Source: Erysipelotrichaceae bacterium (GTDB lineage Bacteria > Bacillota_I > Bacilli_A > Erysipelotrichales > Erysipelotrichaceae). Taken from it: a stretch of 64,000 nt of DNA. Location: NCBI GenBank assembly GCA_030528645.1, contig JAUMYM010000002.1:62001-126000 (forward strand), given 5' to 3'. Both the position numbers and the translations under genes were made by a program. How positions within the stretch are numbered: position 1 is the first letter of the stretch; every line of letters begins with the position of its first letter. This document shows positions 1 through 64,000 of this stretch, in pieces. The notes under the pieces are model-generated. The model was not told where the DNA came from, ran no database searches, and saw only the letters and a program-made list of their open reading frames with translations.

Positions 1-103
1 CAAATTCTAATACTTTTATACGTCGAATCAACTCTTCTGTCTTACCGGCAAACATACATCCGGTTATGACTTCAACCCATCCTTGTCGATATGTTTGATA
101 CAT
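1..103 (-). CDS. tdk: Thymidine kinase, N-terminal part (cut by window edge)
   Basis: Only the first 34 codons are inside the window. The translation begins [15 protein letters not shown] and continues [19 protein letters not shown]. This matches the start of type II (TK1-like) thymidine kinases: an aromatic lead-in, then a P-loop of the form GxMFxGKT followed by EELIRR. The enzyme phosphorylates thymidine with ATP in the cytosolic salvage pathway for dTTP. The start is the ATG at 101-103, preceded by the ribosome binding site AGGGGTG. The catalytic Glu, lid and zinc site lie beyond the edge and cannot be checked. Confidence 0.88.
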
Positions 104-128
104 GATTTCACCCCTATTTTTCCTATTT

Positions 129-157
129 ATTCTATCAATTTTCAGTTGTTTTAACAA
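129..157 (-). promoter_or_regulatory. Probable tdk promoter
   Basis: On the minus strand, TTGTTA (152-157) and TAGAAT (129-134) are separated by 17 bases. The -10 is also preceded by TGA, giving an extended -10. It lies in the 60-base gap between the Cof phosphatase stop and the tdk start. Confidence 0.5.
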
Positions 158-163
158 TAACCT

Positions 164-973
164 TTATAAATCAAGCAATTCCTTAATGGCATAACTAATA
201 CCTTCTTCATCATTAGATCTTGTAACGATATTGGCAACTTGCTTAACTTCTTCTTTCGCATTTGCCATTGCTACTCCAACACCGGCATATTCAATCATCG
301 TCAAATCATTATAACCATCACCAAAGGCAATCACATCTTCTTGTTTTAACCCTAAGGTTTTAATCAAGCAATCCAAAGAGCTCGCCTTATCAACATGTAG
401 CGGCATCACTTCAATAAAAAATGCCTCCGAACGATAAATACTTAAAACTTTATGAAATTGCATCTGCAACTCTTTTTCCACCACCGCAGCTTTTTCAGGT
501 GGTGCAGTCAATAATAATTTATTTATTGGCTGATGATCTAAATACGATGGAAAATCCTCTACAACACGTAACTCCATAAAATTTAAACGTTGTTCCAGCT
601 CAATATACTCATCAATACGACGACCGCTTACAATGGTTTGATCCATGTAACTGATAATACCCACATCATTCTTTTGACAATAATCATAAATATCTTGGAT
701 GTATGCACTTGGAAATAGGGTTTGATTAACCACTTCATCGGTTTTACAATTTACTACCTTAGCTCCATTAAAAGCTAAAAGATAACCACCTATTTCATCA
801 AACTTCAATTCTTTTGCAAAAGCTTGTAATCCATTTACCGTACGACCACTAGCCAAAGCTAAATAATGCCCTTTTTTGGCTAAAGACATCAAAACTTCTT
901 TTGTTTTTTGCGTAATTTGTTTTTGACTTGTTGTCAATGTTCCATCTATATCGAATACAAATAATTTCTTCAT
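164..973 (-). CDS. Cof-type HAD-superfamily phosphatase
   Basis: 269 residues, the usual size of Cof/YidA-like HAD hydrolases with a type IIB cap. Motif I is DIDGTLTTS at residues 8-16 (nucleophile Asp8, acid Asp10), motif II is in LALASGRT near 38-45, and motif IV is the late GDGYNDLTM stretch near residue 218. Members dephosphorylate sugar phosphates, flavin or pyridoxal phosphates in the cytosol; the substrate cannot be read from sequence. The start has AAGGAG nine bases upstream. A second Cof protein of the same class lies in the PTS operon at 61629-62408. Confidence 0.87.
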   Translation of the reverse strand: MKKLFVFDIDGTLTTSQKQITQKTKEVLMSLAKKGHYLALASGRTVNGLQAFAKELKFDEIGGYLLAFNGAKVVNCKTDEVVNQTLFPSAYIQDIYDYCQKNDVGIISYMDQTIVSGRRIDEYIELEQRLNFMELRVVEDFPSYLDHQPINKLLLTAPPEKAAVVEKELQMQFHKVLSIYRSEAFFIEVMPLHVDKASSLDCLIKTLGLKQEDVIAFGDGYNDLTMIEYAGVGVAMANAKEEVKQVANIVTRSNDEEGISYAIKELLDL

Positions 974-982
974 ACATTCTCC

Positions 983-1014
983 TTAAAATAAAAAATAAGA
1001 GTAGAACTCTTATT
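983..1014 (-). terminator. Intrinsic terminator of rpmE2
   Basis: Minus strand reads AATAAGAGT-TCT-ACTCTTATT followed by a T-rich run. The upstream arm overlaps the rpmE2 stop codon (1010-1012). Confidence 0.85.
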
Positions 1015-1258
1015 TCTTTAAGCCAAATTTCTTATTGAATTTCTCAATTCTACCAGCTGCAGCAGCGAAACGTTGTTTACCTGTATAGAATGGATGTGTA
1101 TCAGAACTAATTTCCACTTTGATTAATGGATATGTATTTCCATCTTCCCATTCCACTGTTTCTTTTGATGCTTTTGTAGATCCAGATAAAAATTTATAAC
1201 CACTTGTGATATCCATAAATACCACTTTTCTATATTCTGGATGAATTCCTTTTTTCAT
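1010..1258 (-). CDS. rpmE2: 50S ribosomal protein L31 type B
   Basis: 82 residues beginning [17 protein letters not shown]. The [10 protein letters not shown] core and the absence of the CxxC zinc-binding cysteines make this the zinc-independent (type B, YtiA-like) form, which in Bacillota can replace the zinc form on the large subunit under zinc limitation. No zinc-type copy is in the window. It is a single-gene unit with its own consensus promoter (1313-1341) and a terminator overlapping its stop codon. The start has the ribosome binding site GAAGGGAG. No Zur-like operator was recognised. Confidence 0.95.
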
Positions 1259-1312
1259 ACTGATCTCCCTTCTGCCTTAATCACTCTGCGTGTTTAAAGT
1301 AAGTGCCTATAT

Positions 1313-1341
1313 AATATAGCACATTCCAACTACTTTGACAA
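1313..1341 (-). promoter_or_regulatory. rpmE2 promoter
   Basis: On the minus strand, TTGTCA (1336-1341) and TATATT (1313-1318) are 17 bases apart, starting just after the murA stop codon. The transcript would have an untranslated leader of about 45 bases. Confidence 0.75.
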
Positions 1342-1342
1342 G

Positions 1343-2611
1343 CTAGATTTCATCAATTTGTTTGCGATATATCACTGCACCCAATGCCTTTAATTTTTCA
1401 TCTAAGCCATCATAACCACGGTCAATATGATATACTTCACGAATCGTTGTAGTTCCTTGTGCCATTAAACCTGCAATTACCAAAGCTGCTCCACAACGTA
1501 AATCTGTTGCCGTTACAAGCTCTCCGTATAAAGGCGTTGGTCCTGTAATGGTACAAGAAGCATTATATACATCTGCCTTTGCACCCATTTTCTGTAATTC
1601 AAAACAATTCTTAAAACGCTCCGGATAAATGGTTTCACGAACACTGCTTGTTCCATTTGCTTTGGTCATTAATGCGGTTAACGGTTGTTGCAAATCTGTT
1701 GCAAATCCCGGATAAGGTAGTGTTTGTACATCCACTGCCTTAATCTCTTTTGTTTCTTCAATCGTAATGCTATCAACATCAATGCTCATTTGAATCCCCA
1801 TTTCCTCTAACTTAGAAATTAAAGACTCTAAATGCTGAGGAATAATATTATTAATTGTCATCTTTTCTGCACAAGCCGCTGCCATAATAATAAATGTTCC
1901 CGCTTCAATACGATCCGGAATAATTTCATGGAAACAACCGGATAAGGATTCCACACCATCAATGGTAATAAACCCTGTACCTGCACCACGAATTTTTGCC
2001 CCCATTTTATTTAAAAGGGTTGCCACATCAATAATCTCCGGCTCTTTTGCCGCATTTTCAATGATGGTACGCCCCTTGGCATACACCGAAGCCATCATAA
2101 TATTAATCGTTGCTCCAACCGAAGCAATATCCAAAAATATTTTTGTTCCCACAAGCTCTTGCGCTTTTATTTCATAATAGCCATGCGAATATTCAACACT
2201 TGCCCCTAAAGCTTCAAAGCCCTTAAGATGCAAATCAATCGGACGAGGCCCAAGATAACAGCCCCCCGGCATTTTCATTTTTACATATTTGTATTTTCCA
2301 AGTAAAGCACCCATAAAATAATAGGAAGCTCTTAACTTAGATACCGCCGGTATATCAAGTGGTATATTCTTCATTTCACTTGGATCAATCACAATATGAT
2401 CTCGACTACGTCGTACTACATTTACACTTAATGCACTTAACAGTTCACTCAGCGATTCTACATCACTGATATTTGGCACATCACAAATAGTTACAGGTCC
2501 ATTAGCTAAAATTGCTGCCGGTATTAAGGCAACCGTTGCATTTTTAGAGCTGCTGATACGCACTTGACCGTTTAATTTACGTCCACCTTCAATCACAATT
2601 ACATCTTCCAT
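1343..2611 (-). CDS. murA: UDP-N-acetylglucosamine 1-carboxyvinyltransferase
   Basis: 422 residues, full length for MurA. It transfers enolpyruvate from PEP to UDP-GlcNAc, the first committed step of peptidoglycan synthesis in the cytosol. Visible landmarks are SSKNA with the Lys23-Asn24 pair, PGGCYLGPRPIDLH with the fosfomycin-target Cys at 118, and a C-terminal half with the PGFATDLQQP motif ending in RGYDGLDEKL. Many Bacillota carry two paralogues (MurAA/MurAB, the latter also called MurZ); which one this is was not decided. It sits 12 bases downstream of a HAD phosphatase and is probably co-transcribed with it. Confidence 0.95.
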   Translation of the reverse strand: MEDVIVIEGGRKLNGQVRISSSKNATVALIPAAILANGPVTICDVPNISDVESLSELLSALSVNVVRRSRDHIVIDPSEMKNIPLDIPAVSKLRASYYFMGALLGKYKYVKMKMPGGCYLGPRPIDLHLKGFEALGASVEYSHGYYEIKAQELVGTKIFLDIASVGATINIMMASVYAKGRTIIENAAKEPEIIDVATLLNKMGAKIRGAGTGFITIDGVESLSGCFHEIIPDRIEAGTFIIMAAACAEKMTINNIIPQHLESLISKLEEMGIQMSIDVDSITIEETKEIKAVDVQTLPYPGFATDLQQPLTALMTKANGTSSVRETIYPERFKNCFELQKMGAKADVYNASCTITGPTPLYGELVTATDLRCGAALVIAGLMAQGTTTIREVYHIDRGYDGLDEKLKALGAVIYRKQIDEI

Positions 2612-2623
2612 ACAATTAACTCC

Positions 2624-3292
2624 TTAATGCCCATATAAGTGTAACACATTATGCTTAATATACGTAACTAAGCTTTGAATATCTTTTACAAGTAAATCCG
2701 CATGTTGTTGATTTTGTCCATAACGTTGATCAATACGAGCCACAGTAAACATGTTCGCATTCACTCCGGCCATGATACCTAATTCACTATCTTCATAAAC
2801 AATACATTCATACGGTTCTACACGCAATGCTTTTGCTGCACTTAAATAAATAGCAGGATTGGGTTTCGATTCATGGAAATCATCTCCACACAACACAACA
2901 TCGAAATATGATGTAAGGTTCATAGCTTCTAAATTTCTAACAATGGTATGCTTAGGACTTGCTGAACACAAACCGAGTTTTAATCCTAACGATACTAACT
3001 CCTCCAATGCTTCTTTGACTCCATCAAACATTAACAAATCCGCTTGAAGGACATGTTCACGATAAAAATAATCTTCATTCGCTCGTTTCAATTCCTCTAT
3101 TGTATATTTTCCTTCAAACATATCATAAATCATTTGATAAGTTGTCTTCATGGAAGTACCAATCAAACGATACACCGATTCTTTACTTCCCGTATATCCT
3201 AAACGTCTCATCCAAGCAATGGTTCCTTCCATATAATGCTTTTCTGAATCCATTAAGATACCATCCATATCAAATAAGATTGCCTTTATCAT
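2624..3292 (-). CDS. HAD-superfamily hydrolase, subfamily IA (beta-phosphoglucomutase-like)
   Basis: 222 residues. Motif I is FDMDGILMDSE (residues 7-17), motif II is in LGLCSASPKHTI near 108, and motif III/IV appears in KPNPAIYLSAAKAL and YEDSELGIMAG near 147-177. The helical cap between motifs I and II is of the C1 type found in beta-phosphoglucomutases and sugar phosphatases. The DxD pair is intact, so phosphatase or phosphomutase activity is expected; the substrate is unknown. Its stop lies 12 bases before murA. The start is preceded by AGGTGA. Confidence 0.85.
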   Translation of the reverse strand: MIKAILFDMDGILMDSEKHYMEGTIAWMRRLGYTGSKESVYRLIGTSMKTTYQMIYDMFEGKYTIEELKRANEDYFYREHVLQADLLMFDGVKEALEELVSLGLKLGLCSASPKHTIVRNLEAMNLTSYFDVVLCGDDFHESKPNPAIYLSAAKALRVEPYECIVYEDSELGIMAGVNANMFTVARIDQRYGQNQQHADLLVKDIQSLVTYIKHNVLHLYGH

Positions 3293-3317
3293 AAAATCAC
3301 CTCAGAAATAATTATAA

Positions 3318-3345
3318 CAAAAAAAGTGTTATCTTTCGATAACAC
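3318..3345 (-). terminator. Intrinsic terminator of fba
   Basis: Minus strand GTGTTATC-GAAA-GATAACAC (3326-3345) is an 8-bp stem with a GNRA-type loop followed by a run of T. Confidence 0.92.
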
Positions 3346-3360
3346 CCTACAATACCTTTA

Positions 3361-4227
3361 TTAAGCTTTATTAGCTGAACCAAATTGATTCATCATTGCA
3401 ACTACTTTTGTTTGAATTGCTTTTGCACCCGGAGCAAGTAATTTACGAGGGTCATATCCCTTAGATTCTTGATCTTTACCGGCCATGATGTATTCACGTG
3501 TAGCAGCAGCGAATTCTAATTGTAATTCTGTATTAACATTGATTTTAGAAACCCCTAATGTAATTGCTTTAGCAACTTGTTCAGCAGGGATACCGCTACC
3601 GCCATGTAATACCAATGGTTTTCCTTCTGTAAGCTCTTGGATTTTACCTAATACTTCAAAGTTTAATCCAGGCCAGTTTGCAGGATATTTACCATGAATA
3701 TTACCAATACCAGCAGCTAAGAAATCTACACCTAAATCTGAAATTGTCTTACATTCTTGAGGATCTGCAAACTCACCAGCTCCTACAACACCGTCTTCTT
3801 CACCACCAATAGAACCAACTTCACATTCTACAGAAATCCCCAAGCTGTGTGCATGCTCAATGATTTCTTTTGATTTTGCAATGTTTTCTTCGATTGGGAA
3901 ATGAGAACCATCGAACATAACTGAAGTAAATCCAGCTTCAATTGCATTCTTTGCACCATCGAATGAACCATGGTCTAAGTGAATAGCAACCGGAACTGTA
4001 ATACCCATTTGATCATGAATACCCTTTACCATTGCAACTACTGTTTTAAACCCACACATGTATTTTGCAGCGCCTTCAGAAACCCCTAAAATTACCGGAG
4101 AATTTGCTTCTTGTGCAGCAGCTAAAATCGCTTTTGTCCATTCTAAATTGTTGATATTGAATTGCCCAATCGCATAATGACCAGCATGAGCCTTTTCAAT
4201 CATTTCTTTTGCAGATACTAATACCAT
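3361..4227 (-). CDS. fba: Class II fructose-1,6-bisphosphate aldolase
   Basis: 288 residues, standard for the zinc-dependent class II enzyme of Bacillota. It cleaves fructose-1,6-bisphosphate to dihydroxyacetone phosphate and glyceraldehyde-3-phosphate. Signatures include GQFNINNLEW near the N-terminus, the zinc site HLDHG near 83-87, ECEVGSIGGEEDG, IGNIHGKYP and VLHGGSGIP. It is followed by a strong terminator and preceded by AGGAGGAC, so it looks like a highly expressed single-gene unit. With gap (47882-48892) it gives two central glycolytic genes in this window. Confidence 0.97.
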   Translation of the reverse strand: MVLVSAKEMIEKAHAGHYAIGQFNINNLEWTKAILAAAQEANSPVILGVSEGAAKYMCGFKTVVAMVKGIHDQMGITVPVAIHLDHGSFDGAKNAIEAGFTSVMFDGSHFPIEENIAKSKEIIEHAHSLGISVECEVGSIGGEEDGVVGAGEFADPQECKTISDLGVDFLAAGIGNIHGKYPANWPGLNFEVLGKIQELTEGKPLVLHGGSGIPAEQVAKAITLGVSKINVNTELQLEFAAATREYIMAGKDQESKGYDPRKLLAPGAKAIQTKVVAMMNQFGSANKA

Positions 4228-4306
4228 TTTAAAGTCCTCCTATTATGACATAACTATAATACTTCATTTTTCATGATTTTTAAAGTAAGAATATCTATTT
4301 TTCACA

Positions 4307-4804
4307 TTATTTTAACCGAAAATGTCCTTCTTGCTTTTCAAGTAAAACAACCGCTTGTGCTAATACCCCTAATTCTTGACCAACAAACCCTAAACCTTCT
4401 CCTCTTGTAGCTTTCACATTTACTTGATCCAAAGAAAGATGCAACTCCTTGGCAATGTTACGACGCATCTCATCAATATAAGGAGCCATTTTAGGACGTT
4501 CAATCATAATTAAGGAATCTATATTAACTACTTGATACCCTCTTTGTCGAATCATCTTACCACATTCATTTAAAATCATTAAGCTGCTTGCACCTTTATA
4601 TTGCATGCCGGTATCCGGGAAGTGTTTCCCTAAGTCCCCTAAAGCCAAAGCCCCCAACATCGCCTCTGCAATCGCATGCAATAAAGCATCCGCATCACTA
4701 TGACCTAAAAGACCTTTTTCATACGGAATGTTTACTCCACCTAAAATTAACTCTCTACCCATTACCAGCTGATGAATATCACTTGATTGACCTATACGAT
4801 ACAT
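4307..4804 (-). CDS. ispF: 2-C-methyl-D-erythritol 2,4-cyclodiphosphate synthase
   Basis: 165 residues. It converts CDP-ME 2-phosphate to MEcPP with loss of CMP in the MEP isoprenoid pathway. The metal ligands Asp9 and His11 lie in SSDIHQL and the third His in GLLGHSDAD. KYKGA-like and GALALGDLGKHFPDT segments and NVKATRGEGLGFVG are also present. The usual GHGFDVH entry is GQSSDIH here and the ATTTEKLGF segment is ATRGEGLGF. I think these are subfamily variants rather than damage, since ligands and fold motifs remain. It follows a HAD gene by seven bases. Confidence 0.93.
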   Translation of the reverse strand: MYRIGQSSDIHQLVMGRELILGGVNIPYEKGLLGHSDADALLHAIAEAMLGALALGDLGKHFPDTGMQYKGASSLMILNECGKMIRQRGYQVVNIDSLIMIERPKMAPYIDEMRRNIAKELHLSLDQVNVKATRGEGLGFVGQELGVLAQAVVLLEKQEGHFRLK

Positions 4805-4811
4805 ACTTACC

Positions 4812-5444
4812 TCACAAATTTATATCTACATCCTTAAGATGATCAAACACACACTCGGTATGCTTTAACAATTGGTTTTTAGATTGATGTCCTTTACTGA
4901 CCAAAGCACACGCAACATCAATTGCCTTTGCACAATGCAAGTCATGAATACTATCTCCAATAAACAAACACCTGCTTACATCAATGTTATTGTCCTGCAT
5001 CCACTGCATGGCAACTTCCATCTTACCCTTACCTAAAATATTATCACTACCTAAAATTTCATCAAAGTAATGATCAATTTTTAATTCTTGGCACTGTTTT
5101 AACAATAAATCTTTACGACTTGCAGAAATAATTACGTTACGATTATTTAACGCAATAGACTCTTCAATCTTATTAATAAAACCATCCATCAATGTTGCTT
5201 CATGAAAATATTGATCATATAAATGAATAAATTCTTTTGATAGCACATGATAATCAATGACATCAAAATTATAACCTAACTTTTCATAATAACGAATTAC
5301 CGGAAACTCAAATAATTCCAAATATTCTTCTTTACTTACAATACGATTAATGCGATAACGTTTATTTAAGATATTTTCTGCTTTTAAACATATATCTACA
5401 TCATCTAAGATCGTTCCATTAAAATCCCAAATTATATACTTCAT
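4812..5444 (-). CDS. HAD-like hydrolase with DFNGT motif
   Basis: 210 residues of HAD-IA character. Motif I is WDFNGTILDD: the nucleophile Asp7 is present but the usual second Asp (general acid) is Asn9. Motif II (VIISASRKD) and motif IV (CLFIGDSIHDLHCAKA) are intact, and a helical cap lies between. HAD proteins with DxN are known and may be slow phosphatases or binders. The gene lies directly upstream of ispF, suggesting co-transcription, but no pathway link is evident. The start is supported by AGGAGA. Confidence 0.75.
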   Translation of the reverse strand: MKYIIWDFNGTILDDVDICLKAENILNKRYRINRIVSKEEYLELFEFPVIRYYEKLGYNFDVIDYHVLSKEFIHLYDQYFHEATLMDGFINKIEESIALNNRNVIISASRKDLLLKQCQELKIDHYFDEILGSDNILGKGKMEVAMQWMQDNNIDVSRCLFIGDSIHDLHCAKAIDVACALVSKGHQSKNQLLKHTECVFDHLKDVDINL

Positions 5445-5470
5445 TGTTTTTCTCCTGTTTTATAAATTAT

Positions 5471-5501
5471 ACAAAAAATAAGCCTACAATGTAAGCTTAT
5501 T
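5471..5501 (-). terminator. Intrinsic terminator of rpoE
   Basis: Minus strand AATAAGCTTAC-ATT-GTAGGCTTATT with one G-T pair, then TTTTTTG. The stem overlaps the rpoE stop codon. Confidence 0.88.
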
Positions 5502-5841
5502 AATATTCATCCTCTTCATTTTTACTTGTTACTTCATCATCATCAATAAATTCAAACTCTTCATCTAACAAGTCATCATCATCAATTAAAATACTACTTG
5601 TATCAAAATGTGTCTCTTCATATGTGCGACGGCTACGTAAATCCCACTTATTATCTTCTAGGGAAGCAAAGCGATTATCCAACATCATATCCGTATAAAA
5701 TTGAGCAATCTTCTTTTGTGCCATCGTTTCATCAAAGCCCATCTTTGCACACACTTCTTCCCAAAGTTTTGCAAACGCAACACTGCGCTTCTTCTTTGAC
5801 AACATTTCAAAAGCCACATCCGTCATTGATTTTTTACTCAT
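5500..5841 (-). CDS. rpoE: DNA-directed RNA polymerase delta subunit
   Basis: 113 residues with the two-part layout of the Bacillota delta subunit. A folded N-terminal HARE-HTH domain (MSKKSMTDVAFEMLSKKK through NKWDLRSRR) is followed by a disordered acidic tail rich in Asp and Glu. The tail (about 40 residues) is shorter than in Bacillus. Delta helps recycle RNA polymerase and raises promoter selectivity and sensitivity to initiating NTP. It lies 11 bases after a DUF1934 gene and shares its promoter (6255-6282). Confidence 0.93.
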   Translation of the reverse strand: MSKKSMTDVAFEMLSKKKRSVAFAKLWEEVCAKMGFDETMAQKKIAQFYTDMMLDNRFASLEDNKWDLRSRRTYEETHFDTSSILIDDDDLLDEEFEFIDDDEVTSKNEEDEY

Positions 5842-5852
5842 CGGTACTCTCC

Positions 5853-6227
5853 TTAATTTAACATCTTGTCAATTACGATTATTTTAAATTCAAAATGTGC
5901 GACAATCTCTTGATTTTGCTTTAGATAATACTGACACACAACTTCACTTTCAGAACTATGAAAAGAAACAATTTCAACCTCAAACGATAACTGTCCATAA
6001 GGTGTTTTTATAGTAAGACTACCTTGATCCTTGGATACTTCCAGATGGGTTTCGTTGTCCTCAAGACGTAAAATCTTCATAGACTCTGATTCTACCTTCA
6101 CATAAAGGGAAGCTCTTGAACTTTTCTCTAACACTTTAAACTCTTTGATCGACTCTACAATACCGTCATATAGCTCAAATGCAGTATCGGTTAAAAAATC
6201 ATATTGAACTACTTTAATTTTCTTCAT
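5853..6227 (-). CDS. DUF1934 (YwiB-like) beta-barrel protein
   Basis: 124 residues from the ATG at 6225-6227, with AAAGTGA upstream. An in-frame GTG at 6236 would add three residues but has no better ribosome binding site. Alternating beta-strand character and the TPYGQLSFEVE segment match the DUF1934/YwiB family, a small calycin-like barrel of unknown function often found near rpoE. No catalytic residues are recognised. Co-transcription with rpoE is implied by 11-base spacing. Confidence 0.7.
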   Translation of the reverse strand: MKKIKVVQYDFLTDTAFELYDGIVESIKEFKVLEKSSRASLYVKVESESMKILRLEDNETHLEVSKDQGSLTIKTPYGQLSFEVEIVSFHSSESEVVCQYYLKQNQEIVAHFEFKIIVIDKMLN

Positions 6228-6254
6228 TGTATTCACTTTCTAAATACCACTAGA

Positions 6255-6282
6255 ATTATAACCATTATTGATATAATGTCAA
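6255..6282 (-). promoter_or_regulatory. Promoter of the DUF1934-rpoE unit
   Basis: TTGACA (6277-6282) and TATAAT (6255-6260) on the minus strand, 16 bases apart: perfect hexamers at both positions. Confidence 0.85.
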
Positions 6283-6365
6283 TACTTATTAAATCACTTT
6301 ATTTATTACTATTTCTATTCATTCTAGTTTTCGATATACACTTAACACCCACTATAACAATTGGA

Positions 6366-6397
6366 TTGTAAACCTATATCCATCTAAATGTTTACAA
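6366..6397. repeat. Inverted repeat TTGTAAAC-N16-GTTTACAA
   Basis: A perfect 8-bp inverted repeat (6366-6373 and 6390-6397) in the gap between the HD phosphohydrolase stop and the DUF1934 promoter. It overlaps the U-tract of the HD gene terminator. It could be a protein-binding operator or merely structure; no regulator was identified. Confidence 0.35.
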
Positions 6398-6433
6398 AAA
6401 AACTACTAAAGAAAACAATGCCCTTAGTAGTTT
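6394..6433 (-). terminator. Intrinsic terminator of the HD phosphohydrolase gene
   Basis: Minus strand AAACTACTAAG with CTTTAGTAGTTT across an 11-base loop, followed by a T-run. Confidence 0.8.
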
Positions 6434-6459
6434 GATGTATTAATTGATAGGATGATGTA

Positions 6460-7674
6460 TTAGAAACCCTGTAGTAATTCTTTGGGACCAAACAATAAAG
6501 ATTCTTTTTTAACCTCCGCCTTTACAATTGCACTAACGATGTTACTTGTTTGAGATAACTCCTGAATCTGTTTGTTTACCAAAATATAAATATCACTACC
6601 GATATATGGTTGATATGGTTTTTTACTAGCCTGATCATATCTTAAATAGTAACGTGAATCATAGCCTGCTTCTTCAAGACATTTTTTATAATACGCCATT
6701 GTCTCTTTACTGGCATCGACATAGCCAAATAGTTTACGATCCAATAAAGCCTTCGCTAAATCAGCTAGAATAGGATCGCTTACCTTCCTTAAACACATAA
6801 TGCCATAATTACACGCATGCTCATCAAATAGGAAGTGATCTTCGACTGAAATAGTACCTTCTTGCAAAAAGACATCAAACATCGTAATTCCTTTTAATAC
6901 TTCCGGTTGATGAAGATACACATCTTTTAAACGTGCAAAGAAACATTGTAACATTACCTCAAAGCTACGTGCCACAGGATGAAGATAGACTTGCCAATAC
7001 ATGTGATAACGAGCCATGATATAATCTTCCACCGTATGCATTCCACTTTCTTTGATGACTAATTGTTCTTGTTTTACACGTATGGTTCTCAACAAACGTT
7101 CTAAATCAAACTGCCCATATTTTGTGCCCGTAAAGTAAGAATCACGTAATAAGTAATCCATGCGATCGGCATCCAATTGTGATGATATAATCTGTGTCAA
7201 AATGTTATTTGGATGACTATGATTTATAATGTCACACACATCCTTAGCTAAAGAAGGATGATGCTGCATAAGAATCGAATGAATTTGGGTGTCTTCCAAA
7301 AGAATGCGTTGAGTAAATTCTTCATGATTACAATTTACAATACTTTCAAAGGCATGACTGTATGGAAAATGCCCTACATCATGCAGCAACCCTGCAACCA
7401 TGACACAAACCTTTTCATACTCTGTTAGACTATGGTTTAAATCCTCAATTTCTACAACCATACGACGCACAATTTCATAAACACCTAAACTATGTTCAAA
7501 CCGTGTATGCATAGCCGTATGATAGACCGCAAAAGCTCCCCCTAATTGTCGAATGCGACGTAAACGTTGAAATTCCTTGGTATTTAATAACTCCCATATC
7601 ACTTGTAAATCAATGTGAACATATCCATGAATCGGATCTCTTAAGACTTTTACTTCACTTAATTTTGTAAACAT
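6460..7674 (-). CDS. HD-domain phosphohydrolase of the YwfO / dNTPase-like family
   Basis: 404 residues. The N-terminus VLRDPIHGYVHI, then FQRLRRIRQLG, HTRFEHSLGVY (first metal His), GLLHDVGHFPYSHAFE (HD pair), and SSQLDADRMDYLLRDSYFTG form the conserved core of the YwfO/SAMHD1-related family. Enterococcal members hydrolyse dNTPs to deoxynucleosides and triphosphate, so control of dNTP pools is a reasonable role, but the substrate is inferred. Metal-binding His and Asp residues are all present. The promoter appears to be an extended -10 at 7696-7704, just beyond the nadE-side terminator. Confidence 0.88.
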   Translation of the reverse strand: MFTKLSEVKVLRDPIHGYVHIDLQVIWELLNTKEFQRLRRIRQLGGAFAVYHTAMHTRFEHSLGVYEIVRRMVVEIEDLNHSLTEYEKVCVMVAGLLHDVGHFPYSHAFESIVNCNHEEFTQRILLEDTQIHSILMQHHPSLAKDVCDIINHSHPNNILTQIISSQLDADRMDYLLRDSYFTGTKYGQFDLERLLRTIRVKQEQLVIKESGMHTVEDYIMARYHMYWQVYLHPVARSFEVMLQCFFARLKDVYLHQPEVLKGITMFDVFLQEGTISVEDHFLFDEHACNYGIMCLRKVSDPILADLAKALLDRKLFGYVDASKETMAYYKKCLEEAGYDSRYYLRYDQASKKPYQPYIGSDIYILVNKQIQELSQTSNIVSAIVKAEVKKESLLFGPKELLQGF

Positions 7675-7695
7675 CTTATCACCTCTAATACTAAT

Positions 7696-7704
7696 AGTAT
7701 AACA
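7696..7704 (-). promoter_or_regulatory. Extended -10 promoter of the HD gene
   Basis: TGTTATACT on the minus strand; no good -35. It directly follows the bidirectional hairpin at 7706-7729. Confidence 0.45.
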
Positions 7705-7705
7705 G

Positions 7706-7729
7706 AAAAAAAGTCCGAAGACCTTTTTT
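7706..7729. terminator. Bidirectional terminator hairpin downstream of nadE
   Basis: A GTC-CGAA-GAC core flanked by six A and six T, so it can act on either strand. On the minus strand it would end the pncB-nadD-nadE transcript before the HD gene promoter. Confidence 0.6.
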
Positions 7730-7874
7730 CTAAAACTTATAAGGGGATAGAATGTTTTGTACGAATAATAAGGGGATATTACTATGTACTACAAGGCTTC
7801 TATTATACCTTGTACATACATCATACCAAGTTCTTATCGAAATAATTTGTTTTCTTTATGTAAAATTATGTGAG
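7730..7874. other. Intergenic stretch downstream of nadE
   Basis: No ORF. It holds two direct copies of ATAAGGGGATA about 30 bases apart (near 7738 and 7768) and a small hairpin ACAAGG...CCTTGT near 7790-7815. No function assigned. Confidence 0.4.
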
Positions 7875-8618
7875 TTACTTTTTGTATACAGGAGGCAATG
7901 TACGCTTATGATTGGTTCTTTGATATAAACGATCTAAATATTCCTTTGTTTCAAGATCTGGAGTCCCTAAAATATACTCATCAATCTTTTCATAACTAAT
8001 ACCTAGTTCTTCTTCATCTGTTTGCCCAATATATAACCCCCCGGAAGGAACACGAGCACGAATCGTTTTAAAATCATAGTCGTAATGTTCATCAATGTAT
8101 TTCATCAAATCATTTAATTCTCGAACTGTCAAATCACGAATCGGATTAAAATCATAAGCTCCATCGCCCCACTTTGTAAAATAACCCGTTGTATATTCAC
8201 TAAGATTACCGGTACCAATGACTAAGTAATTACGAGCTTGGCATAAGGCATACATCGTTGTCATACGCAAACGTGGCTTTATGTTTGCCATAGATAAGCC
8301 CTCCACTTGAATAGCAGTTTCTTCCATACATTTCATTAACGCTTCAAAAGGCTTTTGCAAATTCAGATTATAAAACTCAATCTGAAACATATCCGCATAA
8401 TACTTTGCAATTTCTTCATCTTCCTTCGCATTTCCAATCGGCAAAGCACACCCTAAAATAGGCACTTTAGCCTCATGGCACAAGAAAGAAACAATCACAC
8501 TATCTTTACCACCACTTAACCCTAAGCCAACACCCTTTGCCTTGGCATTGCTTACATATTGTGCAATCCATGCTGCACGATCTAAAATCTCCTGTTTCCA
8601 ATCTCTTAAATACTCCAT
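7875..8618 (-). CDS. nadE: NH3-dependent NAD+ synthetase
   Basis: 247 residues, the short ammonia-using form without a glutaminase domain. It adenylates nicotinic acid adenine dinucleotide and amidates it to NAD+. Visible are the PP-loop LGLSGGKDSVIVSF (residues 32-45), PRLRMTTMYALCQ, GTGNLSEYTTGYFTKWGDG and the tail KRTLPPVY. It lies nine bases after nadD in a pncB-nadD-nadE operon, so the last three steps from nicotinate to NAD+ are encoded together. Confidence 0.96.
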   Translation of the reverse strand: MEYLRDWKQEILDRAAWIAQYVSNAKAKGVGLGLSGGKDSVIVSFLCHEAKVPILGCALPIGNAKEDEEIAKYYADMFQIEFYNLNLQKPFEALMKCMEETAIQVEGLSMANIKPRLRMTTMYALCQARNYLVIGTGNLSEYTTGYFTKWGDGAYDFNPIRDLTVRELNDLMKYIDEHYDYDFKTIRARVPSGGLYIGQTDEEELGISYEKIDEYILGTPDLETKEYLDRLYQRTNHKRTLPPVYKK

Positions 8619-8627
8619 ACAAACTCC

Positions 8628-9206
8628 TTATTCCTGATATAGTTTATGTTCATAAATATAAGATGCCACTTCATTTGGAACATATTCTTCAATACTTTGC
8701 TTCATTTTACACAACTTACGCACTTGTTCACTTGAAATATCTTTATCAAAATCATTGACTAAATGGATACGCTCTTGATATTTCGCCAGTAATGGATCCG
8801 TTAGTACAATTTGTTTTAAATCTTCATTACGATTAAATACTAAAAGGTAATACGTCTTTAACAATTCTTCCGCTTGATACCAACGACTAATTTCCTTTAA
8901 ATTATCGGCACCTATCACCAACATTAATTCCTCATGATAAACATTCTTTAGAAATGTCAGTGTTTCGATGGTTTTATATTGGCGTGTACTATCCACTTCA
9001 ATTCTTGAAATCTTAAATTTAGGATTTTTTAACGCTCTTTTTAACATCTCAATACGATGCAAAGCGGATACTGTCAAACTAGTTTTATTATAATAATCTG
9101 AAACGGGAACAAAAATAACATCTTCTGCATACATCAAAGCTGTTGTGGCAACCTCTAAATGTCCATAGGTAACGGGATTAAATGACCCTACATAAACTGC
9201 CTTCAT
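8628..9206 (-). CDS. nadD: Nicotinate-nucleotide adenylyltransferase
   Basis: 192 residues. It converts nicotinate mononucleotide and ATP to nicotinic acid adenine dinucleotide. The nucleotidyltransferase signature GSFNPVTYGH (residues 7-16) carries the T/HxGH-type motif, and ISSEQVRKL near the C-terminus is the ISSTxIR-equivalent. The ATG overlaps the pncB stop by four bases (ATGA), implying translational coupling. Confidence 0.94.
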   Translation of the reverse strand: MKAVYVGSFNPVTYGHLEVATTALMYAEDVIFVPVSDYYNKTSLTVSALHRIEMLKRALKNPKFKISRIEVDSTRQYKTIETLTFLKNVYHEELMLVIGADNLKEISRWYQAEELLKTYYLLVFNRNEDLKQIVLTDPLLAKYQERIHLVNDFDKDISSEQVRKLCKMKQSIEEYVPNEVASYIYEHKLYQE

Positions 9207-10654
9207 CGCTGGTTCTTACTTTCCAGTAATTCTTGTTTCAAATCCCATAACGGCTTTGATAAATCAACATAGTAATTATGTGGATTTTCAAAACGCAAAG
9301 ACTCTTCCCATAACGTTTGAACTTGTTGTATACAGTATTCTCGTATGTCACTTACACTTGGACTTTGATAAACTTGTTTTCCTTTAATAAAGATTGGAAC
9401 CAACATTGGCTCTACCGTAAAGTTAACTAACTCTTTACGCTTCCACGTACTAATTGGATCAAAAATTGTATAAGGCTTACTTGTATCAATGACTTCATCT
9501 TTAAGAGTCAAAACATCCGCAATTGCCTTATGATTTTCATCATATAAACGATAGACTTCCTTATCTGCCGGCGTTGTAATTTTTTCAATGTTTTCACTAA
9601 TCTTAATGCGTGGTTCAAACTTACCATTTTCTTTAACCGCCGCAATTTTATAAACTCCACCAAAAACCGGTTCGCTTTTGGCACTAATCAAACGTTCTCC
9701 AACCCCAAAATAATCAATACAAGCCCCTTGAATCAATAATGATTGAATCATATACTCATCCAAACTATTTGACACGATAATCTTACAATCCTGCATTCCG
9801 GCTTGATCCAACATCTTACGAGCTTTTTTAGACAAATAAGTTAAATCCCCACTATCTAAACGAATACTTTTTAAACGCTGTCCCATTGGATGCAGTACCT
9901 CTTTGGCTACCAAAATAGCATTTGGAACCCCACTTTTTAATACATTATAGGTATCTACTAATAAACTGGCATTATTTGGATACATCCAACAATACTTTTT
10001 AAATGCAGTGTATTCATCCGGATATAACTGTACAAAGCTATGAGCCATAGTCCCAACCGATGGTATATCAAACAGCTTGTCAGACAAGACATTGGCACTG
10101 CTATTAACACCACCAATATACGCCGCTCTTGCTCCGTATAAAGCGGCATCATACCCATGCGCCCTACGTGCCCCAAACTCCATCACCACTTTACCTTCGG
10201 CACTACGCACAATGCGATTGGCTTTTGTTGCAATTAAACTTTGATGATTGACAGTTAATAAAATCATCGTTTCAATTAACTGTGCTTGAATGATAGAACC
10301 TACAACCTTAATGATGGGTTCATTTGGAAAAATCGGTGTACCCTCTTTAAACGCATAAATATCCAAGGTGCACTTAAAGTTTTTTAGATATTCTAAAAAG
10401 GCTTCGTCAAACAGATGTTTCTTACGTAAAAAGGTAATGTCTTCATCCGTAAATGTTAAATGATTAATGTATTCAATGACTTGTTGCAAGCCACACATAA
10501 TCGCAAAACCACCGCCATCCGGCACTCTGCGAAAGAACATCTCAAAAATAACCTCTTGATCTTTTAAGCCATCTTTAAAATAACCGTTTGCCATGGTCAA
10601 TTGATAAAAATCCATCAATAGTGATAAATCTCTTGTTATTGTTTTCATATCCAA
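9203..10654 (-). CDS. pncB: Nicotinate phosphoribosyltransferase
   Basis: 483 residues, typical of the longer Gram-positive NAPRTase. It makes nicotinate mononucleotide from nicotinate and PRPP (Preiss-Handler pathway). Segments seen are LLMDFYQLTMANGYF, EFGARRAHGYDAALYGARAAY with phosphoribosyl-site basic residues, MAHSFVQLYPDEYTAF, SIRLDSGDLTYLS, and VGERLISAKSEPVFGGVYK. It is followed without gap by nadD and nadE. The PRPP synthetase gene prs is 33 kb away in the same window. No NAD-repressor site was recognised upstream. Confidence 0.96.
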   Translation of the reverse strand: MDMKTITRDLSLLMDFYQLTMANGYFKDGLKDQEVIFEMFFRRVPDGGGFAIMCGLQQVIEYINHLTFTDEDITFLRKKHLFDEAFLEYLKNFKCTLDIYAFKEGTPIFPNEPIIKVVGSIIQAQLIETMILLTVNHQSLIATKANRIVRSAEGKVVMEFGARRAHGYDAALYGARAAYIGGVNSSANVLSDKLFDIPSVGTMAHSFVQLYPDEYTAFKKYCWMYPNNASLLVDTYNVLKSGVPNAILVAKEVLHPMGQRLKSIRLDSGDLTYLSKKARKMLDQAGMQDCKIIVSNSLDEYMIQSLLIQGACIDYFGVGERLISAKSEPVFGGVYKIAAVKENGKFEPRIKISENIEKITTPADKEVYRLYDENHKAIADVLTLKDEVIDTSKPYTIFDPISTWKRKELVNFTVEPMLVPIFIKGKQVYQSPSVSDIREYCIQQVQTLWEESLRFENPHNYYVDLSKPLWDLKQELLESKNQR

Positions 10655-10678
10655 CCCTCTATCTTATTTTACCATATT

Positions 10679-11365
10679 TTACTTTTTGATTTTTAAGCTT
10701 CGTAAATAATCCTTCTGTTGTTTACTTAAACGATAACTGTCAATCCCCTTGCTTATTGCTTTATTAATAATCCAAGGTTTCATAGTAGGATTAGTAAAAT
10801 ATGGTAAGGTACAATTCCACTGCTTGATTAATGCAATACTGAAATACCAAGCAATCATCATATCCAAATAATAATCATCGCTATTTAACTGACTAACTAA
10901 TCTCAAATGTTCTTCTTTAAAATGCTCATCTAGATAATTACTTAGTAATAAACCAATCGCAAATCGTTTGGTATAGACATGCTCACTCGTTAGCCACTTT
11001 AAAATACACGCATACACCTCATCGGGATATTTCTTAAAAATGTTAGGACGTAAAGAATCACACACCGCCCAATTATCAACATAAGGCAATAACTTATTGA
11101 CCTCCTTAAAAGCAATTTCTAAGTCTTTCTCTAAATTAATGATGTGAATATGTAGCATATATTCATCAAAATAAACGTGCGGTAAACTCTTTAAAAAATC
11201 AATCTTTGTCTTTTCATCCTTAGAAATCTCTTTAGCATAACGCTTAAGCATAGGACTGCGTACACCAATCATAGTAGAAACATCTACATTCGGAATTAAC
11301 TTAGCATTAAAATCACGATATGCAAGATCCTGCATCTTTTTAAGCTCTTTTTGTATCTTACTCAT
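10679..11365 (-). CDS. AlkD-like DNA alkylation repair protein
   Basis: 228 residues, all helical, matching the HEAT-like-repeat DNA glycosylase family (AlkC/AlkD). Family landmarks are VSTMIGVRSPMLKRYAKEI, DNWAVCDSLRP (the conserved DxWAxxD segment) and YLDMMIAWYFSIALIKQWN. Such proteins excise 3-methyladenine or 7-methylguanine by trapping extrahelical lesions. Its stop lies 24 bases before pncB with no terminator between, so it may be co-transcribed with the NAD genes. The ribosome binding site GGAGGG directly abuts the upstream terminator's U-tract. Confidence 0.85.
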   Translation of the reverse strand: MSKIQKELKKMQDLAYRDFNAKLIPNVDVSTMIGVRSPMLKRYAKEISKDEKTKIDFLKSLPHVYFDEYMLHIHIINLEKDLEIAFKEVNKLLPYVDNWAVCDSLRPNIFKKYPDEVYACILKWLTSEHVYTKRFAIGLLLSNYLDEHFKEEHLRLVSQLNSDDYYLDMMIAWYFSIALIKQWNCTLPYFTNPTMKPWIINKAISKGIDSYRLSKQQKDYLRSLKIKK

Positions 11366-11374
11366 ACACCCTCC

Positions 11375-11400
11375 AAAAAAGACAACGTTATTCGTTGTCT
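11375..11400 (-). terminator. Intrinsic terminator after the AAA ATPase gene
   Basis: Minus strand AGACAACG-AATAA-CGTTGTCT then T-run. It contains the ATPase stop codon, and the U-tract runs straight into the alkD ribosome binding site GGAGGG. Confidence 0.85.
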
Positions 11401-13382
11401 TGTGCTAATACATCAAAATCCTCTAAAACAAGCTCCAACATATCCGCATCAGGATTCTTTAAAATGCGTTTTGCCTGTTTTAAAATGGCATCTTCAATAA
11501 CATTACGAGCCAAACGTCCATTGCCACTTGTTTGACTATTATCTGCTTGTACCTTTAAGAAATACTCTAACAATGGCTTTTCAACCGCCATGTTGAGCTT
11601 ATATTCTTTACTTTGAGCAATGATACGAGCAATTTGTAACAACTGCATCCCTGTATAATCTTTAAAATGAATGATATTGGCAAAACGTGATTTTAATCCT
11701 GAATTTGATGTTAAAAACTCACTCATCTCTTTCGAATAACCCGCTAAAATCACAATCAGATCATCTCGATAATCTTCCATTGCCTTTACTAAAGTATCAA
11801 TCGCCTCTAAACCAAACGAATCATCTTTACCACGATATAAAGAATATGCCTCATCGATGAATAAAACACCACCCAAAGCACTTTGAATCACTGACATTGT
11901 TAATGGCGCAGTATGACCAACATACTTACCAACTAAGTCTTGACGAGTAACCTCTACCAGTTGTCCTTGTTTTAAAACACCCGCAACCTTCATCAAACGA
12001 GAAACCAAACGAGCAATCGTTGTCTTACCGGTTCCAGGATTCCCTGTAAAAATCATGTGCTTACTTACTTCAGTAACCTTTAGACCCTTTTGCTTACGCA
12101 AGTTTGTAATCTTTAAATGATCTTCTAAAGAAAGTAAATACTCTTTTACTTCATCCAAGCCAACAATACGATCCAATTCTTCTTGAATCTTTTGACGCTC
12201 CACAACCGAATCATCACGCAAATCCACTTTAATCCATTCTTCACGATGCTTAATCATTAATGTTTCATCAAACTGTATTTCTACTTCACTAACATCATGA
12301 TGATTTAATACCACATCCACCAAAGCATTATAAATAACCTGAATAAATGGTGTAATCGAATCCATCCCATCACTTGGTTGATACTTTGACAATAACCATT
12401 GTTTTATACTTTCATGCAACTGTACTTGTACCTTCAACTGAACCTTCATCTTGTTTAATAAACTCTCTAAAAGCTTATCTACAATGACACCAATCACCGC
12501 ATCATTTAACTTGACCGTTTCAATCTTATCAACAACTGTATCGATGAATTGTTTTCCATAGGTATCCAATACATCCGACATCTTCTTATCCGTAAGAAAA
12601 ACTAACAACTTGCCATTCCCGGTCAACACATCAATGGCATCCTTGACTAAGCCACTTGTCGCCTCTTGAAGATAACCATGTTTTAATGTATAACGCTTGT
12701 TTAACACAATACGCTTCTCTACCACTAATTGTTGAAGCATACGATTAAACACTGTATATCCCTCTGTAATATGTTCTACCGCAATGATACCGGCATTTCC
12801 ATTTAATGCCATATACAAATCTTGAAGAAAGATAGTCTCTTGACTGCTTGATTGATAACGTTGCATATCCAAGATTGCAATTTCATTGGATGGACTAAGT
12901 TTATGCTTAAGCAATTCATTCGCTACTTCCTTAACCAATAAATGACGTCCGGTACCATTATTACCATGAATTAAAATTGTATTCTTTAAATAATCCGGAT
13001 GACTACCTATTACATATGGTCTTTTTAATGCCACTATCATATCTTTAATCGCTTGAGCTTGCCCTAATACGACACGATTCAAATTCTCTTCCATTTCTTG
13101 AAAAATCACTTTAATGTCCTTAGAATTTACCGGTATGGTCGTATCTTCCACTTTGACATGAAAATCCTTTTCAATATCCTTACGTAGATTCTCAAAATCT
13201 TCATCCGTAAAATTTAATTCTTTGGATAGTTGAAGAATCTCTTGTTGATTGGATTGTATCAGATTTAATAACTCTTGATTAGTAATATCTACCAACTCTT
13301 TTGCTTCTTGATTTAAATTATGTAAACTACGTTTTTTCCCTAATACCTCTTTCAACAATTGTTCACGTTTTTCTTGCTTCAT
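11388..13382 (-). CDS. Two-domain AAA+ ATPase with CbbX/SpoVK-like C-terminal domain
   Basis: 664 residues. Residues 1-100 are helical and probably coiled. Residues about 100-310 look like a Clp-type AAA+ domain (VVLGQAQAI, then a P-loop IHGNNGTGRHLL) whose Walker A lysine is Arg146 followed by His, so it is probably inactive. Residues about 400-660 form an intact AAA domain of the CbbX/SpoVK group: Walker A GNPGTGKTTIARL (447-459), Walker B GGVLFIDEAYSL (504-515), a KYVGHT pore-type loop near 486 and the sensor GNGRLARNV near 630. Such ATPases remodel or unfold protein partners. It starts two bases after an unknown 185-residue protein, which follows an XpaC-like membrane protein. The substrate is unknown. 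Confidence 0.8.
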   Translation of the reverse strand: MKQEKREQLLKEVLGKKRSLHNLNQEAKELVDITNQELLNLIQSNQQEILQLSKELNFTDEDFENLRKDIEKDFHVKVEDTTIPVNSKDIKVIFQEMEENLNRVVLGQAQAIKDMIVALKRPYVIGSHPDYLKNTILIHGNNGTGRHLLVKEVANELLKHKLSPSNEIAILDMQRYQSSSQETIFLQDLYMALNGNAGIIAVEHITEGYTVFNRMLQQLVVEKRIVLNKRYTLKHGYLQEATSGLVKDAIDVLTGNGKLLVFLTDKKMSDVLDTYGKQFIDTVVDKIETVKLNDAVIGVIVDKLLESLLNKMKVQLKVQVQLHESIKQWLLSKYQPSDGMDSITPFIQVIYNALVDVVLNHHDVSEVEIQFDETLMIKHREEWIKVDLRDDSVVERQKIQEELDRIVGLDEVKEYLLSLEDHLKITNLRKQKGLKVTEVSKHMIFTGNPGTGKTTIARLVSRLMKVAGVLKQGQLVEVTRQDLVGKYVGHTAPLTMSVIQSALGGVLFIDEAYSLYRGKDDSFGLEAIDTLVKAMEDYRDDLIVILAGYSKEMSEFLTSNSGLKSRFANIIHFKDYTGMQLLQIARIIAQSKEYKLNMAVEKPLLEYFLKVQADNSQTSGNGRLARNVIEDAILKQAKRILKNPDADMLELVLEDFDVLAQDNE

Positions 13383-13384
13383 AA

Positions 13385-13942
13385 CTACCTCTTCAACTTC
13401 TTGTTCAATTCTTCTGCAATCTTATCAATCATATTCCATTTACTTTTCTTCAGTGCCAAACGCACATACAATAAGCCATCATAATAACCACCATCATATT
13501 GATAATGATTCTTTTTCCCCTTTGCACGTAAGATTTCATTTTCTAAGATCGGTTCTATGATTAACAAATTATCTTTATTTTGTTGTCCCTTATGATAATA
13601 CTTCTCTAAAGCAGCCATATGACCTTTACGATAAGGATCTTCTTGTCCACGCCCACGATAGTCCACATTACTAATATAATTAATAAAATAATCATAACGA
13701 GAATCAAACGTTAAATCACGATAACTCTTTAACACCATTGGACGAGATAACGGACGATAACTATACTTTTCATACTTAGAATCACGAAATAGCGTATATT
13801 CATCATTTTCATCTTTATTAAACACACGCCCAAAGGCCTTGGGATCAATATCTAACTTATCCTTAGCAAGATCATCATACAAAGCATCAAAAATATGTTC
13901 CACTTCATCTTTTATGCTATTTCTCTTATCGTTCATAATCAT
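13385..13942 (-). CDS. Uncharacterised protein between XpaC-like and AAA genes
   Basis: 185 residues, no family recognised. It is charged and Tyr-rich with no membrane segment. Visible features are an acidic N-terminus, SYRPLSRPMVLKSYRDLTFDSR in the middle, YRGRGQEDPYRKGHMAALEKY and a basic C-terminus ending KIAEELNKKLKR. The start overlaps the XpaC-like gene by 17 bases; the ATG two codons later is equally possible. The tight fit suggests it is a partner or adaptor of the neighbouring ATPase or membrane protein, but that is inference from position only. Confidence 0.7.
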   Translation of the reverse strand: MIMNDKRNSIKDEVEHIFDALYDDLAKDKLDIDPKAFGRVFNKDENDEYTLFRDSKYEKYSYRPLSRPMVLKSYRDLTFDSRYDYFINYISNVDYRGRGQEDPYRKGHMAALEKYYHKGQQNKDNLLIIEPILENEILRAKGKKNHYQYDGGYYDGLLYVRLALKKSKWNMIDKIAEELNKKLKR

Positions 13943-14828
13943 TACCTACTTTCAAAGTACCTTCATCAACCAAACCATCTTTCTTAAGTAAAGATTGTAA
14001 GGTCGTAATATCAGCAGACAAATGCATATAATCATCTTCATTTAAAGTACTAATAATATTCTTTAACGCCTCATTAATTAAAACAATCGTCTTAATTAAC
14101 TGTTCTTCACTCTTTAAATACTCCTGATTATTGACATCCCCTAACGACAATGATTTATATTTTTCTAAAATATCCACCAAAATAGGCATATAGTAACTAT
14201 ATAACTTCGTTAATTGTTCCTTACTATTTGGATCTTTTTGCTCAATCACTTCAATGTTTTTTAATAAAGAAGCTGTTTTATATAAACCATTTGAAATCTC
14301 TTCATGTTCAATTTCATTATTTAATTGATTGATACGATTCATATATAAAGTTGCACTAGGCTCTATGCGTTTCGGACTTTCTTGCACCTTCGGCTTTTCT
14401 TTCACTTCCTTATTTGCAAAATTCACTAATAAATCATAAATTTCCTGCGCAACACTTGGATAACTGCTTGCAAATTCATCTAAGGTTGCAATGCACTCCT
14501 CATTGTAATACATATTCAAATTCTTTAAATTTTCATAACTCCCTTTTAACGGACGCAAACTAATTCCATCAATAACAATCAAACGATCATTATCCGTAAA
14601 ATACTCCTTTAATTTATGATTAATCTGTTCTTCGTTTTTCTTGGTAAGTTTTATTTTATACTTATGATGACGTTTCTCCATCGCTGTTTGCTTCTGATCT
14701 TTTTTATTTGTAAAAAACAAGCTGATGATAAAACCTAAAAAGATAAAACTTATAAATCCAAACAAGCGTGTAAGGATTAAAAATATAATACCAATGATAA
14801 TTGGTGAAATTGCCCTTTTATTTTGCAT
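13926..14828 (-). CDS. XpaC-like (5-bromo-4-chloroindolyl phosphate hydrolysis family) membrane protein
   Basis: 300 residues. Two closely spaced hydrophobic segments at about 8-40 (AISPIIIGIIFLIL and FGFISFIFLGFIISLFF) are followed by a basic cytosolic stretch and a long helical domain. The C-terminal part (YYMPILVDILEKY, EEQLIKTIVLINEAL, ADITTLQSLLKKDGL) has the spacing and the final LLKxDGL signature of the XpaC/Halogen_Hydrol family. The family name comes from an old blue-colony phenotype; the molecular role is not known. In other Bacillota XpaC is often paired with TelA-type proteins, whereas here the partners are an unknown protein and a CbbX-like ATPase. Confidence 0.65.
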   Translation of the reverse strand: MQNKRAISPIIIGIIFLILTRLFGFISFIFLGFIISLFFTNKKDQKQTAMEKRHHKYKIKLTKKNEEQINHKLKEYFTDNDRLIVIDGISLRPLKGSYENLKNLNMYYNEECIATLDEFASSYPSVAQEIYDLLVNFANKEVKEKPKVQESPKRIEPSATLYMNRINQLNNEIEHEEISNGLYKTASLLKNIEVIEQKDPNSKEQLTKLYSYYMPILVDILEKYKSLSLGDVNNQEYLKSEEQLIKTIVLINEALKNIISTLNEDDYMHLSADITTLQSLLKKDGLVDEGTLKVGNDYER

Positions 14829-15256
14829 TATTGATGCCCCCTGAAAAATAATAACTTTCTAATTGTTGTAGAAACAAATGTTCCTAATGCCAAAGCTCCT
14901 GCCTTTGCTAAGGTATCAACACCTATTATTATAGCATTATCCGTACGATTTAAAATGACTTCCAACATCGTATAATACATACCACCACCTGGAACCAAAA
15001 GAATAAGAGCCACTAACATAAAACTGGTTACAGGAGTCTTTAACTTACGAGCCATAAGCTCACTGTACATCGCAATCACCATAGACGCCACAAGTAAGGA
15101 TAATACCGAAGAAAATCCTAGATACATAGTCCATTCATGGATAAAAGCCCCAATGCCTCCACCAAGACAGGCAAAGAATAATTTGTGCTGCTTTAAATTA
15201 AATAATACCCCAAAGCCCAACGATGCAAGCAAGGCGCCTAATATACGAATACTCAT
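14828..15256 (-). CDS. Threonine/serine exporter family protein, small subunit (ThrE_2/DUF3815-like)
   Basis: 142 residues from the ATG at 15254-15256, which overlaps the upstream stop as ATGA and has AGGAGGT nine bases before it; an upstream start at 15280 lacks this. About four to five membrane segments are present, with VPGGGMYYTMLEVI matching the conserved loop of the C-terminal half of ThrE. In many Bacillota the exporter is split into two genes, as here. The pair would export amino acids such as threonine or serine, with substrate inferred from the family. Confidence 0.85.
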   Translation of the reverse strand: MSIRILGALLASLGFGVLFNLKQHKLFFACLGGGIGAFIHEWTMYLGFSSVLSLLVASMVIAMYSELMARKLKTPVTSFMLVALILLVPGGGMYYTMLEVILNRTDNAIIIGVDTLAKAGALALGTFVSTTIRKLLFFRGHQ

Positions 15257-16014
15257 AAGCGACCTCCTAATCGTAACCAAATCGTTAAGGCAATCCCGGA
15301 ACCCAAGGCAACAAAAATCGCTATTAAGAACGCTTCAAAGCCACGTGTTGTTCCGGAAACCAAATCTCCGGATAAAAAATCCTTTATGGCATTGGTAATC
15401 GCTAGTCCCGGTACCAATAACATAATCGTACCAATAATTACTAGGTTATAGTCGACAACCAGATGATACTTATAGCCAAGCAAGGCAAAAAAAGTAATCA
15501 CAAACGATGTAATTGCAACACCGACAAAAGGATTTAACGCTTTTTTATTGATAAAACCATGTAGTGCCTGCACAAAACAACCAATTACAAAGGCTGCTAA
15601 GGCATCCAGTACTATGCCATTAAAAAACAAAGTAAACCCTAAGGCAACAAGTCCGGCACATAAAATCTCAATCCAAGCTGGATAAGTAGGTTGTTGAATG
15701 ATATGCTGTAAACGAGCTTCAAATTCATCAATAGAGAGTTTATCGGAATCACGTGATAATTGATTTAACAAATCAATACGCTGTAAATTAGCCTTACTAC
15801 GATTCACTCTCAATACTTTACTATAAGATCGCTCGTCATCCATACATGATGAAATAATGACTGTAGGAGAAGTAAAGGCACTTACTTCTTTCATACCATA
15901 ATTTTGTAAGATACGACAAATGGTATCTTCGACTCGATATGTTTCCCCACCACTTTCTAGCAAATAAAATCCTGTTAGGGTTGCTAAATGGAGGATACGA
16001 TCTTGTTTATTCAT
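15253..16014 (-). CDS. Threonine/serine exporter family protein, large subunit (ThrE/DUF1212)
   Basis: 253 residues. A soluble N-terminal domain has the family pattern LESGGETYRVEDTICRIL (residues 19-36), followed by about five membrane segments from residue 115, including NPFVGVAITSFVITF and LVPGLAITNAIKDFLSGDLVSG. This is the N-terminal half of the split ThrE exporter, with the partner encoded next by a 4-base overlap. It heads a five-gene string running through the XpaC-like, unknown and AAA genes. The promoter appears to be the extended -10 at 16033-16041. Confidence 0.88.
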   Translation of the reverse strand: MNKQDRILHLATLTGFYLLESGGETYRVEDTICRILQNYGMKEVSAFTSPTVIISSCMDDERSYSKVLRVNRSKANLQRIDLLNQLSRDSDKLSIDEFEARLQHIIQQPTYPAWIEILCAGLVALGFTLFFNGIVLDALAAFVIGCFVQALHGFINKKALNPFVGVAITSFVITFFALLGYKYHLVVDYNLVIIGTIMLLVPGLAITNAIKDFLSGDLVSGTTRGFEAFLIAIFVALGSGIALTIWLRLGGRL

Positions 16015-16032
16015 GTTCTACCTCGCCTTATA

Positions 16033-16041
16033 AGTATAGCA
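16033..16041 (-). promoter_or_regulatory. Extended -10 promoter of the thrE-AAA string
   Basis: TGCTATACT on the minus strand, divergent from the PII-like gene promoter; no clear -35. Confidence 0.5.
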
Positions 16042-16058
16042 TTTTTCATGGGTAAGTA

Positions 16059-16087
16059 TTGAAAAACTGTATTAAAAGTTTTATAGT
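16059..16087 (+). promoter_or_regulatory. Promoter of the PII-like / antiporter unit
   Basis: TTGAAA (16059-16064) and TATAGT (16082-16087), 17 bases apart, 24 bases before the PII-like start. Confidence 0.65.
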
Positions 16088-16111
16088 TTTTATTATTGGA
16101 GGGAAAACATT

Positions 16112-16462
16112 ATGAAATGTATGTTTATTATCTTAAACAATGTTGATAAGTTAGATGAATTATTAACTAAACTTGGAGATAATGGTATTCAAGGGGCTAC
16201 TATTTTAAACAGTACAGGTATGGCACATCACTTATTTAATGGTCATCGTAATGAAGCCGAACGTTTTATTGGATCATTACGCTTTCTATTAAATCCAGAA
16301 CGTGATGAAAATCGTACCATTATTTGTGTCTTAAAAGATGAACAAGTCTTATTGGCACGTGCTGCAATTCACGCTGTACTTGGTGATTTATCAAAACCGG
16401 ATACCGGAATTATTTTTACAATACCTTGCGATTACATCGAAGGTGGATGTTTTACCTATTAG
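16112..16462 (+). CDS. PII-like signalling protein linked to a CPA2 antiporter
   Basis: 116 residues. The pattern of two beta-alpha-beta units (MKCMFIILNNVDKLDELLTK, GIQGATILNSTGM, RTIICVLKDEQVLLARAAI, TGIIFTIPCDYIEGG) resembles the ferredoxin-like PII fold. The region where the T-loop would lie is a short HHLFNGHRNEAERF segment, so classic uridylylation is unlikely. The antiporter gene starts 15 bases downstream. PII-like proteins next to transporters commonly bind a nucleotide and gate the partner, and that is the inferred role here. The start has GGAGGG. Confidence 0.72.
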   Translation: MKCMFIILNNVDKLDELLTKLGDNGIQGATILNSTGMAHHLFNGHRNEAERFIGSLRFLLNPERDENRTIICVLKDEQVLLARAAIHAVLGDLSKPDTGIIFTIPCDYIEGGCFTY

Positions 16463-16477
16463 AAAGAAGGATTAATT

Positions 16478-24411: not shown

Positions 24412-24876
24412 TTATGGCTTGATTGTTACTATGATTTCATCATCACTTATCATTTCAATGCCTTGATATTTCTTACATACCTTTTTCCAAAAAGCCATAC
24501 CTAATGTGTTTGCTTTGGAATATTTTAATTGAAGACTTCCGGGATGAAGCCTTCTTATTTCTTCTATCACATCTAAGCCATAGCCTTTCTTTCTAAAGGT
24601 TGGAAAGATGCAAAGCTCTGCAATACAACAATCTATTTCATCCTTTGTAAAGGAGTGTTTATTCACTAATACAAATCCAATTAACAATGTATTTTCATAG
24701 ATAAAATACGCATGTCGATCTTCTTCAGTAAAATAACAAGGTAAATATTTATAAGGATAATTCCCTTGTTCATCCATTGATTTATCGTAGTATTGACTCA
24801 TTTCATATAAATATTTCTGCATAACATTAAATAAAACTTGTTCTTGATCTTTTGTAATTTCTTTTAAATGAACCAT
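24412..24876 (-). CDS. GNAT N-acetyltransferase
   Basis: 154 residues. AELCIFPTFRKKGYGLDVIEE is the acetyl-CoA-binding motif A with RKKGYG as the pyrophosphate loop. KANTLGMAFWKKV is the usual helix-strand after it. The N-terminal part matches small-molecule acetyltransferases of Bacillota; acceptor unknown. It stands alone between a TfoX-N gene and a membrane protein. Confidence 0.82.
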   Translation of the reverse strand: MVHLKEITKDQEQVLFNVMQKYLYEMSQYYDKSMDEQGNYPYKYLPCYFTEEDRHAYFIYENTLLIGFVLVNKHSFTKDEIDCCIAELCIFPTFRKKGYGLDVIEEIRRLHPGSLQLKYSKANTLGMAFWKKVCKKYQGIEMISDDEIIVTIKP

Positions 24877-24949
24877 AATAACTCCTTAATACAATACTTA
24901 TTTCATAAAAATATTCTTTACTTGAAATATAATTATCTTTGATTTTAAA

Positions 24950-25459
24950 CTAACAGAAAAACACAATAATCCCATAAGCAATACCTGTTGCAATAAGAGC
25001 TACCACACTCATCGCAACGATACCCTTTAAGAACCCTTTAAAATGAAATACATAATTTTTATTACCACGGTAAGCTTCTGTATTTGGAAGTACAAAATAC
25101 TTGCACGAACACATACATATCAATAACCAATCTACAATCACTAAATCAACCATATTCCAACTCATACTTATCATCCAAATATACAAAAATAAATGTGGAA
25201 GATGGATTGGTTTTTGTTTGTGTCCCAATACCCCAAAAGCAACCAATAACCCCAACAACAATATAAGACTAAGTACTGAAAATATCATACCCTTTCTTTT
25301 TTCAATGGAAGATGGTTTTTGAATATTAGCCACGTTTCTAACATCTTCCGGATAATCGTGTTCCAATGTAAATGGATATATTCGCAGTGCATAAGCAATC
25401 ATAGCCATCCACAATAGTGACCACACAATAGACTCTAAAATAATTACTGTATAATTCAT
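24950..25459 (-). CDS. Uncharacterised four-helix membrane protein
   Basis: 169 residues with hydrophobic segments at about 3-24, 58-79, 85-112 and 142-167. The third is rich in Trp and Met. A cytosolic or external loop contains CMCSCKYFVLPNTEAYRG, with three clustered Cys. No family recognised. A start Met after a short gap from the neighbouring genes suggests a single-gene unit. Confidence 0.65.
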   Translation of the reverse strand: MNYTVIILESIVWSLLWMAMIAYALRIYPFTLEHDYPEDVRNVANIQKPSSIEKRKGMIFSVLSLILLLGLLVAFGVLGHKQKPIHLPHLFLYIWMISMSWNMVDLVIVDWLLICMCSCKYFVLPNTEAYRGNKNYVFHFKGFLKGIVAMSVVALIATGIAYGIIVFFC

Positions 25460-25530
25460 ATAACACCTCTATATTCTTAGATTTATTCTATCATACTCTT
25501 ACTACTCTAACGATATTGCCTTCTTTTTAA

Positions 25531-25561
25531 AACATAAAAAGAAGTATCTCTACTTCTTTTT
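25531..25561 (-). terminator. Terminator of the methyltransferase gene
   Basis: AAAAAGAAGTA-GAGA-TACTTCTTTTT on the minus strand, overlapping the stop codon at 25550-25552. Confidence 0.8.
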
Positions 25562-26314
25562 GGCAACGATATAAAAACGATGAATGCTTCCTTCAATAAA
25601 ACCATGTTTCTCTATCATCTCTTGAGCCTTGTATAAGTTCTCTAGATGTGTATCCACGGAAAATCCCGGAAACTCCCACTCAATGATTCTTGCAAACCAA
25701 ACCAAGGCACCAACATCATAGAAATAGATTGGTCGAAATGTTTCGCCACTCTCTATAATTTCAAAACCGTGCTTTATAAACTCTTGTTTCTGTACATCAA
25801 GATAAAGGTTCGAATACGCAAATGTAGTAAGTTCAGGTTGAAGAAGATGAATGAGCTCTTTATCATTTTCTGCTCCAACTTGTTGGGTAATAAACAATCC
25901 ACCCTTCTTTAGCACTCTATTTAATTCTGCAATGTTATATGCACCATGACGATTTGTAATAAGATCAAATGAATCTTTTGCAAATGGTAATACTTCTTCT
26001 CCATCGGCTTCTTTAAAGTCAATTCCTAATGGTACTAATACTTCTTTACAATATTCAACATTAGGCTTATATCCTTCAATAGCAGAGGTATTGTTATATG
26101 GATGATTTAAAGAAAGTAAAAATTCTCCACCACCTGTTTCCATATCCAAAAGCTTCCTATCCTTTTTTAAATAGTTATGAATGATTGCTTTAAAATCCCA
26201 AGGAAGATCATTTTCTTCCTTATAACGATGATGGATATGTGAAAAATCCCAACCCTTGATATGTGCTTGATTTTCCTCTTCTTTCCATACTTTGTATAAT
26301 GCTTGTTTATCCAT
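25550..26314 (-). CDS. SAM-dependent methyltransferase
   Basis: 254 residues from the ATG at 26312-26314, with GGAAGGGA upstream. A longer frame overlaps the preceding gene. The class I fold is seen in KLLDMETGGGEFLLSL (motif I, with GGGE instead of GxGxG), AIEGYKPNVEYCKE, FDLITNRHGAYNIAELNRVL and KKGGLFITQQVG. Similar to proteins annotated as class I methyltransferases acting on small molecules. Substrate unknown. Confidence 0.82.
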   Translation of the reverse strand: MDKQALYKVWKEEENQAHIKGWDFSHIHHRYKEENDLPWDFKAIIHNYLKKDRKLLDMETGGGEFLLSLNHPYNNTSAIEGYKPNVEYCKEVLVPLGIDFKEADGEEVLPFAKDSFDLITNRHGAYNIAELNRVLKKGGLFITQQVGAENDKELIHLLQPELTTFAYSNLYLDVQKQEFIKHGFEIIESGETFRPIYFYDVGALVWFARIIEWEFPGFSVDTHLENLYKAQEMIEKHGFIEGSIHRFYIVAKKK

Positions 26315-26322
26315 TTTAAAAT

Positions 26323-27228
26323 TTATCCCTTCCAATTTACTAACTCGCTTGCACAAAAAGCACTTTCATCTTGATAGTCATCAAATTCAATCTGAATGTA
26401 TGATTTTACTTGTTCCTTAATTTTAAAATCCATTTTATCATGCATTGGTGCAATGAGTGTATGTCCTTCCTTTAATTCAATGTAACAACGTAATGTATGC
26501 TTTCGATTTGAAAAACATACACTCGCTTTTTTCTTATCCTTTGAGATTTCAACCTCTACTTTACTACCAAGATAAGAAGCAAAACGATACTCTTTCCCTT
26601 CACAATAAAATACTGCAATATGTCCTAAAAACTTAAAAAATTTTGTAGAAATATCCGCAACGGAAAGAAACAAAGAAGCATTACTGTTTTTAAAATGATT
26701 GCATTGGGCCCAAAGATAATACTTTGGAAAACTCTTTCCTCGATCTGCTTCTATATAGCCTTTTCCTTTAAAAGCTATCGTTTCTTCTTGCATCTTTACT
26801 TCCCCTACCACTTCATGACTCATACTAATCACATCATGAAAACATGGCATAGGAAGATATTCAAAGAATCCCATGATAGAGGGATTAAACAGACTTGTTT
26901 TTAAAGGTGTAAATTCTTTAAGCTGTAGTTTTATATAAATATCATCTATCCTTATTTCTACAGTATCCTTTGATATAAAACCATGTTCAAATTTCAAGTA
27001 AAAAGGAGTGCCAATTTCAAAAACATCCAATGCATATCTTAAACATCCACTTTTTACCATTCCTTTATAATGTAAAATATATTGTACAAAAGCCATATCT
27101 TCCTTAAACTTTGAAATCCCCGGTATTAAAATGAGAATCAAATCATGACTCTCATCGACAAACTTAAAATACCAACCTTCAAAATAGTTCGTTGTTTGTT
27201 TATGACCTTTAAAAATTAATTCTCGCAT
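26323..27228 (-). CDS. Tocopherol-cyclase-like family protein
   Basis: 301 residues. YFEGWYFKFVDESHDL near the start, GKGYIEADRGKSFPKYYLWAQ near the middle, and GKEYRFASYLGSKVEVEI match the bacterial branch of the tocopherol cyclase-like fold, a large beta-rich lipocalin-related barrel. Bacteria of this type do not make tocopherol, so the function is unknown; a lipid ligand is possible. It ends nine bases before the methyltransferase and is probably co-transcribed. Confidence 0.75.
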   Translation of the reverse strand: MRELIFKGHKQTTNYFEGWYFKFVDESHDLILILIPGISKFKEDMAFVQYILHYKGMVKSGCLRYALDVFEIGTPFYLKFEHGFISKDTVEIRIDDIYIKLQLKEFTPLKTSLFNPSIMGFFEYLPMPCFHDVISMSHEVVGEVKMQEETIAFKGKGYIEADRGKSFPKYYLWAQCNHFKNSNASLFLSVADISTKFFKFLGHIAVFYCEGKEYRFASYLGSKVEVEISKDKKKASVCFSNRKHTLRCYIELKEGHTLIAPMHDKMDFKIKEQVKSYIQIEFDDYQDESAFCASELVNWKG

Positions 27229-27251
27229 ACTATCCCCTTATCTTCTAATTG

Positions 27252-27569
27252 TTATTTCTTAAAGAAACTACCAATCCATTGTCCAACTAAACTTAAGACA
27301 CCATAAATAGCTGCATAGACCATCGCACTATCATTAAAATAAAAGTAAATAAATGGTATCCATAATAAAGCTACAAGCACTGAAAAATGCCACTGTACTC
27401 CATTTTTTATACCAAAAACAATAGATAAAAGGAATACTAAGATTGGAAGTAATCCAATTAAAATAAACATCCCACTTCCTGTATCTTTAATCCCTAGCGG
27501 AAGAAGTACATAGAAAAGAATGAGAATCAATAGATAGCTAATATAGTTAAAGAATTGTTCTTTTTTCAT
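27252..27569 (-). CDS. Uncharacterised small membrane protein
   Basis: 105 residues from the ATG at 27567-27569 with AAAGGAG eight bases upstream; the longer frame would need a TTG inside the leader. Three to four membrane segments (about 7-28, 35-55, 62-78 and 84-100). A short basic C-terminus (FFKK) follows. No family recognised. Confidence 0.7.
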   Translation of the reverse strand: MKKEQFFNYISYLLILILFYVLLPLGIKDTGSGMFILIGLLPILVFLLSIVFGIKNGVQWHFSVLVALLWIPFIYFYFNDSAMVYAAIYGVLSLVGQWIGSFFKK

Positions 27570-27625
27570 GTTCCAGTCTCCTTTCAAGGACTATCCCTTC
27601 ACCTTTATTATACTAACTTTTTCCA

Positions 27626-27652
27626 GAAAAATAAAAACTGCCATTTGGCAGT
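27626..27652 (-). terminator. Terminator of dps
   Basis: Minus strand ACTGCCA...TGGCAGT with a tight loop, followed by TTTTATTTTT. Confidence 0.85.
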
Positions 27653-27664
27653 CTTTATACTTTC

Positions 27665-28102
27665 TTATTTATCTAATGTTGCAGCAATAAACCATAATTG
27701 TTTGTTGTAGTAATCTACATGTCCTTCAAACAATGCAACTGCTGAGAACCATCCTTCTTCATCTGCAGCATTTCTTAACTCTGTTGCTTTGCTTCTTAAT
27801 GTTGTTAAGTCTTCATGAACAATGCTTAACACTTCTTCCGCTGTAAACTTTTTCGCAGGAATTTCTTTGATTGTCGCGTTCTTTAAGTAATCAGCGAACG
27901 TGCAATCCGGCATAACACCATAGAATTTTTGATGCTCTGCAACTTCATCAAAGTATTCAAATGTTGTGTCATAAATTGATTCAGTAAATTCATGAACCGC
28001 AACAAATTGAGTACCTACTACGTTCCAGTGTAAGTTGTGTAATTTAAATGTGATAACTGCTAAATCTGCTAAATATGAATTAAATTCTTTTTGTAATTTC
28101 AT
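27665..28102 (-). CDS. dps: Dps-family DNA starvation / ferritin-like protein
   Basis: 145 residues, the family's usual length. LHNLHWNVVGTQFVAVHEFTE (residues 22-42) and YDTTFEYFDEVAEHQKFYG carry the His, Asp and Glu ligands of the intersubunit ferroxidase site. It oxidises Fe2+ with peroxide and stores iron in a 12-mer shell. There is a promoter (28127-28154) and a terminator, so it is a single-gene unit. The -10 region partly resembles a PerR half-site only. Confidence 0.95.
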   Translation of the reverse strand: MKLQKEFNSYLADLAVITFKLHNLHWNVVGTQFVAVHEFTESIYDTTFEYFDEVAEHQKFYGVMPDCTFADYLKNATIKEIPAKKFTAEEVLSIVHEDLTTLRSKATELRNAADEEGWFSAVALFEGHVDYYNKQLWFIAATLDK

Positions 28103-28126
28103 CTTTTCTCTCCTTTTTATACTTTA

Positions 28127-28154
28127 ATTATAGTTGTCTTAATGTTTAATGCAA
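28127..28154 (-). promoter_or_regulatory. dps promoter
   Basis: TTGCAT (28149-28154) and TATAAT (28127-28132) on the minus strand, 16 bases apart. Confidence 0.65.
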
Positions 28155-28157
28155 GAC

Positions 28158-28964
28158 TTATGCCTGTTTATTTGTCGCTATTTTCCAAAGTTCAGAAAAC
28201 GATAAGAAACTCACTTCATCTGCATAGATTTTCGCTTGATTTCTTTGTTTCTTAACATTACCTTCATGTACATTCTTTAAAATGTCTTTGTTAATCATAT
28301 ATTGTACATAAATATATTTCTTAATTAAAAACCACTTTACAATTAATCCTGTAATGTATTCATTCGCATCTTCTTTCCCAACTAATTCTTGTTGAGCTTT
28401 TTCTTTCAAGTCGAAAGAAAGTTGCAACGCCGCAGCCTTAGCATCTTCATAACTTGTAAAATAACTTTGATCTACTTCACGTTGTAAAGCACCTGTACGG
28501 TACGTAAATAAACGATTAAATACCTTTAAAATTAATTCAGGCTTATCCAAGCACATCGCCAGTAAATCATTATTAACTTCTTGGAACGTGTTAAATGGTT
28601 CCGTTAAACAATAATACAATCCTTTCGCAAAGATATAACTTTCATTGGTTAACAGAATTGCCTTTTCAACATCATTCTCTTTCCCATATAAGATATAAGG
28701 ACATACAATTGAATTTTCTTTTAATTTAAATACATCTTTATAACGAATAATTTGGTTAGAGATGGATTCCTTAGAAATATTGGTACGATAATTCACAATA
28801 ATCTTTAAATCATGATTTGCTTCAAACAACGCTTTAAACACTTCATATGCTTTTTCATTTGAATCCATAATTTCTAAATAATCTTCCAGATACCCATTAA
28901 AATCAGCTAAATAGCCACCTTTTCTAACATCTTCAACCGATTCTAGAATGGAAAACAAAGTCAT
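28158..28964 (-). CDS. Uncharacterised soluble protein
   Basis: 268 residues, mixed helical. No family recognised. Features: an acidic N-terminal half with GGYLADFNGYLEDYLEIMDS, KGLYYCLTEPFNTFQEVN in the middle, a charged segment around 180-200 and TGLIVKWFLIKKYIYVQYMI near 205-225, which is moderately hydrophobic but charged. It is preceded by an extended -10 (28997-29005) and a GGAGGT ribosome binding site. It is divergent from the padR operon. Confidence 0.65.
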   Translation of the reverse strand: MTLFSILESVEDVRKGGYLADFNGYLEDYLEIMDSNEKAYEVFKALFEANHDLKIIVNYRTNISKESISNQIIRYKDVFKLKENSIVCPYILYGKENDVEKAILLTNESYIFAKGLYYCLTEPFNTFQEVNNDLLAMCLDKPELILKVFNRLFTYRTGALQREVDQSYFTSYEDAKAAALQLSFDLKEKAQQELVGKEDANEYITGLIVKWFLIKKYIYVQYMINKDILKNVHEGNVKKQRNQAKIYADEVSFLSFSELWKIATNKQA

Positions 28965-28996
28965 ATATTATTTACCTCCGACTACTATTTAAGTAA

Positions 28997-29005
28997 ATTA
29001 TAACA
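28997..29005 (-). promoter_or_regulatory. Extended -10 promoter
   Basis: TGTTATAAT on the minus strand ahead of the uncharacterised gene; -35 poor. Confidence 0.5.
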
Positions 29006-29062
29006 TTAAATAAAAATAATACTATACTTACATTTCACAAATTAATAAATTATACCTAGTAC

Positions 29063-29098
29063 TTGACAATACATAGTAGTGGTGATACATTGGTATCA
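29063..29098 (+). promoter_or_regulatory. padR operon promoter with overlapping inverted-repeat operator
   Basis: TTGACA (29063-29068) and extended -10 TGATACATT (29083-29091) are 17 bases apart. TGATAC-ATTG-GTATCA (29083-29098) is a perfect inverted repeat covering the -10 and the transcription start, where an autorepressor would bind. Confidence 0.65.
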
Positions 29099-29107
29099 GG
29101 AGGTAAC

Positions 29108-29419
29108 ATGAATAGTCAATTTAAAAAAGGAGTACTTGAACTTGTCGTTATGATGGTTGTAAGTGAAGACGATATTTATGGATATGAACTTGTTAAAAAA
29201 GTTTGCCAAGTTGTTCATGTAAATGAAGGTACCATTTATCCTTTATTAAAACGCATGACCAATGACCATATCTTTGAAACCTATTTAATGGAATCCACCG
29301 AAGGACCTCCAAGAAAATATTATCACATCACCGCCAATGGCATTCAAACGATGAAACAACTGAAAGCGGAATGGATCCACTTTTCAGATAGTATTAATAA
29401 ATTTATTAAAGGAGAATAA
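29108..29419 (+). CDS. PadR-family transcriptional regulator
   Basis: 103 residues from the ATG at 29108 with AGGAGGT just upstream; a longer frame would begin inside the promoter. The winged helix is seen in KKGVLELVVMMVVSEDDIYGYELV, then VNEGTIYPLLKRM and GPPRKYYHITANGIQTM. PadR proteins of this length repress their own operon and respond to envelope or small-molecule cues. It heads a three-gene operon with a helical protein and a HAAS/DUF4097 membrane protein, a pairing seen in other Bacillota. The likely operator is at 29083-29098. Confidence 0.9.
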   Translation: MNSQFKKGVLELVVMMVVSEDDIYGYELVKKVCQVVHVNEGTIYPLLKRMTNDHIFETYLMESTEGPPRKYYHITANGIQTMKQLKAEWIHFSDSINKFIKGE

Positions 29420-29421
29420 CT

Positions 29422-29976
29422 ATGACAAATATTAATGAAAAACTACAGGAAACCATTGCTCAAATGCAAGCAAAAATCCATGAAATTGAAGACATCGCTA
29501 CTAAGAATCAACAACTGGCAAGTCCTTACAATGCAAAACGTATTGAAGAAATCAAAAACAATACCGTAAACACAATTAAAGAAGCCATTGTCCGCTTAGA
29601 AGACCTTGTGGAACATGAACAAGACGAACATTATTTGGAAACTCTCTTTGCCAAAATCATCGCTAAAACAAAAGAGGCAACACAATATACCATTCAAAAG
29701 ATCAATGATATCAAAAATAATACCGACTTACATACAGCACTACACGACTTAAAACAACAAGCTCAAGGGATTTATACCGATCCAAAAGTACAAGGCTTTG
29801 TAGATTCTTTAAAGAAAGAAACGGTTAAAGTGTATCACGACATCAATAACTATCTAAAGAGTGAAAAGACACAGGCAAACATTAAAAAAGCTAAAGTAAA
29901 AACGGTAGAACTTGCACAAAAAGGTGTAAATGCACTAGACCGTTTCCTAAATGGAAAGGACACAACGAATGAATAA
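29422..29976 (+). CDS. Helical (apolipoprotein-like) protein of the padR operon
   Basis: 184 residues, almost wholly amphipathic helix rich in Lys, Glu and Gln with long heptad-like runs (for example KLQETIAQMQAKIHEIEDIA). No membrane segment, signal peptide or catalytic motif. Such proteins can lie on membrane surfaces or form coiled coils. It starts two bases after padR, and its stop overlaps the next start. Confidence 0.75.
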   Translation: MTNINEKLQETIAQMQAKIHEIEDIATKNQQLASPYNAKRIEEIKNNTVNTIKEAIVRLEDLVEHEQDEHYLETLFAKIIAKTKEATQYTIQKINDIKNNTDLHTALHDLKQQAQGIYTDPKVQGFVDSLKKETVKVYHDINNYLKSEKTQANIKKAKVKTVELAQKGVNALDRFLNGKDTTNE

Positions 29977-31414
29977 AGAAAGTTTTCTTTCTCTACTAAA
30001 ACTAAAATTAAGTAATCTAGAAGAAAGTGAAATCAAAGATATTATTGATGAATACAGTGATTACATTGATCAAAAAGTACAAGATGGACTAAGTCAAGAA
30101 GAGGCTGTTGCCTCTTTTGGAGACATCAATGAATTGGTATCCGATATTAATCAAGCCTATCACATCAATCAAGATGATTCTTTAGCCCATAAAACAGGCG
30201 TTTTAATTACAGATATCATTAATTATTCGATTCGTTTCTTTAAAACCATCTTTGCAGATTTTAATGTCGAAGGCACTTCAAAATTTGTTGTTTTCTTAGT
30301 GGTAGCCTTAATTATTATCGCCGTTGCAAAACTACCATTATTCATTATAAAGACGATTATCATCGTAATCTTTGACATCATCTTTCCAAGCTTTTTATCA
30401 GGCATTGCCAACTTCATTGTATCCATCATCTTTGGCATGCTTCATCTACTAATTGCCATAACGGTTTTATTTAGTGTCTACAATGCTGCCAAAAGTAAAG
30501 AACCCCTTAATGTAAAAAGCATTATCAAACCATCTATGAAATCAAATATCGCAAAATTTAAAGAACTCAATCAACGTGCGAATGATTCCTACCAAAATAC
30601 TAAGAAAGAACAAATCAAACAAGATTTACCAAAAGAAAATAAAAACATAGAAACCTTAAGTGATTATCAAGAAGAAAAAGAAGAAAAAGTAACTACAAGC
30701 ATTGCCAAAGACATCAGTATTCGTATCCTAGTCTTTATCATACGCTTCTTTACCCTTATCTTCTTATCTCCTTTCTTAGTACTATTCCTATCAACAATAC
30801 TGTTATTTGCCGGATTACTCTTTTTACTAACAAAAGGGATCTTCTTTATTGGATTTACCATGTTAACCATTGGTGCCATGGGTTTGCTTTACTTTATTAT
30901 TACAGGCATCTATCGTACCATCTTTCAAAGCAAAAAAGGAGTACATCGCAATTGGTTATTTCTATCTGCAGCCATGTTTGCCCTACTGGCAACCGGCATC
31001 TTTACATCCGCTTATGAACTATCACAATTTGATCAAGCTTCTACAAGCTTTGCAAGTCAATATGTACCGGTCAATAACCTTGTAAAAACCATTCAAGTAA
31101 ATCCAAAGCAATCCCTTTACTTTACCGGTCCAATCCAAGTAAGTTATGATGAAAACTTAAAAGATGAAATACGTGTATCAACAAACGCCATATTAGGTAA
31201 ACGCATCCGCTTTGAACAAAGCAATCTCTTTCAACAAGTCTACATTGAAAATGACATTGATATGAAACACTCAAAAGAATTTATCAATTTAATCATTGCC
31301 TGTTTAAAGCATCGTAAAAGTATTCATAGCCAACAAGGAGAATTCCACATCGTATTACCACAAGCCTACAAAGACATTTATACGGTAAGTGAAAATGCCC
31401 TTCTTATAAAATAG
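29969..31414 (+). CDS. HAAS-domain (DUF1700) membrane protein with C-terminal DUF4097-like part
   Basis: 481 residues from the ATG at 29969, with AAAGGA upstream. The N-terminal HAAS/DUF1700 domain (residues 1-70, SFLSLLKLKLSNLEESEI and DGLSQEEAVASFGDINELV) binds PadR-linked systems. Membrane segments follow at about 95-165 and again at 245-330. The external C-terminal third has beta character (KTIQVNPKQSLYFTGPIQVS) like DUF4097 adhesin-type domains. In related operons these parts are separate genes. The role is likely envelope stress sensing, inferred from family context. Confidence 0.78.
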   Translation: MNKESFLSLLKLKLSNLEESEIKDIIDEYSDYIDQKVQDGLSQEEAVASFGDINELVSDINQAYHINQDDSLAHKTGVLITDIINYSIRFFKTIFADFNVEGTSKFVVFLVVALIIIAVAKLPLFIIKTIIIVIFDIIFPSFLSGIANFIVSIIFGMLHLLIAITVLFSVYNAAKSKEPLNVKSIIKPSMKSNIAKFKELNQRANDSYQNTKKEQIKQDLPKENKNIETLSDYQEEKEEKVTTSIAKDISIRILVFIIRFFTLIFLSPFLVLFLSTILLFAGLLFLLTKGIFFIGFTMLTIGAMGLLYFIITGIYRTIFQSKKGVHRNWLFLSAAMFALLATGIFTSAYELSQFDQASTSFASQYVPVNNLVKTIQVNPKQSLYFTGPIQVSYDENLKDEIRVSTNAILGKRIRFEQSNLFQQVYIENDIDMKHSKEFINLIIACLKHRKSIHSQQGEFHIVLPQAYKDIYTVSENALLIK

Positions 31415-31441
31415 AACTTTTGAAAAAAAGTTCTTTTTTTT
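31413..31441 (+). terminator. Terminator of the padR operon
   Basis: AGAACTTTT-GAAA-AAAAGTTCT then a T-run; its left arm overlaps the stop codon region of the HAAS gene. Confidence 0.88.
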
Positions 31442-31455
31442 ACTCCATAATCGCT

Positions 31456-31461
31456 TATAAT
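31456..31461 (+). promoter_or_regulatory. Possible addB promoter (-10 only)
   Basis: TATAAT six bases before the addB ATG, giving a transcription start at or beside the ATG. The -35 position falls in the upstream terminator's T-run and is weak. Confidence 0.4.
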
Positions 31462-31467
31462 TTAGGT

Positions 31468-34029
31468 ATGAAAACGATACTAACACCAACTTATTTACAA
31501 CAAGCATTCACACAAACATTATTAAAACAAACAAAAACTCCTTATCTCATTAACACCAACATTATAAGCTTAGAAGTTTTTTTAAGTAACTTTTTTCATA
31601 ATGAAGACACAAACAATTATGAATTAAGCCAATGCATTAAAGAAGTGAACGTTACTTTCTTTAAAAAAATGCTTTACTTTCAAAGTTTCATTGATGAAAT
31701 TATTTCTTTTACACGTCTTATTAAAAGTATGGATGTAGCACTGGAAGACTTGCCACAAGATACCTTAATGAATCAAGAACTCTATCGTTTGGTAGAAAGC
31801 ATCTATCATAAACCCCTTCTTCAAGATAACTACAAAGACTACCAAAAACGCTTGGATCATACTTTTCAAGAGGTAGAAATTCTATATCCAAGTCCTACCT
31901 TTCTACAAAAAAAGATCATTGATTTTTTGGTTGAAAAACAAGCAACCATACTTAAATTACAACAATATAAAACACCAAAAGAAAACCTGTATCACACCGT
32001 AAACACTCGCTATGAAGTAGAATGCATCGCTCAAGATATTATCAAACACAACTATCTGCTTCATGATGTAAATGTGATTATTACCGATACTCAATATCAA
32101 AACATCATCAAAGAAGTCTTTCATCGTTATCAATTGGATTATAGTTTTACTATTTTAAGACAAAAAGATATGGGAAGTTATCACTTAGCTAACCTATTAG
32201 AACTATATCAAACAAGAGATCTTACCACACTCCTTAAAATCTGCATGGATCAAACTTTAAAAACCAGCTCTTTTGTAATTACTTATATAAAAGACTATGT
32301 AAAAGACTTTGAAGATTGTTTTAAACCATTCATGCATTATCAAACCTTAAAACTTGAAACAACGTTATTTCCTTATGAAGATCTCATTGAATTAGAAAAA
32401 GAAGCAGAATTTTCCTTTGTTTGTTTCCGTAAAGATGTACTAAATATATTAAATAGTCCATCGTTTGAAGATGCGTTAACCGCAAGTTTTGAATATCTAA
32501 AAAAATATCATCCATTAAAACGTACCAAACAATTCATTGAACAACACTTAGAATTACTAAATCAACCGGAACAACTGATTCATCGTTTACACAATCATCA
32601 CTATCATCTTTATGAAGACTATTCAAATTGTATCTGTGTAACCGACTTAAATCATCCTGTCGATGCCAGAAAGATGAGTTATGTCATTGGTCTGGATCAA
32701 AACCACTATCCGGCTTATAAAGAATACAGTGGATACTTCAATGAAGAATACTTAGCTAAAACACCATTTATTGATAACCAACAACGCTATCAACTCCACA
32801 TGAAAAACCTCGAGTGGATTTTTCATAGTGGTCAATCCATTTATTACTTTTATCCAATGAGCTCTTATACCGGAAAAGCCATTGAACTTTCTTATCATAT
32901 TGAAACACGCATAAAAAAGAATCAAGAATATCCAATCATCCAAAACAACAATTCCCCGCTTTCCTTCCATTACCTTAACAAAGACACTGCCAAAGAACTC
33001 TTCTTTAAACAAGAAGAAGATAACCTCTATTTAGATGGAAGTATTTCTTCCTTTGAACAATACTTCCACTGTCCTTACAAATACTACTTAAATCAAGGAC
33101 TTAAACTCAAAGAAAGACAATATCTTCGTATTGATTCCAGCATCATCGGTACTATCCTACACTATGTGTTAGAACACTTAACAACCACTTATAAACAAAA
33201 ATATACCAAACACTTGGAACAAGCCTTTGTATTGGTTGAACAATGTTGTAGTGATTTAAAACAACTGCTTCCTAAAGATGATTATTTCATCCCTTACGTA
33301 CAACAACAAATAAATCATTTGCTTAAGAATGTCTTTCTGTTTTTAGATGCCTTTGAACAAACCTCAAAACTAATACCAAAGAAAGCAGAATATACCTTTG
33401 AAAACGTGGTCTTAAAACTGGAAAACGCTCATTTACGCTTAAGAGGTAAAATTGACCGTATTGACTATAACAGTTCTTTTTATCGTGTCATTGACTATAA
33501 ATCATCCAATTTAAAACTATCCCCTTCACTGGTACATGCCGGTTTACAATTACAATTATTAACTTATAGCTATATTCTATCGTTAAAAGACTATAGACAA
33601 GCATTTGGTAATTACTATTTAGCTCTTAATAAAAAAACATTTGAATATGTACCATATACTTATGGTAAGGATAAGGTTCAAAAAAATACGATGGAATATC
33701 CACCAAACTTTCAAAAGCATAAAGTCAGTGGTTTTACTTATGTTGATAAAAAACAATATGAACAAGAATGTTCACTCATTTCAACAAGTAAATATACATC
33801 CATGGACTTTGAAGTAATTAAATTTGCAATACCAACCATCTACCAATATCTCATTGACTCTTTATTAGATGGTGACATTGATGTGCGACCGGTAAACAAT
33901 GCTTGTACATATTGTCCATATAAGAGTATTTGTCGTCACTTTCAACCATCTGAAAAACCAAACCCAATATTCAAACAGGCCTTTATGATAAATAGCGAGG
34001 AGGAAGAGGAAGATATTTATGAAGTTTAA
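31468..34029 (+). CDS. addB: AddB/RexB-like nuclease subunit
   Basis: 853 residues from the ATG at 31468; the longer frame begins inside the upstream terminator. The N-terminal half is a helicase-like scaffold with no intact Walker A. The C-terminal half has the PD-(D/E)XK nuclease: LRGKIDRIDYNSSFYRVIDY then KSSN. Iron-sulphur cysteines appear at SFEQYFHCPYKYYL and CTYCPYKSIC. It is shorter than B. subtilis AddB (about 1,160). With AddA it resects double-strand breaks and degrades phage DNA. Its stop overlaps the addA start by 11 bases. There is no clear ribosome binding site, so it may be leaderless. Confidence 0.85.
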   Translation: MKTILTPTYLQQAFTQTLLKQTKTPYLINTNIISLEVFLSNFFHNEDTNNYELSQCIKEVNVTFFKKMLYFQSFIDEIISFTRLIKSMDVALEDLPQDTLMNQELYRLVESIYHKPLLQDNYKDYQKRLDHTFQEVEILYPSPTFLQKKIIDFLVEKQATILKLQQYKTPKENLYHTVNTRYEVECIAQDIIKHNYLLHDVNVIITDTQYQNIIKEVFHRYQLDYSFTILRQKDMGSYHLANLLELYQTRDLTTLLKICMDQTLKTSSFVITYIKDYVKDFEDCFKPFMHYQTLKLETTLFPYEDLIELEKEAEFSFVCFRKDVLNILNSPSFEDALTASFEYLKKYHPLKRTKQFIEQHLELLNQPEQLIHRLHNHHYHLYEDYSNCICVTDLNHPVDARKMSYVIGLDQNHYPAYKEYSGYFNEEYLAKTPFIDNQQRYQLHMKNLEWIFHSGQSIYYFYPMSSYTGKAIELSYHIETRIKKNQEYPIIQNNNSPLSFHYLNKDTAKELFFKQEEDNLYLDGSISSFEQYFHCPYKYYLNQGLKLKERQYLRIDSSIIGTILHYVLEHLTTTYKQKYTKHLEQAFVLVEQCCSDLKQLLPKDDYFIPYVQQQINHLLKNVFLFLDAFEQTSKLIPKKAEYTFENVVLKLENAHLRLRGKIDRIDYNSSFYRVIDYKSSNLKLSPSLVHAGLQLQLLTYSYILSLKDYRQAFGNYYLALNKKTFEYVPYTYGKDKVQKNTMEYPPNFQKHKVSGFTYVDKKQYEQECSLISTSKYTSMDFEVIKFAIPTIYQYLIDSLLDGDIDVRPVNNACTYCPYKSICRHFQPSEKPNPIFKQAFMINSEEEEEDIYEV

Positions 34030-37000
34030 TCAAGAACAACAAAAAGCCATTGAACTTACCAATAAAAATATCGTTGTTTCTGCTTCCGCCGGAGCTGGTA
34101 AAACAACCGTCTTAATTGGACGTTTAGAAAAACGTCTTTTCACCGATCACTTGTCACTGGATGAAATTGTAGCCGTAACCTTTACGGAAGCTGCTGCAAA
34201 CGAAATGAAAAAACGCTTATCCTATAAATTAAATGCTCGTAAAAAAGAAGCCAAAACCGAAGAAGAACTACAATTCTGTCATCAACAATTAATGTTGTTG
34301 GAAAATGCCAATATCTCAACCATTCATGCCTTTTGTTTAAACATCATAAAAAAACACTATGCTTCCATTAACATTGATCCTTCCAGTTTAAAACCATTAG
34401 AATCTCACGTTTTAAATAAACTGAAAGAAGAAGCCTTTTTAAAGGTTGTCAAAGATGAATTAACCTATAACGCTAATACTTTTATGGATCTTTGTAACTA
34501 CATGCAGTTAAATACACATCATCTAGAACCATTAAAAGAAGGCTTTGAAACGATTTTTAAAGTCAGTCGAAATACCTTAGATCCAATGGCATGGTATAAA
34601 AAAATCATCTATAAATATAAACCCATTTATAATATTCAAGAAATGGATTCCAGTATCATTGACCCTTACATCAACGACTTAAATACTGCCATAAAAAAAC
34701 TAGTCATAGAGCTTATCTGTTTACTAGATATTTTAAACAATTACAACGTTGATGTTAAAGATATAGAAACAAACCTGGAAGCTTTAAAAACATGTACCAT
34801 CCACCTTGATACTTACCAAAAAGATATCGACCAATTAACATTACACTTATCCTTTAAAGTTCCTACCGCAAGAGGAAAAGCCGACTATAAAAAACAAAGA
34901 GATATTGTAATGTGTATCATCAAAGACATTGTAGCTAGTATCCAAGATGAAGATATGATTGTCAAAATCTATAATACCAGCATTCCTTATAATCGTTATC
35001 TTACCTCTTTAGCACGCCTTGTAGATGATCACTATCAACACTTAAAACGACAAGCCAAAGGCATTGACTTTGATGATATGGAACACTTATGTTATAAAGT
35101 CTTAATTGCCAATAACTATCAAGTGAGCAACTACTACAAAAACAAATTCAAAGAAGTTATGGTCGATGAATTTCAAGATACTAACCACGTACAAGATGCC
35201 ATTATCAACCTTGTTGGAAACAACAATATCTTTCGTGTTGGGGATGTAAAGCAATCCATCTATAAATTCCGTGGTGCCAAACCAAGCATTATGCAAAGTT
35301 TACTCACAAGCGATGATATTGAACCAATCTTTATCCGAAACAATTATCGTTCGAATAAACGCATTGTAGACTTTAATAATCTATTATTTTCTCAACTACT
35401 CAACATTGATGGATTGTCCATCCAATACAATCAATTAGACTGCCAAATTGCAGAACTCCCTCAACAAGCAGCCAACCAAAAACCGGTGGAATTTCTACTG
35501 TTACAGAAAGAAAAAACACGTCATAGCTCGTTAGAGAAAAAAGAAAAAGAAGAAGAAAGCATTGAAAATAAAGAAGCTAAGATTTTCTTAATTATTAATA
35601 AAATAAAAGAAATTAAGGAACAAGACTATCAAACCTACCTATCATTAAAACAAGATTTAACGTTATTTGAACCAGATACAAAAGAATATCAATATCTACA
35701 AGATCATATCAACACGTTAAATTATCGTTGGAAAGACTTCTGTATTTTATTACGTGGGCATGCGGATAAAGCGTTGTTTAAACGACTATTTAAACACTAT
35801 AACATCCCATGTTACATCGATGAAAACAATGGTTATTTACAATGTGCCAGTGTCTTAACCATTATTAGTTATTTAAGAGTATTAGTAGATCCTACTGATG
35901 AAATTGCTCTTGTTTCTCTTTTAACTTCTCCACTCTACGATTATTCAGAAGATGACTTAGCAAAGATGAAGCATCGCAGTTTTTCCATTGATCGCTTTAG
36001 AAACGAACCCATCTATCAAGATTATCAATACTTAAAAGAACTGGTAAAAGAAAAAGATTTAGTGAAAGTCATTGGATATATACTATCAATCAATGATTAC
36101 TATAACGATGCATTAACTATCCAAGAAAAAAGTAATATCGATGTCCTACTATCTATGGCAAGTCAATACATCCATGATTCTATTTTTAACTTCTTAGCTT
36201 ACTTTGAAGAAGCCAGCAAAGAAAAAGGAGCCAGTGCAAGCTACATTAACAACGAAGATGATGTTGTAAATGTCATGACCATTCACCATTCAAAAGGACT
36301 ACAATTTGGATGTGTATTTCTATATAGCACAACCCAAAACACTAACTATGACATTATATCCAAAGTCCTTGTCGATGATGAACTGGGAGTTGCATTAAGT
36401 CACTATGATGAAAGCTATACATATAAAATGAATCATCTTTTACGAAGAGCCATCATACACCGTAGTAACCTTGAAGAATATCAAGAATATTTAAGAATAC
36501 TTTATGTTGCCCTAACACGAGCGAAACATCGCTTACTCATTGTAGATCTAATTGATAATGATATTGCATACTATCCACTAACCATGGACTTAATTCAAGC
36601 CAAAAAGGGTTTTACAACATTAATCTATCGAGGATTGCTAAGCACTACAGAAAAGACAAATACCATTAGTAAAGCTATTCTAGATAAAACCCCTTTAAAT
36701 GAACTCTGTAACATTACAATTATTGATAACATCGATTTTCCTGAAATAGGATATGAAGACACGGAAGATTACACAATCGAAAAGTATCCAATACAAGACA
36801 ATCAAAAAACACAACGTCTTGCTCCATCATCCCTTGATCAATTTGATTTAACCTTAAATCTCAAAGAACAAGTTGGCTTTAAAGTAGGTAGTATGATACA
36901 CAAAGCCATTGAATTACTTCCAAATCAAATCTATACAAAAGAGATGATTGATACTTTAAACTTTAATTTTACACCGACACAAATAGAAAAACTCATTCGT

Positions 37001-37294
37001 TTTTCAATGCATCCCATTACGAAAAGTACACACACAAAAACCATCATCAAAGAATTTCCATTTTATTGTAAATTAGAAGGCAATCTTATTCATGGTTATA
37101 TGGACTACATCGCTATTGGAGATACCATTACTTTAATCGATCATAAAACAGATAGTGATGTGACCAAAGAAATTTTATTGCAACGCTATCAAAGTCAAAT
37201 ACAAACATATAAAAAAGTCTTATTCATGATTTATAAAAAACCGGTAGAAAGTTATATCTATTCCTTCTACTTAGAAGAATTTATTGCTGTATAA
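34019..37294 (+). CDS. addA: AddA-like helicase-nuclease subunit
   Basis: 1091 residues. UvrD-type helicase motifs run from FNQEQQKAIELT and Walker A SASAGAGKTTVL (residues 21-32), through AVTFTEAAANEMKKRL, VDEFQDTNHVQD, GDVKQSIYKFRGAKPS and TIHHSKGLQFGCVFLYS, to LYVALTRAKHRLLIVD. A C-terminal PD-(D/E)XK nuclease carries GYMDYIAIGDTITLIDHKTD. It unwinds DNA ends and cuts with AddB until a Chi-type site. It ends at a perfect 15-bp terminator. Slightly shorter than the Bacillus enzyme (about 1,230). Confidence 0.92.
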   Translation: MKFNQEQQKAIELTNKNIVVSASAGAGKTTVLIGRLEKRLFTDHLSLDEIVAVTFTEAAANEMKKRLSYKLNARKKEAKTEEELQFCHQQLMLLENANISTIHAFCLNIIKKHYASINIDPSSLKPLESHVLNKLKEEAFLKVVKDELTYNANTFMDLCNYMQLNTHHLEPLKEGFETIFKVSRNTLDPMAWYKKIIYKYKPIYNIQEMDSSIIDPYINDLNTAIKKLVIELICLLDILNNYNVDVKDIETNLEALKTCTIHLDTYQKDIDQLTLHLSFKVPTARGKADYKKQRDIVMCIIKDIVASIQDEDMIVKIYNTSIPYNRYLTSLARLVDDHYQHLKRQAKGIDFDDMEHLCYKVLIANNYQVSNYYKNKFKEVMVDEFQDTNHVQDAIINLVGNNNIFRVGDVKQSIYKFRGAKPSIMQSLLTSDDIEPIFIRNNYRSNKRIVDFNNLLFSQLLNIDGLSIQYNQLDCQIAELPQQAANQKPVEFLLLQKEKTRHSSLEKKEKEEESIENKEAKIFLIINKIKEIKEQDYQTYLSLKQDLTLFEPDTKEYQYLQDHINTLNYRWKDFCILLRGHADKALFKRLFKHYNIPCYIDENNGYLQCASVLTIISYLRVLVDPTDEIALVSLLTSPLYDYSEDDLAKMKHRSFSIDRFRNEPIYQDYQYLKELVKEKDLVKVIGYILSINDYYNDALTIQEKSNIDVLLSMASQYIHDSIFNFLAYFEEASKEKGASASYINNEDDVVNVMTIHHSKGLQFGCVFLYSTTQNTNYDIISKVLVDDELGVALSHYDESYTYKMNHLLRRAIIHRSNLEEYQEYLRILYVALTRAKHRLLIVDLIDNDIAYYPLTMDLIQAKKGFTTLIYRGLLSTTEKTNTISKAILDKTPLNELCNITIIDNIDFPEIGYEDTEDYTIEKYPIQDNQKTQRLAPSSLDQFDLTLNLKEQVGFKVGSMIHKAIELLPNQIYTKEMIDTLNFNFTPTQIEKLIRFSMHPITKSTHTKTIIKEFPFYCKLEGNLIHGYMDYIAIGDTITLIDHKTDSDVTKEILLQRYQSQIQTYKKVLFMIYKKPVESYIYSFYLEEFIAV

Positions 37295-37330
37295 AAGAAA
37301 AACCAAGATCTGCGCATCTTGGTTTTTCTT
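37295..37330. terminator. Bidirectional terminator after addA
   Basis: AAGAAAAACCAAGAT-N6-ATCTTGGTTTTTCTT: a perfect 15-bp stem ending in A-runs and T-runs on both sides, so it can act in both directions. Confidence 0.92.
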
Positions 37331-37404
37331 GACAATAAGGGGAAGATTATATATACACATCTAATCAATCTGTAAGACATGCATATTGTTAGTTTTATCT
37401 AACT
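37295..37404 (-). ncRNA. Candidate small RNA (minus strand)
   Basis: A promoter with TTGACA and TATTGT 17 bases apart (37411-37439) points left into the gap. The transcript of about 110 nt would contain a hairpin GTTAG-N6-CTAAC (37388-37403) and would end at the bidirectional addA terminator. No ORF of note. Expression not shown. Confidence 0.4.
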
Positions 37405-37410
37405 TACATA

Positions 37411-37439
37411 ACAATAGCACACTTCTTTTTAAGTGTCAA
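37411..37439 (-). promoter_or_regulatory. Promoter of candidate minus-strand RNA
   Basis: Perfect TTGACA (37434-37439) and TATTGT (37411-37416), 17 bases apart on the minus strand, in a gap with no gene start. Confidence 0.5.
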
Positions 37440-37568
37440 CAAATATTATAAGCATTAAAGTTGACAAAAAAGAAATTCTATACTTTAAGATAAAAATACA
37501 AGTAAAAACAAAAAAATAGAAAAATTTTCTTATATGACACAATAGTCACTATTTTTTACCAAATTCAA

Positions 37569-37577
37569 TGTTACAAT
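37569..37577 (+). promoter_or_regulatory. Extended -10 promoter of candidate plus-strand RNA
   Basis: TGTTACAAT in the gap between addA and mgtE copy 2; -35 poor. A second candidate with TTGACA at 37461 lies further upstream. Confidence 0.35.
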
Positions 37578-37583
37578 AAAATT

Positions 37584-37876
37584 ACCAACAGAAGAATGAT
37601 ATGTTGGCTAAAATAAGACATCAAAATGCTACCAGTAATTTTACGTTTTAACTTTATGTACGTTGTTAGGGTAAGTCGACCATAAAGATAAAACTATACG
37701 GGATTATATGGTCAATGTAAGCTAGGTTATAATGGTAAATGCATTTCGAGCTCCTAGAATTCTTTATTAGATATCCCCCTCTATCCCTTCCCTAATAATA
37801 AATATCTAATAATTATACCTAACAACCATATACGATAGTCGACAAAAAAGTGCTAGCTCCCCTCTAGCACTTTTAT
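37584..37876 (+). ncRNA. Candidate structured small RNA (plus strand)
   Basis: No ORF. GTTGTTAGG (37662-37670) and CCTAACAAC (37818-37826) would close three internal arms: GACCATA/TATGGTC (37678-37713), CTAGG/CCTAG (37722-37757), and a perfect 11-bp stem TTATTAGATAT/ATATCTAATAA (37764-37812). The last arm has a pyrimidine loop containing CCCCCTCTATCCCTTCCC. C-rich loops with UCCC are used by Gram-positive regulatory RNAs to cover ribosome binding sites. It ends at the terminator 37846-37880. Convergent genes on both sides leave no mRNA leader to explain the structure. Start site estimated. Confidence 0.45.
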
Positions 37877-37880
37877 TTTT
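37846..37880. terminator. Bidirectional terminator before mgtE copy 2 stop
   Basis: AAAAGTGCTAG-N7-CTAGCACTTTT with A/T tracts on both sides. It serves mgtE copy 2 on the minus strand and the candidate RNA on the plus strand. Confidence 0.88.
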
Positions 37881-39252
37881 ATATTAAACGATGAATGATC
37901 AAGGTTGCCAAACCTAGAAAGATAAAAAACCCTAAGACATCGGTAGCCGTGGTTACAAAAACCGCACTTGCCAATGCCGGATCTACCTTAAATGCCTTTA
38001 ATGTTAAAGGAACCAATACCCCAACCACACCTGCAATCACCAGATTAGCAATCATAGATGCAAAAATAATAAATCCTAAATATACATTACCATACATGAA
38101 ATAAAGGATAATTCCTGCAAATAAACCAATAATCGCCCCATTAATAATCCCTAATAGAGCTTTTTTAAAGATTAATGTCCAATTCTCCTGTAAACTTGCC
38201 TCACCTAGCGCAATGCTTCTTACAATAATCGATAATTCTTGAGATCCAGCATTACCACCCATACCCGCAACAATTGGCATCGCTGCAGCTAAGGCTGTAA
38301 CCTTATCAATGGTTCCTTCAAATAAAGAAACGGTAAAAGAAGCTAAAAACGCAGTAACTAGGTTAACCATTAACCAAGGCAAACGCATCTTAATCGAATC
38401 CTTAATAGGCGAATAAATCGTTTCTTCTACACTTGTCCCAGCTAAGTGTGACATATCCTCTTGATACTCTTCTACGATAACATCGATAATGTCATCAACG
38501 GTAATAATCCCCAATAACGAATTACGCTTATTGACAACCGGTATAACACGCAAGTCATATTTCGATACTAACAGTGATACTTTTTCTTGATCCGTTTCCG
38601 GAGTAACAGAAATAATATTTTCATTCATAATATGTTGCAGTGACTCTTGATAAGGAGCCACTAAAATATCACGAAGATCAACACTACCAATTAATTCTTT
38701 TTTATGATTGATTACAAAAATCGTATCAATGACTTCACTCTTTAACGCAAGTTCTTTAATCTTATTAATGGTCTGTTGAATCGTTAAGGAATCAGAAACT
38801 GCCACATACTCAGTTGTCATAATTCCCCCGGCAGTACGTTCATCATAGCCTAAGAGTTCTTGAATAATCTTCTTATCGCCGCTTTTCATTAAATTGATTA
38901 ATTCTTTACGCTTATTTAACGGCAAGATCCCTAAAATATCTACAATATCATCCTTAGACATATACTCAAAAACACCCATTGTTCTAGAAGCATCTAATAA
39001 AGTAATCATTGTAATCTGTAAGTCTTCATCCGCTTGCTCAATGATTTCAGCAATCTGCTCATCATTTAACTTACTATAGATATACGTTAAATCTTCATCA
39101 TCACTATCTTCTAAAGCAATCGCAATATCAATCGGATGCATTTGCTCAACAATATCTTTTAACTTTTCATTATCTTGTTTCTCGATAGCTACTTCTAAGG
39201 CCTTTTCATGTTCTATCTCTTTTTCTTCAAATTCTTTTACTTCGTTATCCAT
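37879..39252 (-). CDS. mgtE: Magnesium transporter MgtE (copy 2)
   Basis: 457 residues with the same layout as copy 1. An acidic N-terminal region (EEKEIEHEKALEVAIEKQD) precedes the superhelical domain, two CBS domains (GIMTTEYVAVSDSLTIQQ and VIPVVNKRNSLLGIITVDDIIDVI), then five membrane helices with AAAMPIVAGMGGNAGSQELS as pore signature and KVDPALASAVFVTTATDVLG. It is divergent in sequence from copy 1 and has no leader ORF or attenuator upstream, only an extended -10 at 39277-39285. The two copies may differ in regulation or ion preference. Confidence 0.96.
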   Translation of the reverse strand: MDNEVKEFEEKEIEHEKALEVAIEKQDNEKLKDIVEQMHPIDIAIALEDSDDEDLTYIYSKLNDEQIAEIIEQADEDLQITMITLLDASRTMGVFEYMSKDDIVDILGILPLNKRKELINLMKSGDKKIIQELLGYDERTAGGIMTTEYVAVSDSLTIQQTINKIKELALKSEVIDTIFVINHKKELIGSVDLRDILVAPYQESLQHIMNENIISVTPETDQEKVSLLVSKYDLRVIPVVNKRNSLLGIITVDDIIDVIVEEYQEDMSHLAGTSVEETIYSPIKDSIKMRLPWLMVNLVTAFLASFTVSLFEGTIDKVTALAAAMPIVAGMGGNAGSQELSIIVRSIALGEASLQENWTLIFKKALLGIINGAIIGLFAGIILYFMYGNVYLGFIIFASMIANLVIAGVVGVLVPLTLKAFKVDPALASAVFVTTATDVLGFFIFLGLATLIIHRLI

Positions 39253-39276
39253 AGCTACCTCCTAAATATCATAGAA

Positions 39277-39285
39277 ATTTTAACA
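39277..39285 (-). promoter_or_regulatory. Extended -10 promoter of mgtE copy 2
   Basis: TGTTAAAAT on the minus strand, 24 bases before the start; -35 poor. Confidence 0.4.
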
Positions 39286-39342
39286 TAGAAATAAGTACGA
39301 AAGAAATAGAATACATCAAGAATACTAAAAAAGTTTTTCCGA

Positions 39343-39448
39343 TTCATTTTATATTCATTTAACTATTCTAAGATATAGTTGCAAAGGAAGAGAAGAACAA
39401 AAAAAATTCTTTGCAAACCATCAATGTCGATTCATTTAGCATTCATTT
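39343..39448 (+). promoter_or_regulatory. Paired direct repeats upstream of pepSY gene (response-regulator boxes)
   Basis: TTCATTT occurs twice 11 bases apart at 39343-39360 and again twice 11 bases apart at 39431-39448. Eleven-base spacing of direct repeats is typical of OmpR/PhoB-family regulator dimers, and such a regulator is encoded just downstream at 40364. Confidence 0.6.
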
Positions 39449-39504
39449 AGCAATGTTAATCTCAAGACACAAATAAATATTTGAAAGAAAAGGAGAACAC
39501 AAAT

Positions 39505-40278
39505 ATGAAAAAATTTATTCTATCTGGCGTTATCGCCACAGCAGCCGTAGCAGTACTAGCAGGTTCAACAATCTATGCACATAAAACAAACTCAACTTAT
39601 CCAACACAAATTACAACTACCCTAACAGCACAAGATGCTTCAAACATTGCTTTAAAACAAGCCAACGGTGGTAAAGTTGTAAGAGTAGAATTTGAATATG
39701 AACACAATGTAGCAAAATACGAAGTAAAAGTAATTAACGGAAACACAGAATTTGAATTTGACATTGATGCAAATACAGGGGCAATCCTAAAGAATGAGCA
39801 AGAAACAAAATTTGTTAAACCGACTCAACCGGCAGTGAAGCCTACACAACCAACAAAACCAACACAACCTGTAAAACCGACACAACCAACAAAACCTCAA
39901 GTAAAACCTCAGCCGGTACAACCAACTCAACCTGCACCAGCTGCAACACAATTAACTTGGGAACAAGCAAAAGCAGTCATTACAAATAACTTTAATAACG
40001 CAAGAATCACAAGTATGGATTTAGATTATGAACACGGTGTATTAGTATATGATGTTGATGTAATCGAAAACAACGTGAAAAAAGATGTAAAAATTGATGC
40101 CCACACTGGCGCAATTCTTCAAAATCACATTGATGATGACCACTATGATGTAGACGATCAATACGATGATTACTACGACGATGATCGCTTTGAAGTAGAT
40201 TATGATGATGATCGCTACGATGACTGGGATGATCAATGGGACGATGACGACGATGATGACGATCGTTACGATGACTAA
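39505..40278 (+). CDS. Exported PepSY-domain protein with acidic tail
   Basis: 257 residues from the ATG at 39505 with AAAGGAG upstream; a longer TTG frame is spurious. An N-terminal signal or anchor (MKKFILSGVIATAAVAVLAG) is followed by two PepSY domains (about 40-100 and 150-205: LTAQDASNIALKQANGGKV and LTWEQAKAVITNNF). They are joined by a linker of repeated KPTQP. The C-terminus is about 50 residues dominated by Asp and Tyr. No LPxTG motif. PepSY domains often modulate surface proteases or bind cations. The acidic tail suggests metal or cationic-peptide binding. The adjacent two-component system probably controls it. Confidence 0.85.
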   Translation: MKKFILSGVIATAAVAVLAGSTIYAHKTNSTYPTQITTTLTAQDASNIALKQANGGKVVRVEFEYEHNVAKYEVKVINGNTEFEFDIDANTGAILKNEQETKFVKPTQPAVKPTQPTKPTQPVKPTQPTKPQVKPQPVQPTQPAPAATQLTWEQAKAVITNNFNNARITSMDLDYEHGVLVYDVDVIENNVKKDVKIDAHTGAILQNHIDDDHYDVDDQYDDYYDDDRFEVDYDDDRYDDWDDQWDDDDDDDDRYDD

Positions 40279-40295
40279 TTCCTTTCATACATTTT

Positions 40296-40328
40296 AACTC
40301 AGAGTCTTCGGATTCTGAGTTATTTTTT
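40296..40328 (+). terminator. Terminator of the pepSY gene
   Basis: AACTCAGAGTC-TTCG-GATTCTGAGTT with one G-T pair, then ATTTTTT. Confidence 0.9.
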
Positions 40329-40363
40329 GCGTTGATACAGTATAATAGAAGTAGGTGATGAAT

Positions 40364-41038
40364 TTGAAAATACTATTAGTAGAAGATGAAAAAGACTTAA
40401 ACCGTAGTATCACAAAACTATTAAAGAAAAATAACTTCAGTGTAGACTCTGCCTTTGATGGACAAGAAGCCCTTGATTACTTAGACTACAGTGAATACGA
40501 TGTGATTATCTTAGATATTATGATGCCCAACATGAATGGCTATACCTTCATTGAACGCATGCGAAAACGAAACTGTGCCATTCCGGTATTAATGCTGACA
40601 GCGAAAGACTCCCTTGAAGACAAAATCAAAGGACTCGACTTAGGAGCGGATGACTACCTTGTAAAGCCCTTTGAATTTCAAGAGCTTTTGGCACGCATAA
40701 GAGCCCTTTTACGACGCTTAAATCGTACTCACACCACAAATGTAGTTCAGATTCAGCATGTAACCATTGATTTTTCTACCAAAATAGTATCCAAAGAACA
40801 TCAAGTGGTAGACCTAACCGCCAAAGAATACGAAGTATTTGAATACCTTGTCCGCAATGCAAACCACATCAAAGACAAGGAACAAATTCGTCAACATGTT
40901 TGGGACTTTGATTATGAAGGAGAATCTAACATTATTGAAGTAATTATTAAAAACATTCGACGAAAACTCGATTTAGAAGAGAAACCTTCTATCATTCAAA
41001 CCAAACGAGGGGTAGGCTATGTCATACGAACGAAGTAA
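40364..41038 (+). CDS. OmpR/PhoB-family response regulator
   Basis: 224 residues if translation starts at TTG 40364, which gives the usual start (M)KILLVEDEKDLN and has AGGTG six bases upstream; ATG 40358 is possible but too close to that site. The receiver domain has the acidic pocket VEDE, the phospho-acceptor in VIILDIMMPNMNGY, and LMLTAKDS and KPFEFQELLARI. The C-terminal winged helix has EYEVFEYLVRNANHI and NIRRKLDLEEKPSIIQTKRG. Its stop overlaps the kinase start. A -10 TATAAT lies at 40341-40346. Confidence 0.93.
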   Translation: MKILLVEDEKDLNRSITKLLKKNNFSVDSAFDGQEALDYLDYSEYDVIILDIMMPNMNGYTFIERMRKRNCAIPVLMLTAKDSLEDKIKGLDLGADDYLVKPFEFQELLARIRALLRRLNRTHTTNVVQIQHVTIDFSTKIVSKEHQVVDLTAKEYEVFEYLVRNANHIKDKEQIRQHVWDFDYEGESNIIEVIIKNIRRKLDLEEKPSIIQTKRGVGYVIRTK

Positions 41039-42347
41039 AAAAGGAAGTATCATCTTTAAGGTAACCTTTTGGTATAGTTTTTTTATTGTGGTTATTATTA
41101 TCTTAATGATTGTCGCTTCTTTATTACTTTCGGATGTCTTATTTTCCAACCAAAGTCGAAACGAACTGGTACAAGCCAGCTATGAAGCCATCCATGAACT
41201 GCATGATTTGGACAATGGAGAAGATGGTATTTACTTTTCCATCTACGGCAGTCAATCCCATGAAGTATTAGTCAATAATATTCCTTTAGGCTTTGATGAT
41301 ACCCTACCTTTTACCAATAGTACCGTAAAACAATACATCAGTGGAAGTGTAAAATATCTTTACTACGATTTACCGATTGATGAACAACGTTATCTACGTT
41401 CCATTATGACCATTAAAAACAATGAAGTAGATATGTCATTATTTATTACTGCCATTACCATTATTGGACCTCTTTTATTGGTCATCATTGTTGTAGGAGG
41501 CTACCGCATCCTTAAAAAAGCCATTTCTCCTGTAGATCATATCACCAATACTGCTTTAGAAATCAAAGAAAGCAATGACTATTCCAAACGCATTAACGTA
41601 AAAGCAAACAATAACGAACTCTTTCGTCTAGCCAATACCTTTAATTTGATGTTGGAATCCATTGAACAAACCTTTCAAAGAGAAAAACAATTCAATAATG
41701 ACGTCTCTCATGAATTAAGAACCCCTGTCGCAGTCATTCTTTCCGAAAGTGAATATGGAAAAAATTATGCAGAAAACTTACAAGAAGCACAAGAATCCTT
41801 TGCGATTATCAATAAAAAAGCTCTTCAAATGAAAGAAATGATTGATCAAATCATGGAACTAGCCAAACAAAAACACCATCAAAGTAGTAAACTAGCTCCT
41901 TTTGATTTATCTACCTTCATTGCACAACACACCAACGACTATCAAAAACTATGCTCAAGCAAACACATCACTCTTACTACATCCATTGATCAAAACTGTA
42001 TGATTTTAGCCGATGCGACCCTTATGCATCGTCTAGTCGATAATTTATTCAGTAATGCTTTAAAATTTACAAACAATACCATTTCCATTGAAGTAAAAAA
42101 AGAACACCATACGTGCTCCTTAAGTATCCTAGATAATGGAATAGGCATTAGTGAAGAACACCAAAAGAAAATCTGGAATCGTTTCTATCAAATTGATGAT
42201 GCAAGAAACAAAGACAGTAAACTAGGAAGCGGTTTAGGCTTATCTTTAGTGAAATCCATTGTTGATTTACACAATGCCAACATTGAACTACACTCCAAAC
42301 CGAAAGAAGGCTCTCACTTTAAAGTAATCTTCCCATTACTACAATAA
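41019..42347 (+). CDS. Sensor histidine kinase
   Basis: 442 residues, overlapping the regulator gene by 20 bases. Two membrane helices (about 12-38 and 140-162) bracket an external sensor of about 100 residues. A HAMP segment (ISPVDHITNTALEIKES) leads to the H-box FNNDVSHELRTPVAVI, N-box NLFSNALKFTNN, G1 LDNGIGIS and G2 LGSGLGLSLVK. The cognate regulator is the gene just upstream. The likely target is the PepSY gene, from its boxes. The signal is unknown. Confidence 0.94.
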   Translation: MSYERSKKGSIIFKVTFWYSFFIVVIIILMIVASLLLSDVLFSNQSRNELVQASYEAIHELHDLDNGEDGIYFSIYGSQSHEVLVNNIPLGFDDTLPFTNSTVKQYISGSVKYLYYDLPIDEQRYLRSIMTIKNNEVDMSLFITAITIIGPLLLVIIVVGGYRILKKAISPVDHITNTALEIKESNDYSKRINVKANNNELFRLANTFNLMLESIEQTFQREKQFNNDVSHELRTPVAVILSESEYGKNYAENLQEAQESFAIINKKALQMKEMIDQIMELAKQKHHQSSKLAPFDLSTFIAQHTNDYQKLCSSKHITLTTSIDQNCMILADATLMHRLVDNLFSNALKFTNNTISIEVKKEHHTCSLSILDNGIGISEEHQKKIWNRFYQIDDARNKDSKLGSGLGLSLVKSIVDLHNANIELHSKPKEGSHFKVIFPLLQ

Positions 42348-42382
42348 AACCTCCTACTTATAACAAGTTAGGAGGTTTTTAT
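42346..42382. terminator. Terminator between kinase and membrane-protein genes
   Basis: AAAACCTCCTA...TAGGAGGTTTT with T-runs; it can serve both convergent genes. Confidence 0.85.
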
Positions 42383-42383
42383 A

Positions 42384-43142
42384 TTATTTAAAGATTGCGT
42401 TAAGAACAAAGAACAATACAGCATTTATCACTGTTACAGTTATTGCGATTGGATAAATCGGATGTACCTTCTTAAATGGAATACGCGCAAATGATTCATA
42501 GAATATAAACAAGAACATTAATGAGCGAAGAACAAATAAACTCACTAATACATAAAAGCCTAATTTTGCAACTGCTAAAGAAATAAGTGCCACAATCACC
42601 ATTGCCGCATCAATAAAGATTGTAAATACATATCTTCTTAAATAACTAATAAAACAATCTAAAAAGCTAACATTACTTTTAATGTAACGCTTATCAACCC
42701 ATACCGATACAAGCGCTAAGGATGGGTAGAAAATAAGTGCTACAACTACAAAACGTATAAATAACTCAAATACCAATTTAAATATTTCTGATTTTGATAA
42801 AAAGTACATGAAACCTTGTAAGCCTTCCATACCAGGAACTACAAACAAGAACAATTTATAATTGATTAATATTGGTAAACATCCAAGCACAGCAGCAACA
42901 ATCATTGTAACTACAACTTTAATCTTCGTTTCTTTTGTTAATGTTTCAATCGCATGGAATGGATTTAAACTATGTTCCTTTAACCATCCTAAATACCCGT
43001 GTGCTTGATTCTTTAACTTGTCTGTATCAATGCTTTCAGCATATTTCTTAACGGAATTTAACGCATCCCCAGCCACATCCTTTACAGACTTTTCTTGTTT
43101 TACTTCTTCCTTTGTCGGTTCAAATTTATTATCTTCATTCAT
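42384..43142 (-). CDS. Uncharacterised multi-helix membrane protein
   Basis: 252 residues. A polar, charged N-terminal 65 residues (including KSVKDVAGDALNSVKKYAES) are followed by about five membrane helices between 72 and 250. The pattern resembles Yip1-like or zinc-ribbon-associated membrane proteins in outline, but no family was recognised. It is convergent with the two-component genes and lies downstream of prs without sharing its terminator. Confidence 0.7.
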   Translation of the reverse strand: MNEDNKFEPTKEEVKQEKSVKDVAGDALNSVKKYAESIDTDKLKNQAHGYLGWLKEHSLNPFHAIETLTKETKIKVVVTMIVAAVLGCLPILINYKLFLFVVPGMEGLQGFMYFLSKSEIFKLVFELFIRFVVVALIFYPSLALVSVWVDKRYIKSNVSFLDCFISYLRRYVFTIFIDAAMVIVALISLAVAKLGFYVLVSLFVLRSLMFLFIFYESFARIPFKKVHPIYPIAITVTVINAVLFFVLNAIFK

Positions 43143-43197
43143 GATAGTATCCTCCTTAATTATACCCTTATTTTATCACATTCAAACTAAAATACCA

Positions 43198-43224
43198 ATT
43201 TAAAAAAGTCCATACAATGGACTT
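43198..43224 (-). terminator. Terminator of prs
   Basis: AAGTCCAT-TGT-ATGGACTT then TTTTTT on the minus strand, overlapping the prs stop codon. Confidence 0.88.
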
Positions 43225-44182
43225 AATCTTGGAATAAATCGTAAACCTTACTCACCGGTGAATGCGAATCAATTGCTTCAATAATCTTCGCTAATAAAAT
43301 ACCCACTGAGATTACTTTTACTTTATTTGTCTTTTGTGCTTTCTCTTCTGTAAATGGAATCGTATTTGTAATTACCATTTCTTTAATTGGTGAGTTATTA
43401 ATTGTATCAAGCGCTGACTTTGAGAAAATACCATGTGTCACGGCTGCATAGATTTCACTTGCTCCATGATCTCTTAAAATATTACATCCGGCAACCAAAG
43501 AACCGGCAGTATCACAAATATCATCTACTACAATGGCAATCTTACCTTGTACATCCCCAATGACATTCATTGCCTCTACCACATTAGGTTTTGGTCGACG
43601 CTTATCAATAATCGCAATTGGAGCCCCTAACGCATCCGCCAAACGACGTGCTCTTGTTGTACCTCCATGATCTGGAGAAACTACAACTACATTATCTAAG
43701 TCTAAGCCTTTTGTTCTAAAGTATTGACCAATCATTGGTATTGCAGATAAGTCATCAATTGGAATATCAAAGAAACCTTGAATTTGTGTAGTATGCAAAT
43801 CAATGGTAACAACACGATTTGCCCCAGCTACCTGAATTAAATCAGCCACCAACTTCGCTGTAATTGGTTGACGTGGACGAGCTTTACGGTCTTGTCTAGC
43901 ATAGCCATAATATGGCATAACCACATTAATTTCACCGGCACTGGCACGCTTACAAGCATCAATGGCAATTAAAACTTCCATAAGTCTTTGTGTTACCGGA
44001 ACACATGTCGATTGTACAATATACACTCTACGACCTCTTACAGTTTCTTCCGGCTCAACAATAATTTCACCATCTGCAAAATGCTTAACACTGATTTGCC
44101 CTGTTGGCAATTTTAAATAGTCACAGATTTCTTCTACAAGTTCTTGTGATGATGTAAGTGCAAATACTACTGTTTCTTTCAT
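43223..44182 (-). CDS. prs: Ribose-phosphate pyrophosphokinase (PRPP synthetase)
   Basis: 319 residues from the ATG at 44180-44182, with GGGGGAA upstream; an ATG at 44194 has no ribosome binding site. It makes PRPP from ribose 5-phosphate and ATP for nucleotide, NAD and His/Trp synthesis. Conserved parts: FADGEIIVEPEETVRGRRVY, YYGYARQDRKARPRQPITAK, VVTIDLHTTQIQGFFDIP, VVVSPDHGGTTRARRLAD and IVVDDICDTAGSL (PRPP loop). glmU lies 12 bases upstream, a common pairing in Bacillota. Confidence 0.97.
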   Translation of the reverse strand: MKETVVFALTSSQELVEEICDYLKLPTGQISVKHFADGEIIVEPEETVRGRRVYIVQSTCVPVTQRLMEVLIAIDACKRASAGEINVVMPYYGYARQDRKARPRQPITAKLVADLIQVAGANRVVTIDLHTTQIQGFFDIPIDDLSAIPMIGQYFRTKGLDLDNVVVVSPDHGGTTRARRLADALGAPIAIIDKRRPKPNVVEAMNVIGDVQGKIAIVVDDICDTAGSLVAGCNILRDHGASEIYAAVTHGIFSKSALDTINNSPIKEMVITNTIPFTEEKAQKTNKVKVISVGILLAKIIEAIDSHSPVSKVYDLFQD

Positions 44183-44194
44183 AAGTTCCCCCAT

Positions 44195-45550
44195 CTATTT
44201 ATTTTTATAACGATTGCCATAATCAGGCTTATTAATTTGATACGCTCTTGAAATTGCCATTGCACCATCTTCTACATCTTCAGTAATGGTTGATCCTGCT
44301 GCACACACTGCATTTTCACCCACAGAAACCGGCGCAATTAAATTGACATTACTTCCAATAAAGGCTCCATCTTTAATGATTGTTTGATATTTATGCTTAC
44401 CATCATAATTGACCGTAACCACACCACAACCAAAGTTTACCTTACTTCCTACAACACTGTCTCCAACATAAGTAAGATGCGCACACTTCGTATTATAACC
44501 AAGACTTGTATTCTTCAACTCTACAAAATTACCGATACGTACTTCATCAGCTATCTTGCATCCATTTCTTAAATGTGAATTAGGTCCTATATGAACATGA
44601 CTGCCTACTTCACTATCCGTAATACGTGAAGAATCAATCACACTGTGACTGCCAATCACACTATCTTTGATAAAACAATTTGGTAGTATCACACTATGAT
44701 CGGCAATATGACACTTTCCTTCTATGACAACATTTGGATATACAATGCAATCTTTTCCAAATGTAACATCCGCATCAATATACGTATGCATTGGATCTAA
44801 CAAGGTTACCCCTTCAAGCATTAACTTCTCATTGATCAATCGACGCTTAAAGGCATTTGCCATTGCCAATTCAACCTTATTATTAATACCCTGTACTTCT
44901 TCAGGATTATTACTAAGAACGGCTTTTACTTTTAAATGATGTTCATTAAAAATACGAACTAAATCTGTAATATAGTACTCTTTTTGAGCATTATCATTCT
45001 TAACAAGCTTTAAATACTTAAATAATGCTTCATTTTTAAAACAATAAATACCCGTATTAATTTCTTGAATACAAGCTTCATCTTCACTACAATCCTTAAA
45101 CTCTACAATACGAACAATATAACCCTCTTGATTACGTACAATACGACCATAAGCCTTTGCATCATCAAGCTTCGTTGTTAAAACTACCATATCATTTTCC
45201 TTAGCTTCATCCAACAACATCTTTAATGTAGAACTTAAGATACACGGACAATCCCCATTAATAACTAAGGTTTCCCCCTGTAGATGTTCCAGTTGACTTG
45301 CTTGCATTACGGCATGAGCCGTACCTAACTGTTCACTTTGTATTGCATACTGACAACGATCTTTAATTTCATCCATTACCAATTGACTACCATAACCTAC
45401 AACTGTAACCACTTGATCGACATCTATTTCATGTAACGAATCTAAAATGTTATCAACCATAGTCTTATTTGCCACTTTATGGAGTACCTTTGGTAAATCC
45501 GAGTACATTCTAGTCCCTTTGCCAGCTGCCATAATAATTGCTGATCTCAT
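44195..45550 (-). CDS. glmU: Bifunctional GlmU
   Basis: 451 residues, full length. The N-terminal pyrophosphorylase has MAAGKGTRMYSDLPKVLHKV (nucleotide loop), and NGDCPCIL with the metal Asp. The C-terminal left-handed beta-helix has hexapeptide repeats (DSVIGSHSVIDSSRITDSEVG and similar) and the acetyltransferase residues in NFVELKNTSLGYNTKCAHLTYVGD. It converts glucosamine-1-phosphate to UDP-GlcNAc for wall synthesis, the substrate of the MurA encoded at 1343-2611. It is transcribed into prs. Confidence 0.97.
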   Translation of the reverse strand: MRSAIIMAAGKGTRMYSDLPKVLHKVANKTMVDNILDSLHEIDVDQVVTVVGYGSQLVMDEIKDRCQYAIQSEQLGTAHAVMQASQLEHLQGETLVINGDCPCILSSTLKMLLDEAKENDMVVLTTKLDDAKAYGRIVRNQEGYIVRIVEFKDCSEDEACIQEINTGIYCFKNEALFKYLKLVKNDNAQKEYYITDLVRIFNEHHLKVKAVLSNNPEEVQGINNKVELAMANAFKRRLINEKLMLEGVTLLDPMHTYIDADVTFGKDCIVYPNVVIEGKCHIADHSVILPNCFIKDSVIGSHSVIDSSRITDSEVGSHVHIGPNSHLRNGCKIADEVRIGNFVELKNTSLGYNTKCAHLTYVGDSVVGSKVNFGCGVVTVNYDGKHKYQTIIKDGAFIGSNVNLIAPVSVGENAVCAAGSTITEDVEDGAMAISRAYQINKPDYGNRYKNK

Positions 45551-45613
45551 AACAATCCTCCAACATCTATTTTACAACAAAAACCAAGTATTTTAAGTCT
45601 AAGTTTCAACTTT

Positions 45614-45642
45614 TTAAAAAAGTCCCAATAAAATTGGAACTT
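45614..45642 (-). terminator. Terminator of the PP2C-like gene
   Basis: AAGTTCCAAT-TTT-ATTGGGACTT (one G-T pair) then TTTTTT on the minus strand, overlapping the stop codon. Confidence 0.88.
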
Positions 45643-46399
45643 AATACGCTAACTCAATACAGATAGCACTTGTATCATCTAATAATTTTAAGCTGTCTTT
45701 TGCCTTTAAATCATCACGTTTTAAAAATGTATAGGCAACTAATTCTTTAATCGTTGTAAAATCAATACCAACTTGATGTAAATTCAATTGATTATACTCT
45801 AACACCTTTAATAAGCCATCCGTATACAACATAATCTTACTATCTTTATGAATTGGAACAATACCGGTTAATCCCTTAGAAATCCCTAACCCATCAATGG
45901 TACCAATCCAATAATCTACATTTAAACCCTCACGAATCTTTTGACATAATTCCAATGGTTCTAAATGAGCATACTCAACCTTTTTGGCATTGCTATAATG
46001 CATTAAACGAGCATCTACAATATGTAAGCCATCAACCACTAAACCACAATCTCCTAAAGCATAATACTCTAAGTAATCTTCATGAACACGAATCATCGTA
46101 ATGGCAAAACTAGGTAATTTATACAAATCCTCGATGTCTTCATAATAATCAATACTCTTTTTTACTTCCTGTAATACTTTTGTCAAAATAGTCTTTAGAC
46201 TATCTTCGTTGTTAATGAACGATGGTAACAAACGATTCACTTTATTGACTAACCAATAAACGCCCCCACTCATCTCACAATACTCATCATCGAATAATTG
46301 CGTTGCTCCATCAATCACCCAATAAACGTTAAAATGGAACCCTATAACGTCCTCGTTAAGGATTCCATCTCCTTTAACACATAAACGATCTACTTTCAT
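45641..46399 (-). CDS. PP2C-like protein phosphatase
   Basis: 252 residues from the ATG at 46397-46399 (MKVDRLCVKGDG), with GGTGAT upstream; longer frames have no ribosome binding site. Motifs are NEDVIGFHFNVYWVIDGATQ (metal Asp in the DGA motif), YYALGDCGLVV (metal Asp) and LLDDTSAICIEL near the end (final metal Asp). The order and spacing match PP2C-type Ser/Thr phosphatases, although the usual DGMGG is DGATQ. No kinase partner is in the window. The promoter is an extended -10 at 46447-46455. Confidence 0.75.
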   Translation of the reverse strand: MKVDRLCVKGDGILNEDVIGFHFNVYWVIDGATQLFDDEYCEMSGGVYWLVNKVNRLLPSFINNEDSLKTILTKVLQEVKKSIDYYEDIEDLYKLPSFAITMIRVHEDYLEYYALGDCGLVVDGLHIVDARLMHYSNAKKVEYAHLEPLELCQKIREGLNVDYWIGTIDGLGISKGLTGIVPIHKDSKIMLYTDGLLKVLEYNQLNLHQVGIDFTTIKELVAYTFLKRDDLKAKDSLKLLDDTSAICIELAY

Positions 46400-46446
46400 A
46401 TACGATATCACCGCCAACATTTTAACATTTGAAAGCGTATATGTAA

Positions 46447-46455
46447 ATAATATCA
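46447..46455 (-). promoter_or_regulatory. Extended -10 promoter of the PP2C-like gene
   Basis: TGATATTAT on the minus strand; -35 poor. Confidence 0.4.
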
Positions 46456-46471
46456 CACACGAAAAATAGAA

Positions 46472-47101
46472 TTATTTACGATATTTTGTATGGTAACCAG
46501 GATTTTCCGATGGACGATATTGGTTTGGATATTGTTGATCCGTTGTTACATCCAAGGCAACACGCTTAATTTGATTATACACCTCATATGGATTTGCAAT
46601 GCTGTATAAGCGATAGCCACGTGTTGTTGAAGAAGAATTACGGCGATTTGTACTTACATCCGGTGTTAATCGAATGGTTCCTCTTTGACACATATTCTCA
46701 AACGGATTCACATTTACCGTAAGATGTTGAATGTCACGTAATTCAAGACTTATAATATCCTTTCCAAATAAACCAGAGACCATGTAAATGCGACGATCGG
46801 TTAAAGCATATTCAATGTTTTTCCAAGCAATTAAACGGAAAATTGGTGCAATAATCGCAATCCATACCGGTGTCATGTGAATGATAAAAAACGCTATAAA
46901 AGCAAATGAAGATCCAAATGGAACTCCTGCTTCAGATGTAAAGCTTCCAGCTTGCATAAACATATACAACATAAATCCATCAAAACAAGCCCAGATAAGT
47001 GCAAAGATATAAAACCCAAAACTACCGAAAGCATAAAGCCATTTCGACGGTTTATCTTGCCATAAAATCGTTTCATCCCTATCAATAATAGTTTCAATCA
47101 T
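46472..47101 (-). CDS. Bacterial PH-domain (bPH2) membrane protein
   Basis: 209 residues. WQDKPSKWLYAFGSFGFYIF and the helix at about 68-92 are two membrane segments. NIEYALTDRRIYMVSGLFGKDIISLEL starts the bPH2 beta domain, followed by DIQHLTVNVNPFENM. The C-terminal 45 residues are polar and basic. Such proteins (YdbS/YdbT-like) sit in the membrane; function unclear. The ribosome binding site overlaps the end of the IS insertion's upstream flank. Confidence 0.75.
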   Translation of the reverse strand: MIETIIDRDETILWQDKPSKWLYAFGSFGFYIFALIWACFDGFMLYMFMQAGSFTSEAGVPFGSSFAFIAFFIIHMTPVWIAIIAPIFRLIAWKNIEYALTDRRIYMVSGLFGKDIISLELRDIQHLTVNVNPFENMCQRGTIRLTPDVSTNRRNSSSTTRGYRLYSIANPYEVYNQIKRVALDVTTDQQYPNQYRPSENPGYHTKYRK

Positions 47102-47255
47102 GATTACTCTCCTTAATTACTCATCCATTATACCACCAAAATAACAATCCACACGTTTTACGTGTGGTTTTTAGTCTACCCTATAAGGGACTTTACTTTC
47201 ACAGCGACCCTTAAGGGTCTTGTGAAAGACTGACAACCGTGCATTGCACTATGGC

Positions 47256-47714
47256 TTACCCCTTAAAGGGGTCTTTATATTCTTTCCTACTGATGTTATC
47301 TTGTATCATATCTTCTTTTTCTTGATTTCTAATATATTCTTGCACTACTTTTGTATTTAATCCTACTGTTGATACAAAATATCCTTTTGCCCAGAAGTTT
47401 CGATTCCCATATTTATATTTTAAATTTGCATGTTTTTCAAAAATCATCAGCGAAGATTTTCCTTTTAAATATCCCATAAAACTGGACACTGCCAATTTAG
47501 GTGGTATCTTAACCAGCATATGTATATGATCTATCATAGCGTGCCCTTCTATTATTTCTACATTTTTATAACCACATAATTGTTTTAATATTAAAACAAT
47601 ATCCGCTCTTAATTTTCCATAGATTTCTTTTCTTCTATATTTTGGTATAAATACAATATGGTACTTACAGTTCCATCTCGTATGTGATAAACTAGAATCG
47701 TCATTTGTATTCAT
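47256..47714 (-). CDS. tnpA: IS200-type transposase TnpA
   Basis: 152 residues, full length for a Y1 HUH transposase. The HUH motif is in MIDHIHMLVKIPPK, and the catalytic Tyr is in VVQEYIRNQ near residue 130. SHTRWNCKYHIVFIPKYRRK is the conserved N-terminal segment and FWAKGYFVSTVG the central one. It cuts and rejoins single-stranded DNA as a dimer. All catalytic residues are present, so the copy may be active. Its ribosome binding site lies inside a hairpin (47721-47784). Confidence 0.95.
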   Translation of the reverse strand: MNTNDDSSLSHTRWNCKYHIVFIPKYRRKEIYGKLRADIVLILKQLCGYKNVEIIEGHAMIDHIHMLVKIPPKLAVSSFMGYLKGKSSLMIFEKHANLKYKYGNRNFWAKGYFVSTVGLNTKVVQEYIRNQEKEDMIQDNISRKEYKDPFKG

Positions 47715-47720
47715 ATAAGT

Positions 47721-47784
47721 GATAAACCTCCTTTTATAAATTTGGTTGTCAGCCTTATTTATTATAAAGGAGGTTTTTCTTATC
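47721..47784 (-). promoter_or_regulatory. Hairpin that masks the tnpA ribosome binding site
   Basis: On the minus strand AAACCTCCTTT (47766-47776) pairs with AAAGGAGGTTT (47724-47734), followed by a bulge and four more pairs. The second arm is the tnpA ribosome binding site. IS200 is known to limit its transposase in this way. Confidence 0.75.
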
Positions 47785-47850
47785 GCTAAAAGCTATTCTA
47801 TCCACATACGCATAGCGTATGGTTTTTATAGATAGATAAACTATCTATAA

Positions 47851-47875
47851 TAAAAAAGAGGACAAATGTCCTCTT
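47851..47875 (-). terminator. Terminator of gap
   Basis: AAGAGGACA-TT-TGTCCTCTT then TTTT on the minus strand. The IS end lies directly after it. Confidence 0.9.
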
Positions 47876-47881
47876 GTTAAA

Positions 47882-48892
47882 CTATTTACCTGCGAAGTAT
47901 TTAATTGTTCTAACCATTTGGCTAGTGTATGAATTTTCATTGTCATACCAAGAAACAACTTGTACTTGGTAAGTATCTTCATCCACTTTTGTAACCATTG
48001 TTTGAGTAGCATCAAACAATGAACCATTTGTATTACCGATTACATCGCTAGAAACGATTTCTTCTTCAGTGTATCCAAATGAAGCACTACTTGCAGCCTT
48101 CATAGCAGCGTTAATGCCTTCTTTTGTAACATCTTTACCTTTTACTACAGCTACTAAAATAGTAGAAGAACCTGTAGGAACCGGAACACGTTGTGCAGAA
48201 CCGATTAATTTACCATTTAATTCAGGAATTACTAAACCGATTGCTTTTGCAGCACCTGTTGAGTTAGGAACGATATTCACTGCAGCAGCACGTGCACGAC
48301 GTAAGTCATTTTTACGATGTGGACCATCTAATGTCATTTGGTCACCAGTATAAGCATGAACAGTAGTCATGATACCACTTAAGATTGGTGCATAATCATT
48401 TAATGTTTTAGCCATTGGAGCTAAGCAGTTTGTTGTACATGAAGCAGCAGAGATAATCTTATCTTCACTTGTAATGATGTCTTCATTTACACCAAATACT
48501 ACTGTTGGTAAATCATTACCAGCAGGAGCTGAAATAACTACTTTTTTAGCACCAGCATTGATATGAGCTGAAGCTTTTTCTTTTGAAGTATAGAAACCTG
48601 TACATTCTAATACAACATCAACATCTAATTCTTTCCAAGGTAATTCATTTGCATCTGCTTTTGCATAGATTTCAATTTCCTTACCATCAACAACGATTGA
48701 AGATTCTTTTGCTTCTACTGTATGACCATGATAAGGTCCTTGAGCTGAATCATATTTTAATAGATGAGCTAACATTTTAGGGCTTGATAAATCATTGATT
48801 GCTACAACTTCATAACCATCAGCTACGAACATTTGACGGAACGCTAATCTACCAATACGTCCAAAACCATTAATTGCTACTTTTACTGTCAT
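47882..48892 (-). CDS. gap: Glyceraldehyde-3-phosphate dehydrogenase, type I
   Basis: 336 residues. [14 protein letters not shown] (NAD site), [15 protein letters not shown] with the catalytic Cys near 153, TVHAYTGDQ with the partner His, [20 protein letters not shown] and [15 protein letters not shown] are all present. It is the glycolytic NAD-dependent enzyme (Asp33 in AINDLS is compatible with NAD preference). It has a consensus promoter (48921-48949) with a cre-like site upstream (48973-48986) and a strong terminator. Confidence 0.97.
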
Positions 48893-48920
48893 TCATTTGT
48901 CCTCCTTATGACACGTCTAT

Positions 48921-48949
48921 ATTATAATTTTAATACACTTTAAAGTCAA
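48921..48949 (-). promoter_or_regulatory. gap promoter
   Basis: TTGACT (48944-48949) and TATAAT (48921-48926) on the minus strand, 17 bases apart; ribosome binding site AAGGAGGA follows. Confidence 0.85.
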
Positions 48950-48972
48950 TTATTCCACTATACTTTATCTTC

Positions 48973-48986
48973 TAAAAGCGCTTACT
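48973..48986 (-). promoter_or_regulatory. cre-like catabolite response element upstream of gap
   Basis: AGTAAGCGCTTTTA on the minus strand fits the CcpA-binding pattern around a central CG with the AAGCGCTT core. Its position about 60-70 bases before the expected transcription start fits activation. Confidence 0.6.
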
Positions 48987-49016
48987 TAAAGCACATTTTA
49001 CTCTTTTTTAAAAATT

Positions 49017-50912
49017 TTATGGATTTTTAATTTCAACATCATGAGGATTGCCATGCGTTGGTATTGCCTCAATAGGACTTGGCTCAGGCTTAACCGGTGG
49101 ATCCATAGGCATTGGCTCTATGGGATCACTTGGACACACATTAAATGTCAAACTTGCATAAAAGCCATCCACCATATCTGTAACAAGATAATCAGCCGGC
49201 AACAACGAAATCGTAATATCCTTACAATCATTCGGGAACAACGCAACATCCATCGTAAAGTTACGAATGATATAACCATCATCCATTCGACGAATACCAT
49301 AACTTACATAATCGCCATAATCACTACGATAGTCTTTAATTGGTACTCCATTGATAAAGAAGCCTAACGCTCTTTCATCCGTATTGCTTACTACAATATC
49401 ATCTAATAAGATAGTACCTTTACCTAATTGATAAGAACCAAAGGCATACTTTGGAGTACGTACACTAGCTTGTTTAAAATACACCTTGCTAGGAAGTACC
49501 ATTTTATTCTCCGAATTGGTTTCTATGTAGAAGTCATACCATAAATTTGGATACAACTTAGAACTGCTAAATAAACCATAAGGAACCTTTAAGGTTTGTC
49601 CATCTACCACAAAATCCTTATCAATGATCCACTCATAATGATGCGTTTTAAAACTAAAACGCTTAATATCTTCCATTTGAAGCGACTTATCAAACGTAAC
49701 AATGAAATCTCCATGTTCTTCTTGATAAAAATCAACCACTTTAACTTCTACTTTTACTTCTTCTTGACTCGCTAAAGCAACCTGAAACGAAACTTCTTTT
49801 AAAACATCCTCTTGATTACTCAATATACGAATCTTATAAGCACCATTTTTTAACGCTAGATACTCTTGTTTTGAAATATGTATCGAATTGCCTTGTTTCT
49901 GTAATTGTTGAAGATCAAAAGAAACTCGTTGATTTCCTTGCACTTCTTCAAAAATAATATGATGAATACGATTGAATTCATGTTGATTGATATTTACAAC
50001 CCAAAAGCCATCTTCACGTTCTTCAAACTTCCAAGAAGGCACTACAACCGGTGGCTTTATATCCGTTGGTGCTTCTTCCTCTTCTTCTACTACAACCTCT
50101 TTTGGTGGTAAAAGTATCGTTGGCTTTTTATTGGTTTCATTCTTTTCTTTTACAACCGGAACTTCTTCTTTTACTATTTTTTTATTTGGCATAACAACTT
50201 CATTGACACTTAAGCCTGCCAACTGTAACTCACTTGTTCCTAAATTTTCAATGATTCCTACAGACCCATTACCACTAAATGTAATGTTAGAATTTCCTTC
50301 ATTATAAACAACAATTTTATCTGCATAGCCATCAACGACAAACTGCACATTAAAACTATCTTTATGCAAATGTAAAACAGGTGTAATCGCATGATCATCA
50401 AGCTTCACGACACTATTTTGTAATTTCATTGGCTTTTTCACTACGAAAGCACCATCAAAGATAACTTCAGCATCCTTCACCTCTAAAGTCTCTGTGATTT
50501 CAACTCCCTTTTGAAAAAGTAGTCTTAAGTTTTTACTTGATGTGGCTATTATATTTGCAATTCTTGCATCACTTACATAGACACTTGCATCATTACCGTA
50601 CACTTGTAAAGTATCATGAATCGTTACATGTTCTAGGAAAACATCCCCTTGTTTTACCTTATCTGTAACCATCACAGTATCCGCTACAATATCACGCAAT
50701 GTGACATCTTTCGCTTGAATATCTACTTCATTATAATTAGTGTCATCCCTATAAATCCCTGGTTTAATAATCTCTAGTTTTACTATAATTTCATCATTTT
50801 GACTGTTTCCATTAGTATCAACTGTACTTATAATCCCCTTATTTGGACTACATCCAATTATTAAAACGGTAATCAGCAAATATACCCACAATATACTTAC
50901 ACGTTTTAACAT
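49017..50912 (-). CDS. Large surface lipoprotein with bactofilin-like N-terminal half
   Basis: 631 residues. A lipoprotein signal with lipobox LIIGC (Cys21) is followed by repeated short beta segments (VTLRDIVADTVMV, LEHVTIHDTLQVYG, DARIANIIATSS, KDAEVIFDGAFVV), suggesting a right-handed beta-helix or bactofilin-like stack. Residues about 250-290 are a Pro/Glu-rich linker, then a beta-rich module and a Pro-rich end (EPMPMDPPVKPEPSPIEA). No catalytic motif or anchor beyond the lipid. It is probably an envelope structural or adhesive protein; I do not recognise a named family. Confidence 0.7.
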   Translation of the reverse strand: MLKRVSILWVYLLITVLIIGCSPNKGIISTVDTNGNSQNDEIIVKLEIIKPGIYRDDTNYNEVDIQAKDVTLRDIVADTVMVTDKVKQGDVFLEHVTIHDTLQVYGNDASVYVSDARIANIIATSSKNLRLLFQKGVEITETLEVKDAEVIFDGAFVVKKPMKLQNSVVKLDDHAITPVLHLHKDSFNVQFVVDGYADKIVVYNEGNSNITFSGNGSVGIIENLGTSELQLAGLSVNEVVMPNKKIVKEEVPVVKEKNETNKKPTILLPPKEVVVEEEEEAPTDIKPPVVVPSWKFEEREDGFWVVNINQHEFNRIHHIIFEEVQGNQRVSFDLQQLQKQGNSIHISKQEYLALKNGAYKIRILSNQEDVLKEVSFQVALASQEEVKVEVKVVDFYQEEHGDFIVTFDKSLQMEDIKRFSFKTHHYEWIIDKDFVVDGQTLKVPYGLFSSSKLYPNLWYDFYIETNSENKMVLPSKVYFKQASVRTPKYAFGSYQLGKGTILLDDIVVSNTDERALGFFINGVPIKDYRSDYGDYVSYGIRRMDDGYIIRNFTMDVALFPNDCKDITISLLPADYLVTDMVDGFYASLTFNVCPSDPIEPMPMDPPVKPEPSPIEAIPTHGNPHDVEIKNP

Positions 50913-50995
50913 TTAATCCCCTTTCTGCTAGGTACTAAACTTTATCACATTATAACACATATTTATCATATTTTCCTATACATTAATCACACATT

Positions 50996-51913
50996 TTAGA
51001 TATTTTCTCTTAGAAACAGTGGTTTATCCACTAACGCAAAGGCTTCTTGCACACTTGAAACCTGACTATTAAACAATTGATTAAACAATTCATAATCATG
51101 AATACGTGCCATTGTATAACCAAATACTTCACCTTCCATGTTAAATACACGGTCTAATTGTTCATGCTTAGAAACCACTAATTCCACCTTAGGTTTTACT
51201 TTTAAAGCTAATGATAAAATCTTATACAATGTTTTTAAATCTAAATAAATAAGTTCTTCTATTAATACATGTTGTTCAAATTGTTGCAAGATACCATAAC
51301 CCTTCATCAATCCCTTTTCATATACACAAACGATTTGACTATTGGTAGCCTTACACTGCAATTCAAGTTGTTTAAAATAGGAATAATCACGAATCATAAA
51401 TCCATGAAAACGTTTGGCAAACTTCGCATACACCTTTAACATATCTTCATAATGAATCGCTGTTGTAACACCTTTTAAATCAATGGATTTAATATGTTGT
51501 TGAGTTAGGATATATCGCTTACGATAATACACCATCTCAAAACCAAAAGGCTTATACAATTCCGGATTATATGCCTGAATAAACGTAATCAATTCTTGGC
51601 TTGCCAAATGGTCTAACATCGTTTCTAAAATCGCACGCATATATCCCTTATGACGATACTCTTCAAGGGTAGCTAGACCAACAATCATAGATGCTTGTAT
51701 AAAACGATGATTTAACTTATACACATGTTTATGAAAGGAACCAATTGAAACAACCTTTTGGTCTTCTTTTATGATATACGTTGTAAATGGATTAAAATGA
51801 TGCTTAAAGTAATAATCCGTAAACCCAAAATCATCAAACGAAAAGACATCTTTCCATATCTGATAAATCTCTTTTGCATCTTCACTTTGTGATCTTATCA
51901 CATTCACAAACAT
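50996..51913 (-). CDS. Eis-like GNAT N-acetyltransferase
   Basis: 305 residues. An N-terminal GNAT domain has ASMIVGLATLEEYRHKGYMRAI (acetyl-CoA loop EYRHKGYMR) and YNPELYKPFGFEMVYYRK, typical of the Eis/YitI-like family. A second, degenerate GNAT-like part follows. Such enzymes acetylate amines, including aminoglycosides in Eis, but the substrate here is unknown. The start has AGGGGGG and overlaps the DUF2156 gene by 32 bases. Confidence 0.82.
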   Translation of the reverse strand: MFVNVIRSQSEDAKEIYQIWKDVFSFDDFGFTDYYFKHHFNPFTTYIIKEDQKVVSIGSFHKHVYKLNHRFIQASMIVGLATLEEYRHKGYMRAILETMLDHLASQELITFIQAYNPELYKPFGFEMVYYRKRYILTQQHIKSIDLKGVTTAIHYEDMLKVYAKFAKRFHGFMIRDYSYFKQLELQCKATNSQIVCVYEKGLMKGYGILQQFEQHVLIEELIYLDLKTLYKILSLALKVKPKVELVVSKHEQLDRVFNMEGEVFGYTMARIHDYELFNQLFNSQVSSVQEAFALVDKPLFLRENI

Positions 51914-52811
51914 CCCCCCTACACAAACGATACTTCTCTAATAAATACACCGGATTATACGCCAGCTTCGCCTGTCTTAAATTCTCTAAGCCTAAATCAT
52001 CTTCACGATTTACATAACGATAGCCATTGCCTTCATGCAAGAAAAACTGTTGAATCAATGCTTGATAAACACCACGAAAACTGGCGGTTGCTTTTTCAAC
52101 ATTTTCCTGAATCATATCTTCTGTCAATTTTGAAGCTATTAAGAAACCCTCTACCTTACCATCAATACGCAACACTCCACCAATGTAATGTAAGGTATCA
52201 TATTGCTTTAAGACCTTAACGATCCCCTTTTTCTCTTCTAAAGCAAAGCGATCATCTAACTCTTCTTTCCATGTCTTTACATAAGCAATGCACTCTTGGA
52301 TATTCTCTTTGCTCAACGCTTCATAACTCCAACGATCTTGATACAACTGATAAAATGCATTTAAATGATTACGCTTCTTCTGTAACTTTTTACCGGAAAA
52401 AGTCTTAAATGACTCTACCTCATAGATATAATCATAACTATCACGAATGGCACAGATTTGATACTTTGGAAATAACTGATGCGCCACATCAATGACTTCT
52501 CTTGTATAACAACTCAGTACAAACTCCTGTTTATAACAATCAAAAATCGCTTTCCCTTTGATAAGTGCCTCTTGTAGATATTCCTGCTTACAAAGAGGCA
52601 TATACATAAAAAACTGTCCTAAATGAATACCTAACAACAATAAATAATTCGGATGTTGATACTTAAACAACGGATAATATTCCATCCATAGATATAAATT
52701 AATTAAATTATGATTGCTTTCACAGTAATTGGCTTGTTTTAAATACGCTTCAATTGTCGCAATATCCTCAAAGGATACAGGCTCAAAGTCACATTCCTTC
52801 TCTTCCACCAT
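51882..52811 (-). CDS. DUF2156 / MprF-C-like acyltransferase-fold protein
   Basis: 309 residues, soluble. SGKKLQKKRNHLNAFYQLYQ, FLIASKLTEDM and GNGYRYVNREDDLGLENLR are segments of the GNAT-related DUF2156 domain, which forms the catalytic part of phosphatidylglycerol lysyltransferases. Without membrane helices it cannot act as a flippase. Substrate unknown. It overlaps the downstream acetyltransferase, so the two acyltransferase-fold proteins are co-expressed. Confidence 0.82.
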   Translation of the reverse strand: MVEEKECDFEPVSFEDIATIEAYLKQANYCESNHNLINLYLWMEYYPLFKYQHPNYLLLLGIHLGQFFMYMPLCKQEYLQEALIKGKAIFDCYKQEFVLSCYTREVIDVAHQLFPKYQICAIRDSYDYIYEVESFKTFSGKKLQKKRNHLNAFYQLYQDRWSYEALSKENIQECIAYVKTWKEELDDRFALEEKKGIVKVLKQYDTLHYIGGVLRIDGKVEGFLIASKLTEDMIQENVEKATASFRGVYQALIQQFFLHEGNGYRYVNREDDLGLENLRQAKLAYNPVYLLEKYRLCRGDVCECDKITK

Positions 52812-52813
52812 GC

Positions 52814-53077
52814 TTAGTCACGTTCTCTTTCAACATATTCCACATCAATTACATCTTCTTTATGCATTTGACTTTGCTTAAAATCTTGAAGATTCTCTTG
52901 ATTTAAATACTCATTCATCGCCTTTTTTTGTTTATGTCTGGCAAATTTAAATGCTAAAACCAAACCAACTACAGCTAAGATAATCAAAAAGATTAACCAC
53001 TTAATAATTGGCCACAACAAATACAACACAACAAAAAATCCAATTAACGATAATACATCATATCCTCTACTTCTCAT
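52814..53077 (-). CDS. Uncharacterised small membrane protein downstream of whiA
   Basis: 87 residues. Two closely spaced membrane segments at about 8-45 (SLIGFFVVLYLLWPII and LIFLIILAVVGLVLAF) precede a charged cytosolic tail ending DVIDVEYVERERD. It begins nine bases after whiA and ends two bases before the DUF2156 gene, so it belongs to this operon. No family recognised. Confidence 0.75.
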   Translation of the reverse strand: MRSRGYDVLSLIGFFVVLYLLWPIIKWLIFLIILAVVGLVLAFKFARHKQKKAMNEYLNQENLQDFKQSQMHKEDVIDVEYVERERD

Positions 53078-53086
53078 AAAAACCTC

Positions 53087-54016
53087 CTACAGTTTCCCTG
53101 CAATTTCTGCAATCTTTACAAAACGATGTTTCATTCCTGACTTACTAATCGGTATCCCCGTAAGCTGTTCATACTCCAAACACAGCTCATTTAAACTGGC
53201 ATCCGGATGCTGTAAACGTAAATCAATCACATCTTTTAATTTTTGATCTAAATATGGATAACGCCCATGTTCCTTAATCTTATCAATATCTTCCATTTGA
53301 CTATTGGCAGCCTTAATCGACTTCATTTCATTTGCTAAATCACAATTACTAACACGTGTTAAACTATTGCGAAAATCACGCTGAATACGAATATCTTCAA
53401 ACTTTAACAATGAATCAAAAGCTCCAATGCAACGTAAGAAATCTCCAATTTTATCCGATGCCTTTAAATACGTTACATACTTCAAACGACGTACAATCAC
53501 TTTTGCCGGTAAATCAAAACGTAACATTAACTTAGTAATAAAATTGGCATGACTTTCCGATTGCGTCACAATCTCTAAATGATAATTACTCTTTGTTGGT
53601 GCATTACAAGAACCCATCGCCATAAAAACTCCTGCCAAATAACTACGAGCACAACACTCTTTTACAACTACACTTGCCATGGGTTTTTCAAGTAACCCTT
53701 TACTTGAATATAAGGTTAAATCTTCTAAGATTTCTTTTACAAATGTAGATACCCTTAAACTATAAATATTGTTTTTTCTAAGATTCATCTTTTTAACAAC
53801 GGATATTTCCTGTTCCACTTGATATTGATCTTTTAGTAATACATAAATACGTTTAATGGTCGTTATATTTTCACTCTTTATCACTAAATGAAATTGCTTA
53901 TTTGAAATCGTTAATGTCGAGCACAATTGAATTAAAGCACAAAGCTGTGCTTTCTTACAACAATCCTTTAATTCATTACGAGCAATTTCACTCTTTATTT
54001 CACTGGTAAATGACAT
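53087..54016 (-). CDS. whiA: DNA-binding protein WhiA
   Basis: 309 residues. An N-terminal LAGLIDADG-like domain (SFTSEIKSEIARNE, RSYLAGVFMAMGSCNAPT) lacks nuclease residues, and a C-terminal helix-turn-helix follows (DLRLQHPDASLNELCLEYEQ and ISKSGMKHRF). In Bacillota WhiA links division, chromosome arrangement and fatty-acid metabolism. It follows yvcK with no gap, the standard rapZ-yvcK-whiA order. Confidence 0.96.
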   Translation of the reverse strand: MSFTSEIKSEIARNELKDCCKKAQLCALIQLCSTLTISNKQFHLVIKSENITTIKRIYVLLKDQYQVEQEISVVKKMNLRKNNIYSLRVSTFVKEILEDLTLYSSKGLLEKPMASVVVKECCARSYLAGVFMAMGSCNAPTKSNYHLEIVTQSESHANFITKLMLRFDLPAKVIVRRLKYVTYLKASDKIGDFLRCIGAFDSLLKFEDIRIQRDFRNSLTRVSNCDLANEMKSIKAANSQMEDIDKIKEHGRYPYLDQKLKDVIDLRLQHPDASLNELCLEYEQLTGIPISKSGMKHRFVKIAEIAGKL

Positions 54017-54964
54017 CTAATCAACCCTTCTAAGCAATGCCTCGACGCATTTTTTTAATTTTAAAGAATCATGTCGTACATAATCATTTTGAAAACTCAA
54101 CAAATTAAACGACAATAACTCATAATCATGTTGAAGCTTCTTCACTTTTACTTCCTGACTCCCTTGTTTTTGATACTTATCCAATAGATACGTTGGTATG
54201 ACATCATTATGAATCACAACACTATCTAAAACACCACCATGATCAATAATCGCCTGCACATGATCTTCAACACTATATCCATCGGTTTCCCCCGGCTGAC
54301 TCATGGCATTGCAAAAATAAACTTTATACGCCTTACTTTTCTTAAGTGCTTCTTTAATATCTTCAATGATGATATTTGGCATAATACTCGTATAAACACT
54401 GCCTATTCCATAGATGATTAAATCAGCCTGTTGAATGGCTAAAATCGCCTTAGATGTCGCATTGACTTTACAATCATAATACACTTTTTTAATACGGTTA
54501 TTCATATTAGGGATATTTGCTTCTCCCTTAACAATGGTATTATCTTCCATTAAAGCATATAACGTAATCACTTCATTACTGGAAGGAATAATATCCCCTT
54601 TTACATTTAACACCTTACTAATGGTTTGAATGCTTTCGATAAAGGAACCGCTGGTTTGTGTTAACGCCGTTAAAATAAGATTCCCTAAATTATGACCAAT
54701 GACATCTTGTTCCTGATCTCCTTCAAAACGATACTCCATAAGTGTCTTTAATAACGGTTCACTATCCGCAAGGGCAATCATGACACTACGAATATCTCCC
54801 ATTGCCGGTATATTAAAGTAATTACGTAAACGTCCCGTACTACCTCCATCATCCGCCACTGTCACAATGGCACTAATATCAATGTGTTCAATGGTTTTAA
54901 TCCCACGCAAAATGGTACTTAAACCATGTCCTCCACCAATAACAACCACCTTCTTATTTTTCAT
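54017..54964 (-). CDS. yvcK: YvcK / gluconeogenesis factor (UDP-sugar-binding)
   Basis: 315 residues. VVIGGGHGLSTILRGIK (glycine-rich nucleotide loop), TVADDGGSTGRLR and GHNLGNLILTALTQTSGSF match the CofD-like YvcK family. YvcK binds UDP-GlcNAc and is needed for growth on gluconeogenic substrates and for wall precursor balance in Bacillus and Listeria. Its start overlaps rapZ by 11 bases. Confidence 0.96.
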   Translation of the reverse strand: MKNKKVVVIGGGHGLSTILRGIKTIEHIDISAIVTVADDGGSTGRLRNYFNIPAMGDIRSVMIALADSEPLLKTLMEYRFEGDQEQDVIGHNLGNLILTALTQTSGSFIESIQTISKVLNVKGDIIPSSNEVITLYALMEDNTIVKGEANIPNMNNRIKKVYYDCKVNATSKAILAIQQADLIIYGIGSVYTSIMPNIIIEDIKEALKKSKAYKVYFCNAMSQPGETDGYSVEDHVQAIIDHGGVLDSVVIHNDVIPTYLLDKYQKQGSQEVKVKKLQHDYELLSFNLLSFQNDYVRHDSLKLKKCVEALLRRVD

Positions 54965-55817
54965 GCTTAAATTCCTTTACATCACGATGATCTTTATAAC
55001 AGTTATACGTCTTACTATATAATTTATAAAGATAATTAGTGATTGTTACCGAACGATGTTGTCCTCCGGTACATCCAATCGCTACTGTAAAATGATTTTT
55101 TCCTTCTTTAACATATTGATGAAATGCATAATCCAAAAAGTCTTGTAACTTAACAATAAATTCTTGGGTAACAGGATCTTCCATAACATAGTTATAGACA
55201 CTTTCATCATTACCTGAATACATTCTTAAATCTAAATCCCAATATGGATTTTTTAGAAAACGAACATCAATCATTAAATCCGCATCCAAAGGAACTCCAT
55301 GTTTATATCCAAACGATAAAAAGCTAATCGTAAAAACAGGGGTTGTTGATAATGCGAATATCTTTTCAATTTTAGACTTTAAAATTGATGCGGTTAATAA
55401 CGTTGTATCAATTACCACACTACTTTGATCCTTTTTGGTATTAAAATCACTTCGTTCAATACTAATTGCTTCTTCTAAAGTATTACTTACATTACTAATT
55501 AACAATGGATGTGTACGACGTGTTGATTTATAACGATGCAATAAGACTTCATTGCTTGCATCTAAGAATAAGACACGTACATCTAATTCACTGCCATTAA
55601 AGGCACGATAAAAATCATTAAAATCGGTAAGTGATGTCGCTAGGGCAACATTGTTGTATCTAGGATCACTGCTATTTTCAATTAAATCGACTAATAACGA
55701 TAATAACTGTACCGGATATTGATCAATAATGTGGTATCCCATATCTTCTAAGATAGAAGAAGCTAAGGTTTTCCCAGCACCAGACATTCCACTAACTAAA
55801 ACTACTTTTTTTAACAT
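54954..55817 (-). CDS. rapZ: RapZ/YvcJ nucleotide-binding protein
   Basis: 287 residues. Walker A GMSGAGKTLAS (residues 9-19) and the C-terminal IGCTGGQHRSVTI segment, conserved in RapZ/YvcJ, are present, with RTHPL and FLSFGYKHGVPLDADLMIDV. In E. coli RapZ binds small RNAs controlling glmS; in Bacillus YvcJ hydrolyses GTP and affects competence, and the RNA role is less certain. It heads the rapZ-yvcK-whiA operon with a promoter at 55837-55865. Confidence 0.95.
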   Translation of the reverse strand: MLKKVVLVSGMSGAGKTLASSILEDMGYHIIDQYPVQLLSLLVDLIENSSDPRYNNVALATSLTDFNDFYRAFNGSELDVRVLFLDASNEVLLHRYKSTRRTHPLLISNVSNTLEEAISIERSDFNTKKDQSSVVIDTTLLTASILKSKIEKIFALSTTPVFTISFLSFGYKHGVPLDADLMIDVRFLKNPYWDLDLRMYSGNDESVYNYVMEDPVTQEFIVKLQDFLDYAFHQYVKEGKNHFTVAIGCTGGQHRSVTITNYLYKLYSKTYNCYKDHRDVKEFKHEK

Positions 55818-55836
55818 AACATTCCACCTTTAGTAA

Positions 55837-55865
55837 ATTGTACCACGCTTGTTGGTGTGCCACAA
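55837..55865 (-). promoter_or_regulatory. rapZ operon promoter
   Basis: TTGTGG (55860-55865) and TACAAT (55837-55842) on the minus strand, 17 bases apart. Confidence 0.6.
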
Positions 55866-56073
55866 TAGGCATACATTATACTACGAAATTGTGAAAGATA
55901 GGTAAAATGCATAGAAATTTGTTATGAAGACAAATAAAGGTAAACCAATCAAAAATTACTATTATCAAAATAATACACTCCTTTTTCTGTATGCCTTAAC
56001 AATTTATCTGTATTGATTATCTTCACACATATAGCAAGACATTGACTATTATTACCTTTCTACTTTCATATGT
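55866..56073. other. Intergenic region upstream of rapZ
   Basis: Mostly unexplained. On the minus strand a 30-codon frame (55876-55968) begins with TTG after AAAGGAGT and reads MIIVIFDWFTFICL then HNKFLCILPIF; it is hydrophobic and could be a small peptide or chance. A TATAAT lies near 55873. No gene is claimed. Confidence 0.3.
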
Positions 56074-56106
56074 AAAAAAGAAGCATCCGTTATTTACTTC
56101 TGCTTC
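56074..56106 (-). terminator. Terminator of the PPase-like gene
   Basis: GAAGCA...TGCTTC with a 15-base loop, then TTTTTT on the minus strand. Confidence 0.7.
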
Positions 56107-56159
56107 CTATTTAGTGCTCTTATTTAACTGTTTTACTTCGACAAACTAAGATTTGAGCA

Positions 56160-56483
56160 TTACATTTCAATATGACTCTTGAAATATTTCTCTTGAAATC
56201 TAACAGCTTCTTCAATTTGTTCTACTGTAAATTTTATTCCTATTGGAGCAACAACCCATTTTTCCTCAATGTCATCTTCTCTTTTGATGACAGCGATCAC
56301 TTCTCCTTCATATTCACCTATCGCTTCATTGATCCCAAGTATATACACATCTTGTTCTTCTCCATCAGCAGCGATTATTCCTTCAACATAACCATAATTT
56401 ATTGGATAAATTTGTTCTGGATAATCAGGATGGAAACTGCCAAGTGGACGATCTACTTTAACTTTTACAATTTTACCAATCAT
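56160..56483 (-). CDS. Short inorganic-pyrophosphatase-like protein
   Basis: 107 residues, much shorter than family I pyrophosphatases (about 170-180). It keeps YPINYGYVEGIIAADGEEQD, equivalent to the family core NYGYIPxTxxxDGDPxD, then WVVAPIGIKFT and VRFQEKYF. The acidic metal set DGDxxD is DGEEQD, so one Asp is Glu. This small branch occurs in several Bacillota; hydrolase activity is plausible but not assured. The start has GGAAGGGA. Confidence 0.75.
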   Translation of the reverse strand: MIGKIVKVKVDRPLGSFHPDYPEQIYPINYGYVEGIIAADGEEQDVYILGINEAIGEYEGEVIAVIKREDDIEEKWVVAPIGIKFTVEQIEEAVRFQEKYFKSHIEM

Positions 56484-56577
56484 ATTGTCCCTTCCTACAA
56501 CTCCCGGTTTATCTATACTTACAAATTTTAATTTGCTAAACTGCTTTCAAAATTGTTCATCCATGTTACCACAAAAA

Positions 56578-57021
56578 TTATGAGCGATTTGCCAAGTGTT
56601 TTCTTCGCTTTTTTCTTATATTAACAATAATAATCATTACAATTATAAAGAACTCAATTATAAGTTCTGCCTCGAACAGTCTCAAATATTTGGGTGTATC
56701 CGGCTTTAAATCCCAAAAATATTGTTGTATTCTGTCACTTTCAGCAACATTAAACGTGTCATCAAATTCTTCGTGCTTTTCTCCAGCTACATCATAGATA
56801 TCCAAAGAATAGCCATCTGGAAAACCTTGTTGATAGACAATCTTACTAATATCATATTCAATGTGAAAATACTCTTTTACACTTTCCACTATATAGTCGT
56901 CTTGATTTGTAACATATATACTTTTTTTTGGAAACAAAAAATCAGGTGACATTAGCCACAAGGTATATCCATCAATTACTATGAACAGAATCAGCACTAT
57001 GATAAATGCTAATTTCCTCAT
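56578..57021 (-). CDS. Uncharacterised membrane-anchored protein
   Basis: 147 residues. Membrane segments at about 4-23 and 115-135 flank an external acidic domain of about 90 residues (VESVKEYFHIEYDISKI, FDDTFNVAESDRIQQYF), followed by a basic cytosolic tail (IRKKRRKHLANRS). No family recognised. The ATG overlaps a 42-codon frame by four bases. Confidence 0.65.
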   Translation of the reverse strand: MRKLAFIIVLILFIVIDGYTLWLMSPDFLFPKKSIYVTNQDDYIVESVKEYFHIEYDISKIVYQQGFPDGYSLDIYDVAGEKHEEFDDTFNVAESDRIQQYFWDLKPDTPKYLRLFEAELIIEFFIIVMIIIVNIRKKRRKHLANRS

Positions 57022-57146
57022 ATGCTATAATTATCCTTTTTTTGCAATATTATATGTTTAATCGAGTCTATGCAGTATATGGACGTAGCTACACTCTCTA
57101 ATTTATCTTTATTTTTCATCTTCCATACCTTTAAGACAAAGAACAT
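57018..57146 (-). CDS. Possible 42-residue peptide coupled to the next gene
   Basis: Begins MFFVLKVWKM and ends IILQKKDNYSI. The start has only AGGG nearby. Its stop overlaps the ATG of the membrane-anchored gene (ATGA), which favours a real, coupled ORF. Too short to assign. Confidence 0.25.
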   Translation of the reverse strand: MFFVLKVWKMKNKDKLESVATSIYCIDSIKHIILQKKDNYSI

Positions 57147-57172
57147 CCCTATCTTTAAACATCTATACAGTA

Positions 57173-57703
57173 TTATTTTTCTCTCATGTTATTTAAAATA
57201 AGATCAACATCTTTGATATAATCATACTTTGTATTTCTACCTTGATATAGTGCAAGAATATTAGATTGTTTAGGATCCTTATCTTGGAAAAGATAAATAC
57301 CAACCTTTACCTTTTGTCCTTCTATAACACCATCAATAGAAGCATACATCACTTTTACACCATGGAATTGCTTTGATTTTAGTTCTGTTACCTTATGTTT
57401 ATCCATAACAGTAACAAAACCTTCAACAAATTCTTTCATGACAGTTTCATTCACTTCCAATTCATCTAATAGTTCTGTGGCAATCTGTAACATCGCAAAA
57501 CGATCTACCGGCGTTGTTTCCATAAAAAAGAAATTCTCATCCTTTTCCCATTGTGTAGGAATATCAATTTCATAACTACCTAGCTCATAAGGCATAGTTT
57601 CTACCGCACTTAAATCTTTGATAGAACCTTCTTTCTTTTCTTTAGCACAAGCCGCTAAACCAAATATGACAGCCATTACGATGACTGCTTTAATAATTTT
57701 CAT
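57173..57703 (-). CDS. Small lipoprotein
   Basis: 176 residues from the ATG at 57701-57703 with AAGGAGA upstream; the longer frame overlaps the peptidase gene. The signal MKIIKAVIVMAVIFGL ends in lipobox LAAC (Cys19). The mature part has SYEIDIPTQWEKDENFFFME, a PsbP-like or lipoprotein beta fold seen in many Bacillota surface lipoproteins of unknown function. It is downstream of the M20 peptidase by 23 bases. Confidence 0.75.
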   Translation of the reverse strand: MKIIKAVIVMAVIFGLAACAKEKKEGSIKDLSAVETMPYELGSYEIDIPTQWEKDENFFFMETTPVDRFAMLQIATELLDELEVNETVMKEFVEGFVTVMDKHKVTELKSKQFHGVKVMYASIDGVIEGQKVKVGIYLFQDKDPKQSNILALYQGRNTKYDYIKDVDLILNNMREK

Positions 57704-57726
57704 AATGTCTCCTTTTCCATCAACAA

Positions 57727-64000: not shown

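Follow-up and report, generated by a model that had tools for sequence, protein, structure and literature searches.

A candidate C-rich small RNA gene between addA and mgtE in Erysipelotrichaceae

The intergenic region between addA and the second copy of mgtE in a 1.38 Mb genome of the Erysipelotrichaceae most likely contains a small regulatory RNA gene, whose C-rich loop would be suited to the blocking of ribosome binding sites. The candidate is located at 37584-37880 on the plus strand of the analysed window, a stretch of 64,000 nucleotides, measures about 290-297 nt from its predicted start to the end of its terminator, and is present in one copy per genome. The element is real and probably functional, and we consider it fairly probable that it represents a plus-strand small RNA gene of about 290 nt with C-rich loops pairing with Shine-Dalgarno (SD) regions. 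Regarding the structured C-rich RNA proposed in the preliminary description of this DNA, a plus-strand small RNA gene constitutes the best reading, as the element, its terminator and its extended -10 are all kept in a sister genome, but the closed four-helix fold proved not to be robust.

The 5' border of the gap is formed by addA (34019-37294, plus strand), which is convergent with mgtE copy 2 (37879-39252, minus strand). Between the 3' ends of both genes lie exactly 584 bases (37295-37878), as had been described. The remaining gaps of the window are mostly below about 170 bases, with exceptions of 760 (55818-56577), 400 (19088-19487) and 228 bases (39253-39480). The earlier remark on an unusual size holds with respect to the 584 bases as such, but gene content accounts for part of this size, since the sister genome carries a feo operon that the window genome lacks. 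Inside the candidate element, neither strand of the window sequence has an open frame of at least 20 amino acids. Beyond mgtE, the 228-base gap is followed by a gene for a PepSY-domain protein with a long Asp-rich tail (39481-40278), which is situated directly upstream of a two-component system.

The start of transcription would be set close to 37584 by an extended -10 promoter, TGTTACAAT, which is present at 37569-37577 on the plus strand as previously reported, is identical in the sister genome and occurs in one copy per strand in the window, while a good -35 upstream of it is lacking. The block that is nearly identical in both genomes starts at 37562, at this very element, with a first identical run of 72 bases (37562-37633). 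Moreover, a palindrome ATGAC-N6-GTCAC (37534-37549), likewise identical in the sister genome, has its centre some 42 bases ahead of the predicted start and recurs nowhere else in either genome with up to two mismatches. Class-II activators bind centred about 42 bases before the transcription start, and by its position the palindrome is a possible class-II activator site. A Fur-like site was not apparent by eye in the candidate promoter region (37530-37583).

At the opposite end, the transcript would terminate at an intrinsic terminator (37846-37880, plus strand; hairpin 37846-37874 and T-run). The strong terminator claimed to follow the last arm was found independently at 37846-37874, and the stretch 37846-37875 is identical in the sister genome (30/30). 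Read on the minus strand, the hairpin likewise has the form of a terminator, for mgtE, which would use it from the opposite side, and the structure is probably shared by both transcription units.

Two C-rich loops would stand unpaired in the predicted RNA, the larger on an 11-bp arm and the smaller (CTCCCCT) in the terminator hairpin, with predicted unpaired probabilities of 0.99-1.0 in both species and with sequences identical in both. The large loop (37775-37801) had been described as an 18-base pyrimidine loop; a C-rich 18-mer indeed exists there, but the loop actually comprises 27 nt, and its first 18 bases, CCCCCTCTATCCCTTCCC, consist of 12 C, 5 T and one A and are therefore not purely pyrimidine, the loop as a whole including several A. 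Apart from this one (37775-37792), no 18-mer of the window, whichever strand is read, contains at least 12 C.

The four helices of 9, 7, 5 and 11 bp named earlier all exist, and the best RNAfold structure of 37584-37880 includes them nested as drawn. The closing helix (37662-37670/37818-37826, spanning 37662-37826) encompasses 9 bp in the window, 7 of which are kept in the sister genome. It encloses arm 1 (37678-37713), with a 7-bp stem (37678-37684/37707-37713) that is unchanged in the sister genome while its loop varies; arm 2 (37722-37757), with an unchanged 5-bp stem (37722-37726/37753-37757); and arm 3 (37764-37812), with the 11-bp stem (37764-37774/37802-37812), the 27-nt loop and 49 of 49 bases identical. 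As a closed arrangement, this fold stands only in part: arm 1, arm 3 and the terminator are favoured in the ensembles of both species, but the closing helix is two pairs shorter in the sister, and this helix, arm 2 and an outer pairing are favoured in the window and fall to near zero in the ensemble of the sister. The outer, long-range pairing (37602-37608/37838-37844) competes with a 5' hairpin CCAACA/TGTTGG (37585-37607), the former being preferred in the window genome and the latter in the sister genome.

Fold energy was dropped as proof of structure, since its signal vanishes once the terminator is removed: compared with shuffled sequences, z amounts to -2.12 (window) and -3.56 (sister) with the terminator and to an ordinary -0.32 and -1.64 without it. 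The helix content alone does not exceed chance, whereas conservation in the sister genome and C-richness do. Covariation argues neither for nor against the fold, because only two sequences are at hand and no base pair varies between them. On the other hand, none of the 17 changed core columns falls within the 60 paired columns (30 pairs; hypergeometric 3.6e-4), and only 2 of 169 circular shifts, counting the true position, perform equally well. This avoidance of helices lends no more than moderate support to the fold, since the closing helix entered the test with 7 pairs, a choice made after the sister sequence had been viewed, and adjacent changes are not independent. A compensatory reading of an alternative helix (37645-37658/37681-37694) was set aside, as it rests on an A-U to U-G change adjoining a mismatch.

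The sister genome, Erysipelotrichaceae bacterium OH741_COT-311, is the sole genome of the same genus that was compared; COT numbers denote canine oral taxa, and the MgtE proteins of both organisms are 97% identical. As the preliminary description had put the matter to close relatives, this one retains the element, in one copy and in the same place 3' of mgtE, with 87% identity over 37387-37880. Identity reaches about 90% (90.5%) over 37584-37845, 97% over 37564-37660 and 100% over 37764-37812 and 37846-37875, and amounts to only 68-72% in the stretch just upstream (37471-37530); third codon positions are identical at 66% in mgtE, 68% in glmU, 74% in prs and 84% in addA. Nevertheless, the other alignable intergenic gaps are mostly 87-96% identical too, and conservation on its own should hence be read with caution, as it is not unique to the addA–mgtE gap. 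Long identical runs occur between both genomes, which suggests recombination. The window is uneven in this respect: positions 988-17757 and 57100-64000 are 97-98% identical to the sister genome and the middle part 84-92%, which suggests recombination or uneven constraint. In the 760-base gap at 55818-56577, between the chosen genes, only 169 bases align to the sister genome, and the gap adjoins a 348-base run (55630-55977) that is identical in both species.

Beyond these two genomes, no counterpart was encountered. The assertion that the element belongs to no Rfam family is borne out, the window at the gathering threshold and the region 37295-37890 at E values up to 10 both being devoid of a match; in particular, no covariance model of RsaE/RoxS, FsrA or other Rfam sRNA families matched at the gap. 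6S RNA (RF00013) was ruled out, the genome's own 6S being encoded elsewhere (C27:88567-88741). Among 244 family genomes searched with a sequence model, only the two genus members matched, the rest scoring at most 17 bits, and no related element was found in the other 242. A structure model applied to 41 relatives likewise returned nothing credible beyond the two genus members: a 24-bit match in one relative (G002) was rejected for its position in a CRISPR-like repeat array, as was a second match in the window's own genome, which overlaps coding frames. The flanks of the next MgtE relatives (L051, L052) did not match the element, a distant DNA search in phages yielded chance pieces only, and the C-rich core was absent from viral contigs. 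As far as these searches reach, the element appears to be genus-restricted.

The comparison of both genomes suggests a history of the gap. In the sister genome, two feoA genes, feoB and a small FeoB-associated Cys-rich gene (an assignment below the Pfam cut-off) lie between the element and addA, while the window genome lacks feoB. A remnant feo promoter persists on the minus strand of the same gap, outside the RNA (37388-37439; TTGACA at 37439-37434, TATTGT at 37416-37411), together with an operator-like palindrome GTTAG-N6-CTAAC (37388-37403, minus strand) about 180 bases upstream of the candidate RNA; corresponding promoter and palindrome elements are situated directly upstream of feoA in the sister genome. 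Over the addA terminator side (37310-37355) both genomes agree at every position (100%), 31 unmatched bases follow, and similarity is back at 37387, inside the feo promoter region. Because the alignment breaks and resumes there, the gap can be understood as the candidate RNA plus a feo control region whose genes are absent. Of a loss here and an insertion in the sister genome, a deletion seems the more natural, because a promoter without its gene was left behind. Transcription from this orphan promoter would cover about 80-110 bases and run into the addA terminator, which reads both ways. In the window genome, the palindrome GTTAG-N6-CTAAC also precedes (L094, 1501-1516) a gene that by eye resembles an ECF-type transporter component, and the site is present in the sister genome as well (L091); this gene is a possible second member of a feo regulon, though the reversed control pattern is about as frequent, so that chance may account for both sites.

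This putative history gives rise to an alternative explanation without any separate RNA, according to which the stretch merely combines the regulatory upstream flank of the minus-strand feo operon with the shared mgtE terminator, as a leftover of feo loss. The position between mgtE and feoA in the sister genome, and the retention of the feo promoter and operator-like palindrome in a genome lacking feoB, agree with it. A functionless relic, however, would drift toward the 66% of silent sites, and the best conserved part is the one farthest away, 130-440 bases upstream of the feo -35, with the nearer stretch only 68-85% identical; we deem this explanation unlikely. An action on the minus strand, in the form of an extended 3' region of the mgtE mRNA in which the C-rich loop, G-rich on that strand, might bind a protein or serve as a sponge, draws on a terminator that by sequence works on both strands and on similar folding energies of the minus strand. 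Yet this terminator directly follows mgtE, placing the stretch beyond it, and the extended -10, itself conserved, borders the conserved block and belongs to the plus strand, which renders this possibility very doubtful. The least credible alternative holds that the RNA encodes a 19-residue peptide (37626-37685, MLPVILRFNFMYVVRVSRP), either as a short mRNA or in a dual function: frame, start and stop are kept in the sister genome with two V/I exchanges, but no SD sequence precedes the frame, three of the four substitutions alter a residue and only one occupies a third position, unlike in the genes here, and the conservation of the remaining element would go unexplained.

A small RNA gene remains the preferred interpretation, and its best reading is a genus-restricted, trans-acting C-rich sRNA that would resemble RsaE/RoxS, FsrA or IsrR in action while being a member of none. 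RoxS measures roughly 110-115 nt. The candidate, at about 290 nt, is longer and without an Rfam match at E 10, but shares with RsaE/RoxS of staphylococci and bacilli the small RNA format with C-rich regions. RNAIII encodes delta-haemolysin, whereas the candidate has neither a convincing coding region nor an Rfam match; the likeness to RNAIII and the Rsa RNAs of Staphylococcus aureus lies in C-rich hairpin loops of the UCCC type, which in these RNAs pair with ribosome binding sites (PMC3861533). Several regions of RoxS are likewise C-rich, and one or more of them pair with a ribosome binding site (PMC4409812). FsrA of Bacillus subtilis, an iron-related RNA, binds SD sequences through a C-rich motif (PMC9410917); the candidate is also C-rich but differs in having no Rfam match and no Fur box visible by eye at its promoter, its iron link existing only via the feo operon adjoining it in the sister genome. 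Further parallels concern staphylococcal IsrR, which is restricted to its genus, is conserved throughout it and features C-rich loops on stem-loops that pair with ribosome binding sites, an intrinsic terminator and conserved stems with little covariation (PMC9410917), but which measures 174 nt, carries two Fur boxes, not visible in the candidate, and shows no detectable sequence relation to it.

A C-rich loop is an established hallmark of Gram-positive sRNAs (PMC3861533, PMC9410917, PMC4409812), and an unpaired C-rich region in a hairpin loop, as in the trans-acting members of this class, is predicted for the candidate. Because the anatomy is the same, the candidate most likely works as these RNAs do: its C-rich loops would pair in trans with G-rich SD regions of mRNAs and thereby block translation, as with the staphylococcal and bacillar C-rich sRNAs. 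G-rich stretches are rare outside SD sequences in an AT-rich genome (PMC9410917). Analogy makes the earlier proposal of pairing with ribosome binding sites plausible, but no target scan rose above chance. A search with the full loop returned nothing convincing; the best pairing with a start region of the window (RNAduplex) concerned a GNAT-family gene (50996-51913, -25.1 kcal/mol), a value reached by 6 of 100 shuffled loops; and matches to a 13-base pattern were, genome-wide, close in number to the reversed control and mostly within coding frames. The one pattern site near a start codon that is common to both species, at rplK-rplA, could well be due to chance.

For the organism, a link to metal supply, suggested by the adjacent feo promoter in the sister genome, is a reasonable first guess and no more. 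A more elaborate scheme would define a new C-rich sRNA family of an oral Erysipelotrichaceae genus, arranged back to back with feo as a metal-supply regulatory pair, kept after feo loss and switching between the 5' hairpin and the long-range closing helix; taken as a whole, it appears quite unlikely. Judging from the feo comparison, the gene of a regulatory RNA may survive the loss of a neighbouring operon. The best-known C-rich RNAs directed against ribosome binding sites are those of Bacillus, Staphylococcus and Listeria, and a limited literature search found no small regulatory RNAs in Erysipelotrichia. If confirmed, the candidate would extend this strategy to a separate lineage of Firmicutes and provide a simple, testable case of it.
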